This document shows positions 1 through 64,000 of a DNA stretch of 64,000 nt, piece after piece. Location: positions 124,001-188,000 of the forward strand of contig JACEFZ010016149.1 of the NCBI GenBank assembly GCA_014155875.1, written 5' to 3'. The stretch's first letter is position 1, and each line of letters opens with the position of its first letter. This stretch comes from Cepaea nemoralis (Eukaryota > Mollusca > Gastropoda > Stylommatophora > Helicidae). The position numbers and the translations under genes are program-made. The notes below the pieces were generated by a model. That model saw only the letters and a list, made by a program, of their open reading frames with translations. It was not told the DNA's origin and ran no database searches.

Positions 1-230
1 TGCCAAAGTTCAACAGAGAAGGTATCAATTTATGCTTAATAAGTATCTAAATAAACATCTCTGTATAGGTAAACAAAAGCAATAATTTCAGTTATAAGGG
101 GCAATAATGTTGGAATGACAGTAAATTAAAGACAATGCAACATCATATGAAAAGAAGTCGCAGACACATGATTGTAGCCAGGTGCACTACCACAAGACAG
201 GCATAGAACAAGGTTAAACTATACCAGTCA
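1..230. repeat. Direct repeat of 1900-2130 (duplicated snoRNA unit flank)
   Basis: Positions 1-230 are almost identical to about 1900-2130, including the last five bases of a snoRNA copy at position 1 and its flank. The window therefore starts exactly at the edge of another snoRNA copy, and the array grew by segmental duplication. Confidence 0.85.
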
Positions 231-258
231 GACATCTTATGTTTACACAGTTACTCTA

Positions 259-347
259 TGGCAATCAGAAATAATGATGCAATATCAAAACAGAGATTAC
301 AACCCTGTTCAGATCTCTAGCCTAAATACATTATCATCACTTTGCCA
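259..347 (-). ncRNA. Box C/D snoRNA, U28 (SNORD28)-like, copy 1
   Basis: Read on the minus strand, the element opens with TGGCAAA, then a perfect C box (GTGATGA), then the invariant guide TTTAGGCTAGAGAT, a D' box (CTGA), a variable stretch, a D box (CTGA) and TTGCCA, which closes the terminal stem with TGGCAA. This is canonical C/D architecture at 89 nt. Such RNAs guide 2'-O-methylation with fibrillarin, NOP56, NOP58 and SNU13. By the fifth-nucleotide rule the target is the C inside CUCUAGCCUA. From memory this is the invertebrate 18S sequence at the position of human Cm1391, the target of U28. Sense orientation within a helicase intron supports intronic processing. Confidence 0.85.
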
Positions 348-689
348 CAGACAGGTATCAGTTTATGCATAATAAGTTCTAAGTAACAAACATCTCTGAT
401 GAGGTGAAAAAGGTTAGATGCATATCCTTATAGGATGTAGTTAACCCCAGCATTTTTTCGAAAAGCATTCATACCATTATATTATCAAAACCAGTGTTAG
501 GCGGCATTCTCCCAAATTATCGCAGCGGTTTCGAGCGTCATGTGAGGGATTACTAATCACGTTTGGTGGCCCCCTCACCACATTTGGCAGTAATTTGGTA
601 AGGGGGCTGTGCTGCATCTCTTGAGAACAAGCAGCCAACACTAACAATTGTAGCAAGGTGCATTACCATAAAACTAGTTTAAACATGAC

Positions 690-1073
690 CAGTGGTTCTC
701 AATTGGTAGGGAATTCCTCCCTAGGGGGCAATTTTAGGGTTGTTAGGGGAGGAATTAAGATTATTTCAAGATCACGCTAATACAAGAACCGATTCCTTGA
801 TATTGTTTTTCCCTCCATACTTTACGGTTCTGTACTCCTCGCGTTTCTGATATTCGTCTTATAACGTAAGTAGACCCACAAATCACTCTTTATGTAGACG
901 TTTAAACTTGTTCTAGTATGTGTTACTAAAGTTAGCTTCCATTTGTACATATACTATGTAGGGGCAGGGTGGGGGAGGGGGGAATTTATAGGGAGGAAAT
1001 ACGAAAGGGGAGGAATGACATTCTCAACATATGGTGATGGGTGGAAGGGGCCAAAAAATGTTGAGAACTACTG
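690..1073. mobile_element. hAT-type MITE with 8-bp target duplication
   Basis: Terminal inverted repeats CAGTGGTTCTCAA and TTGAGAACTACTG bound a 384-bp non-coding element. The flanking 8-mers AACATGAC (682-689) and AACTAGAC (1074-1081) match at six of eight positions. The paralogous snoRNA unit near 2115 shows the empty site with AACTAGAC once. It inserted into one unit of the snoRNA array. Confidence 0.8.
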
Positions 1074-1119
1074 AACTAGACTGATCAGACAGTCTTGTTA
1101 TGTTTGCACGGTTACTCTA

Positions 1120-1208
1120 TGGCAATCAGAAATATAAATGAAATATCAAAGCAGAGAATACAACCCTGCTCAAATCTCTAGCCTAAACACATTATCATCA
1201 CTTTGCCA
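1120..1208 (-). ncRNA. Box C/D snoRNA, U28-like, copy 2
   Basis: The C box GTGATGA, D box CTGA, guide and TGGCAA/TTGCCA stem are all kept. The D' box reads TTGA instead of CTGA, so D' guided activity may be weaker. Confidence 0.75.
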
Positions 1209-1529
1209 CACTTCAACTGAGAAGATACTGGTTTATACTTAATACAATAAGTACCTGATTAACAGACATTTATAATTAGGTAAACAAAAGCAATCATTTC
1301 AGTTCTAAGGGATAATAATATTGGAATGACAGTAAACTAAAGGCAATGCTACATCCCATGAAAACAAGTTGGAGACACATTATTGTAGCCATGTGCACTA
1401 CCACAAGACATGCAAGAACGAGGTTAAATGAATGGTCAGACATCTTATTTACAAGAGGTTACCCTATGGCAATCAGAAAAAAAACTAATGCAATATTATG
1501 GCAACATGTTTACATACAAGGTTTTACAA

Positions 1530-1619
1530 TGGCAATCAGATAAAAATGATGCAATATCAAAGCAGAGATTACAGCCCTGATCAAATCTCTAGCCTAAATA
1601 CAGTATCATCAGTTTGCCA
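1530..1619 (-). ncRNA. Box C/D snoRNA, U28-like, copy 3 (weakened boxes)
   Basis: The terminal stem, D box and guide are retained. The C box is CTGATGA (first base off consensus) and the D' box is TTGA. It may be a decaying copy. A stem-less partial copy of the 3' half lies just upstream on the plus strand, near 1463-1505. Confidence 0.65.
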
Positions 1620-1812
1620 CTTCGACCGAGAAGATATTAGTTTATACTTAATACAATAAGTACATGAATAATAAGACTGGTCAGACATCTTATTTAAAAG
1701 AGGTCACTATATGAAAATGAAGAAAACATGCAATATCACTGTAACATGTTTAGATACAAGACTACCAAGGCAATGAAGAAAAATAATGCAACATGTTTAG
1801 ATACAAGACATA

Positions 1813-1903
1813 CAGCAATCAGAAAAAATATGATGCAATATCAAAGCAGAGATTACAACCCTGCTCAGATCTCTAGCCTAAATACATTATCATCACTTTG
1901 CCA
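1813..1903 (-). ncRNA. Box C/D snoRNA, U28-like, copy 4
   Basis: C, D' and D boxes and the guide are intact. The 3' stem base reads TTGCTGT rather than TTGCCA, so the terminal stem is shorter. Confidence 0.75.
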
Positions 1904-2156
1904 AAGTTCAACAGAGAAGGTATCAATTTATGCTTAATAAGTATCTAAATAAACATCTCTGTATAGGTAAACAAAAGCAATAATTTCAGTTATAAGGGGC
2001 AATAATGTTGGAATGACAGTAAATTAAAGACAATGCAACATCATATGAAAAGAAGTCGCAGACACATGATTGTAGCCAAGTGCACTACCACGAGACAGGC
2101 ACAGAACAAGGTTAAACTAGACTTGTCAGACATCTTATGTTTACACGGTTACTCTA

Positions 2157-2245
2157 TGGCAATCAGAAATAAAAATGCAATATCAAAGCAGAGATTACAA
2201 CCCTGCTCAAATCTCTAGCCTAAATACATTATCATCACTTTGCCA
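2157..2245 (-). ncRNA. Box C/D snoRNA, U28-like, copy 5
   Basis: Stem, C box and D box are intact. The D' box is TTGA as in copy 2. This copy and its flank are the duplicate of copy 1, about 1.9 kb away. Confidence 0.75.
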
Positions 2246-2547
2246 CACTTTAACTGAGAAGTTAATACAATAAGTACTGATTATCAGACATTTATAATTA
2301 GGTAAACAAAAGCAACCATGTCAGTTCTAAGGGATAATATTGGAATGACAGTAAACTAAAGGCAATGCTACATCCCATTGTAGCCATGTGCACACTTTGC
2401 CACTTCGACCGAGAAGATATCGGTTTATACTTAATTCATTAAGTACCTGAATAATAAGACTGGTCAGACATCTATTTAAAAGAGGTCACTATATGACAAT
2501 GAAGAAAACATGCAATATCACGGTAACATGTTTAGATACAAGACATA

Positions 2548-2636
2548 TGGCAATCAGAAAGAAAGATGCAATATCAAAGCAGAGATTACAACCCTGCTCA
2601 GATCTCTAGCCTAAATACATTATCATCACTTTGCCA
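2548..2636 (-). ncRNA. Box C/D snoRNA, U28-like, copy 6
   Basis: C box GTGATGA, D' CTGA, D CTGA, guide and terminal stem are all present. Near 2390-2402 a deleted unit keeps only the TTTGCCA end of another copy. Confidence 0.8.
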
Positions 2637-2722
2637 CACTTCACCAGAGAAGGTATCAGCTCAGCTGAAAAAGTAACTAAACAACAGACATATTTCTCAT
2701 TAGATAAACAGAAGCAACGATT

Positions 2723-2875
2723 TCTTCTTCTTCTTCGTTCATCCGGAGTTTTTTTCGGATGTGACTGCGTTGTGCCTGTTTACAGCAGAGCTGTGTTCTT
2801 GCGCCGTTAGGCCGACACATCCGACTTCTGCGGGCATTTGTTGACCGGGTTAACCTTCCCGGGGGAAGCAACGAT
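2723..2875 (-). repeat. Fragment of unclassified interspersed repeat family A
   Basis: This stretch is nearly identical to 13627-13770. Read on the minus strand it ends in CTCCGGATGAACGAAG followed by a GAA tail. It is a truncated retroposed copy inserted in the snoRNA intron. The superfamily is not recognised. Confidence 0.7.
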
Positions 2876-3595
2876 TTAAATTCTTATGGACATCAATGTT
2901 GGAATGACGACTATCCAGATGTGGGATGTGTAAGCATATTTAAATATTCATGAATAACTGAACAAATGAATGCTTATGTTCAATCTCAGACAAAGAAAAT
3001 ATGTGCACCAATGACAGTGTTGGACAAAAGTATGGTATAAATTAATTGTAATTTTCCTGATTTAACATACACACGCACAAACGAATGTGTGTCTAGATTT
3101 CATGACAAGCAACATCTACTTCTGTTGCCTTATTCTCATAAGATGCAGCACTGTCCTTAATATGACATTTTCTTATTTTCCTTTCATTGTTCTTATTTGT
3201 TCATCCTTCCATTCTTCCCATTCAGTTATTATTCCTGAATGCAGTCACTGTAGTGTCTTCCTTGTGGTTAGTGTATTTACAGGCCAATGTCGGTTGCCGC
3301 AATGTCCTGCTGTGTTTTCCGTAACAGTTCTGTAAAGCTGCATCACTTTGTGTTATTTTATACTGTTTACATTTCCACAGCTTTACACCAGCTTCTCTTT
3401 ATTTTATTCATACTTTAATTTGGCAGAAGTAGGCAATGCTGCTCATCATGAGAATAAGCTGCAACATTGCAAACATTTGGCAGTGCTCATCTTATGACAG
3501 TTAAGCACTAACATTGGCAGAGAAGCACCACCATAAAAAACCTTACATTTACTGCTTATACAGAGTTAAAATCAGCCATCCGTTTGTTGTTAGTA

Positions 3596-3685
3596 TGGCA
3601 ATCAGGACAAAAATTCGGTAAAATCAAAACAGAATTTCAGCCCTGCTCAGATCTCTAGCCTAAACAAATTCTCATCACTTTGCCA
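3596..3685 (-). ncRNA. Box C/D snoRNA, U28-like, copy 7
   Basis: C, D' and D boxes, stem and the 13-nt guide are preserved, while the segment between D' and D is strongly diverged. This shows that the D' guide, not the D-proximal stretch, is what has been kept. Confidence 0.8.
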
Positions 3686-4169
3686 GGCTGTAAAAGTTTT
3701 TTTCAAAAATCATCTTGCCTATTCCAACTGAGTTTATGCACAATTTAAATGGAGCAGCTAAACATGTAGGTCCTGATTTGCTTAGGTTATGACACCCACC
3801 TCGATTCGTGGACAGTTGGGATTTTACAAAAGAAAGGTATGGTAAGTCCCCTCATGATCCAGGGGTAGTGGATAAGATGACCAGTCTTCTCAGCCTCCCG
3901 TGAGCACATTGCGTGAGTACTGGCAATTCATGGGCAGTTGGAAACTGATAAGCCGGCTAAACAGCTCCTCGTCCAGAATTGTCCCCAAAATTTAAAAATA
4001 CACCCGTACAATGAATATTTATAGCAAGTGTGATTTTGCATGTTCACATTTGGATCTATGTCGATGATATGAAGTTTGTGAATTTGTGTTGAGATTCTCA
4101 GTGTGTGATCTATAGGAGGGAGACCACCATGAAGTATGAAACAGGATTAAACGAAGCTTGATTGTACTA

Positions 4170-4259
4170 TGGCAATCAGAATACAAAATTATGCAAAGCC
4201 ATAACAGGTTTTATAGTCCTGCTCAGATCTCTAGCCTACACATTCTCATCACTTTGCCA
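4170..4259 (-). ncRNA. Box C/D snoRNA, U28-like, copy 8
   Basis: All boxes and the stem are intact. The spacer between C box and guide is one base different in length from most copies. Confidence 0.8.
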
Positions 4260-4375
4260 GAAATTTGTTTATGCATTAAAAACAGGCTGTCCAAATAAGT
4301 TTGCTAAATACATTGTAATGTCCCTGATTAATTGAATGAATACTAACGACATGCAGGTACTGATCGGGTGAATGA

Positions 4376-4475
4376 GAAAAGTCATAAAAACTCCGCCACG
4401 GAGCAAACATAGCAGGGGGGTTCTGATCGTCAGAAGAGTACCTTCCCCGAGTATTCCGGACTTTTAACTAAAATG
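4376..4475. repeat. SINE-like fragment (family also at 62460-62620)
   Basis: It shares the block ATAAAAACTCCGCC plus downstream GTCAGAAG and CCTTCCCC elements with the reverse complement of 62460-62620. It is short and diverged. Confidence 0.4.
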
Positions 4476-4503
4476 TCCCATTAATTGAACCAAACCCAAT
4501 ATT

Positions 4504-4862
4504 ATTGAATAACAGTGGACGTAAAGAGAAAGATTAAAGTTGTGGCAGTCTTGCTAATGTAGCTGAAGTATACACCAGTGTTGTAAACTGTCAGATCGCT
4601 GGCAATGATGCACCTCCAGATAACAAGGCTCACACAAGACAACAGGGGCACTACTATTTCCGTTTGTATATGAACCCACACACTCTTTACGTTGACTAAT
4701 AATAATGTTAAGAACATGCAGGTGCAGACAGAAATAGTAGGACAAGTTGAAATGTATTTGAATAACCCTTGGACAGAAGGAAAGAAATGTGACAGTCTTG
4801 TTAGCGTAACTATACACTAATGCTGTAAACTGCCACACTGCAGACCACCATGGCACAGAAGA
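4504..4862. repeat. Two diverged direct copies of an ~85-bp segment
   Basis: The segments 4515-4600 and 4775-4850 share GTCTTG(C/T)TA and TGTAAACTG blocks in the same order. A further short relative (ATGTTAAGA.CATGC) occurs near 6409. They look like remnants of the duplicated snoRNA-unit flank. Confidence 0.45.
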
Positions 4863-4901
4863 GGTTGTAAAGACATAAGAACTATGTGGTTATCTGTTGT
4901 A

Positions 4902-4989
4902 TGGCAATCAGAAAATTGATGCAATGTCAAAGCAGGCATTAGGGCACTACTCAGATCTCTAGCCTAAACAGATTTTCATCACTTTGCCA
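4902..4989 (-). ncRNA. Box C/D snoRNA, U28-like, copy 9
   Basis: GTGATGA, CTGA (D'), CTGA (D), guide and stem are intact. The region between the D' and D boxes has several substitutions. Confidence 0.8.
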
Positions 4990-5227
4990 AAATGAGGAGA
5001 TGAATTATTATTAATGACTTTAAAAGGTTGTGCAAATAAAATTTTAAATAAAGGTTCCTACTTAGCTACTGTTATTAAACACAAGTCATAATGAAGTGGG
5101 TCAGTTCCAGCCTTTCAGGAGAGGTGTGTGAAAGGGATGTGTAGTGTCTGTAGATCTTTTCTCCCTTTATAGCTGACATATGAGAAATTTTGAGGATATG
5201 AAAGGAGTTGCATTCATGACAAAACAA

Positions 5228-5555
5228 TAATATAAGATATGCGAACGATACAGTATTGATTGCTGACAACAAGCAAGATCTACAACATTTATACAGCGAG
5301 AAACTAGGAATTTAATTGTAAGAAACCAGAGATCCTGGTCGTCTCCAAGAAGAAAGAAATACCACATTGTAACATCTAAGTGAATGGAAATAATCTTAAA
5401 CATGTGAATCGGTATATCTTTGAACAGTTGTAACATCTGATGGAAGATGCCTTGCAGAGATTAGATCAAGAATTGCCACGGCAAAGGTGGCCTTCTGCAA
5501 AATGGAAAACATACTTACCAACAAACAGTTGTCAATTGCAGTGAGAAAAAGAGAG
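5228..5555 (+). pseudogene. LINE reverse-transcriptase fragment (RTE/Jockey-like), antisense in the snoRNA intron
   Basis: Frameshifted translation gives the RT core as RYANDTVLIAD (catalytic YADD altered to YAND), then TSDGRCLAEIRSRIATAKVAF and ILTNKQLSI. These match the RT-to-thumb region seen again at 46735-47060 and 47620-47935. Several stops break the frame. It is a dead fragment. Confidence 0.7.
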
Positions 5556-6020
5556 TTGTAGTCCGAGCTTCAATCCTAGACCAGTTGCTGACCAAGGTTG
5601 GGATGGGGGGTAGATAGAAAAGATTATTTACAGAACACCCAATGAAGCAGTTTGAGAAATACATTAAATCTTCTCTCGGAAATTCATTCTGTGCACAGAA
5701 AACGGCAGTCATCATGAGCAACTAGACACATGCTCACATGTTCAAGTGGGAGACCTCGGTCTAGCTGTGCGAGAGATCTTTCTTGTGTGTTGCAATGCTG
5801 GCTTATTCATGTAGGTCTTAGCCTTAGCTAGACAGTGTAGCACGCAAAAGTAGTGCTCACCTACAGTAACTGATTACACTTACCTTTAAACACAATATTC
5901 AACAGTTCTACATCAAGTGAAGCTACATCAAGTGAACTTTATATATACATATCAAACAGGATACAATCTTGAAGATGGTACAAGTCAGGTTTAAGATACT
6001 GTGTAGGTACAAGAGTTCTT
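5556..6020. other. Intronic DNA without recognised features
   Basis: I see no open frame, repeat or RNA motif here beyond intronic AT-rich sequence; 4990-5227 is likewise featureless. Confidence 0.5.
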
Positions 6021-6106
6021 TGGCAATCAGAAAAATGATGCAATATCATAGCAGGCATAAGCACAGCTCAGATCTCTAGCCTAAAAACATTTTCATCATC
6101 TTGCCA
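6021..6106 (-). ncRNA. Box C/D snoRNA, U28-like, copy 10
   Basis: The C box is ATGATGA, also consensus (RUGAUGA). D', D, guide and TGGCAA/TTGCCA stem are intact, and the RNA is slightly shorter at 86 nt. Confidence 0.8.
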
Positions 6107-6488
6107 GAGATAGATAGATTGAACGGCGGCACCAAATAGATTGCACAATTTATTACTTGGCATATTTTAATGGGCCTTGATTAAAGCAACACGCTGAAAC
6201 ACACAACACTCAGACCAGACAATAAACTGTGACATCTATATTTTTGTGTTTGACAAATGATATTTTTTATCAGTTTGTGTTTTTACAATGGGAAATGAAT
6301 GTGTAGTGAAGTCATTGTCAGTTATACTTCAAAAGAAGCGATCCAATTAACAGAGGAATCTGAAGATATACAAATGCAATATCGGTTTTTACAAACTGAT
6401 GTTATGATGTTAAGAGCATGCTGTTGCAGAGAGGATAAGCAAGAATAGTTATACATATATTAATTAACAAAACAAATAAATATAAAAT

Positions 6489-6800
6489 GGAGGTCAGCAT
6501 GACCAAATTGATAAGAGCACTCACTCTTAAACTTCCAGTGTGCTGATGTCGACCTAGCAGGTTCAACCCCTAGACTAGTCAGTTGGACTATAATGCTCAC
6601 TTCTCACCCTAGATTTGGGGATATAATTTACATTCACCTAATGGCTAGGGACACTAGTAATGGAGAAAGCTAATCCACATGCTAGGGACACTGGTAATGG
6701 AGAAAGCTAATACACATGCAAAAATCAGTCATATGTACTGATATGGTAACACAAGTATGAAATTTTTTGAGTTCAAAGTGAGCGAACGAAAGGGAAAAAA
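6489..6800 (+). mobile_element. tRNA-derived SINE, family S1, copy 1
   Basis: The head resembles a long-variable-arm tRNA (Leu/Ser type) with a B box at AGGTTCAACCCC. The body matches copies at 37524-37813 and 45630-45908. The 3' end reads CAAAGTGAGCGAACGAAAGG, like the tail of the RNase-H LINE at 18010-18040. A ~38-bp internal segment is tandemly duplicated near 6640-6720. Confidence 0.75.
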
Positions 6801-6994
6801 ATCTGACCAGATACCCTATAATTAAATTACTAAAGCTAGCACAAATATATGCTAACGGTTTAACTGGCCAAGTTAAGAACAATGATGGATCTCAAGAGAA
6901 CAAGCTGCCAACACTGACAATTATAGCCAGGTGCACTACAACAAGAACTGAGTTCAACGAGACTAGTCAGGCTTGTTTACAAGAGGTCACTCAA

Positions 6995-7076
6995 TGGCAA
7001 TCAGAAAGTCATGCAATATCAAGGCAGACTTCAGCCTGCTCAGATCTCTAGCCTAACAGTTTTCATCACTTTGCCA
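6995..7076 (-). ncRNA. Box C/D snoRNA, U28-like, copy 11 (first in transcription order)
   Basis: C box GTGATGA, D' CTGA, D CTGA, guide and stem are present in a compact 82 nt. It is the copy nearest the DDX39B-like exon. Downstream on the minus strand, around 6945, lies the conserved GTTGTAG/TGCACCTGGCTA block also found after other copies. Confidence 0.8.
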
Positions 7077-7212
7077 GTCACGAACAAGCGACCGTTCCTA
7101 TAAGAGTTGTGTCCATTTACAAAGAGGAGCAATATCTGCATCTTTGACACAGTGAACAGCATGCTTGCTTGCAGGCTGAGTGGTCATGCTTGAATCCCCA
7201 TAATTTCAATCT

Positions 7213-7882
7213 TTAACCCTTTGCAGGGAGGACGTTTGTCCGTTTTTTAGCTCTGAACGGGCAAGATTTTTCAGGTTTGGTAAAATTTTGGTTACGTTAG
7301 TAAAAACATGACATCTAAGGTTTTAGTCAACAGATTTTAGTGAAATAAACAACAAAATGAAGGAAAATGCATGCAGATTATTTTATTAATGTAATCCAAT
7401 GTTGCTGGTTATCCACAAGTGAACACAAATATTTACAAAATGCAACATAGTTTGGTGATTGTCGGTCATTTATACAGCAATTTACAAACATTTTCAGAAT
7501 CATAATCACTTTCTTTAAAGTCCAAATTCACGACTGCTAATGCTGATCACTGATATCTAGCTCCAATTAACAGTCAACTTCGTGCCCTTCAATGTCACTT
7601 AATTGAACCCAGCGAAATCTCCGCTATCACTTAACTTGAAGAATCGTAAAAATCCATTTTGAAATACAAAGCGTAAGACTCCCAAAAACTATTCAAAAAA
7701 ACTTTCAAAGTACACGCTTGCAAATGTCGGCCATATTGTTAAGCTATCGGCAAAACCGAAAGTAGACAATCGGAAGTCTCGGAAAGCTGCGAGATCGTGT
7801 TTTTACAATACTTAGTAATCATGAACGTTTTGCCCGTTGTGGGGTAAAAACGTTCTAGGGTGTTTGCCAGGTAAAGGGTTAA
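7213..7882. mobile_element. piggyBac-like MITE flanked by TTAA
   Basis: TTAA duplications at 7213-7216 and 7879-7882 flank ends starting CCCTTTGC and (reverse) CCCTTTACC. A second inner inverted block, AACGGGCAA, sits about 40 bp in on each side. There is no transposase frame. The TTAA target and CCCTTT ends are diagnostic of piggyBac-related non-autonomous elements. Confidence 0.75.
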
Positions 7883-8679
7883 AAAAAAAAGAGTAATAGT
7901 GCTTCCAGATCAACTCGCCATAAATTAGGTACCAGGGAATGTACTGAAAAGTAATTGCGACCGGTGTATTACTGACAAGATTGTCCGTCAAGCATGGACT
8001 ATAAAAGGCTAGTAAAGGTTACTTTATGGGGCCTTTGTGTGGAGAGATTGTGTTGTGACTTGTGTTAATTTTTGGACTGCGTGATTCAAACTACAGTACA
8101 ATTTTCCCAGAGATCACTATCGGGCATAATGGAGCTACGAAGTTTGTGCCTCGGGTAATGCTCTTGGCAAGTGACTTGCCCTTCTACTACAGAGATACTG
8201 AGCAAGGTGGGGTAAAACCTACTGCAATAAAGTAGATAATTCCAGAGTTAATCTAGAACTTAACCTGACACATACTAGTCCATCTTAATTTTTTATAGCC
8301 GTGTTTGCTTTCACATCGTCGTTTTCCCATTACCTCTACCCATTTCAATCTAAGAGACGTTATAATATGACCCATCCCAGCTTCAGAATAACAATCTTGT
8401 GTCCGAATCTGCCACATTTAGGATAGCTGAAAGAGATTGTTGTCCACAGGAAGGACATAGCTATTGTATGATGCGAGGCTGTGCATATATAGTCAACTCT
8501 ACAATTTTCACTGCCATGGATTTTGATGTGCACAGAGAGCACAAGTTTTATTCTCACCCTGAAGCTAAAAGAAAGAACCCAAACATGACATCTCACAACC
8601 GAAAGAAAGGTACCAAAAATGATATTATGCAACTGAAAGAAAGGACACTAACATGACAACTGCCAAAACATTATCTTAC
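7883..8679. other. Proximal part of the host intron, no recognised element
   Basis: No snoRNA boxes, open frames or known repeats are evident between the piggyBac MITE and the donor site. Confidence 0.5.
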
Positions 8680-8884
8680 CTTCTGATGGATGCTCAAAGC
8701 CACAGTCGACAATAGCCCGCAACAACTCTGGTTTCAACAGAAAATCACGAAAGCCAGAGCTGTGGATGGAGACGTAAGTTCCCTTAACATCTTTTTTAAC
8801 TTGAGTATCTCCAACTGCATTTTCTACTACTGGTTCATTTTCATCATCGTCATAATCAAGGATATCTCTCATATCATCTGCCAT
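8680..8884 (-). CDS. DDX39B: First coding exon of spliceosome RNA helicase DDX39B/UAP56 homologue
   Basis: DDX39B (UAP56, Hel25E) is a DECD-box ATPase of the nuclear TREX and U2 snRNP assembly pathways. The exon encodes 68 residues plus one base. It begins [18 protein letters not shown] and contains [19 protein letters not shown] and [15 protein letters not shown], which match the family N-terminus and the Q-motif entry almost residue for residue. The acceptor TTATTTTCAG precedes 8906, so 22 nt of 5'UTR lie on this exon. The donor GTAAGATA follows 8680 in phase 1, which suits a Val codon next. An upstream non-coding exon must lie to the right. The catalytic DECD and SAT motifs would be on exons outside the window. 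Confidence 0.9.
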
Positions 8885-8906
8885 TGTGATTCTTGGATAA
8901 AGGACA
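8885..8906 (-). other. 5'UTR part of the DDX39B-like exon and its splice acceptor
   Basis: On the minus strand a pyrimidine-rich tract ending in CAG (8909-8907) precedes 22 nt of leader and the ATG at 8884. The start was chosen because it matches the family N-terminus; the longer open frame to the right runs through the acceptor. Confidence 0.75.
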
Positions 8907-9061
8907 CTGAAAATAATCATAAAAATTAATAAAGTCAATTGCTGAAATGAATGAAGATGTAGAATAATAATGTATATTTCCTCTTCTACTTACACAACAC
9001 AGAGCCATGGCTAGATGCCTGCCTTCAGGCATGTAAGAGGGTTCTTTAGTTACTTGCAAAA

Positions 9062-9205
9062 TGACTTGATTCATGACAAAATGTAATATGTCTATGTCAT
9101 GAAGTAATGTAACATGTCTACATCATGAAGTAATGGCACATGTCTACACCATAAAGTAGTGTCACATGTCTAGGTAATAAAACATGTCCATGAAATCATG
9201 AAACA
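9062..9205. repeat. Short degenerate tandem repeat, ~31-bp unit
   Basis: About four to five imperfect units carry ACATGTCTA and ATGAAGTAAT motifs. No coding content. Confidence 0.6.
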
Positions 9206-10339
9206 TGTCTATCTCCATCATGCATATCCAGCCAGAAAGTTGTTTGTTCTGCTTATGTCACAGCCTGGAAAAGCATCAGCTCATGGACTGAAACATTGAT
9301 CGCAGGATTGTGCTATAAGCATGATCGCTCCATCAGCAAATATGTTCTTTACTATTATATTACTTTTCCCACATTCTCCTTACATAATTCAAGGTTCACA
9401 ATGAATAAAAATTGACTCAATTGGCAGATTATTATTTTGGTAATTAATGTGGATATGGCAGATAAAATTATTGTTTGAAGTGTCAGCCACAGCTTTTTCA
9501 AGGACAGAAAAATCCAGGCGGCCTGCCGCGTGGTGGCAACTGAAAATTTCTACATGGCGCTTTAGTTTTCAGTTATTTTCTTTGTATTTGCAAAAATAAA
9601 TATGCTGATTCCTGAGAAAAACGGGCTGGCTCCTCACTTTATTCCACCTCTGAACTTTTTCTACGACTAACAGTAACATTTAATTCAATTTATCATTTTA
9701 TTGTTCCTTTCATTTGGCAACTGGTATTAAGTAATACTTTTTTGTGCTAACAAATTACTACTAAAAGAACATTCGTGAATGGTTGGATTTTAGTTTTCAT
9801 TGCCTGTTACAACATGTGTGGCAGGTAACAGCTTCTTTGAATCTCTTTTACGAGCCCCGGTGACACACTGGCATGTTAAACCTTACTGAAAGAGGCAGAA
9901 GCGTACACCTATTTAGGTGGTAGTCTTTCTATGTGAAGAAAAATTGCAAGGGGAACAGTGAGCACCAAACTTAGAATTTATAATTGTAACATGAATAATA
10001 ATGCATGGATCAGTAATATGGTGAATGACTGAAATGATTATTTTATTAATAAACTACAAACATTTATTTAATTGGTGCCTGCGAAAATAGTGAAAGTCAA
10101 TCACAGCCAAATGGGCGCCCATTATTTAGAATTCTTATCGCATATTTTTGGTTTTATTAGTTGTGGTTAGATTTAATCTCAGGTAGATTTTGCTGGGCAA
10201 TTTTACATTCAGTAGTTTGCCATTGTTTCTAAATGAGAAGTCAAGTCCACCTGACGTGTATGTGGAATAAAACTTGCAAACAGCGAGTGATTTGTACCTC
10301 TCTGCCAAACAGATACTTATTTGTATAGTTCAGTTGTAA
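9206..10339. other. Region without recognised genes
   Basis: I see only a weak SINE S2-like stretch (minus strand) around 10170-10240, containing the GTAGTTTGCCATTG block, and no coding potential. The DDX39B 5' non-coding exon and promoter could lie here or farther right, but I cannot locate them. Confidence 0.4.
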
Positions 10340-11728
10340 CACTTTGCTGACCAAATTCGATGACCAAAGTCGAATTAGCGACATGCGGATTTCAAACAGA
10401 CGGCCTTACCGATAGCCACTGAATCCGGCTTCATCCAGTTGTTTATATTATTCCAATATAGCTGCCTCCATGATTCATGCTGTTTAGAGCCGTTTAGAGT
10501 GTGCATTAGTGAAATTTTGTAACTGTTTGTGGCAAGTGAATATTCAGCATATTTGTCATGTCTGATGATGAAAACCAGACTTGTAGTATAGAGGATTCTG
10601 CCTCTGCCAGCAAATTTGAAGCTGAAAGCGATGATTCTTGGCTAAGCAGAGATGCTGTAGTGAATGATATGACTGAAAGTAGCTACAACGATGTTGAATA
10701 GATGACGGATGTGATGAAGGTACGCCGAAGAAATAAGTGGGCATGGCAAGAGACCAGAACATTTCTAAGGCTGAAAATGTTTGGAAATGGGAAAAGGCTC
10801 CTCAAAATGAACTTATTGAGCTTGACAATCTTCCTCCATACATAGAACAACAGGGTGTTATCTCATCTCGTCTCTCTCATCTCATCATGTTCCTCTTGTA
10901 CCTTGTGGTGTCGAGGTGAAGTATAAACATCATGAGAGTGCCCAATTATGGGCTTCATATATCGATATTCCCATGGACTCTGCTATTCCCTTCGTCCAAC
11001 ATTTAAGTGGTCACCCTCTTCCTCTGTTTCCATCTGGTGTGTACATCATTGCTTGTTGTGGTATGTCAGGGGTGTTATGTCAGGGTGTTTATGTCAGACA
11101 CAATTGGGTTTATGCCCATTAATTTTTTCAAACTTATTTTCCCTGACACTGCCATAGATCTGATCAACAGGTATGGTGAAAATCATCTTTCTCAGTACAC
11201 TTTGCCAAATACAAAAAGTTTACTTGCGATCATACTGATGCAATTGAAATTTCTGCATTCATATGCCTTCAGATTGGTATGGGAATGTTGTAAAACAGCA
11301 GTTTCAGACTACTGGTGTAAGAATTTTTGGCTGAGTGAAACAGCATATTCGAAGGCCACGAGTCGAAACAGATACCAACAGCTTCACAGAAATCATTTCT
11401 GACAATAATGATTTGAGCTTATTTTATTCATCGCCAAACCATGTCCCTAATATTTTATATGCTTTCACATTGAACAAATTCACTAAAAACTAGGAAAAGA
11501 TGGTTTTAAAACATCTGAAATTTCTATAGGCAAACAAATTCGAGATGGCCACCATGATCATGTGACAAATTTGCATAAAATATATTTTTTCATGTCATGG
11601 TGCTCTGAAAATTTCAAAACCCTATGTTTGTAAATTTAATTTTTAAAAACCAGTCATTTGTAAATAAATCCTCAAAAACCCTTGGTAAAGGGAGACAGTA
11701 ATGCTCTGGATTGCTGGTCAGTAAAGTG
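10340..11728 (+). mobile_element. Degenerate, internally deleted piggyBac transposon
   Basis: Ends CACTTTGCTGACC (10340) and GGTCAGTAAAGTG (to 11728) form a 13-bp inverted repeat with one mismatch. The right flank is TTAA (11729-11732) and the left is a mutated GTAA. At 1.39 kb it is about half the length of an autonomous element. Confidence 0.75.
10559..11402 (+). pseudogene. piggyBac transposase relic (N-terminal part)
   Basis: A start at 10559 opens an acidic N-terminus (MSDDENQTCS...) typical of PGBD proteins, then stops. In another frame, about 11110-11402, the block INFFKLIFPDTAIDLINRY, later YWCKNFWLSETAYSKATSR, corresponds to the conserved start of the piggyBac DDE domain region. The catalytic aspartates are absent because the element is deleted downstream. 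Several frame changes and stops make it non-functional. Confidence 0.75.
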
Positions 11729-11732
11729 TTAA

Positions 11733-12239
11733 CAGTTAAATTTATACAAGAGACAAGAACATTGCAGTTACTAGTTATAGACATATTTCACGTGAACGAA
11801 AAAAGAAGGTTCAGTTTTATTATTATTAACCCACGGAAAGCTAATTGGCCCACATGGTTTGCTCACTTTGAAATTTCTAGGGATCAATTACTCCAAGCAT
11901 TAATTAGTCATCATCATCATGTGCCATACCGATAAGCGTGGGCGGACATGTTTTGGTATCACACAATTGATAGCCTATTATTCCGAATATCATACTGTAC
12001 TTCTCTTGTGTCACAATAAATTAGCATAAAGAAGATATGTCAGAATACATGATCACCGAATTAAAATGTAAAGCCAGTAAAGGGGCGCAGCAATGCAGTG
12101 CAATATTCAGCTACCTCTTTTTCTTTTCCTTTGATCAGATATATCGAGAGTACAAAATTCCCTGATTATTTCAAGATCGCATTAAAACAAAACAATTATT
12201 AGATATTTCCAAGCAATGTAGACATAAAACTGACAAAGT
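11733..12239. other. No recognised gene; short LINE remnants
   Basis: A LINE tail-like stretch (ATATTTCACGTGAACGAAAA) lies near 11780. An RTE-like 3' end (CATCATGTGCCATACCGATA) lies near 11915. Nothing else is supported. Confidence 0.4.
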
Positions 12240-12720
12240 AGCGTTTTCCATCGTGCCGTGACCCGAAATTGAACCGGAAGTTATGTACCACGTCACCCTG
12301 GACTTTTCCATTGCGTCGTCAAAAATGGCTTCTGTAAAACCCATTCATGCTTCCCACGTCATTCATTCATTCAGATATCACGTGACAATAACAGACATCA
12401 TCTGGGGTTTTCCAGGAAAGGTCAGTTTAATATTCTGTGCACAGCGATTGGTTGAAATTATCATAGCTTTTTAACACATTTAATTATTTGATGTAAATTA
12501 AGTAATTTTATGTTTTAAAGCTTGTGTACATAACCTGTACATTTTTTTATGTATATTCGAATTCTGCACCCATTTTTACATTTATATGGAAAGTTTCATT
12601 GATTATGGTCAACTATGGTGGTAGAAAAAAATTATTTCTGCTGACATGTTTCGTCTTTGTTCATGAAAAGCAAAGATGGCGGCCGACGTGGATACCGATC
12701 GCAATCCGATAACATCCTGC
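12240..12720. promoter_or_regulatory. Possible promoter-like segment (ETS and YY1-type motifs)
   Basis: ACCGGAAGT at about 12272 is an ETS consensus. CAAAGATGGCGGC at about 12670 is a YY1-type motif often found just downstream of housekeeping start sites. Both lie upstream of the minus-strand helicase exon. No exon could be tied to them, so this is a weak inference from motifs only. Confidence 0.2.
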
Positions 12721-12765
12721 AATTTGAACTAGTAAACTTAAAGAGAATACGTATTTAAAGATCGA

Positions 12766-12860
12766 AGTAACTATACACAAAATTTTGTGAGTAGTATGAG
12801 CCGCTATATACAAAAATGTGTGGCTGGTCACATGATTATTCAACTGGTCACGTGATGTCT
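12766..12860. repeat. Short palindromic MITE-like repeat (relative at 21290-21410)
   Basis: CTATACACAAAATTTTGTG, GAGCCGCTAT and GGCTGGTCAC blocks recur in inverse order at 21290-21370. Inner inverted repeats suggest a small non-autonomous DNA element. Confidence 0.45.
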
Positions 12861-12907
12861 AACTTCCTTTTGACTACATTATTAATGTTCGTGGAGCTAT
12901 CATTGTG

Positions 12908-12979
12908 TTCTCAGTGGTGTAGTGGTTAGTATCTCCGCCTGTCACCAGGGAGGCTGGGGTTCGACTCCCCGCTAGCCAA
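12908..12979 (+). tRNA. tRNA-Asp(GTC)-like pseudogene or SINE head
   Basis: The D arm (AGTGGTTAGTATC), anticodon loop CTGTCAC and T arm (GGGGTTCGACTCCCC) follow tRNA-Asp. The acceptor stem pairs at only about half its positions and the anticodon stem has two mismatches. It is followed by a T run. Probably not a working tRNA. Confidence 0.55.
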
Positions 12980-13015
12980 TTTTTTTTTTCATTATTTAAA
13001 TTTTTAATCAGTCAA

Positions 13016-13270
13016 TCAGGTGCCGTCTCCACAATGAAGGTTGGCTGCAATGGATCTCCAACACTGTCTTTCGCCTTGGCTGTACATTGTCAGGCTGATG
13101 TTCGTCCATCTCTTGATGTTATCTTCCCACTTGTATCGTTGTCTAACTCTTGCTCGCTTGCCCTCAACCTTGCCCTCCAGTATGATTTTTATAAGAGTAT
13201 CATGTATTTTAACAATAACATGGCCGAAATATTTCACTTGCGTCCTCTATTTCTTCCGTCAACTCTCTCG
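13016..13270 (-). pseudogene. 3' fragment of an RTE/BovB-like LINE
   Basis: The minus strand encodes KYFGHVIVKIHDTL, EGKVEGKRARVRQRYKWED and NIKRWTNISL, the diagnostic C-terminal segment after the RT thumb, ending at a stop at 13016. Everything upstream of it is missing. Confidence 0.7.
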
Positions 13271-13626
13271 CTCTCTCTTCATTCCCAGTTTTTCTAGGAC
13301 CTCTGCATTTTGATTTTGATTTGTTTTTGTTTCCATAAAATACAACATATTATTCGTCTGTACATATCCACATCTCCAGGGCTTCTAAGCGACTCTCTAG
13401 TTGCTTGTTTTAGGAACTAAAATATAGAAGTGAGAAACTCGAAGCATCTGAATAAAGTGTTCTCTATGGGTGTGCGGTAGCTGCCGTGGGGGGGCCACCC
13501 CCAGGAAACGACGGAGTGATCAAGTCTCGGATGAATCCAATAGATGTCTTTGTGAATTTTATTTGCCAAATAAAATATCACTATACGTAGAGTGTGTCCT
13601 TTTCGACAAATATTGTCTTTGTGAGG

Positions 13627-14073
13627 TTTCTTCTTCTTCGTTCATCCGGAGTTTTTTTTCGGATGTGATTGCGTTGTGCCTGTTTACAGCAGAGCTGCGT
13701 TCTTGCGCCGTTAGGCCGACACATCCGACTTCTGCGGGCATTTGTTGACCGGGTTAACCTTCCCGGGGGTTTCTTAGGACGTTTGACTCTCACTGTTGTG
13801 GTGTTATCCCCCATCCCAGCTGGTCCATATAGAACAGCCAAAGATCCTGGTCAGCCCTCAAGGGAAGGCAGGGGCAGACCATGGGCATTCCCCGCCATCC
13901 AAGGAGGCTTCCATACTTGCAGAGCCGATACATAGCGCTCTGGTACTGGGCTCACCCAAGGAATCGTCACGTCCTGCACATGGCTGCTTAGCCTCACTTC
14001 CGTATATTGGGCCTTCCGTTCACCATAGGCTGTTCTTCCGGAAACCAGAAGTATGCAGTCTGCAGATGACATC
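13627..14073 (-). repeat. Interspersed repeat family A, near-complete 3' part
   Basis: On the minus strand it shows open, unrecognised coding-like text (including WKPPWMAGNAHGLPLPSLEG), then CTCCGGATGAACGAAG and a GAA tail at 13627. Copies lie at 2723, 23880, 29920/30663 and 42320. The tail resembles that of the RNase-H LINE, so a LINE-mobilised origin is plausible. Class unknown. Confidence 0.65.
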
Positions 14074-14460
14074 CACACAGTGAGCTTTCGATTCGGACTT
14101 TCCATGTAATGGATTTGCTATCCAAGCAATATTCCATTTCGTGCCACTAGGACACTTTTCCACCTTTTATGAAGCCCACACAGTGGGCTTTTGATTCTGA
14201 CTTTCCACGTAATGGATTTGCTATCCAAGCAATATTCCATTTCGTGCCACTAGGACACTTTTCCACCTTTTATGAAGCCCACACAATGGGCTTTTGATTC
14301 GGACTTTCCACGTAATGGATTTGCTATCCAAGCAATATTCCATTTCGTGCCACTAGGACACTTTTCCACCTTTTATGAAGCCCACACAGCGAGCTTTCGA
14401 TTTGGACTTTCCACATAATGGATTTGCTATCCAAGCAATATTCCATTTCATGCCTCTGGG
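14074..14460 (-). repeat. Tandem repeat, 103-bp unit, ~4 copies
   Basis: Units starting CACACAGTG recur at 14074, 14177, 14280 and 14383. They form the 5' part of repeat family A. A homologous shorter array precedes the family A copy at 42045-42320. Confidence 0.85.
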
Positions 14461-14495
14461 TCTTCATGCACCTTTAAATGTCAACCTGTATGTAG

Positions 14496-14700
14496 TTAAA
14501 GTAAGCTGCGGTCAACTTGAGCTTGTTGATATCTCCATAGAGCTTGTCCTTCAAATGAAGCAGGTGTGGGCCAAAATATCTTTCTCTGTTCTGCATACGT
14601 TGGGCAATCCTGCAGCAAATGTTTTGCTGTCATTTTTCCAGTTCTACAATTACATTCATCGGTATCTCCTATCTTTAGTTTATTGAACAAGTGGTATTTC
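14496..14700 (-). pseudogene. LINE C-terminal zinc-knuckle segment
   Basis: The frame contains CNCRTGKMTAKHLLQDCPTY, a C-x-C...H...C motif found after RNase H in this LINE group, and ends at a stop at 14496. It is out of frame with the RNase H part at 14770, so an indel lies between 14700 and 14770. Confidence 0.7.
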
Positions 14701-14769
14701 AGCCTGTTATGTCCTGTGCGGAGTCTGAAGATTGCTACTTGTTCTCTTCGGTCGAGTTTGTAATATGCA

Positions 14770-15531
14770 TCATCCTTCTGATGGCCTGGATGCTCTAGAT
14801 TCCCATTTGGTTCTATAAGTGCTTTTTATCAACCTCTTTGCCTCATTATAGGTTATGTCTATGTCAGGCTGTGGTAGTCGTCCGCCCTCTTTTGCCAGTC
14901 TGTCAGCCTCTTCGTTTCCAGGTATACTGCAATGTGATGGGATCCACTGTATTACAACTTTTTTGGATTTCTGGCATAGACCATGGAGTGCTGCTCTTAG
15001 GTCAGTTAGTTCTGTGCTGTTATTGCTCTTGAGTATTGAGACAGCTGACTTTGCATCTGTGAAGATAGCTATTTGCTTCTCTTTATTTTCCTCCATCAGG
15101 AGCATTTCTGCTGCAGTTTTCAAAGCCTCTACCTCCGCTTTGAAGTTACTTGAAAATTTTCCAGTTGCCATTGAATGTGTTTTTTTCACTCCATTTTTTA
15201 AATTTAGGAGAATTCCTCCTCCTCCATTCTCTATTGAATTTTTGGCTGATCCATCTGTATATGCATGGGTCCAATTCCTGCTTGGGTAATGTTCTTTTAT
15301 GTAGTTTAGGGTTATTTCTCTTCTTTCGGTTTCATGCTGAGTGTTCTTTTTCTCAATACCAGGAATGTTTTCTATCATCTCAGGCAGTTGCTGCTGTCTC
15401 CAAGCTGGGAAGTTGTGTGCATTGTGTATGGGCTTGACTGTTGATATGTTAAGTATAGGATCTGCCCTAATCCTTCGTTTTGCAGTTTCTACAAAGTTGC
15501 TACGCTTCAGTCTTCCCTTTCCAAAACCATT
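14770..15531 (-). pseudogene. RNase H domain of the outer LINE (3' portion of split ORF2)
   Basis: The frame carries AYTDGSAKNSIENGG (first catalytic Asp), the Glu in FKAEVEALKTA, TDAKSAVSIL (second Asp) and IQWIPSHCSIPGNEEADRLA (final His and Asp region). Upstream it is open to 15531 and continues the amino-acid line broken off at 18053 (YNRF on both sides of the nested insertion). RNase H degrades the RNA strand during target-primed reverse transcription. Confidence 0.8.
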
Positions 15532-15543
15532 AAATCTGTTGTA
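15532..15543. repeat. Target-site duplication, left copy (AAATCTGTTGTA)
   Basis: This 12-mer recurs exactly at 18041-18052, on each side of the plus-strand LINE copy. Confidence 0.9.
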
Positions 15544-18040
15544 AAGATAGCAATATCAAAATTAGTCCAGAGAATCAACAAGAGATTCGAGAGAAACGAC
15601 AACATACAGGACAGAAGGAAATAGTACATGAGGTTCTGGAGGCACCCATCACAATCAGCGAACTGGAGCTAGCCATATCAAAACTGAAAATGAGAAAGTC
15701 ACCAGGAGCTGATGGTATCTCCAATGAAATGATCAGGAATCTAGGAACAGAGGCCAAAACAAAGCTGTTGCAGATCTTCAATAACAGCTGGACCTTAGGC
15801 AGTGTTTCCACAAGCCTGGAGAGAAGCAATCATGATACCCCTCCTAAAATCAGGGAAAGATGGTTCCATTGCCTCTAGCTACAGACCAATTAGCCTCACC
15901 AGCTGTCTCTGCAAAACACTGGAGCGCATCATTCAATCACAGACTGCAGTGGTACATTGAAAGTAAAAACATCCTTGTGCCACAGCAGGCTGGCTTTAGG
16001 CAGTGCTACTCTACGGAAGATCAGACAACCTACCTCTCTCAAGAAATTGAGGATGCATTTCCAAGAGAAGAAGCTGGTGCTTGCGGCATGGATAGATCTG
16101 AAGAAAGCCTTTGACAAAGTCTGGAAAGAAGGTCTGATGAAGAAACTGAGAAACTGCAAGTCAATGGAAGAATGTACAAATGGGTGAAAGCATACTTGCA
16201 CAACAGAAGAGCCCGAGTACAGATAGACGGACTCAAGAGCAAGAAAGTACTACTGCGTCACGGTGTCCCCCAGGGCGGAGTCTTGTCCCCCACACTTTTT
16301 CTAATCTTCATCAATGATCTTGTTGCTCACCTACCGCATGGAATTAAAGCGGCAATGTACGCCGATGACCTGGTTCTATGGAGCACAAATGAATATGCAT
16401 CAGTGGCCACTAGATTGCTACAAAGAGCTGTAGATACATTTGCTGCATGGGCAAATAGATGGTGTGTCAGCATAAACACTGACAAGTGCAGCACCACCCT
16501 ATTTACCCTCTCTCCAAAACAAAAGGCAGGGATCATCCAGATAAATGGAACACCCCTAAGAGAAGATAAAGAACCAACATACCTTGGAGTAACATTTGAT
16601 GCAAGCTGACATGGAGAAAGCACATCAACAAAGCAGTAGCAAAAGCCAGAAGGAAAATAGCCATCCTGAGAAAGCTAAGTGGAACCACATGGGGAGCCAG
16701 TACGAAAATACTTAGCAAAGTTTACCAACAGAGCATACGACCACACCTGGAATATGGGTCAACTGCGTGGTGTTCAGCATCAATACCACACTACAAGAGT
16801 TGGACAAGGTGCAAAATCAAGCACTTAGAGTCACCACAGGAGGGATGAGATCAACCCCTATAGTGGAAATGGAGAAGATGGGGAGGACACAGGCACTGAG
16901 TGAGCGCAGAGATACGAAAACGCTAATACAAGCAGAAAAGTTCCTCAGCTTGCCAGGCCACCCTATGAAGAACAGATTCGAAAACCTAGCTATGGGGGCG
17001 GTTGAAAAGAAGTAGTTTTATCCACCAGGCCAAACGACTCTGCAGAGAAACCACTGATCTGCCCACAGTTGGTATCCCCCTAACAACTATTCCAGAGCGA
17101 ACTCCATGGAAAGATGAGCATAGACTATCATTACAAATCCAGACAAAAGTGAGAGGAATATTTGACAAGGAAGAACAGAACAGTGTGCAGCGCAGAACAG
17201 CCACTCTCAGCTTCCTTGATGAAGAATACCCACAGGACCTCTGGATCCGAGTCTACACAGATGGGTCAGCACAAAATGCTGTTCGAATGGAGGAGCGGGA
17301 GTGTACATAGAATACCCAAATAATACTAGGGACACAGCCAGAGTACCGACAGGAAAGTACTGCCATAACTATGATGCCGAAATTGAGGCCAATCAAGATA
17401 GCAACAGAGAAATTATTAAATAACAGCAATGGTACACAACCTGTGGTGCTACTAACAGATGCAAAATCAGTACTCGAGGCGCTCCTCTCTGGGAAATTGC
17501 CAGTACTAAGGACACTACTTTCTGAACTTAGCAGTCAGCATAAAGTCACCATACAGTGGATACCATCCCACTGTGGAGTACCCGGAAACGACAGAGCTGA
17601 TCAATTGGCTAAGGAAGGAGCCAAAGAGGAACAGCCTGATGTGCCCGTTACATACCACCAAAAGAAAAGAATGATCAAATCAGTCAGAAAGCCACCAAAA
17701 CCTGCTCAAGATGACTACCACATTATGGACAGACCAGAACAAGTCATTATTCTGCGCCTCAGAACAGGACACAATAGATTACGCAACCACATGTATACAA
17801 AATTCAAGATTGGTGAAACAGCCATGTGCACATGTGGATTGGCGTCGCAGACAGCAGAGCACATACTCCAAGACTGCCCAAAATATAACATATCTAGGCA
17901 AACCTTCTGGCCTAGAGAGACGACGGTGGAAGATAAACTCTATGGACCACTGTGTGAACTGAAAAAAACAGTTCAATTCATGCAAGAGACGACATTGCAG
18001 ATATAGACATATTTCAAGCGAACGAAAGAAGAAGAGGAAG
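15544..18040 (+). mobile_element. 5'-truncated nested LINE copy of the same family
   Basis: It starts inside the RT-upstream region and ends in TTTCAAGCGAACGAAAGAAG plus a GAA-rich tail at 18040. It is flanked by an exact 12-bp duplication. It landed in the coding frame of the outer, minus-strand element of the same family. Confidence 0.9.
15570..18006 (+). pseudogene. Broken RT-RNase H frame of the nested LINE
   Basis: In order, and in changing frames: KLKMRKSPGADGISNEMI, QAGFRQCYSTEDQTTYLSQE, AAWIDLKKAFDKVW, HGVPQGGVLSPTLFLIFIND, MYADDLVLW (RT catalytic Asp pair) and YLGVTFDAS with a stop near 16609. Then come RVYTDGSAQNAV and TDAKSVLEALL of RNase H, VTIQWIPSHCGVPGNDRADQ, and the knuckle CTCGLASQTAEHILQDCPKY. 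At least four frame breaks (near 15830, 16609, 17010, 17310) disable it. Confidence 0.85.
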
Positions 18041-18052
18041 AAATCTGTTGTA
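18041..18052. repeat. Target-site duplication, right copy
   Basis: Exact partner of 15532-15543. The length fits the staggered cut of an APE-type LINE endonuclease. Confidence 0.9.
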
Positions 18053-20836
18053 CATAGGGTGGTCTGTCAATCTTCTAAATTTTTCTGCTTGTTGCTGGGC
18101 TCTGCTATCTCTTCTATCCTGCATTGGTTGTAAACAAGTGATCTTTTCTAGTTCATTAATAGGCGTTGTCTTCAGGCTTCCAGTTATGATTCGCATTCCT
18201 TGGTTTTGGACTCTACTTATTTTGTTAAAGTTTGACTTAGCTGCTGTTGCCCAAGCTGCAATGCCATATTCCAGTACTGGCCTCACCCGTCCAGTATATA
18301 ACTTCTTGAGAACTTTCTCATCTGCTCCCCACGTTGTACCAGCAAGCTTTTTCATGATTGCCATTCTCTGCCTTGCTCTTGTTCGATTTTTCTCAACCTG
18401 TGTCTTCCATGTCAGGCGACGATCAAAGGTGACTCCTAGATAGTTTGGATTTTCTTCATGGCGCAATATTTTTCCATTCAATACCAGCTTAGGTTGCTGA
18501 GTTTTATTTGAGAGGGAGAACACTGTGCATGTTGTTTTCTCCTCACTTATCTTCACTAGCCATGATTTTGACCAGTCCTCTAGCGCTAATAAGGCTTGCT
18601 GTATTCTGCTGTTAGCTGTACTAATATATTCTTCAGATGTCCATATGGCTAGGTCATCTGCAAAGGAGGATGTGTGTACTCTGGCTGGAAAATTTTCTGT
18701 GATGTCATTTATATATGCTAGGAATAATGTTGGTGAAAGAACTCCTCCTTGGGGGACACCTTGCTCCAGCAGCATCATTTTGCTTGTTTGTCCTTGTACT
18801 TTTGTCCTGGCAGTTCTGTTCTCAAGGTAGTGGCTGATCCATTTATACATTTTTCCACAAACATGCATGTTTTGCAGTTTTACTTTCAGTCCTTCCTTCC
18901 ATACTTTATCAAATGCTTTTTCTAAATCTATCCAGACTGCTAGTGTGTGCTTTTTCTCTTGGAAGGCATCCTCTATTTCCTGAGCTATATAGGTTATTTG
19001 ATCTTCAGTGGATCTGTATTTTCTGAATCCTGCTTGGTGTGGTGTTAAGAGTTTGTTTTCTTCCAGATGCCATGTTAGCCTGCCATTGATAATGCGTTCC
19101 ATTAATTTTCCTACACAGCTCAGTAGACTGATAGGTCGATAGCCATTTGGTTCTTCCAGGTCTTTTCCTTTCTTTGGGACTGGTATTAGTATAGCTTCCT
19201 TCCATGCCTGTGGGACTATTCCTCTCTTCCAGCTGTTATTTAGGACTGCTAGTAGTTTCTTCTTTGCCTTGGTGCCTAGTCCTATTAGCATTTCATTTGT
19301 GATTCCATCCTTTCCTGGTGATTTCTTCTTTTTTAGGGTATTCATTGCCTGTTCCATTTCTTCCATTGTTAGATTTGCCATCATATATTCTGCTGCTGTC
19401 TCTGTATTTCTATGATGTATCTGTTTGTCTTTGATTGCTTTCTTCTGTTCGGTTGTAATATCAATGTGGTTTGCATTTGCATAGTGTTCCATTAGTGCAT
19501 TTGCAGCCTTTTTGCCTGTAAGCAAGGCATTTCCTTGTTTAATTGTTATTTGTTTGTTTCTAGGTCCTTCATTGTTCATGGCTTTCACTAGTTTCCATAG
19601 TTTGTTTCCATCCCTGTCAAAATTCAGGTTTTCTGTTTTTTCCCTCCAACAATCTCTTGTTGTTTGATTTACTGTTCTTTTATATTTTGCTGAGATGGCT
19701 TTGAGAGAGATGTTTGCTTCAATTGTTTGTTCTCTCTCTGCTGTCTTCCTGGCATCTTCAACTTTGTCCTCCAAACTTTGTAGTTCTTCAGTCCAGTATG
19801 GTTTGTAATTTTTCCTCGCTCCTCTTGGAATGGACTCAGTGGCTGCCTGTATTATCGCTCTGTTTAGACTTTCCACCATTTGCTTTATGTTGCCATATCG
19901 TGTATTTATGTTTTCACAATATTTGTCTGTTAGTATGGCAAATCTGTCCCAATCTGCTCGTTTGTAATTCCAGCGGGGCAAGGGCTTTTGCTCCTGTGGA
20001 ACATACTCCATATTCATTTCAAGCTTGATTGGTCTGTGGTCACTACCTGCTAATTGGTCCAGCACATGGCGATCGATTTTGTGGAGGATGTCTCCTGTGC
20101 AGAAAGCTAAGTCTGGAGTAGAAGTGGTAAGCCATCTTCTGGAGTAGAAGCTCGGTGTGTCATCCGCTTTGTTGAGTAGATGGAGATTTGAGTCTATTTC
20201 CCAGTCCTCCAATTCATCTCCTCTTTTGTCAGTATCTGGGTATCCCCATCTTTCTGAACGGCTATTAAAGTCTCCGACAATAATGCAGTTTGTGTCAGTT
20301 ATTTTCATGTTTGAGAGTGTAAGGTCCTTATCTGCTGGGCTATACAGATTGTAGATTCTTATTTTCACGTCCTTTATCATTATGTCAACACCTATAATTT
20401 CCGTTTGGTTGTCAGAGATCACAGATACTTCGCTGCAAGGTATTGTATTTCGTGTAAGTATTAGAACTCCTCCTTTGTGTCCTTCGCGGTCGAAACGTGT
20501 GGCCTGATATCCTCTGACTGAGAATTTGTGATTGGCGTTGAGGTGTGTCTCTTGAATGCATGCCACATCTATTCTATCTTTATGAAGACGATGTGTTAGG
20601 GAGTCTTTCTTCTTGTAAACTCCTTCGGCATTCCACTGTAGTATGTTGAGTGTCCGGGGTATTTGGTCAATAGCTCTTAACCTACTCCTCTGTGCCTTGA
20701 CTCCACAGCACAGGGGAAGGTGACCACCAGTAGTCATGGGTGGACCCCCTCGAGGCAGGGGGCCCGGCACTATCACCGCCTGATGGGACTTCACGGGATT
20801 AGCACCATATCGATTAATTTTGATTTGTGACATCAT
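18053..20836 (-). pseudogene. LINE ORF2: APE-type endonuclease and reverse transcriptase (interrupted)
   Basis: Over 900 residues stay open. The endonuclease starts at LNILQWNAEGV (about residue 63) and includes CIQETHL (about 93), VGDFNSRSERWG (about 187) and GSDHRPI (about 264). The RT shows KKKSPGKDGITNEML, PISLLSCVGKL, QAGFRKYRSTEDQ, VWIDLEKAFDKVW, QGVPQGGVLSPTLFLAYIND and SFADDLAIW, then YLGVTFDRRLTWK. It makes the nick and copies element RNA at the target. The frame is intact up to DHPMYNRF, where the nested copy begins; its continuation lies at 15531. Before that insertion this was probably an open ORF2. Confidence 0.9.
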
Positions 20837-21225
20837 GAATTAAGTTACGTTGCACTGCTTTGTCAAGCCTGTGGCTCAGTACATCCGATTTCGACAAGCA
20901 TTTATTCGGGATGCTTTCCCTAGCCTTTGACTGTCCCCAGTCTACCTACAAGGCAGCAGGTTTCACGTTGCACTGCTTTGTCAAGCCTGTGGCTCAGTAC
21001 ATCCGATTTCGACAAGCATGTATTTGGGGTGCTTTCCCTAGCCTTTGACTGTCCCCAGTCTACCTACAAGGCAGCAGGTTTGTGTGTCTCTTCGTCTGGT
21101 CCCTCTCCCTTGACCTGTCCGACATGGGTGGCCCTACCAGTAGCTGTGCTACCGTCGGCATAGCTCTTGGGGTCATTGGGACGCACAAGCCCCTCTACCT
21201 CGTCACGGTGGACACACAGCAGAGG
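20837..21225 (-). promoter_or_regulatory. LINE 5'UTR with ~118-bp tandem duplication
   Basis: Blocks at 20849-20966 and 20967-21080 are near-identical (CGTTGCACTGCTTTGTCAAG start), a monomer structure typical of LINE promoters. The distal part (21082-21225) is homologous to 23613-23760, next to the 18S fragment. Confidence 0.7.
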
Positions 21226-21289
21226 GGCTTTGTGAGGTTTGAAGAAAAAGAACTTGACAGACGAGAAGAGAGAATAATAGTCTTCTTAA

Positions 21290-21410
21290 AATTTTTGTGA
21301 ATAGCGGCTCCTACTATTCACAAAATTTTGAGCCGAATAATCACGTGACCAGCCACAAATTTTTGTGTATAGCATCTCGGGCTATACACAAAGTTGTGTG
21401 TATAGCTTCT
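21290..21410. repeat. Palindromic MITE-like repeat (relative of 12766-12860)
   Basis: Contains TATTCACAAAATTTTGAGCC, GTGACCAGCCACAAA and two CTATACACAAA blocks arranged as inverted repeats. Confidence 0.45.
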
Positions 21411-21766
21411 CCCTTTAAAGATTATTAATAATTTATTTGTATACTTTTACTATTTATTTATCATTTAACATGACGGAACATATATTTGTAGTCAGTTTTC
21501 AAGATCGGTCTATGACCCGTTTGAGACAATCACCGGACCGGCAGGGGAGATAATAATGATCCACACTAAAGAGTTCGAATAATAAGGCAAACATGCGATA
21601 AATTTATACGGAACTACCTTTACAAAAAAGTGAATATCTTCACTTAGAAGTGACAAACAGGCATCATTGAGGTACCATTAGATTTCGTTTTTCAAGGCCT
21701 TTCTTTGGTGGTGCTCTCAGTAAATACTCAAAATTAAATTGATGATGGGACTCGCTAATACCAGTC
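21411..21766. other. No recognised feature
   Basis: AT-rich sequence without repeats or open frames that I can support. Confidence 0.4.
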
Positions 21767-22050
21767 GGTCTAGAGGTTACACGACTTTCTTCATAATCTC
21801 GTATACTCTTGTAAGTATACTATACGTGACGTTGCGCGAGAATCGGTAGCGGTTCTCTCCGCGTCGGTAACATAATATAAGGACATATTATAAGTATAAT
21901 ATAAGATGCCGCCGTGAGCCGGTCGCTCAGAAAGCCATGGCAAACTAACTTAACTACTGAGCGTAATCTTGCCAAGAAATCAACAATCAGCTGAAAGATG
22001 CTGATGTTGACAGTGATGTCCTGTAAAGGATATGTGAAGAAAAAAAAACA
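21767..22050 (+). mobile_element. tRNA-derived SINE, family S2, copy
   Basis: A box GGTCTAGAGGTTACACG and B-box-like GCGGTTCTC are followed by the family core (GAGCCGGTCGCTCAGAAAG, then ATGGCAAAC, GCGTAATCTTGCCAAGAAAT) and the 3' end GATGTCCTGTAAAGGATATG plus an A run. Other copies: 22690, 31203, 46385, 46510 and 62300. Confidence 0.75.
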
Positions 22051-22430
22051 ACTCAATACCAACCAATGCAATATGAATCATTGTCAATCAACGATAAGCA
22101 TTTTTTAAGCAAGCGTGCTTCCATTCATCAGGATCAGGCATTTTCAAAAATTAAAATCATCACAAATGAAAGACATTAATTCTGAAAAAAACGTAAATAA
22201 TCTCTAACATTCAGCAAAAGAAAATACGAACTAAAAATTTCACAAGTTAAAAGAAAATGTACGTTAAAAGATTTTATTTGGGTAAATTAAAATAGAGACA
22301 TTCATTACCTTGACGTCTTACTCTAAGCACGTATAAAAAACGTATGCACAGGAAGTAGACAACCGGATGTGTAATTGTCTGTCTTCAATATTATAGGTTC
22401 GCCTGCTTCGTTCTCGAATGGATTCGTTTT
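22051..22430. other. No recognised feature
   Basis: AT-rich stretch with no supported gene or repeat. Confidence 0.4.
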
Positions 22431-22445
22431 CGGGAAGGTTAACCC

Positions 22446-22595
22446 GTGTGTGTGTGTGTGTGTGTGTGGTGGGGGGGGGGGGGGGGGGGGGGTGGGGAAT
22501 TTACAGGGAGGAAATACGAAAGGGGAGGGGATGACATTCTGAACATATGGTGAAGGGGTGCATGGGCCAAACAAGGTTGAAAACCACTGGCTTAG
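22446..22595. mobile_element. Truncated hAT MITE with GT/G run at its left side
   Basis: The right part (GGGAGGAAATACGAAAGGGG to GTTGAAAACCACTGG) is the same family as 690-1073. The left end is replaced by a (GT)n-(G)n microsatellite, 22446-22491. Confidence 0.65.
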
Positions 22596-22689
22596 AGGAT
22601 AGTAAGGCGTGTCATAATTCCCCGAAATATCTAGTCGATGGTTCGAAATCAATAGGCGCCTTGGAAGCAGAACTCTTTGCTTTGATTTC

Positions 22690-22815
22690 CATGGTACGAG
22701 ACGTCTGCCGTTCAGAAAGCAATTGCAAACTACGGAACGTAAAATTGTCTAGTCAATAAGAAACAGCCAGTAAATGCCGGGTATACTTCAACGTCCTATA
22801 AAGGACATACAACTG
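22690..22815 (+). repeat. Diverged SINE S2 fragment
   Basis: CGTTCAGAAAGCAATTGCAAA followed by CGTCCTATAAAGGACATAC aligns with the S2 core and 3' end. Confidence 0.5.
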
Positions 22816-22929
22816 ATTTGTGCTTCTTTCTGATGTCTTCTATGACTGTCTAATAATACCTTCTTTCTTATATCTCCTCTTCTTCTATCTCCTCATCTTC
22901 TTCCCCTGCTTCTCCGGCTCCTCCCTTAT

Positions 22930-23461
22930 CTAACCTATTAGACTAAAGTTTCGTGAGGGCTGATCTGGTTCACAAGATCACTCCCGCGCCAAGCGTTCGT
23001 TGACTCGGATGGATGTGTGAGGTGCACCAAACTGGGATCTTCCCAGCCAACGCAAGTTACCGAGGCAGGAGTTTCGAGAATGTAACCGCGTCGTGTAGCC
23101 AGAGTCGTGGTTTGGGCGGACAAAAGAGCACATTTGTACGACCTTTCGACAAAGTCTCGATAAGTGCCCACTCTCTCTCTCTCTCTCATCTCTCATCTCT
23201 CTCCTCTCTCGTCTCTCTCTCGTCTCTCTCTACGTCTCTCTCTCTCTCTCTCTCTCGTCTCTCTCTCTCTCTCGATGAGTAGAGGGCCTGCAGTCAGTAA
23301 GCTGGTATAGCTTTTCGGTCAGTCATACCGGCGTAGCTTAGAAGTTCGTCGGTAGGCGTCCAGTGGTTTAACATGTATCAACAGGTGCCAAGAGGGCGCA
23401 CTTTAGCGATGCTCTTCCTGGCCTGCGTGTGCGTGAATAGTCCGTCTGCTCGATAGATGGA
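22930..23461 (+). other. Possible rDNA external spacer remnant with (CT)n tract
   Basis: GC-richer than its surroundings and directly upstream of an 18S 5' end in the correct orientation. A CT microsatellite occupies 23172-23275. Assignment to spacer rests on position only. Confidence 0.35.
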
Positions 23462-23612
23462 TAGTTCGGTTGATCCCGCCAGTAGTCATATGCTTGTCTC
23501 AAAGATTAAACCATGCACGTCTAAGTTCACACTGTCTCACGGTGAAACCGCGAATGGCTCATTAAATCAGTCGAGGTTCCTTAGATGACACGATCCTACT
23601 TGGATAACTGTG
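23462..23612 (+). rRNA. 18S rRNA 5' fragment (pseudogene)
   Basis: The stretch from GGTTGATCC(C)GCCAGTAG through GTCTCAAAGATTAAACCATG and TTCACACTGTCTCACGGTGA to TACTTGGATAACTGTG follows the first ~150 nt of animal 18S. It carries substitutions at invariant sites (for example ATTAAACC for ATTAAGCC). It stops abruptly and cannot be functional. Confidence 0.9.
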
Positions 23613-23790
23613 CCCTCTCCCCGTGTGTCTTCACCTTGTCGCGGTGGGGGGTGGGGAAGCCTTGCGTGTCCCAATGACCCCAAGAACTAAGCCGACGGAA
23701 GCACAACTATGTGTCGGACAGGACTTGGGTTAGGGGCCAAACTAAGAGAGACACAAAAGCAGTCAAAAGTTCAAATCAGGCGTACGAAGG
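23613..23790 (+). repeat. LINE 5'UTR-like sequence joined to the 18S fragment
   Basis: TGCGTGTCCCAATGACCCCA, GCCGACGG.AGCACA and GTCGGACAGG match, in order, the reverse complement of 21082-21225 (5'UTR of the split LINE). Homology starts at the 18S break. Confidence 0.75.
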
Positions 23791-23827
23791 CAGAAATTCT
23801 TAGTCCGGACACATACTCCAAGGCTCT

Positions 23828-23862
23828 CAGCTGAGGGATATGGCTGAACGCCTCTAAGCTAT
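23828..23862 (+). rRNA. Short 28S 3'-end-like segment
   Basis: GGATATGGCTGAACGCCTCT plus AAG matches the highly conserved 28S 3' segment GGATTATGACTGAACGCCTC with one gap and one substitution. Only about 25 nt, so chance or convergence is possible. Confidence 0.45.
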
Positions 23863-23879
23863 ACGCCCTTGGATGTGAG

Positions 23880-24420
23880 AGCGGGGCTGATACTCACCTA
23901 CTGAAAAATGGAGGTGAGATGCTCATAGAGTGAGCGTAGACAAAGGTGGAAGATGTCTCGTTTACACGAAATGGAACGCTTGGCTAGCGAATCCATTACG
24001 TGGAAGCCCGAAGTGAAAGCTTTCTGAGTGGATGTCGCCCGCAGTCTGTCCGTCCCTGGTTTGTGTTTGAGCGACCAGTGGCAAAAGAAATTCCCAATAC
24101 ATGGAAGTGAGGAATTAAAGCAGCCATGAGCAGGATGTGGCAATTCCTTGTGTGAGCCCAGTCTCAGAGCAATATGTGCCGGCTCTGCAATTATGGAAGC
24201 CTCTTTGGTTAGCGGGAAATGCCCATGATCTGCCCTTGCCTTCTCGTGAGGGTTGACGGTGATGTCTCTGACCGTTCTACCTTGACCAGATGAGATGTGG
24301 GATACACCACAACAGTAAGAGTCTAACGTCCCTCCAAACCCGAGAGAGGCTAACCTCAGTAAAAAATGTCCGCCGAAGTCGGATGTGCCGGCCTAAGGGT
24401 GGCAAATAAAATCTGGCACT
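23880..24420 (+). repeat. Repeat family A copy
   Basis: Contains the family blocks TGGCTAGCGAATCCATTACG, CAATATGTGCCGGCTCTGC, TGCCCTTGCCTTCTCGTGAG and GTCGGATGTGCCGGCCTAAG. The GAA tail is missing. Confidence 0.6.
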
Positions 24421-24449
24421 ACGCAACTACGTCCGAGTGAAATGTCGAT

Positions 24450-24660
24450 CGTGCCCGGAACAGCTCTGACTAACTAGTCTTCCGAATGTAACGGAACAGC
24501 TCTGACTAGCTAGTTTCCCGATTGTCCGTCTTGATTGGAACAGCTCAGACTATTTAGTCTTCCGAATGACCTTCGTGTCCGAAACAGCTCTGACTAGCTA
24601 GTTTTCCTATTGTCCGTCATGCTTGGAACAGCCCTGACTATCTAGTCTTCCGAATGACCG
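24450..24660 (+). repeat. Tandem satellite, ~50-bp unit (left half)
   Basis: Four to five units of the form GGAACAGCTCTGACTA..TAG plus a variable spacer. The array resumes at 29799 after the LINE insertion. Confidence 0.8.
24653..24659. repeat. Target-site duplication AATGACC (left)
   Basis: Exact partner at 29799-29805. The satellite reads through when the intervening LINE is removed. Confidence 0.75.
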
Positions 24661-24661
24661 C

Positions 24662-25392
24662 ATGCAAATTAACATCGACAAAACCAAATCCATGCTAATA
24701 ACGACCAGACAAAAACTACAGACACTAGCCATAACTGGACCACCACTCGAACTCCGTATGGGCTCGTTACCTATAGTTAATGTGACTGAACATAAAACAC
24801 TAGGTCTTTTAACTGACAGCCATTTGAACTGGAGCTCTCATGTTCACGCTCTTACCAAGAAAATAGCACAAAAAGTTTACCAACTTGCTAAAATTCAGCA
24901 CTTCCTGGACGAAAGCACACGAAAAATATTCTATACATGCTATATCCAATCACATCTCGATTACTGTTCCACAGTTTGGGATGGTTGCCCTAAATCTAAT
25001 TTAAAACGACTATGTTCTCTTCAAACCGCGCTATTCGTCTGGTTTCTGGCATAAAGCACGTTGAAAGTAATAATTTGTACAGTCATCTAAGACTTCTACC
25101 ACTTCAAAAGCGCTTCCTTTTCAACAAAGCCAAATTAGTGAATAAAATTATATCTCAAAATACCCCAGAGTATCTTCTGCCGCTGATTCAATCTAATGCA
25201 ATGAACAGCAAGCGCCTAAATTTGTTACATGTCTCAAAGCCTAGATTGGACCTATACAAAACATGTTTCGCCTATTCTGGTGCTCACTTATGGAATGGTC
25301 TGCCTCCAGATCTGAAAACTCCAATGAGTCCCTACACATTTAACCGAAAACTCTTTCAATACTTAATCCATATCGACTATATGCCACCATAA
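24662..25392 (+). pseudogene. Reverse transcriptase C-terminal region of the CR1/L2-like LINE
   Basis: The frame opens just after the catalytic YADD block: INIDKTKSMLITTRQKLQ, TLGLLTDSHLNWSSHVHALT, LDYCSTVWDGCPKSNLKRL. One frame shift near 25025 is then followed by RAIRLVSGIKHVESNNLY, RLNLLHVSKPRLDLYKTCFA and the terminal HIDYMPP stop. Endonuclease and RT core are missing by 5' truncation. Confidence 0.8.
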
Positions 25393-25439
25393 TTCATTTA
25401 CTGGTATAATTGTTCATTATAATTGTTCACTATATATGT

Positions 25440-25449
25440 GTGTGCGTGT

Positions 25450-25513
<64 letters not shown>

Positions 25514-25802
25514 TGTGTGTGTGCGCACGTGCATGCGTGTGTGTGGAGAGAGTGATTGAGCGAGAAATGGTGGGGGAATGTGTCAGTGCATGCATTCGTA
25601 CGTGTATGTGTGAGAGTAAGTGAGGGAGTGTGTGCGTGAGTGCATGCGTTCATGCGTATGTGTATGTGTGAGAGAGTGTGATTGAGAGAGTGTGTGTGTG
25701 TGCATGAAGGATTGTGTGTGAGGGAGTGAGACAGTGGGAGAGTTGTTGTGTTAGTGTGTGTGTGTGAGCGCGCGCATGCGTGTGAGTGTGTGTATATGAA
25801 AG

Positions 25803-25865
<63 letters not shown>

Positions 25866-25870
25866 GAGCA
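25440..25870. repeat. GT/GA microsatellites
   Basis: Alternating (GT)n, (GA)n and GTGAGTG runs; the GA tract 25808-25863 is nearly pure. Confidence 0.9.
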
Positions 25871-26983
25871 GATGCATGTCATGTAACACGCATGTTATGT
25901 AACACGCGAATCCATATGTTTGTGTATTCTCATCTGTCATATTATCAGTTAAATACCAGTTGATTTTATCATGTATAATATAAACTTATGTTCATTACTG
26001 TAGTTTGAGTGAGAGAGTGAGTGAGTGTGACTGAGAGACAGAATGAGTTAGAGTGAATGAGTGAGAGTGATTGAGTGAGCGTGAGAGTGAATGAGTGAAA
26101 GTGAATGAGTGAGAGTGAATGAGTGAGCGCGAGAGTGAATGAGTGAACGTGAGAGTGAATGCGTGAGAGTGAATGAGTGAGCGTGAGAGTGAATGAGTGA
26201 GCGGGAGAGTGAATGATTGAGCGTGAGAGGGAATAAGTGAGAGTGAATGAGTGAGCGTGAGAGTGAATGAGTGAGCGTGAGAGTGAATGAGTGAGCGGGA
26301 GAGTGAATGAGTGAGCGGGAGAGACAGAATGAGTGAGAGTGAATGAGTGAGCGGGAGAGTGAATGAGTGAGCGGGAGAGTGAATGAGTGAGCGGGAGAGT
26401 GAATGAGTGAAAGGGAGAGTGAATGAGTGAGCGGGAGAGTGAATGAGTGAGCATGAGAGTAAATGAGTGAGAGTGAATGAGTGAGCGGCAGAGTGAATGA
26501 GTGAACGGGACAGTGAATGAGTGAGCGTGAGAGTGAATGAGTGAGCGTGAGAGTGAATAAGTGAGAGTGAATGAGTGAGCGGGAGAGTGAATGAGTGAGC
26601 GGGAGAGACAGAATGAGTGAGAGTGAATGAGTGTGCGGGAGAGTGAATGAGTGAGCGGGAGAGTGAATGAGTGAGAGATGAGTGAAATGAGTGAGCGTGA
26701 ATGAGTGAGCGTGAGAGTGAATGAGTGAGCGTGAGGGCGAATGAGTGAGCGGGAGAGTGAATGAGTGAGCGGGAGAGACAGAATGAGTGAGAGTGAATGA
26801 GTGAGAGTGAATGAGTGAGCGGGAGAGTGAATGAGTGAGAGTGTGTGTGTGTGTGAGTGAATGAGTGAGAGTGAATGCAGTGAGAGTGAGAGTGAATGAG
26901 AGAGAAAGAGAGAGAGAGAGAGTGTGCGTGTGTGTGTGTGTGTGTGAGCGTACGGAAGCGTGTGAGTGTGTGTATATGAAAGG

Positions 26984-27057
<74 letters not shown>

Positions 27058-27966
27058 GAACAGATGCATGTCATGTAACACGCATGTTATGTAACACGCG
27101 AATCCATATGTTTGTGTATTCTCATCTGTCATATTATCAGTTAAATACCATTTGATTTTATCATGTATAATCTAAACTTATGTTTATTACTGTAGTTTGA
27201 GTGAGAGAGTGAGTGAGTGTGAATGAGAGACAGAATGAGTGAGAGTGAATGAGTGAGCGTGAGAGTGAATGAGTGAGAGTGAATGAGTGAGCGTGACAGT
27301 GAATGAGTGAGCGAGAGAGTGAATGATTGAGCGTGAGAGTGAATGAGTGAGCGGGAGAGTGAATGAGTGAGCGGGAGAGTGAATGAGTGAGCGTGAGAGT
27401 GAATGAGTGAGCGTGAGGGTAAATGAATGAGCGGGAGAGTGAATGAGTGAGCGGGAGAGTGAATGAGTGAGCATGAGAGTAAATGAGTGAGAGTGAATGA
27501 GTGAGCGGCAGAGTGAATGAGTGAGCGGGACAGTGAATGAGTGAGCGTGAGAGTGAATGAGTGAGCGTGAGAGTGAATAAGTGAGAGTGAATGAGTGAGC
27601 GTGAGAGTGAATGAGTGAGCGTGAGAGTGAATGAGTGAGCGGGAGAGTGAATGAGTGAGCGGGGAGAGACAGAATGAGTGAGAGTGAATGAGTGAGCGGG
27701 AGAGTGAATGATTGAGCGGGAGAGTGAATGAGTGAGAGTGAATGAGTGAGGGTGAATGAGTGAGCGGGAGAGACAGAATGAGTGAGAGTGAATGAGTGAG
27801 AGTGAATGAGTGAGCGGGAGAGTGAATGAGTGAGAGTGTGTGTGTGTGAGTGAATGAGTGAGAGTGAGAGAGTGAGAGTGAATAAAAGAGAGAGAGAGAG
27901 TGTGTGTGTGTGTGTGTGTGTGTGCGTGTGAGCGTACGCATGCGTGTGAGTGTGTGTATATGAAAG

Positions 27967-28035
<69 letters not shown>

Positions 28036-29531
28036 GAACAGATGCATGTCATGTAACACGCATGTTATGTAACACACGAATCCATATGTTTGTGTATTCT
28101 CATCTGTCATATTATCAGTTGAATACCATTTGATTTTATCATGTATAATCTAAACTTATGTTTATTACTGTAGTTTGAGTGAGAGAGTGAGTGAGTGTGA
28201 ATGAGAGACAGAATGAGTGAGAGTGAATGAGTGAGCGTGAGAGTGAATGATTGAGCGTGAGAGTGAATGAGTGAGCGGGAGAGTGAATGAGTGAGCGGGA
28301 GAGTGAATGAGTGAGCGTGAGAGTGAATGAGTGAGCGTGAGGGTGAATGAGTGAGCGGGAGAGTGAATGAGTGAGCGTGAGAGTGAATGAGTGAGCGTGA
28401 GGGTGAATGAGTGAGCGGGAGAGATGAACTGAGTGAGCGTGAGAGCGAATGAGTGAGCGGGAGAGTGAATGAGTGAGCGTGTGTGTGTGTGTGAGTGAAT
28501 GAGTGAGAGTGAATGAGTGAGCGTGAGAGTGAATGAGTGAGCGTGAGAGTGAATGATTGAGCGGGAGAGTGAATGAGTGAGCGGGAGAGTGAATGAGTGA
28601 GCGGGAGAGTGAATGAGTGAGCGGGAGAGTGAATGAGTGAGCGTGAGAGTGAATGAGTGAGCGGGAGAGTGAATGATTGAGCAGGAGGGTGAATGAGGGA
28701 GCGTGAGAGTGAATGAGTGAGCGTGAGAGTGAATGAGTGAGCGTGAGAGTGAAAGAGTGAGAGTGAATGAGTGAGCGTGAGAGTGAATGAGTGAGCGTGA
28801 GAAGGAATGAGTGAGCGGGAGAAGGAATGAGTGAGCGTGAGAGTGAATGAGTGAGCGTGAGGGTGAATCAGTGAGCGGGAGAGTGAATGATTGAGCGTGA
28901 GAGTGAATGAGTGAGCGTGAATGAGTGAGAGTGAATGAGTGAGTGTGAGAGTGAATGAGTGAGCGTGAGAAGGAATGAGTGAGCGTGAGAAGGAATGAGT
29001 GAGCGTGAGAGTGAATGAGTGAGTTTGAGGGTGAATCAGTGAGCGGGAGAGTGAATGATTGAGCGTGAGAGTGAATGAGTGAGCGTGAGAGTGAATGAGT
29101 GAGCGGCAAAGTGAATGAGTGAGCGGGACAGTGAATGAGTGAGAGTGAATAAGTGAGAGTGAATGTGTAAGCGGGAGAGTGAATGAGTGAGCGTGAGAGT
29201 GAATGAGTGAGCGGGAGAGTGAATGAGTGAGCGGGAGAGTGAATGAGTGAGCGGGAGAGACAGAATGAGTGAGAGTGAATGAGTGAGTGGGAAAGTGAAT
29301 GAGTGAGCGGGAGAGTGAATGAGTGAGCGGGAGAGTGAATGAGTGAGTGGAAGAGACAGATTGAGTGGGCGTGAGAGTGAATGAGGGAGCGTGAGAGTGA
29401 ATGAGTTAGCGGGAGAGTGAATGAGTGAGCGGGAGAGTGAATGAGTGAGAGTGTGTGTGTGAGTGAATGAGTGAGAGGGAATGAGTGAGAGTGAGAGTGA
29501 ATGAGAGAGAGAGAGAGAGAGTGTGTGTGTG

Positions 29532-29560
<29 letters not shown>
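25802..29560. repeat. Higher-order minisatellite, ~1-kb units built of 20-bp GTGAATGAGTGAGCGGGAGA repeats
   Basis: Three higher-order units begin with a GA tract followed by a ~170-bp unique block (ATGCATGTCATGTAACACGC start) at about 25870, 27060 and 28038. Each continues into dozens of 20-bp repeats, a GT run and CAGAGA. The absence of stops on the minus strand comes from the repeat period and composition, not from genes. Confidence 0.9.
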
Positions 29561-29562
<2 letters not shown>

Positions 29563-29798
29563 CACGCTGGCATCACTACTTTTAAGTCACATACTTTTTA
29601 TGTACATATTTTTTTCCATGTTTAGCCTTGTTTATGTTTACAACATTCATTTCACAATGTTTATTTTTCTTCCTATGTAAATGTATAATGCTCTCGATGA
29701 ACGAAAGACGAGTGATTGGAAGGGCCGAATGTAAGACGGGCCTGCGCGCCCAATTTGTGACCCTAATAAAGTTGATTTGATTTGATTTGATTTGATTT
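29561..29798 (+). repeat. LINE 3' end with (TTTGA)n tail
   Basis: Unique 3' terminal sequence follows a G run (29547-29562), then AATAAAG and four TTTGA-type repeats directly before the target-site duplication. Confidence 0.75.
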
Positions 29799-29895
29799 AA
29801 TGACCTTCGTGTCCGGAACAGCGATGACTAGCAAGTTTTTCGAATGTCCGTCGTGCCCGGAACAGCTCTAACTATTTTGTTTTCCGGGCACAGCG
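29799..29895 (+). repeat. Tandem satellite, right half
   Basis: Units GGAACAGCGATGACTAGCAA and GGAACAGCTCTAACTATTTT continue the array of 24450-24660. It opens with the duplicated AATGACC. Confidence 0.8.
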
Positions 29896-29919
29896 ACAAA
29901 GCAATGTCCGAAACGAAAG

Positions 29920-30115
29920 CTCGCTGAGTGTATACTATCTGCAATCCGACCGTCCCTGGTTTGTGCGGGGAGCATCACATAGCGAACGAAAGGCCAAATA
30001 CATTGAGTGAGGAATTAAAGCAGCCATGAGTAGGACGTAGCGATTCCCTCGTTGAGCCAGCACCAGAGCGCTATGTGTCGGCTTTGCAACTATGGAAGCC
30101 GCCCTGGATGGCGGA
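29920..30115 (+). repeat. Repeat family A, left half of a split copy
   Basis: Ends at CTGGATGGCGGA (30104-30115), the duplicated target of the next element. Confidence 0.7.
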
Positions 30116-30650
30116 TTTGATTGATTGATTGATTGATTGATTTAGGAACCGACATCACAGCATTCGGGACATTCCCATAAGCTCTCCGTCCCCATCCTCA
30201 GCAGCCAGCGAAGAGTTCCAACACTAATAGTTCCAGTAGCAATCTGATTATATGTCCGTCTCGCCTTTCCTCTGAGCGTCGAGCATCGGCCAGATCCCCT
30301 CGTCACACCTCGCTGTCTCATTCTTACCAGACTATGATGATCCATTTGCTCCTCCGAGGTGTACACGTGCTCCCACAAGGCCGCAACCACATCTGTTTTG
30401 TCATACATCAATACTCCACCAAGTTTTGCCGAGCCAGCCAATCTGTCCGTCTGTTCATTCCCCAGCACACCGGCATGCCCAGGAGAAAAGATCCAGCTGA
30501 TGCTTGCTACACGTGACCTCCGAAGCGAAGCAAGCCACTCTGCACGAAGCTTGCCTGTTCTCACCCTCCTCAGCATGCTTTCTGAGTCAGTTACAATCAC
30601 AATGAACAATGTGTGTATGTATCGTGTTCTCTATCCAGCGGAAAGCTGCA
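30116..30650 (-). mobile_element. 5'-truncated LINE of the RNH2 family
   Basis: Minus-strand 3' fragment with a (TGAT)n-type tail at 30116-30143. It is flanked by exact 12-bp duplications, CTGGATGGCGGA at 30104-30115 and 30651-30662. It inserted into repeat family A. Confidence 0.85.
30142..30609 (-). pseudogene. RNase H C-terminal half of the RNH2 LINE
   Basis: IVTDSESMLRRVRTG (RNase H Asp), SWIFSPGHAGVLGNEQTDRL (His and Asp), then the family-specific tail RRTYNQIATGTISVGTLRWL and WECPECCDVGS with a stop. The amino end is lost by truncation. The tail recurs at 39465, 47249, 58377, 61090, 61290 and 63740. Confidence 0.8.
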
Positions 30651-30662
30651 CTGGATGGCGGA

Positions 30663-30925
30663 AAATGCCATGAATTGTCCCTGCCTTCCCTTGAGGGCTG
30701 ATCGTGAAGTCTTCGACCGTTCTAACTTGACCAGCTGGGATGTGGATGGCACCACAGAAGTGAGAGTCCCCCAGGAATGCTAACCTGTCAAAAATGCACG
30801 CTAAAGTCGGATGTGTTGGCCTAAGGATTTCGGCCCAAGGGTGCCTAACCAGACACACCGCAATTACATCTGGAAAAAAAAAACAAAAAAAAAAACACTC
30901 TGGATGAAGAAGAAGAAGAAGAAGA
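30663..30925 (+). repeat. Repeat family A, right half with A-rich and GAA tail
   Basis: CCCTGCCTTCCCTTGAGGGC, CCAGCTGGGATG and GTCGGATGTGTTGGCCTAAG, ending in an A tract and AGAAGAAGAAGAAG. Confidence 0.7.
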
Positions 30926-30929
30926 CTAA

Positions 30930-31185
30930 AGTTTCGAAGGAAGTCTCCGTGGCGAAGTCGTCAAGTCGTCTGCCTCGTGCTCCGAAGGTTGTGGGTTCGA
31001 TTTCAGGCTACGTCTTTCTGTTCGCGCATGCATTTTCTCGGAGACTCCTGGGGGTCGTCGCAGGAGCCACGGAGTTCGTGCTTTGTGCGACGCTTTCGAC
31101 AAGCCGCCCTGCTGAAAGAGACAGAACCATATGGGCTAAAACCCGGTGCAATGAAGTCGATTCTCTCGACTTTTAAGACTACTTT
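30930..31185 (+). mobile_element. tRNA-derived SINE (different head from S1 and S2)
   Basis: The A box region TGGCGAAGTCGTCAAG and B box GGTTCGATTTC are spaced as in a tRNA. The body ends near TTTTAAGACTACTTTTATGA. Confidence 0.55.
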
Positions 31186-31202
31186 TATGAAGTCCATTTG
31201 CC

Positions 31203-31465
31203 CATTTTAAATTGTTTGCATATCCTTTACAGGACATCGCTGTCAACATCAGCATCTTTCAGCTGGTTGTTGATTTCTTGGCAAGATTACGCTTAGTAGT
31301 TTGCCATTGATTTCTGAGCAACCGGCTCACATACCCCGTAAGTTACCGACGTGGTTAGAACCGCTACCGCTTCTCGCCGTCGTCACGTTACTTACGAGAG
31401 TATACGAGATTACGGAGAAAGTCGTGTAGCCTCTGGACCACGGAGTCCAGCCATTTGCCCATTAA
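31203..31465 (-). mobile_element. SINE S2 copy
   Basis: On the minus strand: GTGGTCCAGAGGCTACACG (A box), GCGGTTCTAACCACG (B box), AATGGCAAACTACTAAGCG and GATGTCCTGTAAAGGATATG at its 3' end. Confidence 0.8.
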
Positions 31466-31564
31466 CTCTAAATATGTGTCTGATCTCACGTCGCCCAGAG
31501 TGGCACTAGATGATGTGCGGTGTACTGTGACTTCCGCTTCCACGACAATCACATGATATTCAAG

Positions 31565-31742
31565 ATGTCAGACCGCGAAGAAGGTGATCCTAGCAGACGC
31601 TCTAAGTTGAACGGTTTGTCAAACCACGATAGAGACGATGGATTTGATAGGGATCTTGAAGAAACCCTGAACGCATTTCTTGCATCATCGTTGCTTTCTC
31701 CTGATGCTGAGAGCTTACAAGGCTTGAGCCAAGTCTCAGGAG
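31565..31742 (+). CDS. Exon 1 of a bublin (BBLN/UPF0184)-like gene
   Basis: A 59-codon exon starts MSDREEGDPSRRSKLNGLSN and ends with VSG and one base (phase 1) before GTACAT. The N-terminus is acidic and variable, as in the family, and not itself diagnostic. Pairing with exon 2 rests on strand, matching phase (G plus AA gives Glu-Tyr) and the lack of another donor nearby. An in-frame ATG 45 nt upstream is an alternative start. An ETS-like CTTCCG lies about 35 nt upstream of the ATG. Confidence 0.5.
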
Positions 31743-31879
31743 GTACATCATATAAAATAATTAAAATTATCATTTTTAAAATTTTTATTGAATTGTTTAT
31801 TGAATTGTTATTGTTAAAGATTAAAGAACAATTTGAAATTGTTTGCAATGTTCAGTACAGAATATATTTTATTTTAAAA

Positions 31880-32484
31880 CACAGAAGTCAGAGTCACAAA
31901 CTGTAAGTTGCAGTATTCACTGTCTAGCATATTTCGCTGCATCTCGTTAGGTATGGTGACGGGTCCAGTTGTCAGTTGGTTTTATTTATTATGCAAACAG
32001 AAAGAGTTTGTGTTAAATTTGAAATGTTTAATTGCTGTGTGGGGATAACATTTCATTTAACAAATTCTCTACATTCAAACAATACCTGTGACTGTGTGAA
32101 TGTGTTTTGAGTATTTTAGCATTATTAATTTATTCACTTCATATGATATGTAACTCAGCAGTGTACACCAGACGAAGGCATTAATTTATTCACTTAATTA
32201 GATATACTCAGCTGTATGCGCCAGATGAATTGCAGTGGAATATGCCAGGCAATAAATCATGCAGCATATTGTTTGTGGCTTCTATGTTTAAATTCACTAA
32301 GGAAATTCATTGTTTTGAAATACAGAGTAGAGTCAGACATTTATTTCACAAATCAGCCGAAAAGCTCACGTGCCCCCTTGATTACAAATGTTACAGGAGA
32401 GTATTAAAACTTCATTAGATGAAGAAGAAAAGAAACAAATCTATCCAACAAGAATTCAGTGTTGAAGAAGGTTGGTTATTCATC
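31880..32484. other. Intronic DNA without recognised features
   Basis: AT-rich. No repeat or frame I can support. Confidence 0.4.
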
Positions 32485-32760
32485 ATCATCAAGTGCCATG
32501 ATGGCTGGCGTAGGCGTTCATGACTCTCCACAGATCTCGGTCTTTGGTTTTCTGGATCAACTCTGCTGCTGATATTCTTTCATGTCACCGTCTCAATCCT
32601 TCCAGCATAATTTCTCTTGGTCTGCCTCTGCCTATCTTTCCCTCGATCTTTCCAGTTGTCACAATGTTCTCCAATGCCTTTTTCTCCTCACATGACCAAA
32701 GAAAGCTATTTGTTGCTTTCTTGTTGGTGTATGTAATGTTCTAGTTTCATTAGCCTCTTT
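32485..32760 (-). pseudogene. RTE-like LINE 3' fragment
   Basis: The minus strand encodes, with frame breaks, NIVTTGKIEGKIGRGRPREI and RDLWRVMNAYASHHGT, followed by ATGATGATGA. This is the typical C-terminal end of these LINEs. Confidence 0.7.
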
Positions 32761-32829
32761 CAGGCAGTCATTGGTTGGTTTTTAACACAAACAAATACAA
32801 AGGAAAATGAAATAGGCAATCTTACAAAC

Positions 32830-32880
32830 GACGGCCCCAAATTATTTAGTGTAAAATGCATCCCTTATAGGGCCTCATAA
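32830..32880 (-). repeat. Inverted copy of the 3' end of the LINE at 33336-37365
   Basis: The reverse complement contains TAAGGGATGCATTTTACACT and AAATAATTTGGGGC, matching 37325-37360 almost exactly. Confidence 0.75.
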
Positions 32881-32927
32881 GGTCATTTCTGGGGCAATGT
32901 ATTGTCAGTCACTTACGTTTGTATCGT

Positions 32928-33085
32928 CATCTGCTAGACCGATCAGTGGATACAATAAATGTTTCTGGGCCCGGAGGCCCCTCACTGTCGTCAGAGTGTA
33001 TATCCATATCTTGTAGTACCGACGACAGTGAGGACACTCCAGACCAAGAAACATTTATTGCATCCATCGATCAATCTAGCAGTCC
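32928..33085. repeat. Imperfect palindrome with ~60-bp arms
   Basis: The left arm (CTGCTAGACCGATC ... CCTCACTGTCGTC) and right arm (GACGACAGTGAGG ... GATCAATCTAGCAG) pair over about 60 bp with roughly ten mismatches and a loop of about 28 bp. CAATAAATGTTTC is a perfect block. Confidence 0.8.
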
Positions 33086-33335
33086 GCCACACACTGAACT
33101 GGAAGTGATCGCCAACACATTCAAGCTCGTTCCGATATGTATAATTTTTTTCCGAGCAGATATACTGATACAAGAGTTTAGAACATGTTTTCGGAAAGTA
33201 TTTACCAATTTTTTGCCATAATTTCCACATGTAACTGAAATATTTTTTGTAAGTATTTCCATTTTCTCAGTTCTATATTTTAGTTCGTAGTTCGTATTTT
33301 TTATTATATCAGCTGATGGAGTCAGGTCTTAGACA
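33086..33335. other. No recognised feature
   Basis: AT-rich spacer between the palindrome and the LINE 5'UTR. Confidence 0.35.
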
Positions 33336-36300
33336 GATATGACTGAGCTACCGTATGACAGTAGACGGTACTACCTGCTTTCTGTCAGCGCCGAATGTTG
33401 GGCGGCGCTTACCAAACCCGACACCCCACATTGTGCCAACAGCTTCGGGCGGAAGAGCGCAATTGGGAGGGTACTAGCCTTATCCTGGTGCGAGGAAATG
33501 CAACCCAAAGACAAAATAAGTCATGGCAGGGCAGACCAGGCCCTAAGCCTTGGTTGGCAGCTGGTCTAGGATCGAAGCTCCGACAGGCGGACAGTTAGAG
33601 CATTGCTTTGCTGATCCAGCAGCTTCTGCAGCTTGTCTTGTTCCAGATGTATAGGTGTTAACTTTCCTCTGGAGTGAACTAGGCAGGCCGAGAGAGGGAT
33701 CATGCTGCATGGGCAACACATGGTTTCTTTATTTTAGCCCAGGCTTTGTGCTATGGAGAGGCAATAACTCCATCCCTGGTCTTAACCGGTCTCGGAATCA
33801 AAGCGAGAGGCAACTGTTACGGGTTATAAGTCCTTGTCAGTTGGCGTAGACATGGGGCGCCACGCGTTGCCTCTGACGGTGGGAGACACCTACAGGTGTC
33901 ACTGATCAGCTACCGCCCGCCTCAAGCTGGGCAGCCCCCGGCCAATTGGGTGCTGATCCGCCACAGCCTGCCTGCTTCAATGGGTGCTTGGGGCTAGGAC
34001 AAAATCTGAATCGCAGGCTGTAAAACCAATGCACCAGGTACTAATAAAAAGAATAATAGAAACCTCAAGCTACGGCTTGCAACCTGGAACGTGAGAACCA
34101 TGTGTCCAGGATTTTCCACTGACTTGACAAATATTGACGATGTGAGAAAAACGGCTGTGATTGATGCTGAACTCAATCGTCTTAACATTGATATTGCTGG
34201 CCTGCAGGAGACTCGCCTCGCTGAGGAAGGGTCACTCAGGGAAAACAATTACACCTTTTTTTGGAAGGGAAGAGGGCAGGCAGAAAAAAGGCAACACGGT
34301 GTGGGCTTTGCAGTGAAGAATTCGCTACTGGGAATGATTGATATCCCAGCTGGAGGTAATGAAAGATTATTATCACTGCGCTTGGCAACCTCTTGTGGAT
34401 TTGCCACCATTCTCACTGCATATGCACCGACACTCACTTCCTCTGATGATGTGAAAGATACGTTCTATGAGCAGCTAGACTCTGCGATCAAGGCAGTTCC
34501 AAAATCCGACTACATTTATATGCTCGGTGATTTCAATGCTCGTGTGGGCAAGGACTCGAGTTCATGGCCAGTGTGCCTTGGAAAATACAACATCGGTCGC
34601 ATGAATGATAATGGGCAAAGGCTGCTGGAGCATTGCACTAGAAATGACCTATGTATTACAAACTCCTTTTTTAAAACAAAAGAGATGCATAAGGTCACAT
34701 GGAAACATCCAAGATCCGGCCATTGGCATCAGCTGGACTTCATTATCACACGGAGACAACATCTGAACCATACATCATTAACTCGAAGTTACCACAGTGC
34801 TGACTGTGATACAGATCATTCTTTGGTTGTTGCAAGGGTTAGACTGAGACCAAAGAGAATCTACACAGCTAAACACAAGTCTAGCCCCAGGATTAATATT
34901 ATTAACACTCACGATCCTGGAAAGTGCTTTGAATTTCAACAGCAACTTGAGGACGCTTTCAATGATACATCAGAAAATTGTATAGTAAATGATAAATGGA
35001 GTAAACTTAAGGAAACTATTTATAAAACAGCGGTAGGGGTTTACGGCACTGTGGATCATAAGAGGCAGGACTGGTTTGCGGCAAACAGCCAGATACTGCA
35101 GCCCTTGATTGATAAAAAGAAGATAGCTCTCTTAAGAAACAAGGAAAGACCAACGCGTAACACTCTGAGTGAGCTGAAGCAAGCGAGGAAGGATGTACAA
35201 AAGGCTGCCAGGCAGTGTGCGAATGACTATTGGATCAAGTTATGTGAGTCCATTCAAATCGCAAGTGATAAGGGAAACATCAGAAGCATGTATGAAGGGA
35301 TAAAGAAAGCCTGTGGTCCAATGATCAAAAGAAGTGCACCGCTGAAAACCTTGACTGGAGAAATCATCACTGATAAGAAACAGCAGATGGATAGATGGGT
35401 CGAGCACTATTTAGAGCTTTACTCAAGTGAGACCAAGCTGGCGGATGATGCCCTCAACGCCATAGAGGCCCTGCCAACTCTTGACCACCTGGACACACTT
35501 CCCACTATAACAGAAGTTAAGTGTGCTATAAATGAGCTTGCATCTGGCAAGGCTCCAGGTAAGGATGGGATTCCAATAGAGGTGATCAGTAGTGGGCAAG
35601 ACACCCTCGCTCTACAGATCCACCAGCTAATAGAGCTATGCTGGCGAGAAGGACAAGTCCCACAGGATTTCAAAGATTCAAACATCATAACGCTGTACAA
35701 GAACAAGGGAGATCGGAGCGACTGCAACAACTATAGGGGTATCTCACTTCTGTGTATTGTTGGGAAAGTATTTGCCAGAATTGTCCTGCGCAGACTTCAA
35801 GTCCTGGGAGATCAAGTCTACCCCGAATCACAGTGCGGCTTCCGTCAGAACCGGTCTACCATTGATATGATATTCTCATTGCGACAGATGCAAGAAAAAT
35901 GCCGGGAACAAAATCAGCCACTGTTTATTGCCTTCATCGACCTCACAAAGGCATTCGATTTGGTCAGTCGTGAGGGTCTGTTCAAAGCACTAAAGAAGAT
36001 TGGCTGTCCACCAACTCTTCTGTCCATTGTGGAATCGTTCCACACAGGCATGAAGGGTATAATCAAGTTTGATGGCTCAACTTCAGAAGAGTTTGAAATC
36101 AAGAGTGGAGTTAAGCAAGGTTGTGTACTAGCCCCCACCCTCTTTGGGATATACTTTTCACTTCTACTGAAATATGCCTTTCGTGATCAGGATGACGGTA
36201 TATACATTCACTCACGCTCAGATGGTGGCCTCTATAATGCTCAGAGATTGAAGGCCAAGACCAAAATTAGCAGGGTACTAATCAGAGAGTTGCTTTTTGC

Positions 36301-37365
36301 GGATGATGCTGCGATTACGACCCACTCTGAGGAAGAATTACAACATCTACTATCTGCATTCTCCAATGCTTGTTCTGAATTTGGTTTAACAATTAACAAA
36401 AAGAAGACACAGATTATGTCACAAGGTGCACATGGTGTACCATCAATCTTTATTGACGACGCCGAACTGGAGATAGTAGACCATTTTACATATCTTGGAT
36501 CAGAGGTAAATAGCAAATTATCCCTCGATCAGGAAATCAACATCAGGATTGGCAAGGCAGCAACAACAATGAACATGTTAGCAAAAAGAGTCTGGGAGAA
36601 CAGGAAGCTTACTGCCAAAACAAAAGTCCTCGTCTACCAAGCCTGTGTCCTTAGTACTCTTCTTTATGGCAGTGAAACCTGGACAACTTACTCACGCCAA
36701 GAGAAACGTTTAAACAGCTTTCATATGCGGTGTCTGCGAAGAATACTTGGTATTAAGTGGCAAGACAAAATCACAAATACTGAAGTATTGGAAAGATCAG
36801 GTTGTGTGACGGTGTATTCCATGCTCAGTCTTCGTAGACTTAGATGGATAGGACACGTTAGGAGGATGGATGATGGTAGAATATCAAAGGACATCTTTTT
36901 TGGTGAATTACAGACGGGTAGGAGATCTCAGGGTCGGCCTCTACTACGATACAAAGATGTGTGTAAGCGGGACATGATTGATACAGGCATTGATAATGCA
37001 CAATGGGAGCACGTCGTCGCTGAACGTGTTGCATGGAGGGCAACTATCAGAAATGGAATAAAGACAAAGGAGAAAATGATTGCAGATAAAGCACACACAG
37101 AGCGTGAGAGACGTAAGATGGTGCAAAATGGTGGAAATGACCATGTTTTCACATGCACCTACTGTGGGCAAACATTTGCAGCAAGAATTGGCCTTACCAG
37201 CCACACTCGCCACCGCCATGGATCGTAGTTATTGCCATATGACAGTTATTAAGCCTTTTTGAAGCACAATGTACCAAACTATCGTCTGTCAAGGCGGAAA
37301 GGTGCCAATGTATGATGAGTCCCTGTAAGGGATGCATTTTACACTAAATAATTTGGGGCTGTCGT
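33336..37365 (+). mobile_element. Full-length or nearly full-length non-LTR retrotransposon in the BBLN-like intron
   Basis: About 0.7 kb of GC-rich 5'UTR, one uninterrupted ORF and a short 3'UTR ending around TTTGGGGCTGTCGTTC. Boundaries are approximate, and no target-site duplication was identified. Confidence 0.7.
34010..37228 (+). CDS. LINE polyprotein: APE endonuclease, reverse transcriptase, C-terminal C2H2 finger
   Basis: The open frame begins after a stop at 34007. No ATG precedes LATWNVRTM, the conserved endonuclease start, so the first usable ATG is at 34100 or initiation is atypical. Endonuclease motifs: AGLQETRL, LGDFNARVGKD and DTDHSLV. RT motifs: ASGKAPGKDGIPIEV, GISLLCIVGKVFARI, QCGFRQNRSTIDMIF, FIDLTKAFDLV, SGVKQGCVLAPTLFGIYFS and LLFADDAAI, then RRLRWIGHVRRMDDGRI. 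The C-terminus has CTYCGQTFAARIGLTSHTRH, a C2H2 finger with its final His in place. No stop or frameshift interrupts over 1,000 codons, so it may be young. The clade (RTE/Jockey-like) is not settled. Confidence 0.85.
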   Translation: MAGCKTNAPGTNKKNNRNLKLRLATWNVRTMCPGFSTDLTNIDDVRKTAVIDAELNRLNIDIAGLQETRLAEEGSLRENNYTFFWKGRGQAEKRQHGVGFAVKNSLLGMIDIPAGGNERLLSLRLATSCGFATILTAYAPTLTSSDDVKDTFYEQLDSAIKAVPKSDYIYMLGDFNARVGKDSSSWPVCLGKYNIGRMNDNGQRLLEHCTRNDLCITNSFFKTKEMHKVTWKHPRSGHWHQLDFIITRRQHLNHTSLTRSYHSADCDTDHSLVVARVRLRPKRIYTAKHKSSPRINIINTHDPGKCFEFQQQLEDAFNDTSENCIVNDKWSKLKETIYKTAVGVYGTVDHKRQDWFAANSQILQPLIDKKKIALLRNKERPTRNTLSELKQARKDVQKAARQCANDYWIKLCESIQIASDKGNIRSMYEGIKKACGPMIKRSAPLKTLTGEIITDKKQQMDRWVEHYLELYSSETKLADDALNAIEALPTLDHLDTLPTITEVKCAINELASGKAPGKDGIPIEVISSGQDTLALQIHQLIELCWREGQVPQDFKDSNIITLYKNKGDRSDCNNYRGISLLCIVGKVFARIVLRRLQVLGDQVYPESQCGFRQNRSTIDMIFSLRQMQEKCREQNQPLFIAFIDLTKAFDLVSREGLFKALKKIGCPPTLLSIVESFHTGMKGIIKFDGSTSEEFEIKSGVKQGCVLAPTLFGIYFSLLLKYAFRDQDDGIYIHSRSDGGLYNAQRLKAKTKISRVLIRELLFADDAAITTHSEEELQHLLSAFSNACSEFGLTINKKKTQIMSQGAHGVPSIFIDDAELEIVDHFTYLGSEVNSKLSLDQEINIRIGKAATTMNMLAKRVWENRKLTAKTKVLVYQACVLSTLLYGSETWTTYSRQEKRLNSFHMRCLRRILGIKWQDKITNTEVLERSGCVTVYSMLSLRRLRWIGHVRRMDDGRISKDIFFGELQTGRRSQGRPLLRYKDVCKRDMIDTGIDNAQWEHVVAERVAWRATIRNGIKTKEKMIADKAHTERERRKMVQNGGNDHVFTCTYCGQTFAARIGLTSHTRHRHGS

Positions 37366-37523
37366 TCAGAGAATTGCAGTGAAATATTATAGATTAAGTA
37401 AAACTGAAAAGGTCACTATGGAGGGATGTGTCGGAGAAAGTGAAGGCCACAGCTTAGATGCATTCAAGATGTGATAGATAATTTACACTGATAACAGCAG
37501 AGGTAAGACATTTGAATTGTTAA

Positions 37524-37813
37524 AATCAGCATGGCTGAATGGATAAAGCTCTCATTGTTAAACAATCAGGTGCTGAGGTGGCAGGTTCAACCTCAACACC
37601 GGTCAGTTGGACTAAAATGTTGACTTCTCATCCTTGACTTGAGAACCTAAATTACAAGTACCTCAGAAATTGGAGTGGGTTTACCTGATGGTGAGGGACA
37701 CTGGTTATAGGGAAAGCTAAACTACATGCAAACATCAGTCCAGTGCACTAAAATTAGTAGCATGTGTATGGACTATGCTTGATTTCAAAGCGAGCCAACA
37801 ACAAAAAACAAAT
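37524..37813 (+). mobile_element. SINE S1, copy 2
   Basis: Head ATCAGCATGGCTGAATGGAT with B box AGGTTCAACC, core GTCAGTTGGACTAAAATGTT and GAGGGACACTGGTTATAGGG, and tail CAAAGCGAGCCAACAA. Confidence 0.8.
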
Positions 37814-37831
37814 CTAGCCATTCATTTGTCA

Positions 37832-37890
37832 TGCTGACAACATTGCAGATTTAGATGGTAAATTTCAAGCAAATGTAAGAAGAAAAAAAA
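37832..37890 (+). repeat. RNase-H LINE 3' end remnant
   Basis: ACATTGCAGATTTAGATGG then TTTCAAGCAAATGTAAGAAG and an A run match the 3' end at 17990-18040. Confidence 0.6.
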
Positions 37891-38094
37891 TGTGTTATGC
37901 TAATTGTTATTTTCAGAAAACATGACAGTTAAGTCCCTGGTTGTTACTGGCACCTTGTCATTTTGACAGGTGATAGTTTGTTACATTGTGTTAGAAAAAA
38001 GGCGTAATAACTAAAACCCTTGGCTGGGACCAGAGATGGAGTTATACCTCTCCACAGCACGAAGCCCGGGCTAAGTTGTAGAAATCTTGTATGA

Positions 38095-38097
<3 letters not shown>

Positions 38098-38175
<78 letters not shown>

Positions 38176-38250
38176 TCTCCCCCCCCCCCCCCTCTCCCCG
38201 CCTCTCCTCCCCCCGCCCCTCCCCCCCCCCCCCCCCCCCCCCCCCCCCCG

Positions 38251-38332
<82 letters not shown>

Positions 38333-38344
38333 GTCTGTCTGTCT
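38098..38344. repeat. (CT)n and (C)n microsatellite
   Basis: Two long CT tracts flank C-rich blocks, ending in four GTCT units. Confidence 0.95.
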
Positions 38345-38522
38345 AGTTTACTCCACAGGAAAAGTAACACCAATACATCTGGAACAAGACAAGCTGCAGA
38401 AGCTTCCGGATTAGCAAAGCAATGCTCAAACTCCTAAGTTATGTCCCTGGATATTAAGCTTCATATTGATATTAAATTTTTCCAGTGTTTAATTATTGTT
38501 TGTTTAAATATCTTAATTACAG

Positions 38523-38809
38523 AATACACATCCCTGAACAACACCATAGATGAGCTGAACAGATACTTGGACAGGTGGGATGAAAGGCACGATCAGCTGA
38601 GGGCACATATCAGAGAGGCCATTAGGGCCAATGAAGAGGAGAATGAGTGTGAGGAGGAGGAGGAGGAGGAGAGTGAAGACAAGGGAGCCAGTAATGTTGT
38701 CAGAACGAGTGATAGTGCAAGAAATGACGATGAACAAGCTGAGTCTAAGGAGGATGAATCTGCAAAAAAGGAGGAACAGTCTCTGAATGAGAATGATAGG
38801 AGTATATGA
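38523..38809 (+). CDS. Terminal exon of the bublin (BBLN/UPF0184)-like gene
   Basis: The acceptor TTAATTACAG precedes EYTSLNNTIDELNRYLDRWD, then ERHDQLRAHIREAIRANEEE, an acidic run and a stop at 38807-38809. The EY..LN..ID.LN..LD...ER.D.L.A...E pattern is the coiled-coil core of BBLN, a small intermediate-filament regulator (about 80 residues in vertebrates). The acidic tail of about 50 residues is longer than usual. It would be about 154 residues with exon 1. The core match is good but short. An unrelated small coiled-coil protein is the alternative. Confidence 0.6.
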
Positions 38810-39149
38810 AAATAACTAGTGATTCAGAATTTTGTTGATGTACATATATATGTTAATATGTAGTCGGATATAATGCGTACATGGAATATAAAGTGTTATC
38901 TGTTTTAATCAAGTGTGTATTTAAAAATATATGTGCTTAGCTAGAAACAAGCCAAAAAAAATATGATAAAAAAAAAACTAATAAGCAAAGTGGAAGAAAG
39001 ATGACCACAACATAACACAGATGGTGAGTTTCATGAACAGTCCAGACTAAACTATATCATCATACTTAGGAATTGACCACAACAGAATGAGATACCATTT
39101 GCATACTAAGTTCAGAATATGCCACACCAATTTCTGCCTGCTTCATCAT
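38810..39149 (+). other. 3'UTR and downstream DNA
   Basis: An AT-rich 3' region with AATATAAAG near 38886 as a possible weak poly(A) signal. Nothing else recognised. Confidence 0.4.
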
Positions 39150-39340
39150 CGTCATGTGCCGTGCCGATAAGTACGCAGTCATGGCCGCCATCTCGCACAA
39201 TCACCAGAGGTGTGGATCAGCTCTGTGTTTTTGAATAGGCCATATGGCCAAGCCATCAAGATATTTACTTCTCTGCCCTCCCCTTATTATTTTTCAATCA
39301 GTCTTGCCAGTTGTCACCAAGTTCTTGCAATTGCTCCCTC
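39150..39340 (-). pseudogene. RTE-like LINE 3' end fragment
   Basis: The GTGCCGTGCCGATAAG start and CTTGCCAGTTGTCACCAAG end are shared with 46193-46370 and the reverse of 41580-41790. Confidence 0.6.
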
Positions 39341-39464
39341 CTCAGGAACCCTCATGCTCAAGATGTCTATCTGCAGGTGAAACAAATGACACATATAGGA
39401 GAGTTTATTTGGAATTCCAGAAGTACCATCTAATTGAGTGATGAGTAGTTGAGTTGAGTCAAGA

Positions 39465-39830
39465 ACAGACATCACAGCACTAAGGCCATTCCCATAAGCG
39501 CTCCGTCCTCATTTTCAACAAACAGCAGAGTCCCAATGCTAATGGTACCAGCTGTAGTTTGATTATGTATCTATCTGGCTTTTTCTTGGAACAGTGAGTG
39601 TCGGCCAGATCCTCTAGTCACTCGCCGCTGCACGGCTCTTTCCAGGCAATGATGGTGCATCTGTTCTTCCACGCTATAAACATCACCCCAAATGACATCT
39701 GGCTTACCGTGCACCACAAATCTCACCCAGTGGTGGTGCAGATCCAGCCAATTTGCCCACCTGCCCATTTCCCACCACACAAACATGTCTTGGGGAAAAG
39801 ATCAAACGGATACTCCCTATAAAGAGTGAT
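39465..39830 (-). pseudogene. RNH2 LINE C-terminal fragment
   Basis: The minus strand keeps DVYSVEEQMHHHCLERAVQ, RRVTRGSGRHSLF and a degraded CCDVGS tail near 39470. Frame breaks are present. Confidence 0.7.
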
Positions 39831-39904
39831 GATTAATGAACATTGAAGCGGGAGGAGAAAATGAAATAGTATTAGCAGCAACTGTAGGTCAAGGAGGAGG
39901 AGGA

Positions 39905-40236
39905 GGATGTGAATAACGTGCTAGTTATTCCCGCTGTATTTATTTGAGAAGAAGAAAGAGGAGGAGAAAGATGTGAACAGTATGTAGTGATTTTCCTTCA
40001 GTGTTTATTTCAGAAGAAAAGAGGATGAGAAAAAAGATGTGGACAACATGTTAGTGATTTTACTTGAGTGTAAATTTCAGAAGAGGAAGCAGAAGAGAGG
40101 AGAATAAATATGTGGACAACATGTTGATATTTCATGAGTGTTTATTTCAGAAGAAGAAGGAGAAAGGAGAGGAGAGAAAGTATGTGGATCGCATGTTAGT
40201 GGTATTCATGCAGTGTTTATTTCAGAAGAAGACTGG
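39905..40236. repeat. Tandem repeat, ~70-bp unit, 5 copies
   Basis: Units run from ATGTGGACAACATG through GTTTATTTCAGAAGAAGAAG to a purine-rich end, with variable length. Confidence 0.75.
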
Positions 40237-40296
40237 AGTTTCACATTGGGCACTGACTACTAACTACATGTGATAAAAACTTCAACACTTTCAGTT

Positions 40297-40396
40297 TCAT
40301 TCATTCATTCATTCATTCATTCATTCATTCATTCATTCATTCATTCATTCATTCATTCATTCATTCATTCATTCATTCATTCATTCATTCATTCAG
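40297..40396. repeat. (ATTC)n microsatellite
   Basis: About 25 perfect ATTC units. Confidence 0.95.
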
Positions 40397-40589
40397 TAGC
40401 ATGATCCTTGCAGAACTTCGCTCAAATAGCAACCGTCCGGAAAGCTTCTCAGTCATGGATGCATTTGTTCTTTTCTATATCCAAGATATTTTTAGAACCC
40501 TTCTATAACATTTATATTCAAAGGCATTTATGCACAGTTCAGCTTGTTTAGTAAGTGTTCAGGTCTTACAGGCTTATGTTGCAATGGGA

Positions 40590-41500
40590 AAGTGGTAAGC
40601 TCTTAAAAATCTAATTTTTGTAGTTCTGTCTGTCACCCTCCGTAATTTATTCAGTTCTTTTAGTTTTTTAAAAGCAGGAGATATTCATCTTTTAATTTCC
40701 TTCACCATTGTGTCACCATTGTTGGTAATTAATAACCCAAGATATTCAAAATTTTCCACCACCTCCAATTTTTCTTCAGTAATATATATTTCTTTCTCCA
40801 TATTAGTTTTATCTGTATACATTATCTTTGTTTTTGCTATGTTAAGATATAAGTTGTGATTTACACTTTTCTTTTGGGTTGAGGTTATTAGTTTTTCTAT
40901 ACCTTTCTGTGATGTAGATAATAATACTATATCATCAGCATATCGAATCTCTGGTATTTCATGACCACCGATATTTAAGGCATCATAGTGCTCCTCAGTT
41001 ATATTATCTCTGACATTTCTCATTATATTTTTGGTGTACAGGTTAAATAAATAAGGGGATGTCAAACAAATCTTATGTCATATTTTTTAACCATTGCTTT
41101 TTGGTATAGATAGAGCATTTTTATGTGTTGTACTACATGTGATGGAAAGCTAATTTTCCTCATGATTTCTCAAAGTTTCTGATGCTGTACACAGTCAAAT
41201 GCCATTGTATAATCCACAAAACATGAGAATAGGTTTACATTAAATTCTCTGCACTTCTCAATTATTAATTGCATATTGAGTATGTGATCTCTAGTTCTTT
41301 TTCCTTGTCTCAATCTGGCTTGAACAACGTTAATATCTTCTACCATTGTCTTACGAAGTCTTCCCATTATGATTTTTAGTAGAATTTTACTTGTATGACT
41401 GATCAGGGCAATAGTTGGTGCATAATTTCAGGTTGCCCTTATTTGGTATTGGAAGGAAGATAGTTCTCTTCCAATCTTTTTGCCATATACCATATTTCCA
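40590..41500 (-). pseudogene. RTE/Jockey-like reverse transcriptase fragment
   Basis: Reading leftward: QARLRQGKRTRDHILNMQ, FSCFVDYTMAFDCVQH (first RT Asp), SPYLFNLYTKNIM, EIRYADDIVLLS (YADD intact), NFEYLGLLITNNGDTMVKEI. Frame breaks occur near 41070-41170. The same C-terminal block recurs at 58030-58250. Confidence 0.8.
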
Positions 41501-41507
41501 TACCAAG

Positions 41508-41800
41508 TCCTACAAAAAACAAATGAAAATCGTAAACTGATTGAGAAATTAGATGTAGACAGTCACAATTTGGTGGTCATGTTATGAGAAGAAATACATG
41601 GAATAACTTGATAACAACTGGCAAGATCGAGGGGAAGAGAACAAAGGGAGGGCAGAGAAGTAAATACCTGGATGGCTTGGCCACGTAGCATGATTGAGAC
41701 AAGAACACTGAGCTGATCCACGACTCTGATGATTGAGTGAGATGGCGAAACATGACCGCGCACGCTTATCGACATGGCACATGATGATGATGATATATCC
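41508..41800 (+). pseudogene. LINE 3' end fragment
   Basis: Degraded KTNENRKLIEKLDVDSHN frame, then TGGCAAGATCGAGGGGAAGA and GGCACATGATGATGATGA, the 3' end of the family seen at 47620-48180. Confidence 0.65.
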
Positions 41801-41804
41801 ATAT

Positions 41805-41995
41805 CTTGTCTGGTTGAGCCAGGGTAAAATGGGTACCTGGAAACATCTTGGGAAATAAAGTCGGTGAGCGTGACACTGACCACATCACCGCCAGCGTGCC
41901 GATTGGACAAAAATATGAGTCTAGCACCATATGCTCAGGGCACTTTAGGCACGTAAGAGGGTCCTTGACTTGTTTGTAAATGTAGGTGAGATTTA
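41805..41995 (+). repeat. SINE-like 3' block containing a single GGTACCTGGAAA module
   Basis: AAAATGGGTACCTGGAAACA here is the single-copy form of the unit that is tandemly amplified at 44186-45607. Confidence 0.6.
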
Positions 41996-42044
41996 GGTGT
42001 TAAGTGTCCCTGTGGCACAAAATGAAATACAGGTGTATTGCTTG

Positions 42045-42320
42045 GCTAGAAAATCCATTATGTGGAAAGTCCGAATCAAACTCTTATTGTGTAGACGTCA
42101 TCAAAGGTGGAAAAAGCGTCCCATTGGCATAAAATAGAATATTGCTTGGACAGAAAATCCATTGTGTGGAAAGTCCGAATCGAAAGCTTGTTGTGTGGGT
42201 GTCTTCAAAGGTGGAAAAAAACGTCCCAGTGGCACAGAATGGAATATTGCTTGGATAGCAAATCAATTTCGTGGAAAGTCAGAATGGAAAGCTCACTGTG
42301 TGGGTGTCATCTGCAGACTG
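42045..42320 (+). repeat. Tandem repeat (family A type), ~3 units
   Basis: Repeats of AATATTGCTTGGA.AG.AAATC, TGGAAAGTCCGAAT and CACTGTGTGGGTGTC, homologous to 14074-14460 in reverse. Confidence 0.75.
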
Positions 42321-42748
42321 CATTCTTCTGGTTTCCGGAGGAACAGCTTGTGGTGAACGGAAGGCCCAATATATGGAAGTAGGCTAAGCAGCCATGTGCA
42401 GGACGTGGTGATTCCTTGGGTGAGCCCAGTACCAGAGCGCTACGTGTCGTCTCTGCAATTATGGAAGATTCCTTGGATGGCGAGGAATGCCCAGGGTCTG
42501 CCCCTGCCTTCCCTTGAGGGCTGACGGGGATGTCTTCAGCGGTTCTAAGTGGGCCAGCTGGGATGGGGATAACACCACAACAGTGAGAGTCAGACATCCT
42601 ACAAAACACCCGGGAAAGTAACACGGCCAACAAATGCCTGAAGAAGTTGGATGTGTCGGCCGAAAAGTTTAAATATCGCAGCTCTGCTGTAAATAGGTAC
42701 AACGCAGTTACGTCTTAAACGATATTCCGGACGAACACAGAAGAAGAA
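42321..42748 (+). repeat. Repeat family A copy
   Basis: Near full 3' part, with GACTGCATTCTTCTGGTTTC, CCTTGGGTGAGCCCAGTACC, CAGCTGGGATGGGGATAACA and terminal AGAAGAAGA. Confidence 0.75.
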
Positions 42749-42784
42749 GATTTAGGTGTTGATTACATTCCTTTATGATGTGCA

Positions 42785-43150
42785 TATATTTATGTGTATG
42801 CTAACTTGTATGTGAGAGAGTATGTCGAGTGAAAGAGAAATATAACCAAGGCATACATATATTTATGTGTGTGCTTAACTTGCATGTGAGAGAGTACGTA
42901 AAGTGAGAGAAATATAATCAAAGGGTACATATATTTATGTGTGTGCTGACTTGTATGTGAGAGAGTATGCAAAGTGAGAGAGAAATATAACCAAGACATA
43001 CATATATTTATGTGGGTGCTAACTTGTATGTGAGAGAGTACGTAAAGAGAGAGAAATATAACCAAGACATACATATATTTATGTGGGTGCTAACTTGTAT
43101 GTGAGAGAGTACATAAAGAGAGAGAAATATAACCAAAGCCTACATATATT
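42785..43150. repeat. Tandem repeat, ~65-bp unit, 5-6 copies
   Basis: Units of CATATATTTATGTG..TGCTAACTTGTATGTGAGAGAG and GAGAGAAATATAACCAA. Confidence 0.9.
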
Positions 43151-43254
43151 TTCTTCTTAATGTCTTCAAGCTGTACATACGTGTATGTTGTTTGTTTGGA
43201 ACAGGAAAGTGCGCACACTTTTCAGACTGTTTGGATTTGTCTGACTATTAACCA

Positions 43255-43700
43255 CAGCTTTTTGTATGAGGGGGCTTCAAATGGAAACCTTAAATGTTTT
43301 TGTTTTTTGGTGTGAATATATTCCGAAAAAGTAAAGAACAGATGTATCATTATTTGATGTAGTCACCACTGTATTCAGTGCAAGTCCTCCAGCGCTGATA
43401 AAGTGTTTGGATACCTGTAGAAAAAAATTCTCTTGGTCGCAGTGTGTATCCACTCATGCACCACCTGCTGTACCTCTTCATCGGACTGAAAAGTTAAAAT
43501 TCCTACTCCATTCATACACTTGCTGGACTTACAGGCATGCATCACCGTACTGAACCTTCATTCACCGATGAATTTCTATAGGTTTCACCCCTTCACTGAT
43601 TTTAAAAAAAACCAATAACAGAACGCTGCTGCCTCTTTGGTGCATGTCAATAGTGGCGCAGACATCTTTAAACTGTCCTTATGATGTCACCATGTCCAGC
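43255..43700 (-). pseudogene. Degenerate mariner-like transposase fragments
   Basis: The minus strand gives KVQYGDACKSSKCM (helix-turn-helix region) joined to DEEVQQVVHEWIHTATKRIF and a degraded C-terminal segment. The catalytic DDE/D core is deleted and stops are present. The ends match mariner/SETMAR-type proteins in order. Confidence 0.6.
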
Positions 43701-43984
43701 GAACGAAAGAAGAAATTTCACCGTGTTTGTCTGCACCAGTGATGTCACGTGCTGAACACTCTTGACATCCTTAACAATAATATTGACAGGTTACAAGACA
43801 ATGGCATGGTTATTGTAATTTATATCACACGTTTAAGAATGTGTTTGAATGGTTTCACAAATCCATATAAAACTGCTTATGTGTGTAAAATGCCTTCTTT
43901 AAATAAACTGAGTTATCCCTCAACTGACGTCCTGCATTTCTGTTAAATATTACTATGACAGTTGCACCCAGTTTCATATTTGGG

Positions 43985-44085
43985 CATCAACTAAACAGGC
44001 TGTGGCAGACGTGGTAGCGCAGTGCTTGCCTGCCAGCCCGCTGGTTTTGTGTTCAACTCCCCATAGAGGCACATTTGTAAAATTG
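43985..44085 (+). repeat. tRNA-like SINE head
   Basis: TGGTAGCGCAGTGCTTGCC (A box) and TGTGTTCAACTCCCC (B box) at tRNA spacing. Confidence 0.55.
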
Positions 44086-44185
44086 ACCTGTTGTTCCAGG
44101 TCATCATGTGCCATGCCGATAAGCTCTGGGGGTCATGTGTCGCCATCTCACACCATCACCAAAGTCATGGATCAGCTCCGTGTTC

Positions 44186-45607
44186 TTGGGCGACTAAAAT
44201 GGGTATACGGAAATGTTCTTGGGTGCCCAAAATGAGTAACCGGAAATGTTCTTGGGTGCCTAAAACGGGTAACTGGAAATGTTCTTGAGTGCCTAAAATG
44301 GGTAACCGGAAATGTTCTTGGGTGCCCAAAATGGGTAACCGGAAATGTTCTTGGGTGCCCAAAATGGGTAACCGGAAATGTTCTTGGGTGCCCAAAATGG
44401 GTACCTGGAAATGTTCTTAGGTGCCTAAAACTGGTAACTGGAAATGTTCTTGGACGCCTAAAACGGGTACCCGGAAATGTTCTTGAGTGCCTAAAATGGG
44501 TAACTGGAAATGTTCTTGGACGCCTAGAACAGGTAACTGGAAATGTTCTTGGACGCCTAAAACGGGTAACTGGAAATGTTCTTGGATGCCTAAAACGGGT
44601 TCCTAGAAATGTTCTTGGACTACTAAAGCGGGTACCCAGAAATGTTCTTGGATGACTAAAGCGAGTACCAAGAAATGTTCTTGGATGACTAAAGCGGGTA
44701 CCCAGAAATGTTCTTGGACGACTAAAGCGGGTACCCAGAAATGTTCTTGGATGACTAAAGCGGGTACCCAGAAATGTTCTTGGACGACTAAAGCGGGTAC
44801 CCAGAAATGTTCTTGGACGACTAAAGCAGGTACCCAGAAATGTTCTTGGACGACTAAAGCGGGTACCCAGAAATGTTCTTGGATGACTAAAGCGGGTACC
44901 CAGAAATGTTCTTGGATGACTAAAGCGGGTACCCAGAAATGTTCTTGGATGACTAAAGCGGGTACCCAGAAATGTTCTTGGACGACTAAAGTGGGTACCC
45001 AGAAATGTTCTTGGACGACTAAAGCGAGTACCCAGAAATGTTCTTGGATGACTAAAGCGAGTACCCAGAAATGTTCTTGGACGACTAAAGCGAGTACCCA
45101 GAAATGTTCTTGGACGACTAAAGCGAGTACCCAGAAATGTTCTTGGATGACTAAAGCGGGTACCCAGAAATGTTCTTGGATGACTAAAGCGGGTACCCAG
45201 AAATGTTCTTGGACGACTAAAGCGAGTACCCAGAAATGTTCTTGGACGACTAAAGCGGGTACCTGGAAATGTTCTTGGACGACTAAAGCGGGTACCCAGA
45301 AATGTTCTTGGACGACTAAAGCGAGTACCCAGAAATGTTCTTGGACGACTAAAGCGAGTACCCAGAAATGTTCTTGGACGACTAAAGCGGGTACCCAGAA
45401 ATGTTCTTGGACGACTAAAGCGAGTACCCAGAAATGTTCTTGGACGACTAAAGCGAGTACCCAAAAATGTTCTTGGACGACTAAAGCGGGTACCCAGAAA
45501 TGTTCTTGGATAACTAAAGCGGCTACCCAGAAATGTTCTTGGACGACTAAAGCGAGTACCCAGAAATGTTATTGGGCGCCTAAAACGGGTAACTGGAAAT
45601 GTTCTTG
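44186..45607. repeat. 33-bp minisatellite, ~43 units
   Basis: Unit GGTACCCAGAAATGTTCTTG plus GACGACTAAAGCG. Outer units (44186-44620 and the last two) read GGTAAC.GGAAATG and differ from the homogenised centre. The 33-bp length keeps long frames open on both strands. Confidence 0.95.
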
Positions 45608-45629
45608 GAAGTCAATCAGGTTAGCATGT

Positions 45630-45908
45630 AGGTCAGTATGGCTGACTGAATAGGAACGCGTGATCTCAAACATCCGGTGTGCTTATGCCGAGGTAAGGGG
45701 TCCACTCCTACACCGGACAGTTTAACTAAAATGTTGACCTATCGTCCTTGACTTGATTACAAGTCAGAGTGGGTTCGCCTGATGGCGAGGGACACTGTTA
45801 GTAGGGTAAGCTAATCCACACGCAAAATTCAGCCCAGCATTACTAAAGTAGTGTGTATGGACTACACTTGAGTTCAAAGCGAGGGAGTGCAAAAAACAAA
45901 AGAAAACA
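45630..45908 (+). mobile_element. SINE S1, copy 3
   Basis: GTCAGTATGGCTGACTGAAT head, GAGGGACACTGTTAGTAGGG core and a tail beginning CAAAGCGAGGGAG. Confidence 0.75.
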
Positions 45909-46192
45909 GACTAGCATGATATTAACCATATAACTTATCTTAGTGCTGACTGGCAAACACAAATATGAGCCCAACATCATGAACCCTGCACACCTCAAGG
46001 CATAGGAAAGAGTGTTTTACTTAATAAAAACAATTGGGGCTACATCTTAGAGCATCACAAGCTGCAGGAGGCTTCAGAATATTTGTGGGAGGTGACAGGG
46101 AAGGGGAGAGATTGTACACAGCCTTGTCTTACTCAAGGAGTTTGTTAACACTTTTGTCCTACTTTAAGGGATTGTATACATCCTTGTGTTAC

Positions 46193-46370
46193 ACGATTAC
46201 CAGAGTCGTGGATCAGCTCTGTGTTCTCGTCCCGACCATACCACGTGGTCAAGCCATCCATATATTTACTTCTCTGCCTTAACCTTGTTCTCCTCTCCCC
46301 CCCTCCATCTTGCCAGTTGTCACCAAGTTCTGTAGTTTATTTCTTCTCATAATTTAGTTTTAAGTTGCAT
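46193..46370 (-). repeat. RTE-like LINE 3' end fragment
   Basis: CAGAGTCGTGGATCAGCTCT to CTTGCCAGTTGTCACCAAG and TTCTTCTCATAA, shared with several fragments in this window. Confidence 0.6.
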
Positions 46371-46384
46371 GTCGAGTCGCACCA

Positions 46385-46505
46385 GTGACTTATGAGAGTA
46401 TGGAGCCGGTCGCTCAGAAAGTCGTGGCGTGCTGATGAGCGTAATCTAGCCTAGGAATCAACATACAGCTGAAAGATGCTGATATTGACTGCAATATCCT
46501 GAAAC
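46385..46505 (+). mobile_element. SINE S2 fragment
   Basis: GAGCCGGTCGCTCAGAAAGT, GCGTAATCTAGCCTAGGAAT and ATATCCTGAAACAGGATGG. Confidence 0.65.
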
Positions 46506-46509
46506 AGGA

Positions 46510-46735
46510 TGGAAACGCGGGAAAACAAAATGTCCTTTATAGGTCTAGCAGTCAACCCCAACATTTTCGCTGTTTGTGATTCCTGGGCAAATTTTACGTT
46601 GAGTAGTTTGCCATTGCTTTCTGAACGACCGGCTCCTATACTTTTTCGAAAAAACCAGCACCGCTGTGTTTCGAACCCGGGTATACGGACTCACAAACCT
46701 CGTTCGCAAGCCCTTAGCCACAGAGACCGGTTTCT
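46510..46735 (-). mobile_element. SINE S2 copy with complete tRNA-like head
   Basis: The minus strand has TCTGTGGCTAAGGGCTTGCG (A box) and CCCGGGTTCGAAACAC (B box), then the S2 core. It sits tail to tail with the plus-strand fragment at 46385. Confidence 0.75.
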
Positions 46736-47060
46736 TCTCATAACGTGCCTAATAAAATTTGACTGCCTACTTCTAATTTCTCTAATCAGTTTACGGCTTT
46801 CATTTGCCTTTTGTAGGACTTGCTCATTGGTTTTTCTGTCTGTCCCCGGTATTATTTGCATTGTCCCCTGAAACCACATTTCCACTGCCATTAGATGTTT
46901 TTCAGCTTTGCTGCTCATTGTCCACGCTTCATATCCATACAAAAGCACAGGTTCGATGTAGCACTGCAACACTCCTTTTGTCGTTGCAATTGACATGTTT
47001 TTATTAGTCAGTATGTTTTCTATTATGCAAAACGTGAACTTTGCCATAGCGATTCTTGTT
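46736..47060 (-). pseudogene. RTE/Jockey-like RT C-terminal fragment
   Basis: NILTNKNMSIATTKGVLQCY, EPVLLYGYEAWTM, MAVEMWFQGTMQII and VLQKANESRKLI. Same family as 47620, opposite strand. Confidence 0.75.
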
Positions 47061-47248
47061 CTAATCTCTTCAAGGCACCTCCCATAAGATATTAAGACTG
47101 TTCATCACATCAGCCTTGTCATAATCTAGCTTGCTGCTCAAAAGATCAACAGCAGAAGAACAACTCAAGACAGTGTAAAAAAAAAAAAAAAAACAGAGAT
47201 TCCGCGGAGAAACAACAAATAAAATCTCATAAAATATATCTAACAAAC

Positions 47249-47595
47249 ATGCAGTATTTCCCCCAGGAAATGCTGGTGTTGTGGGAAACGAGTAGGCGGA
47301 CAGATTGGCACCCCTTGGTGGATATTGGTGTAAATCAGACGTGGTCGTGGGTCTTTGAAATCGTGCGTATAGTGCAGAAGAAGGTAGATCGTCACTGCTT
47401 GGAGAGAATGGTGCTACAGGGAGTGACCAGAGGTTCTGACAGACACTTAAAACTCCGAGGAAAGGTCAGACGGACACATAATGAAACTGTTGCTGGTTCT
47501 GGTACCATTAGTGTCGGAACTCACCGCTGGCTGTTGTAGATGAGGGCGGAGCACGTATGGGAATGTCCTGAGTGCTGTGATGTCGGTTCTTGACG
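47249..47595 (+). pseudogene. RNH2 LINE C-terminal fragment
   Basis: TSRRTDWHPL, VTRGSDRHLKLRGKVRRTHN, SGTISVGTHRWLL, then WECPECCDVGS after a stop. Confidence 0.75.
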
Positions 47596-47619
47596 TAACT
47601 CAACATGCAGTATCTTAAA

Positions 47620-48182
47620 ACATGTTTTGTTGTTAATTATACAGATTAGAACAAGAATTGCCATTGCGAAGGAAGTCTTTTGCAAGATGATAAATATACT
47701 GACCAATAAAAAGATATCAATTGAAACGAGAAAAGGAGTGTCGAGGTGCTTCATAGAACCTATACTTTTGTATGGATGTGAATCGCGGACAATGAGCACT
47801 CAAGATGAAAAACATCTGATGGCTGTGGAAATGTGGTTTATGAGGAAAATGCAAAGAATACTATGGACAGACAGAAAAACCCATGAAAAAGTCCTTCAAG
47901 AAACAAATGAAGATCTTAAACTGATTAGACATTAGACGTAGACAGTGAAAATTTTTTGGGCATGTTATGAGAAGAAATGAATTGAAGAACTTGCTGACAA
48001 CTGGCAAGATTGAAGGGAAGAGACCAAGGGGAAGACCGAGAAGTAAATACCTGGATGCCTTGATCACATGGCATGGTCAGAGACAGAAACACGGAGCTGA
48101 TCCACGACTCTGGTGATCGAGTGAGATGGCAAAACATGACCGCCCACGCTAATCGGCGTGGCACATGATGGATGGATGGATG
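47620..48182 (+). pseudogene. RTE/Jockey-like RT C-terminal fragment
   Basis: IRTRIAIAKEVFCKMINILT, EPILLYGCESRTMS, MAVEMWFMRKMQRIL and THEKVLQETNEDLKLIRH, then degraded sequence to a GGATGGAT-like end. Confidence 0.75.
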
Positions 48183-48316
48183 TTTAATGACTGTGCAGAG
48201 TTTGAAAATATTGCCAGTCCAAGTTTTGTATTTACCTCTCATGTTGCATGAACTTTACAGAGGGTGAACACAAAACTTGGACCGGCAATATTTTCAAACA
48301 CTGCACAGTCATTAAT
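48183..48316. repeat. Inverted repeat with ~56-bp arms
   Basis: The left arm (TTAATGACTGTGCAGAG... to 48238) and right arm (48260 to ...CTGCACAGTCATTAA) are complementary with few mismatches, around a ~21-bp loop. GAAAATATTGCC and CAAGTTTTGT blocks are near perfect. Confidence 0.85.
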
Positions 48317-48535
48317 TCTTCATGACACTTTGGAGACTGCTGCAAAAGACCGAAATTCGTGGCGTACATCATTACGCAAGAGTGCAGTCACTTGTGAAGC
48401 AAACAGAACTGCAAGAGCTGTGGAATTAAGGTTGGACAGAAAAACCACTGCAGGAGATCCTCCTCCTGGAACGTCAAGCATTCTTTGCCCACATTGTCAA
48501 TGGACAAACGAGTTGTGCGCCTCAAGTATTTTGTA
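48290..48535 (+). pseudogene. LINE C-terminal fragment cut before its zinc finger
   Basis: DTLETAAKDRNSWRTSLRKS and ILCPHCQWTN resemble the RTE/Jockey-like C-terminal segment that leads into a C2H2 finger. The finger is incomplete at the hAT junction. Confidence 0.5.
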
Positions 48536-48539
48536 ATAC

Positions 48540-49139
48540 AGTTCCGGCCGATCCTAAAGATGTTCTAGAGTCGTTACTACAGTTTGGAAGGGATGTGTTT
48601 CCGACGATATATGTTGCATATATACTACTACTGACCGTAGCATTTTCAATCGCAAGTTGTGAAAGGTAATTTTCAAAACTGAAATTAATGAAAACACACC
48701 TCAGGTTGTCTATGTCACAAGAACGACCGGCTAACCTTGCTTTAATCTGCATTGAACAAGAATTCATCACCAGTGATGTAAAAAGTGAAGTAGTTCAAGT
48801 GTTTTGTGACAGGAGATCCAATTCAGAGAATCGAACTTAATAAATGTGAGTATGTAGCTGACCGCCGAGATTGAGTGCTGACATATTACATATATATTTA
48901 ATTTGAATAAAGTTTTTATGTTATGTTTTCCATACAGGCTATACTATGATTAGTAATAGTAGCCTAACTTCCTAAGCATAACATACAAAGTCTACAGTTC
49001 GGTTTCCGATCGTCAAAATAGACTAAAAGTACCATACGGCAATGTGCAATTCTCAAAAATTTCCTGGGGGAAAGGGAGAGGGTGCAGCACAGCGCAGAGG
49101 GAGGGGAGGAGGAATGAATTAGGGAAAGAAAAATTTAGG
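48540..49139 (+). pseudogene. hAT transposase C-terminal dimerisation domain and 3' flank
   Basis: With two stops, the strand encodes VAFSIASCER, FSKLKLMKTHLRLSMSQERP, ANLALICIEQEFI and FCDRRS, the hATC dimerisation domain of ZMYM/TTF-type hAT transposases. The element's 3' end is displaced to 57587-57640 by the LTR element. Upstream catalytic exons are missing. Confidence 0.8.
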
Positions 49140-49144
49140 GGCAT
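49140..49144. repeat. LTR element target-site duplication GGCAT (left)
   Basis: Exact partner at 57587-57591. Confidence 0.9.
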
Positions 49145-50834
49145 TGTCGTGTCCTCCTTTAAAGTGTCGTCCCTGGAGTGAAGAGAGTCAACACCTACAT
49201 TATAATAATTTTTTTCCCTATCAATATCCTGGAGAATCCACCAGCTTCCGTCCAACACACTCCATCAGCCCGTGGACACCTTTTCATATCACTCTCTCAC
49301 TGTCGTACTATGCCCCTCTCATACTTCCCCAACGCAACATACTCAACAACTCTTGCTTCTAAAATTTAATAAAGATTAATTTATTAATAGAAAAGTGTAA
49401 CGTATATGAGACGTGTATGCGAAAAAAATGTGTGTCGTGTATTATAACATAAATGTATATGTCAGCCTTCAAAGTTCAGGATCATAGTGCACACATCATG
49501 GCAAGGATTACACGATATCACACGAGTCAGTACAATAGACCTCACCGAAGTCGTATCCTTCTCTCCAGACATGTCCTCCTCCAGGAACTCTGATGACCAT
49601 GAGATCTGAATCCCATGTAAATATATAATCCGTGGAAAATACTATTATTGTTCCTAACACAACGGTTCCTAATAGTTTATAGAAACTCCGGCTTCATAAT
49701 TCAGGCGCAGTGAAACAAAAATGGAACACTGTCTTATGAACAGGACTTTTTGCCTCTTGCTAAATGTTCTCTAGTTCTCACTATTAAACAGTTATTGTCT
49801 ATACTCCAATAGAGTCCTTTATTTTTGTTCTAGTCATAAGTGAACTGAATATCCATCACGACTGGTGTGTTAAAACTGGTATGACCTAAACTCATTCGGT
49901 ATTTATCCTGTAGGATACATATACCATTCAGCTCCACTGAGCAATGTTGATCATCTTCCTCTAGCATAAGCTCTTTGATAAAGTTGCTGGCCAATCTTCC
50001 TGTGCCAAATTTTATCCGGGATCGGATTTTTCCTTGGTTCCGTGTTCTTCATTCCAACCAGAGGAAACCTTAGGCAACACCGCCTCATTCCGGGATGGCT
50101 ACTACACTTTGCCATAACGACACATGCTAGTTAATATTAAATTAATCTAACACTGTAGAGCTCTCCCACAAACACGTCCATCATAATCCACGGTTTTTGT
50201 CAACACTCCCCATCTCCAATCATGGTTTTTGGCAAAACCTAAAATTGGTCACGTGACATGGTTGATGTCCTGCAGGTGTTTTTTTGGGCATATCATCCAT
50301 TGTCAAGAATCGATTTTCCCTGGCTCCATCAATGTCAAAGTTGTCAGCAGTTGTTTTGACTTCTCCAACAAACTAACGAGTTACTGTATGATCCCAACAA
50401 CAGTTTCCCCAACAAGCTGCCAATCTTCTTGATGTCCGGAAACTATAAATTGACATACGGACTGTTTTCTTCCGAGCTGAGTACTTCCGCTTCCAATCCG
50501 ACCTGTTTATAAACTGTCAAAGCGATGTATGATTCAGCTCACCCACTTCCCCTACACATCTGCAGCTGTTAACTCTGCCCGACCTGTGATGGCAGACATC
50601 CGGTTGCAACCAGGATCCGACGGGTTCCATCTGTATTCGAATGTTGACAAACAGTCAAAGTGATGCCGGGACCCGTCTCCCTCACCACCGAGTGTTCCCA
50701 ATCCGCCGACCAGATGTCAACACGTGCAGTTACATTTTCTGGATTTGTTGAAACAACCTGTGGCCTCGAACATATGCACTAAGCAAACTTTCTGTATTAT
50801 CATTATCTGGTTAACTCATGGCGATCTCGTGACA
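49145..50834 (-). repeat. 3' LTR (left in window)
   Basis: 1,690 bp, near-identical to 55898-57586. On the minus strand it begins TGTCACGAGATC and ends GGACACGACA. Confidence 0.95.
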
Positions 50835-50848
50835 TAGGCCCCCTCTTA
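50835..50848 (-). promoter_or_regulatory. Polypurine tract
   Basis: AAGAGGGGGCCTA lies directly upstream of the 3' LTR on the minus strand, the expected plus-strand DNA primer. Confidence 0.8.
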
Positions 50849-50898
50849 AGAGAGTAGTCCATCTCACTCTTCTCCACCATGAGTTCAATCCAGATGAT

Positions 50899-53211
50899 TC
50901 ATTCTTCTTCTTCAGGAGCTGGGTGTCTTGACAAGAAGTCCGCTCCAACATTTTCCTTCCCAGGAATGTACTCCACTGTGAAATTGTAAGGTTGAAGTAA
51001 CAACGACCACCGCATCAAATGGGCGTTGAGCTTTTGAGAAGTAGCCAGGAACATCAGGGGCTGATGATCCGACTGGACTCGAAACTTAACTCCATACAAA
51101 TATGGCTGGAGTTTTTGCACTGCCCATACGAGGGACAAGCACTCTCTCTCGACTGTAGAATAATTCCTCTCTGCCTGGAGAAGTTTCTTGCTTGCGTATG
51201 CCACAGGTTTCAAAACCGAAGCATCGTCTTTTCCTTCCTGTAACAAGGCTGCCCCAATCCCAATCGCACTCGCATCCGTTCTCAACACAAATGGTTTGGA
51301 AAGGTCAGGGAGCTGTAATACAGGTTTGCTGACCAAGGCCTCCTTTAACTGACTATAGGCATTCTCACATTCTGGTGTCCAAATGATGTGGTCCGGGAAT
51401 CCCTTTTTCAAGGTTTCCGTCAATGGAGCTCCCAGTTCAGTGAAATGTGGGATAAATTTGTGGTAGAACCCACACAACGAGAGAAAAGATCGCACATCCT
51501 TCTTCGTTTTTGGCCTTGGTGCATTTCTGATTTTCTCCAGGTTCTTCTCTTCTGGGACAATGTGTCCTGGAGTGATGGTGTGACCTAGAAATTCCAGAGT
51601 CTGGTAACCAATCATGCACTTGGTTGGACGAGCGGTAAGCCCCGCTTCCTTGAGTCTATTAAACACTCTCTCCAAGGATTGTAAGTGGTCATCCAAGCTG
51701 TCACTGGAAATCAGAATATCATCCATGAATGAGATGATGGATGGATCCTGTAAAGGATCAAGTAAAGTCCTCATCATGCGTGTAAACACACTAGGTGCAT
51801 TGCTGAGTCCAAAAGGCATGACCTTGAATTCGTAGTGTCCACTGGGTGTACTGAAAGCCAACAGTGGTCGAATCTCCGGTTTGACTGGTATCTGATAGTA
51901 CCCCCTACTCAGATCCACCTTTGAAAAGTACCGAGCCTTATGGAGCCTAGCGAATAACTGGGTTGGATTCGGCAATGGTTCCACCTGAAATTGTGTATGA
52001 CTGTTCAGAAGTCGGTAGTCTATACACAACCGGTGTTCTCCACTAGGTTTCCGTAACAAAACTACCCCTGCATTGTATGGGGATGTGGATGGTGCAATCA
52101 CGTCATCCTCCAGCAGTTTCTGTATTTCTTCCTCCAGGGCCTTTTCTTTAGAGAATGGCACTGGGTAAACCTTTTGACGAACAGGTTCCTGCGTGGTCAA
52201 AGTCATCTCGAACTCCACCAACCTCGTTCGTCCTGGTTTATCAGTCAGTATCTCCTTATGAGACTTGAGAACCTGGGTTATCTTTTCCCTCTCCTGTGAG
52301 GTCAGATCAGGGTTCACTTGTACATCCCTATAGGTTTCCTGGTGTACTAAGGGATATTCCCTGCCCTCGTTGGTTCCCACTTCCGTCTCCACTGCAACTG
52401 CCATTGCCATGAGGTGAGCTGCCTTGTCTCCGGGTCTCTCTTCATATTTCCGCAAGAGATTGATATGGAAAATCTTCGACTTTCCCCGGATCCGGATCTG
52501 ATAGTTGGTTCTGGATATCACCCTTTCCACGGGAAATGGTCCTTGCCAACCTATCTCCAGTTTGTTGTTTCCCGTTGGGAGTAGCAACAAGACTTTGTCT
52601 CCCACCTCTAGAGATCTTTCTTTAGACCTACGGTTGTAGTAGGCCGCATGTCTTTTCCTGGCCTTTTTCAAGTTTTGATTTGCCAGAGTCCATCCCTTGT
52701 GGAGTTTTTCTTTCAGTTCCTCCACGTATTTATAGGATGAGATCACTTCTTCTGACGTCCCCTCTTCAGTCCAACTCCTCAACATGGCTTCCAACGGTCC
52801 TTTGATTGGACGACCAAACAGCAACGTAGCGGGTGGTAATCCTGTTGAGCCATGAGGAACTTCCCGATAGGCAAAGAGTGCTGCTGGGATATATTCATCC
52901 CACCTATCAGGTTTTTCCTGCGCTAGTTTCCTGAGCATTGTCATCAACGTGCCGTTGAAACGCTCTACTTGTCCATTGGCTTGAGGGTGGTAAGGGCTGG
53001 TATGTATGTGGTTAGAGTGAAACACCCTAAATACCTCCTCCATGAGTTTTCCACAAAACTGAGATCCATTGTCCGTCAGAATTTGATCCGGAAAGCCTAA
53101 TCTGGTAAAGACCTCCATCAGTGCGTCCGCCACTCGTTTCGAGTCAATCGTGGTCAACGGTATGGCCTCACCCCACATTGTACAGCAATCCACCATTGTG
53201 AGTATATACAT
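50899..53211 (-). pseudogene. Gypsy pol: integrase core, RT and RNase H
   Basis: 770 uninterrupted codons. The integrase portion has ILTDNGSQFCG (second catalytic Asp) and HPQANGQVERFNGTL (Glu), then a GPY/F-type end (GWQGPFPVE, KIFHINLLRKY). RT follows: LCIDYRLLN, KVDLSRGYYQIPV, FMDDILI (YxDD position) and FLGHTITPG. RNase H: RTDASAIGIGAALL, STVERECLSL, VQSDHQPL and ADFLSRHP, then a stop. The first integrase Asp lies in a short deletion between this frame and the gag-side frame, so the unit cannot act as is. Confidence 0.9.
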
Positions 53212-53221
53212 GTTCCTCTTC

Positions 53222-55346
53222 CTAGTCCTGGGAGATGGCTACCCTCTCGAAAGGAGAGTTCATGATGGGCATCTCACCCAACACCACCGGTGCTGTCCAG
53301 TGTTTCGGTGCCACCCTCTGGCACTCAGGGCATGACTTCACATACCGACGCACATCATCTGTCATTCCCGGCCAATAGTAGTGGCAGGAAATCCGCTGCA
53401 TGGTGGCGGCAATACCCATGTGTCCACTAAAGGAGATGGTATGCCCCATATGAAGAATCTGGGACCGGTGAGCTTTCGGGACGACCAACTGACCGTATAG
53501 GTTGTCTCCCCTTCCTGCTCTCCTGTAGAGTATCATATTCTTCATGTAGTACTGCCCCCGTCCTGGTGGATCAGCACTTTTCTGCAGCTTTCTGTAGCAA
53601 GGACGTAAAGTATCATCCTCACTCTGGGCAGTTCGTAGTTCCCCCGGCATTGCGTCTGCCTCTTCCGTTTTCGTCTGAGAGCGAGTCTGCATTGCTCCCA
53701 TATGGATTGGCTCCCTGGGCATTCCCAGAAAGACATACCGGCAACCTAGGATTACTGGAAAAATGGGATCGGTCAATACAGCGGCTTTGATGGTGCCGGT
53801 GACATACCTTGACCTAATCTCCACATTAGCAATGGGCAACTTCATGACTACAGCACTCTTCTGTGCAGGCTGTATCTCCATGGTTTCACCTGTGAATTGT
53901 TCTGGATGTACCAGATCCACAGAAATCACGGCCTCCCCGCCCAGTCCTGTGTCGTATAAACACTCCACTTGACGACCGTTAACCTCTACCAATTCCACTA
54001 CATGTGGTTTTTCCTGGTCTGGAGTCTCTTCCTCGGCCTCGACCTGTTTGGTGGGCTCCACCTTAGGTTTCCCGGGGCACCCGACGAATTGAGTGTCTCC
54101 TGACTTTCCCCTGCAGTCAATAGCATTGTGCGTGTTTGACTTGCAGTGGTTGCACCAGTTCCCTGTCCTAGATTTTCTAGTGCCGGACTTGAGTGAGCTC
54201 TCCTGGTGGCTCACTTCCTTGTTGGCCTTGGCATTTTCCGTGACAACCTCCTTGGAAGTCACTTGACATGCTGCGAAGTGAGGGTTCTTAGCCTTCGATT
54301 TGCAGTCCCTCGTATTGTGAGAGGGTGACTTACAAATTGAACACCACTTCTCCGACCACGGTCGTTTTGGTGTAGAGCTTGAAGTGCTCTTGCTTCCCTC
54401 CTTCTTCTTCTCTGAACTATCCTCTGATTTTTGCAAATAAGGTTCCCACTTTTTGGTTCCTGAGTTTTTGGCTTTCTTCTTGTCATGTTTCTCCTGACTT
54501 TTGGTGTTGGTGGAAAGGTTTTCCCCTGCCTCCCCATGTACCTCGACGAACCGTTCTGCTAATTTAGTCACGAGGTCAATACGTTCCGCTCCTTGTTCTC
54601 CCAGGAACGTCCTGAGAGATTTAGACATTTGCTTCTTCAGCTGGTCGACCACCATGAGTTCTTCCAGACTCTCATAGTCATGTGCAAACCCAGCCAAATC
54701 CATCCACTTATGGAGATAAGAGTTTAGACGCAAACTGTAGGCGGCAAACAACTCCCCCGGTTCTCGTTTCGCTGCTCGAAATTTTTTCCGGTAGGTATGT
54801 GACGTTACATCGAATCGTTTCAGCAGAGCCGTCTTTAACTCGTCATAATTGTTCTCATGTCCTGGTGGCAGGCGAGAATAAACCTCGTAGCCGGTCCCGC
54901 GTAAACCCTGGGATAGCTTGAGATTCCATTTGTTATGCTCCAGACCCATAGCAACAGACATTGCCTCGAAGCGTTGAAGGTACTGGTCAATCTTCTCTTT
55001 GTCCTCCTCGTAGAACGCTAAAGGAAACTTCATAGCATGGTAACTATGTCCACCTACTGGTGTTGAGCCTGGGATGGAGGAACCTCCAACTGCTCCCTCA
55101 GTTTCTCTATTAGATTGACTCTTCAACTCGAGTTCCCTCATCCGGTACTCGTGCTCCCTTTTCTGAGCCTTCTGCTCCGCTTCCCGTTTCCTAGCAGTTT
55201 CCTCAACTTCAAGTTTCCTAGCTGCCTGCTCAGCTTCGCATTTCTTAGCTGCTTGCTCAGCTTCTAATTTCCTAGCTTCTTGTTCCAACTCCATCCTTCT
55301 CAATTCCAACTCGGCCTTTCGATTTTCCCTTTCGGCTTGACGATTC
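53222..55346 (-). pseudogene. Gypsy gag, zinc knuckles, protease and integrase N-terminus
   Basis: About 700 codons. A charged coiled coil (residues 1-75 of the frame from 55309) precedes the retrotransposon gag core (90-260, with FPLAFYEEDKEKIDQYLQRF). Knuckles WCSICKSPSHNTRDC (about 322) and WCNHCKSNTHNAIDC (about 385) follow, then protease CLYDTGLGGEA (about 453), and the integrase zinc-binding H..H..CPEC (620-663, HYYWPGMTDDVRRYVKSCPE). It stops near 53223 where a ~17-nt deletion shifts the frame and removes the integrase segment with the first catalytic Asp. Confidence 0.9.
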
Positions 55347-55452
55347 TCTCTCTCTCCATTTCCTGTATGTAATCCGTTAGAGCAGAACTCGACAGTCCCA
55401 TTTCTTCCCCCTTTGCCTTTAATTCTGCAGTGGTTAGTTTAGGGGTGGCCAT
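55347..55452 (-). pseudogene. Gag N-terminus, frame-shifted from the rest
   Basis: Starts MATPKLTTAELKAKGEEMGL at 55452. It leaves the main gag frame at a GAGAGAGAGA run near 55350, consistent with a dinucleotide slip. A small amphipathic N-terminal helix is followed by the coiled coil. Confidence 0.75.
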
Positions 55453-55699
55453 TTCACAGAGAGGTAAGCTAGCAGGTCGAGTACAATATAAATGCAAATT
55501 ACTATACAGATATATGAACAAGTACCATAAATCTAGATATTACCACACACAGCGCATTCACTCAGTGACAAGAGTAGAATCAGGACCACAGACCTATGCA
55601 GACGTGTGAAGTGTGAACAGGTAAGATATTAGTCCTAACCCCTATCCACATTCACTCTAGCTGGATTCTCCAATATGATATTTCCGTTTTATAACTAAG

Positions 55700-55875
55700 G
55701 ATCCCGTGTCAATAGACCCCGTTGTCAGAAGATCCCACTGTCAAAGGATCCCACTTGCAGGAGATCTCGCTGTCCAAGGATTCCGTTTACGAGAGATCCC
55801 GCTGTCCAAAGATCCCGTTAACGAGAGATCCCTCTGTCCAAAGATCACGTTTACGAGAGATCCCGCTGTCCAAAG
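55700..55875 (-). repeat. Leader tandem repeats of the LTR element
   Basis: About ten 18-bp half-units alternate GATCCCGCTGTCCAAA and GATCCCGTTTACGAGA, between the primer site and gag. Confidence 0.85.
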
Positions 55876-55893
55876 ATCCCGGACGAGCCCCCA
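55876..55893 (-). promoter_or_regulatory. Primer-binding site, tRNA-Pro type
   Basis: On the minus strand TGGGGGCTCGTCCGGGAT lies 4 nt after the 5' LTR. It is complementary to the 3' end of animal tRNA-Pro. Confidence 0.9.
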
Positions 55894-55897
55894 ATAA

Positions 55898-57586
55898 TGT
55901 CGTGTCCTCCTTTAAAGTGTCGTCCCTGGAGTGAAGAGAGTCAACACCCACATTATACTAATTTTTTTCCCTATCAATATCCTGGAGAATCCACCAGCTT
56001 CCGTCCAACACACTCCATCAGCCCGTGGACACCTTTTCCTATCACTCTCTCACTGTCGTACTATGCCCCTCTCATACTTCCCCAACGCAACATACTCAAC
56101 AACTCTTGCTTCTAAAAATTAATAAAGATTAATTTATTAAAGAAAAGTGTAACGTATATGAGACGTGTATGCGAAGAAAATGTGTGTCGTGTATTATAAC
56201 ATAAATGTATATGTCAGCCTTCAAAGTTCAGGATCATAGTGCACACATCATGGCAAGGATTACACGACATCACACGAGTCAGTACAATAGACCTCACCGA
56301 AGTCGTATCCTTCTCTCTAGACATGTCCTCCTCCAGGAACTCTGATGACCATGAGATCTGAATCCCATGTAAATATATAATCCGTGGAAAATACTATTAT
56401 TGTTCCTAACACAACTGTTCCTAATAGTTTATAGAAACTCCGGCTTCATAATTCAGGCGCAGTGAAACAAAAATGGAACACTGTCTTATGAACAGGACTT
56501 TTTGTCTCTTGCTAAATGTTCTCTAGTTCTCACTATTAAACAGTTATTGTCTATACTCCAATAGAGTCCTTTATTTTTGTTCTAGTCATAAGTGAACTGA
56601 ATATCCATCACGACTGGTGTGTTAAAACTGGTATGACCTAAACTCATTCGGTATTTATCCTGTAGGATACATATACCATTCAGCTCCACTGAGCAATGTT
56701 GATCATCTTCCTCTAGCATAAGCTCTTTGATAAAGTTGCTGGCCAATCTTCCTGCGCCAAACTTTATCCGGGATAGGATTTTTCCTTGGTTCCGTGTTCT
56801 TCATTCCAACCAGAGGAAACCGTAGGCAACACCGCCTCATACCGGGATGGCTACTACACTTTGCCATAACGACACATGCTAGTTAATATTAAATTAATCT
56901 AACACTGTAGAGCTCTCCCACAAACACGTCCATCATAATCCACGGTTTTTGTCAACACTCCCCATCTCCAATCATGGTTTTTGGCAAAACCTAAAATTGG
57001 TCACGTGACATGGTTGATGTCCTGCAGGTGTTATTTGGGCATATCATCCATTGTCAAGAATCGATTTTCCCTGGCTCCATCAATGTCAAAGTTGTCATCA
57101 GTTGTTTTGACTTCCCCAACAAACTATCGAGTTACTGTATGATCCCAACAACAGTTTCCCCAACAAGCTGCCAATCTTCTTGATGTCCGGAAACTATAAA
57201 TTGACATACGGACTGATTTCTTCCGAGCTGAGTACTTCCGCTTCCAATCCGACCTGTTTATAAACTGTCAAAGCGATGTATGATTCAGCTCACCCACTTC
57301 CCCTACACATCTGCAGCTGTTAACTCTGCCCGACCTGTGATGGCAGACATCCGGTTGCAACCAGGATCCGACGGGTTCCATCTGTATTCGAATGTTGACA
57401 AACTGTCAAAGCGATGCCGGGACCCGTCTCCCTCACCTACCGAGTGTTCCCAATCCGTCGACCAGATGTCAACACGTGCAGTTACATTTTCTGGATTTGT
57501 TGAAACAACCTGTGGCCTCGAACATATGCACTAAGCAAACTTTCTGTATTATCATTATCTGGTTAACTCATGGCGATCTCGTGACA
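55898..57586 (-). repeat. 5' LTR (right in window)
   Basis: 1,689 bp, partner of 49145-50834. It would carry the element promoter, but I could not place TATA or initiation sites with confidence. Confidence 0.95.
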
Positions 57587-57640
57587 GGCATCCAATCAAG
57601 GGGTTGGCCCCGGGCATCAAAGAACCTCTGCACGCCACTG
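57587..57640 (+). mobile_element. Displaced hAT 3' end with terminal repeat
   Basis: It starts with the GGCAT duplication and ends CCTCTGCACGCCACTG (reverse: CAGTGGCGTGCAGAGG), a classic hAT terminus. It continues the hAT sequence left off at 49139. Confidence 0.75.
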
Positions 57641-57837
57641 CTTCCATGTAGACAGAAGGACGATATACTAGGGTCATCGTGTTGTTTGTTTCGTTTCTCG
57701 CGGTATCTTCCACAATTTTAATGATCGGTGAATGGACATTTGCATGATAATAAATATTTGTTTATTTGATTGTGGACCATGCTTGGCCCAAACCTGTTTT
57801 CTGTTTGGCACTGAATCAGTTAAACAATCAAAGATAG

Positions 57838-58020
57838 GAAGCATCCATTGGATCTGTTCAACAAGACACGTTGGTGGGCTGGAGAACGAGCAGGTGGACA
57901 AATTGGCTGGATCTGCACCTCAGGATGAGGTATTGGTGTAGACGTGGTCTGTATCCCTTTTGGGATCATGTGTATAGTATGGGAGAACCGATACATTATC
58001 ATTGCCTGGAAAAAATGGTG
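57838..58020 (+). pseudogene. RNH2 LINE RNase H fragment
   Basis: SIHWICSTRHVGGLENEQVD and KLAGSAPQDEVLV, then a degraded CV.YGR segment. The final catalytic region is altered. Confidence 0.65.
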
Positions 58021-58360
58021 GTGGACAATTTCGAAAATCTTGGGTCATTGATTACCAACAATGGTGACACAATGAAAGAAATTAAAAGACGGCTATCAAT
58101 TGCTCTTCAAAGTCTAAAACAGCTGAACAAATTACGGAGTGGGACAGATAGAACAACAAAAATTAGATGTTTAAGAGCATGCATCTTTCCCATTGCAACA
58201 TACGCCTGTGAGACCTGGACACTTACTACACAAGCTGAATAGTGCTTAAATGCCTTTGAATATAAATGTTATAGACGAGTTCTAAGAAAATCTTGGGTAA
58301 AGAAAAGAACAAATGCACCCATACTCCAAGAGCTGAATATTGAAGAGGGTTGGCTATTAA
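58021..58360 (+). pseudogene. RTE/Jockey-like RT C-terminal fragment
   Basis: NFENLGSLITNNGDTMKEIK, RLSIALQSLKQLNKLRSGTD, ACIFPIATYACETWTLTTQA, then a stop and YKCYRRVLRKSWVKKRTN in a new frame. Confidence 0.75.
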
Positions 58361-58376
58361 AGATTGATTGATTGAT

Positions 58377-58905
58377 TTAAGAACCGACATCACAGCATTC
58401 GGGGCATTCCAATAAGCGCTCCGTCCCCATCCCCAGAAGCCAGCGAAGAGTTCCAACCCCAATAGTACCAGTAGCAATCTGATTATATGTGCGTCTCACC
58501 TTTCCTCTAAGCGTCGAGCATCGGCCAGATCCCCTCGTCATTCCACGCTGTCGCATTCTTGCCAGACCATAGTGATCCAATTGCTCCTCCGTAGTGTACA
58601 CGTGCTTCCACAAGGCCGCAACAACGTCTGCCTTAGTCATGCATCAATACTCCACCAAGTTTTGTAGAGCCAGCCAATCTGTCTGCCTGTTCATTCCCCA
58701 GCACACCAGCATGCCCCGGAGAAAAGTTCCAGACGACGCTTGCCATCCGTGACTTCCGAAACGAAGCAAGCCACTCGGCACGAAGCTTGCTTGTCCTCAC
58801 CCTACCCAGCATACCCTCCGAGTAAGCTACAATCACGATGTGTGTGTGTGTGTGCATCGCACTCTCCATGCAGCGGAAAGCTGCACCGACCGCACCCACC
58901 TCCAT
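58377..58905 (-). pseudogene. RNH2 LINE RNase H C-terminal half
   Basis: MEVGAVGAAFRCMESAM (Glu region), IVAYSEGMLGRVRTS (Asp replaced by Ala in the usual TDSE position), FSPGHAGVLGNEQADRLAG and WECPECCDVGS. One frame break near 58640. Confidence 0.75.
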
Positions 58906-58944
58906 TCCCCAGACAGATGCCGCACCAAACGCCGACCATCAGCC

Positions 58945-58949
58945 CCTGC

Positions 58950-58981
<32 letters not shown>

Positions 58982-59547
58982 GTCTTTATTTTCAAAGGGT
59001 TAAGAATTGGGCACGCAGGCCCGTCTGACATTCTGCCCTTCTTCTTTATTTCCTCTCATACATTCTTTCATTCAACATCACTTATGAAGCAACTTTTGAC
59101 AACAAAAGAACATTAAAACGCATGAAAAATAATCAATAACAAATGACTCACTGAGGCAGTGTTTAACATGGGCATTATAAATACCTAAGGAGGGTGTAAC
59201 GTGCCATACATAAGGGAATGTTTTTTGGCTAGTTGTCGTTTGAGATAAGTTACCATTATTGTCTTTTTTGTGTTATTTGTTATGGGGGCATGTAGTCTGT
59301 ACTAAGGTAGTGTTCAAACAGGTTGCGAATGTATGAATCATGGTTGGTGGTGTCTTTGATTTCTTGTGGAAGATTGTTCCACAACTGAGCGGCAGAGTAT
59401 GCTAAGCTTGTTTTATATAAGTCTATCCTAGGTTTAGGGACATGAAGTATATTTAGTCGTTCGCTATGTCTAGCGTTATATTTAAACAATGGCCAAAGAA
59501 AGTCCGACTGCTCCGCCGGCAAAGAAACCCCAGGCACCCCTAACAAA
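58945..59547 (-). mobile_element. CR1/L2-like LINE 3' fragment with (ATT)n tail
   Basis: The minus strand encodes RLNILHVPKPRIDLYKTSLA, AAQLWNNLPQEI and STDYMPP with a stop at 59280. Then comes the 3' end GACGGGCCTGCGTGCCCAAT and (ATT)n. Same family as 24661-29798. Inserted within the RNase H domain of the RNH2 LINE. Confidence 0.8.
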
Positions 59548-59840
59548 TCTCAACACCGAACCATCTGTGTAGACAATCACATCACCCGGGCGAGCACCAT
59601 CCTGAACTAGTTGTTGGATTTCCACTTCTGTGGCCCCTGCTGGCCACTCCCTGCACTCCCGGCTCAATGTGACTATAACTCTGCACAAGTCCGACTCCTC
59701 CGCCGGCACTCCGACACCCCCCCCCCCCCTCGCCCAATGTTCTCCAAGGGGCACACCTGTCCGACGGCATCCTCCGCCCGCGCCATCTACGACCCCCCTC
59801 CCACCAGTCGCTGGCCCTTAACTGCGTCCAGCGCCCCATG
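59548..59840 (-). pseudogene. RNH2 LINE linker and RNase H start
   Basis: VIVYTDGSVLRFVRGAWGFF shows the first RNase H Asp. Upstream frames are shifted and GC-rich, with a C run at 59719-59728. Confidence 0.65.
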
Positions 59841-60080
59841 CAACGGGTGATCTGTGTCAGCAGCTACTCTGAGATATGCCTTCGCCTGCATCACCTTGAG
59901 CCTACAGGCAACGGTCGGCAAACCAAGGATGCACCGCATACACACCACCGGGGTGTCTCTGGTGCATCTGTATGCGCTCCAGTCTCACGAGCTGACTCTT
60001 TGAGACAGTGAGCAGTCCCAGTTCACAATCAGTCGCTGAGAGGATCAAGTGCCAGTATAGTCTGAAAAGCACCCTCCGCT

Positions 60081-60800
60081 CTATGACCACCGCAGCCACA
60101 GCCTCAAGTGCGCTGAGGCCCCCCCCCCCCCCCCCCCCCGAGACCCCGTCACAACCGTCTCCACATGATCCTTGAAGGACAGACTCCTGTCAAATGTGAT
60201 TCCCAGGTACTTCAGCTTGTTCTCTCTGTTGACGCTTCCACCATCTATCGTGAGGCTTGGAACATCAGCTCTCACAATCCTGTTGTCCATAGAGCACCAC
60301 AAAACAGCTGCCTTTTCCGGGTGGATGATAGCACCCATTTTTGTGCACCAGTCAATCACTTTGTCTACTGTCGCCTGTAGCTCCTGGGCTGTTTTCTCCC
60401 TATCTCTCCCCTGCCTATATGCAAGAATATCATCTGCAAATGTTAGTATCCTTCCAACCCCTGGTGCCTCTAAGTTTCCAATTTTTCTCGTATACACGTT
60501 AAAGAGCACTGGTGAGATTGCGGGTCCCTGTGGCAGTCCCGGGGTTAAAATATGTGGCTCTGAGGTCCTTGCACCCTGACGGAGAGCAATCCTGCGAAAA
60601 TGTAGGACGGCCGCTATCCAGTTCACCAACCAGGGATTGACCCCCTTCTCCATCAGTGCGGTCATCAAAATATATAGAACTCTATTGTACGCATCCTCGA
60701 GATCAAGCGCCGCCGCCATCGTTTCCTGCCTACTCTGGAACCCCTCATAAACGTCAAAGGCAAAAGTGGCTGCATTTGAACAGGTATCTTTTAAAGACGA
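60081..60800 (-). pseudogene. RNH2 LINE reverse transcriptase
   Basis: TMAAALDLEDAYNRV (first Asp of RT), LPQGPAISPVLFNVYTRKIG, ILTFADDILAYRQGRD (FADD intact), HPEKAAVLWCSM and KLKYLGITFDRSLSFKDHVE. A poly(C) run at 60120-60139 corrupts the downstream frame. The endonuclease is missing. Confidence 0.85.
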
Positions 60801-61045
60801 TAAAACAAAGAAAATTGATATATTTTGGTCACTTGAAATGTCATGAAAGTTTGGAGAAAACAATAATGGAGGGGTATGTGCATGAGAAGAGAGGAAGAGG
60901 AAGGCCAAAGAGAAGATGGGTGCAGGATGTTGCGGATGATCTCCACATGAGTTTATCGGACGAGGGACATCTTGCTTGTGATCAAGAAGTTTTCCGGAAG
61001 GTTGTTATGGGAGCGAGGTTCTGCAAAGGACATACTACTGAATGA
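60780..61045 (+). pseudogene. LINE C-terminal fragment with (TGAA)n tail
   Basis: LLKTIKQRKLIYFGHLKCHE, EKRGRGRPKRRWVQDVADDL and FRKVVMGARFC, then a stop and about a dozen TGAA units (61041-61090). Confidence 0.75.
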
Positions 61046-61089
61046 ATGAATGAATGAATGAATGAATGAATGAATGAATGAATGAATGA

Positions 61090-61420
61090 AGAGAATTGTG
61101 CAGCAGGGAGTAACCATATGATTTGATAGAAACTCAGCACTCAGAGAGGGAAGACCAGGGGAACTTTTAATCAGATAGCGGTGGGAACGATTAGTAGTAT
61201 GACTCTTCGCTGACTGTTGAACGAGGGGACGGAGCACGTATGGCAATGTCCTGAATGCAGTGATGTCGGTTCCTAACTCAACTCTCCTCAGAAGGAATGG
61301 CCAGGTGGACACATTCTCAGACTGCAACTGATAATATCAGTATTAAGACTCTTCCCTGGTTGTTGAAGTTGGAAACGGAGCGCGTGTGGGAACGTCTTGA
61401 GTGTTGTGATGACAATTCTT
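61090..61420 (+). pseudogene. Two consecutive RNH2 LINE 3' ends
   Basis: The first ends near 61275 (GTGATGTCGGTTCCTAACTC). The second, 61285-61420, repeats the ATCAGTATTAAGACT..GTTG and GAACGTCTTGAGTG blocks. Both are degraded relatives of the WECPECCDVGS end. Confidence 0.6.
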
Positions 61421-61933
61421 GACTCGTCTCAGCTTTCCCAGTCTATGTAACTTTGATTGTTCCTTGCATAATAAAATATGACTTTTATATGTACACAAAG
61501 CCACGTCATAATCACCTAGGCACAATATAGTGACGCTGTATTTACTGAACCACATCTGAACCAAACCAAGCCCAGAAAGCCATTTTGAAAAGAAAGCAAT
61601 AGAAAGACATCTGGCTATGTAATCGAAAAACAAACAAATAAATACAAAGCTAGGTTTACAGTTGCAGCCCAGAACTCTCTTTTGGTAAGGCACACCATCT
61701 CATTAAATTTCCAGTCCTGAAGATGCATGGCTGAATTTCAGTATATATTTGTTTGCAACATGCCACCTCTAACTTCAAGAAGAAGCGATCTGGTAGACTA
61801 AGTATAACTTGTCATAACTTTGTATGTGGATATCTAAATAACAAAAATCTTGGTGAATTAGAGTTAACTGAATTCTTATAAGTAGCACATTAAGACATGA
61901 CGCCATCAGTATAAATTATCGATTTCTGGAAAA
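61421..61933. other. Putative upstream region of the gene at 61934
   Basis: AT-rich and without repeats I recognise. The promoter should lie here, but no convincing core element was found. Confidence 0.35.
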
Positions 61934-62082
61934 ATGTCCTATTGTGTTCCCGCAAACAAGATGCTGATTTCTAATAGTAAAGTCGAATATGAAGAAATGA
62001 GACGGCGGCTGCTCGACACCGAGCAGAAGCTTCGAAATCTCAGCAGGTTTGAGGAGGAGGTCCAAAGCGTGACTTCTGTAAC
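61934..62082 (+). CDS. Exon 1 of an unrecognised coiled-coil gene
   Basis: 49 codons plus two bases, beginning MSYCVPANKMLISNSKVEYE, then EMRRRLLDTEQKLRNLSRFE with clear heptads. It ends in phase 2 at a strong donor, GTGAGTATT. Joining to 63259 keeps the frame (AC plus G gives Thr). I do not recognise the family. The short, amphipathic, charged helix suggests a scaffold or cytoskeletal protein, which is inference only. Confidence 0.55.
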
Positions 62083-62099
62083 GTGAGTATTGTAATTTT

Positions 62100-62235
62100 A
62101 CACGTGATGTGGCTGTCCTCTTCCTTCTCCTCCTCCTTTCCTCCTTTTTCGTTCTCTTCTTCTTTTTTATCAGTCTTCGTCTGCTGCTGCTTCTTTTTCT
62201 CCTTTTTCTCATCTTCCTCCTTTTTCTCCTTCATT
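62100..62235. repeat. Pyrimidine-rich (TCC/TTC)n tract
   Basis: Irregular CTCCTCCTTT repeats inside the intron. Open frames on the opposite strand are low complexity only. Confidence 0.8.
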
Positions 62236-62299
62236 GTTGTTCTATAATTCTAGTAATCAAATAGTCACGAACAATCACTCTAACGTACAAATAAAACTG

Positions 62300-62425
62300 T
62301 TTTTTAGACGCCAACAGAAAGCAATGGCAAACTACTGAGCGTAATCTTGCCGAGAAATCAACAACAGCTGTAAAATGCTGGTGTTGACAGCGATGTCCTG
62401 TAATAGGATATGCGAAAAAAAAAAA
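62300..62425 (+). mobile_element. SINE S2 fragment
   Basis: GAAAGCAATGGCAAACTACT, GCGTAATCTTGCCGAGAAAT and GATGTCCTGTAATAGGATAT followed by an A run. Confidence 0.7.
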
Positions 62426-62459
62426 AATCAGGCGTATCAGTATACGGAGTCAGCCCCAC

Positions 62460-62840
62460 CAGAATGTATACGGAGTCATGACCCGGGTTTACCTTCCCCC
62501 AGAGTGTCAGGAAGATAAAACATTCAGGGGAAGGGGGAACAGCTTCTGACAATCACAAGCCTCCTGTCGTGCTTTCTCCACGGCGGAGTTTTTATCAGTT
62601 ATAGACCAATCGGTCGGCACTCGATAGGTTAATGGGGGTCAATATATCGCCCGCCGCCTTTACTTCTCATTACAGTTTCTGGTACTCACTTTACTACTTT
62701 AGATTGGGTCGATTTGGGAACCCAGGCTGTTTGTTAAATCCCTACAACTATGGGGAATCGAACACAAGACCGCCCGACTGACAGGTACTCTGGTAATAGG
62801 TCGTGAGAAAAGCCGCTGACTCATAGAATGGTAGCCAATG
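62460..62840 (-). repeat. SINE-like repeats with tRNA-type B box
   Basis: On the minus strand CAGTCGGGCGGTCTTGTGTT followed by CGATTCCCC resembles a tRNA anticodon-to-T-arm segment. Farther left is the ATAAAAACTCCGCC block shared with 4376. Confidence 0.45.
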
Positions 62841-62879
62841 CATCGAATTAAGAACTCAGTTTTCCAGCGGATTGGCGAC

Positions 62880-63215
62880 TAGCCAGCCAGCTAACCAATC
62901 GACCAAGCAATCAACGAACCAAAGATGAACTGGAATTTAGCCAACCAATCTACCTACCAATCAACCAACCAGCCAGCCAACCAATCGACGAACCATCCAG
63001 CCATACAATCGACCAACCAATTGTCCAACCAACCAACCCACCAATCAATCGACCAACCAGCCAGCCAACAATCTATCCAGTCGACCAATCAGTCGACCAA
63101 CCAATCGACCAATCAACCAACCAACCAGCCAACCAATCGACCAACCAATCAACCAACCAGCGAGCCAATCAATCGACCAATCAACCAACCAACCCACCAA
63201 CCAATCAACGACGAA
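62880..63215. repeat. Minisatellite of CCAACCAATCGA-type 4-bp and 8-bp repeats
   Basis: Degenerate (ACCA/ATCA)n array in the intron, ending about 45 bp before the acceptor of exon 2. Confidence 0.9.
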
Positions 63216-63258
63216 CTGGAATTTAGCAACAAAATAACAATACGCTTTTGTCCGGCAG

Positions 63259-63415
63259 GATATCGTCATTCACAGACCAGAGAGCAAAGACCCACCCCCG
63301 CAATGATGCACTGTGTGGTGGCAATGAAGCGTATCCTTCAAGAAGCTTGATCTCTGAACCCTATCCCCGCTTCGCTGATCACAAAGTTGCTAATGTTGCA
63401 ACAAATAAGCCCAAG
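63259..63415 (+). CDS. Exon 2 of the unrecognised coiled-coil gene
   Basis: Acceptor TTTTGTCCGGCAG and donor CCCAAG/GTAAGTC bound 157 nt. In the frame set by exon 1 it reads ISSFTDQRAKTHPRNDALCG and FADHKVANVATNKPK without a stop and ends in phase 0. Other frames contain stops. The segment is polar and probably disordered. The remaining exons lie beyond the window. Confidence 0.55.
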
Positions 63416-63599
63416 GTAAGTCTGCCATCTGAGTTTATGACTGGAGCCTCTGTAGCACAGCCACCAGCGTGCTGGCCCACCAGTCGGTAGTCAATTGTTC
63501 GAAACCTCAAGGATACGAGTTGTTTTATTTTGACCGTGGCTCCCAGATCGTCCCGGCCTAAACGGTTGGATACAGGCTGGATAGCTGGCTAAATATCAG

Positions 63600-63601
63600 A
63601 G

Positions 63602-63685
<84 letters not shown>
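63600..63685. repeat. (GA)n microsatellite
   Basis: About 40 nearly perfect GA units. Confidence 0.95.
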
Positions 63686-63688
<3 letters not shown>

Positions 63689-63739
63689 GTAGAATAGTTA
63701 AGGTTAACCGGACATACCACTAAGTGAGTTTAGTCAGTA

Positions 63740-64000
63740 TCCTGAGTTGTGTCAAAATCCGATATCACAACACTCGGACATTCCCATACGTGCTCTGTCC
63801 TCATCTTCAATACCCAACGAAGAGCCCCTATGTTAACGGTGCCAGTTGCAATCTGATTATATGTCCGTCTGGCCTTTCCTCGGAGTACCCAGTGTCGGTC
63901 AGATCCTCTCGGCTGCATTTGCTCTTCCACACTTTACACATGATCGCCAAGGGCCCTGACGCATCTGCGTTATCGTGTACCAATATCCCACTCAGCGGTC
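63740..64000 (-). pseudogene. RNH2 LINE C-terminal fragment at the window edge
   Basis: RRTYNQIATGTVNIGALRWV and EHVWECPSVVISDF on the minus strand, with the usual CCDVGS end altered. It continues past 64000. Confidence 0.7.

Follow-up and report, generated by a model that had tools for sequence, protein, structure and literature searches.

Tandem box C/D snoRNA genes with one predicted 18S guide, apparently in a single DDX39B/UAP56 intron of Cepaea nemoralis

Animals mostly carry one snoRNA per intron, a layout that suits the release of animal snoRNAs from spliced introns that are then trimmed from either end. The human 18S Cm1391 guide SNORD28 (U28) is located in SNHG1, and human DDX39B also hosts snoRNAs. 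The title of a 2004 fly paper reportedly refers to 'multiple intronic gene clusters' of H/ACA snoRNAs. The described systems closest to the present locus are as follows. The introns of the Drosophila gene mfl/Nop60b contain DmSnR60 a-d, rRNA-guiding C/D isoforms derived from local duplication (PMC1821038), the SNORD115 and SNORD116 sets of SNHG14 form large tandem C/D arrays with 29 and 48 introns (PMC11608373), and in the case of sno-lncRNAs 48 human snoRNAs form two-per-intron pairs (PMC4234469, PMC11028025).

The locus described here belongs to a window of 64 kb (the whole stretch of DNA that was analysed) and shares one trait or more with each of these systems. As in mfl, several forms of one rRNA-guiding C/D snoRNA are found inside one protein-coding gene, but the fly copies presented in that source are four, one per intron, whereas at least 11 are present here, apparently in one intron. 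The large tandem C/D array recalls SNORD115/116, which are portrayed with one copy per intron, a non-coding host and no known targets, in contrast to the protein-gene intron and rRNA-matching guide of the present array. More than one snoRNA would occupy one intron, as in sno-lncRNAs, although these are described as pairs and the present locus has at least 11 same-guide copies. The likeness to SNORD28 lies in the box C/D type and in the predicted target, the counterpart of 18S C1391, whereas the host (DDX39B/UAP56 instead of SNHG1) and the number of copies (at least 11) are different. No single-intron multi-copy snoRNA array was recognised in the open-access literature, judged mainly from titles and abstract starts. 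The new part is the arrangement, in which a single rRNA guide has been multiplied at least 11-fold, apparently in one animal intron.

The reading that we favour, with a probability of about 0.75, is a tandem array of functional 2'-O-methylation guide snoRNAs in one DDX39B/UAP56 intron, directed to the 18S counterpart of human Cm1391. The eleven one-strand copies claimed by a previous sequence-only reading were all recovered, as complete box C/D snoRNA genes of 82-91 nt on the minus strand, with array limits at 259 and 7076. Complete and partial copies are the following:

6995..7076, minus strand: copy c01, 82 nt, old group, guide 7044-7055, 85.7 bits with model R1 (see below)
6021..6106, minus strand: copy c02, 86 nt, old group, guide 6072-6083, box C ATGATGA
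4902..4989, minus strand: copy c03, 88 nt, old group, guide 4955-4966
4170..4259, minus strand: copy c04, 90 nt, old group, guide 4227-4238, base past the 10-nt duplex altered
3596..3685, minus strand: copy c05, 90 nt, old group, guide 3651-3662
2548..2636, minus strand: copy c06, 89 nt, young group, guide 2602-2613, top R1 score (116 bits)
2157..2245, minus strand: copy c07, 89 nt, young group, guide 2211-2222, D' TTGA
1813..1903, minus strand: copy c08, 91 nt, young group, guide 1869-1880, 3' stem TTGCTG, wobble-paired
1530..1619, minus strand: copy c09, 90 nt, young group, guide 1585-1596, D' TTGA, box C CTGATGA
1120..1208, minus strand: copy c10, 89 nt, young group, guide 1174-1185, D' TTGA
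259..347, minus strand: copy c11, 89 nt, young group, guide 313-324
1..5, minus strand: the final five in-window bases of a putative twelfth copy (5' stem TGGCA), deduced from the match of 1-349 to 1899-2247
1467..1496 (approximate), minus strand: guide-less truncated copy, 3' end with D box and stem (self-alignment 1110-1146 / 1457-1496)
1712..1738 (approximate), minus strand: guide-less truncated copy, D box decayed (self-alignment 1674-1738 / 2119-2185)
2493..2523 (approximate), minus strand: guide-less truncated copy, D box decayed (self-alignment 2457-2523 / 6960-7024)

A covariance model trained on these 11 copies (R1) scored them at 85.7-116 bits in a scan of the whole 64-kb window, and the single other row at E<=10 reached just 15.7 bits (43065-43165), so that the window contains no additional complete copy. 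The 13-mer TTAGGCTAGAGAT, with up to 2 mismatches allowed, was matched 11 times, whereas 100 shuffles gave 1.52 matches on average and never more than 5. Alignment of 1-349 to 1899-2247 (96.6%) starts from the first base of the window, whose left edge thus truncates a twelfth copy.

The 12-mer TAGGCTAGAGAT located before D' is identical in 11/11 copies; the guide invariance previously claimed thus applies to this 12-mer and not to TTAGGCTAGAGAT, which is exact in 10 of the 11 copies and deviates at one end in c04 (4227-4239). The shared TGGCAA/TTGCCA stem is likewise exact in ten copies but not in c08, which ends with TTGCTG and pairs via two G-U wobbles; counting these, the terminal stem pairs in all 11. 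Box D is CTGA in every copy, box C is GTGATGA in nine, ATGATGA in c02 and CTGATGA in c09 (the RTGATGA consensus is present in 10/11), and D' is CTGA in eight and TTGA in c07, c09 and c10, the three deviating copies that had been reported. Parsimony changes per column were 0.00 in the guide (12 columns) and box D, 0.17 in the stem, 0.29 in box C and 1.16-1.33 in the linkers and D'-C' loop. Selection on a single antisense element, as proposed by the sequence-only reading, is supported by the absence of changes in the 12 guide columns versus 67 changes in the 80 other columns; a 12-column unchanged run arises in 186 of 20,000 shuffles of the column counts. Boxes, stem and conservation support the assignment of the array members as box C/D snoRNA genes, and we propose that selection has preserved boxes, stem and guide in each complete copy. 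Covariation in the D'-C' hairpin was not above shuffles (148/500), with one compensatory pair, in c11, and no extended flank stem of the RNase-III type was found, the flanks beyond the 6-bp stem pairing just patchily in 11/11 copies.

The features that define the host are the following:

8680..8906, minus strand: first coding exon of DDX39B/UAP56, with the ATG at 8884, ending ...GFEHPSE, and with the 5' splice site GT from 8679
1..8679, minus strand: host intron, considered single as no further DDX39B match was detected at E<=10, with its 3' end outside the window
5883, minus strand: strong cryptic 5' splice site AAG/GTAAGT in the c02/c03 gap, score 12.5 with a donor matrix, which may end a hidden exon

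The location in a helicase-gene intron was borne out, the host being DDX39B/UAP56. The exon matched PDB DDX39B chains with an E value of 7.6e-25, and its identity to human DDX39B is 72.6% over 62 aa (window 8681-8866). The host donor scores 10.8 with the donor matrix, and the copies are placed to the left of this donor at 8679, in sense orientation to the gene. No second DDX39B match was detected in 1-8680 at E<=10, so the whole array probably lies within a single intron, 8,679 bp long or more. In the upstream region of the host (8800-15500) no Rfam row for additional snoRNAs was obtained at E<=1, and the window has no tRNAs. Protein searches with two transposon proteins gave, among the named rows of the at least 120 listed for each, Batillaria, Littorina and Branchiostoma, which makes a gastropod source likely.

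It is rather improbable that each copy lies in its own short intron between unannotated non-coding exons, in an SNHG-like organisation that would keep the one-per-intron rule intact. The scoring of the gaps covered donors, and by this measure the donor at 5883 outscores that of the host (12.5 vs 10.8), four more gaps have a best donor of 7.7-8.9 and hidden exons may be present in 5 of the 10 gaps between copies; however, the best donor reaches 1.7-5.2 in the five gaps c03/c04, c06/c07, c07/c08, c08/c09 and c09/c10. Precedents for such an organisation are the mammalian SNORD115/116 (PMC11608373) and the fly mfl gene (PMC1821038).

Self-alignment shows that the array arose by tandem duplication, and retroposition was rejected because the flanks have been copied together with the gene. 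The snoRNA was better preserved than the flank in 10 of 11 filtered self-alignments (p<0.05 in 9), comparisons that are not independent since the pairs overlap, and in the youngest pair (1-349 / 1899-2247) the snoRNA was no better conserved than its surroundings (p=0.94). An insertion has also been found in the array:

2724..2864, plus strand: SINE-like insertion with a 13-bp target-site duplication (GAAGCAACGATTT) and a 98% copy at 13628-13769

A neutral by-product of tandem duplication, with one or a few working copies and the rest as undecayed passengers, is quite improbable as an explanation. Young copies are embedded in repeats with flank identity up to 97%, and the guide-less truncated copies indicate that copies also get lost, both of which speak for it. 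Against this, the old copies c01-c05 retain boxes and guide, with snoRNA identities of 72-85% among their 10 pairs, despite identities of 17-47% in the 80-nt flanks, and an unfiltered R1 scan of 1-9000 gave the 11 rows at 85.6-116 bits and 18 remaining rows at 14.1 or less, with no complete copy having a decayed guide.

The guide is likely to target the 18S counterpart of human Cm1391, the U28 site. Its complement is present in real 18S rRNA of one earthworm and one beetle, sequences that were retrieved by searching for the target and so attest its existence and not its frequency, and the pairing consists of 9 Watson-Crick pairs and a single G-U wobble. The pairing energy was -17.0 kcal/mol with the 18S primers of earthworm and beetle, and 0 and 2 of 1000 shuffled guides, respectively, were equally good. 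In two 18S pieces from rDNA contigs the predicted site was the best one for the guide and was equalled by 0/100 shuffles in each, an agreement partly built in because these contigs were chosen by a pattern containing CTCTRGCC. Human 18S pairs less well (-11.8 kcal/mol, 41/1000 shuffles as good), and we take the predicted methylated C to be position 1391 by counting on this sequence. The earlier assignment to human Cm1391 is thus supported by the 18S of other animals and by this count. SNORD28 is listed for 18S-C1391 (PMC6466398).

The comparison with SNORD28 was made through the target and the Rfam model. In the covariance-model check suggested by the sequence-only reading, no Rfam row reached the gathering threshold in the full window, and 15 of the 18 sub-threshold rows were C/D families placed on the copies, on the minus strand. 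The top row, at 39.3 bits against a cut-off of 55, corresponded to the plant family snoZ157/R69/R10 (RF00333), the best one for 8 of the 11 copies, which resembles them in C-box context, CUAGAG core and D' layout but scores at most 39.3 bits. No SNORD28 row was obtained in 1-9000 at E<=10, the SNORD28 model being assumed present in the library. With nothing above threshold and no SNORD28 row, the description 'U28-like' stands for the likely function and not for family membership.

The guide core of snoZ157, GGACUAGAG, presumably fits another rRNA site, and it is very improbable that the array mainly guides a 28S site in GACUCUAGUCU, which we take to be the human 28S Cm3680 / yeast snR76 region, instead of the 18S site. 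Both rRNA sites have GACUCUAG in common, pairing with the human 28S piece has an energy of -14.8 kcal/mol (6/1000 shuffles as good), and snoZ157, the top sub-threshold family, carries its core before D', fitting CUCUAGUCC. However, the 28S pairing relies on G-U wobbles and is weaker than that with invertebrate 18S (-17.0), and the G facing the 28S U is constant in 11/11 copies, whereas an A, like that of snoZ157, would be anticipated there in a guide for 28S. In other searches, a bacterial 16S probe matching the 18S text strings was set aside as non-18S, the longest 18S string had no match in a literature text search, viral contigs gave no match and then one outside rRNA for 18S and one chance match outside rRNA for 28S, and a similarity search against phages gave no match, as expected for animal DNA.

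Gene conversion among copies, instead of selection, is hardly credible as the origin of guide identity: tandem copies recombine, and truncated and shuffled units exist, but the linkers of the same copies vary freely (67 changes in 80 non-guide columns), so that conversion would have to be confined to tracts smaller than the gene, with the guide at their centre.

In a functional guide array, as we favour, the same guide before D' in each copy would pair with 18S rRNA CUCUAGCCU(A/G) and position fibrillarin at the second C of GACUC, the fifth base from D', the predicted counterpart of human 18S Cm1391. The copies would be expressed and the predicted 18S site methylated. An older duplication round would have produced c01-c05, while c06-c11 would stem, together with the edge copy, from a younger round, the flanks being carried along; boxes, stem and guide would have been kept by selection, most simply since guide dose matters. 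Inner copies may be freed by an endonuclease cut, by hidden exons, or persist as a chained sno-lncRNA. An unlikely but by no means negligible variant is a poly-snoRNP, in which exonucleases, after splicing, would be halted by the outermost copies; the stable RNA left behind, at least 7 kb long and with at least 11 same-guide snoRNPs, would act as a nucleolar unit or be processed into single snoRNAs by a dedicated nuclease.

Confirmation of the 18S target would make a Cm1391-type mark common to a protostome and vertebrates, although human 18S peaks at 1383-1668 are among those classed as unique to human in a fly study (PMC13228274). The intron is either cut between copies or yields a very long chained snoRNP, and the array, old enough for erased flanks, provides a natural test both of inner-copy release and of selection on the dose of one guide. 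The poly-snoRNP, if true, would be a new animal route to a higher dose of one rRNA methylation guide, with guide dose coupled to an mRNA-export helicase gene and its output.

On the minus strand, 259-7076 holds eleven box C/D snoRNA genes, all complete, which measure 82-91 nt and are numbered from c01 (6995..7076) down to c11 (259..347), confirming the number and common strand proposed by the sequence-only reading. In every copy the order is TGGCAA, C box, guide (TAGGCTAGAGAT), D', short hairpin loop, loose C' region, D and closing stem. Box D is CTGA in all copies, D' is CTGA in eight and TTGA in three, and the closing stem is TTGCCA in ten, with the TTGCTG of c08 pairing by wobble. The guide had been described as unchanged throughout, which holds for a 12-mer (exact in 11/11) but not for the 13-mer then given (exact in 10/11). 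With a covariance model built from the copies themselves, the whole window gave these copies at 85.7-116 bits and no further match above 15.7 bits; an unfiltered scan of 1-9000 returned 29 rows, 18 of them other than copies, at 14.1 bits or less.

Changes per column were counted by parsimony on the tree of the copies. The guide has no change in 12 columns and the remaining 80 columns have 67; box D shows 0 in 4, two changes each fall in the stem (12 columns), box C (7 columns) and D' (4 columns), and linkers and loop accumulate 12 in 9, 22 in 19 and 19 in 16. Shuffling of column counts produced an unchanged 12-column run in 186/20,000 cases. Of 11 self-alignments with at least 60 flank columns and the full guide, 10 show the gene as more conserved than the flank, 9 of them significantly; these alignments overlap and were chosen by similarity, which flatters the flanks. 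Gene and flank conservation did not differ in the youngest pair of repeats, and the D'-C' hairpin showed one compensatory pair, not beyond shuffles.

The young copies c06-c11 have long flanks in common in the self-alignment (1074-1640 vs 2115-2659, 79.8% identity), showing that the array arose by tandem duplication. Another such pair, 1-349 and 1899-2247 (96.6%), reaches the edge, and the window's first base is judged from this repeat to fall within a twelfth copy. In the old group, c01-c05, genes are 72-85% identical and 80-nt flanks 17-47%; the downstream flank of c01 is still akin to young units (171-347 vs 6920-7076, 71.7%). The two groups come out separately in a FastTree tree, whose support values are modest, and losses are marked by three truncated copies lacking the guide. 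An insertion lies between c05 and c06:

2724-2864, plus strand: SINE-like element, with a 13-bp target duplication around this array copy

Other members of this family are found at 13628-13769 (+, 98%) and 42609-42750 (-, 79%), with short pieces near 30767-30824 and 24339-24399.

The exon 8680-8906 (-) encodes a peptide ending GFEHPSE, matches solved DDX39B chains and is followed by the donor AAG/GTAAGA at 8679; its product is 72.6% identical over 62 residues to what we take to be the human DDX39B sequence. Since no further DDX39B stretch was found in 1-8680, the copies are placed, in sense orientation, in the intron after this first coding exon of DDX39B/UAP56; that intron extends beyond the window. 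Hidden exons may divide the copies: when donors were scored with a splice-site matrix, the best one reached 12.5 in the c02/c03 gap, while four other gaps had best scores of 7.7-8.9 and the remaining five of 1.7-5.2.

Elsewhere, a LINE open frame (18014-20839, endonuclease and reverse transcriptase) is 99% identical to an ENA protein (P0121), so the element must have moved not long ago, here or in a closely related species. An intact 1072-aa reverse-transcriptase/endonuclease frame with a zinc-finger-like C-terminal tail (34010-37228) has best relatives about 60% identical, and two long minus-strand frames at 50899-55438 resemble by eye gag/pol of a Gypsy-type LTR element. A 33-bp tandem repeat (44181-45609, 43 copies) is open in a 479-aa minus-strand frame of RPRTFLGTRFS repeats, and a large simple-repeat block (26061-29517, 20-bp unit, about 174 copies) is open for hundreds of codons in more than one minus-strand frame. 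The exon-like stretch 38513-38809 (EYTSLNNTIDELNRYLDRWDERHDQLRAHIREAI) presumably falls in the UPF0184/bublin family; the window would then hold two host genes.

The methylated base usually faces the fifth guide base counted from D', and by this rule the predicted base is the second C of GACUC, which we take to be 1391, counting back from 1869 on human 18S. Base 1391 is listed for SNORD28 in SNHG1 (PMC6466398). The target stretch is carried by 18S primers of earthworm (ACGAACGAGACTCTAGCCTGC; PMC2759579) and the beetle Batocera (GAGACTCTAGCCTGCTAACT; PMC5825065), and by 18S of Trichuris (CTCTGGCC; PMC4146586) and, identically, the beetle Rhyzopertha (PMC9865390). Guide pairing with these four reached -16.7 to -17.0 kcal/mol, equalled by 0-2/1000 shuffled guides. 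Pairing with what we take to be the human sequences was -11.8 kcal/mol for 18S (41/1000 shuffled guides as good) and -14.8 kcal/mol for a 28S piece (6/1000). Eukaryotic rDNA contigs, presumably contamination, were met in two bacterial assemblies labelled Coleofasciculus and Rhodobacteraceae; in the 18S pieces of both, L001 (with CTCTAGCCTACTAA) and L002 (with CTCTGGCCTACTAA), the predicted target is the guide's best site (0/100 shuffles as good), and in the partial 28S of L002 33/100 shuffles equalled its best site. As the search patterns included part of the target, the retrieved sequences prove that such 18S exist, without a better guide site elsewhere in them, and not that this species has the target. 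This selection of the rDNA contigs lowers our confidence, to about three in four, that the copies are a tandem array of functional guide snoRNAs in one DDX39B/UAP56 intron, directed at 18S.

The copies would be co-transcribed with the helicase gene and removed by splicing with its intron, boxes C and D bringing in the snoRNP proteins, and fibrillarin would methylate the guided C of 18S. For a lone snoRNA per intron, end trimming from both sides would be enough; with eleven, the outermost two would protect the inner copies, and the array would therefore need an internal cut or hidden exons, or yield a chain. Human sno-lncRNAs come from snoRNA pairs in a single intron (PMC4234469; PMC11028025). 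The 6-bp stems do not extend into the flanks and thus give no hint of an RNase-III stem.

By the features tested, the copies are box C/D guides. Rfam assigned no family at its cut-off, plant snoZ157 being the best sub-threshold family for 8/11 copies; of the proposed likeness to U28, analogy by predicted function is retained, but family membership is unproven. Multi-copy guide snoRNAs arising by local duplication are already known (PMC1821038; PMC2653536). Unlike the present copies, which apparently share one intron, the four DmSnR60 isoforms of Drosophila mfl are described as occupying one intron each (PMC1821038), chicken paralogues lie in neighbouring introns (PMC2653536) and SNORD115/116 arrays have a single copy in each intron (PMC11608373). 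This pattern is predominant and not absolute, since 48/400 annotated human snoRNAs are paired inside single introns (PMC4234469). From these systems and the Rfam results, the array is best regarded as box C/D guides, U28 analogues by predicted function, in which the kind of gene is already known and the arrangement of the copies is new.
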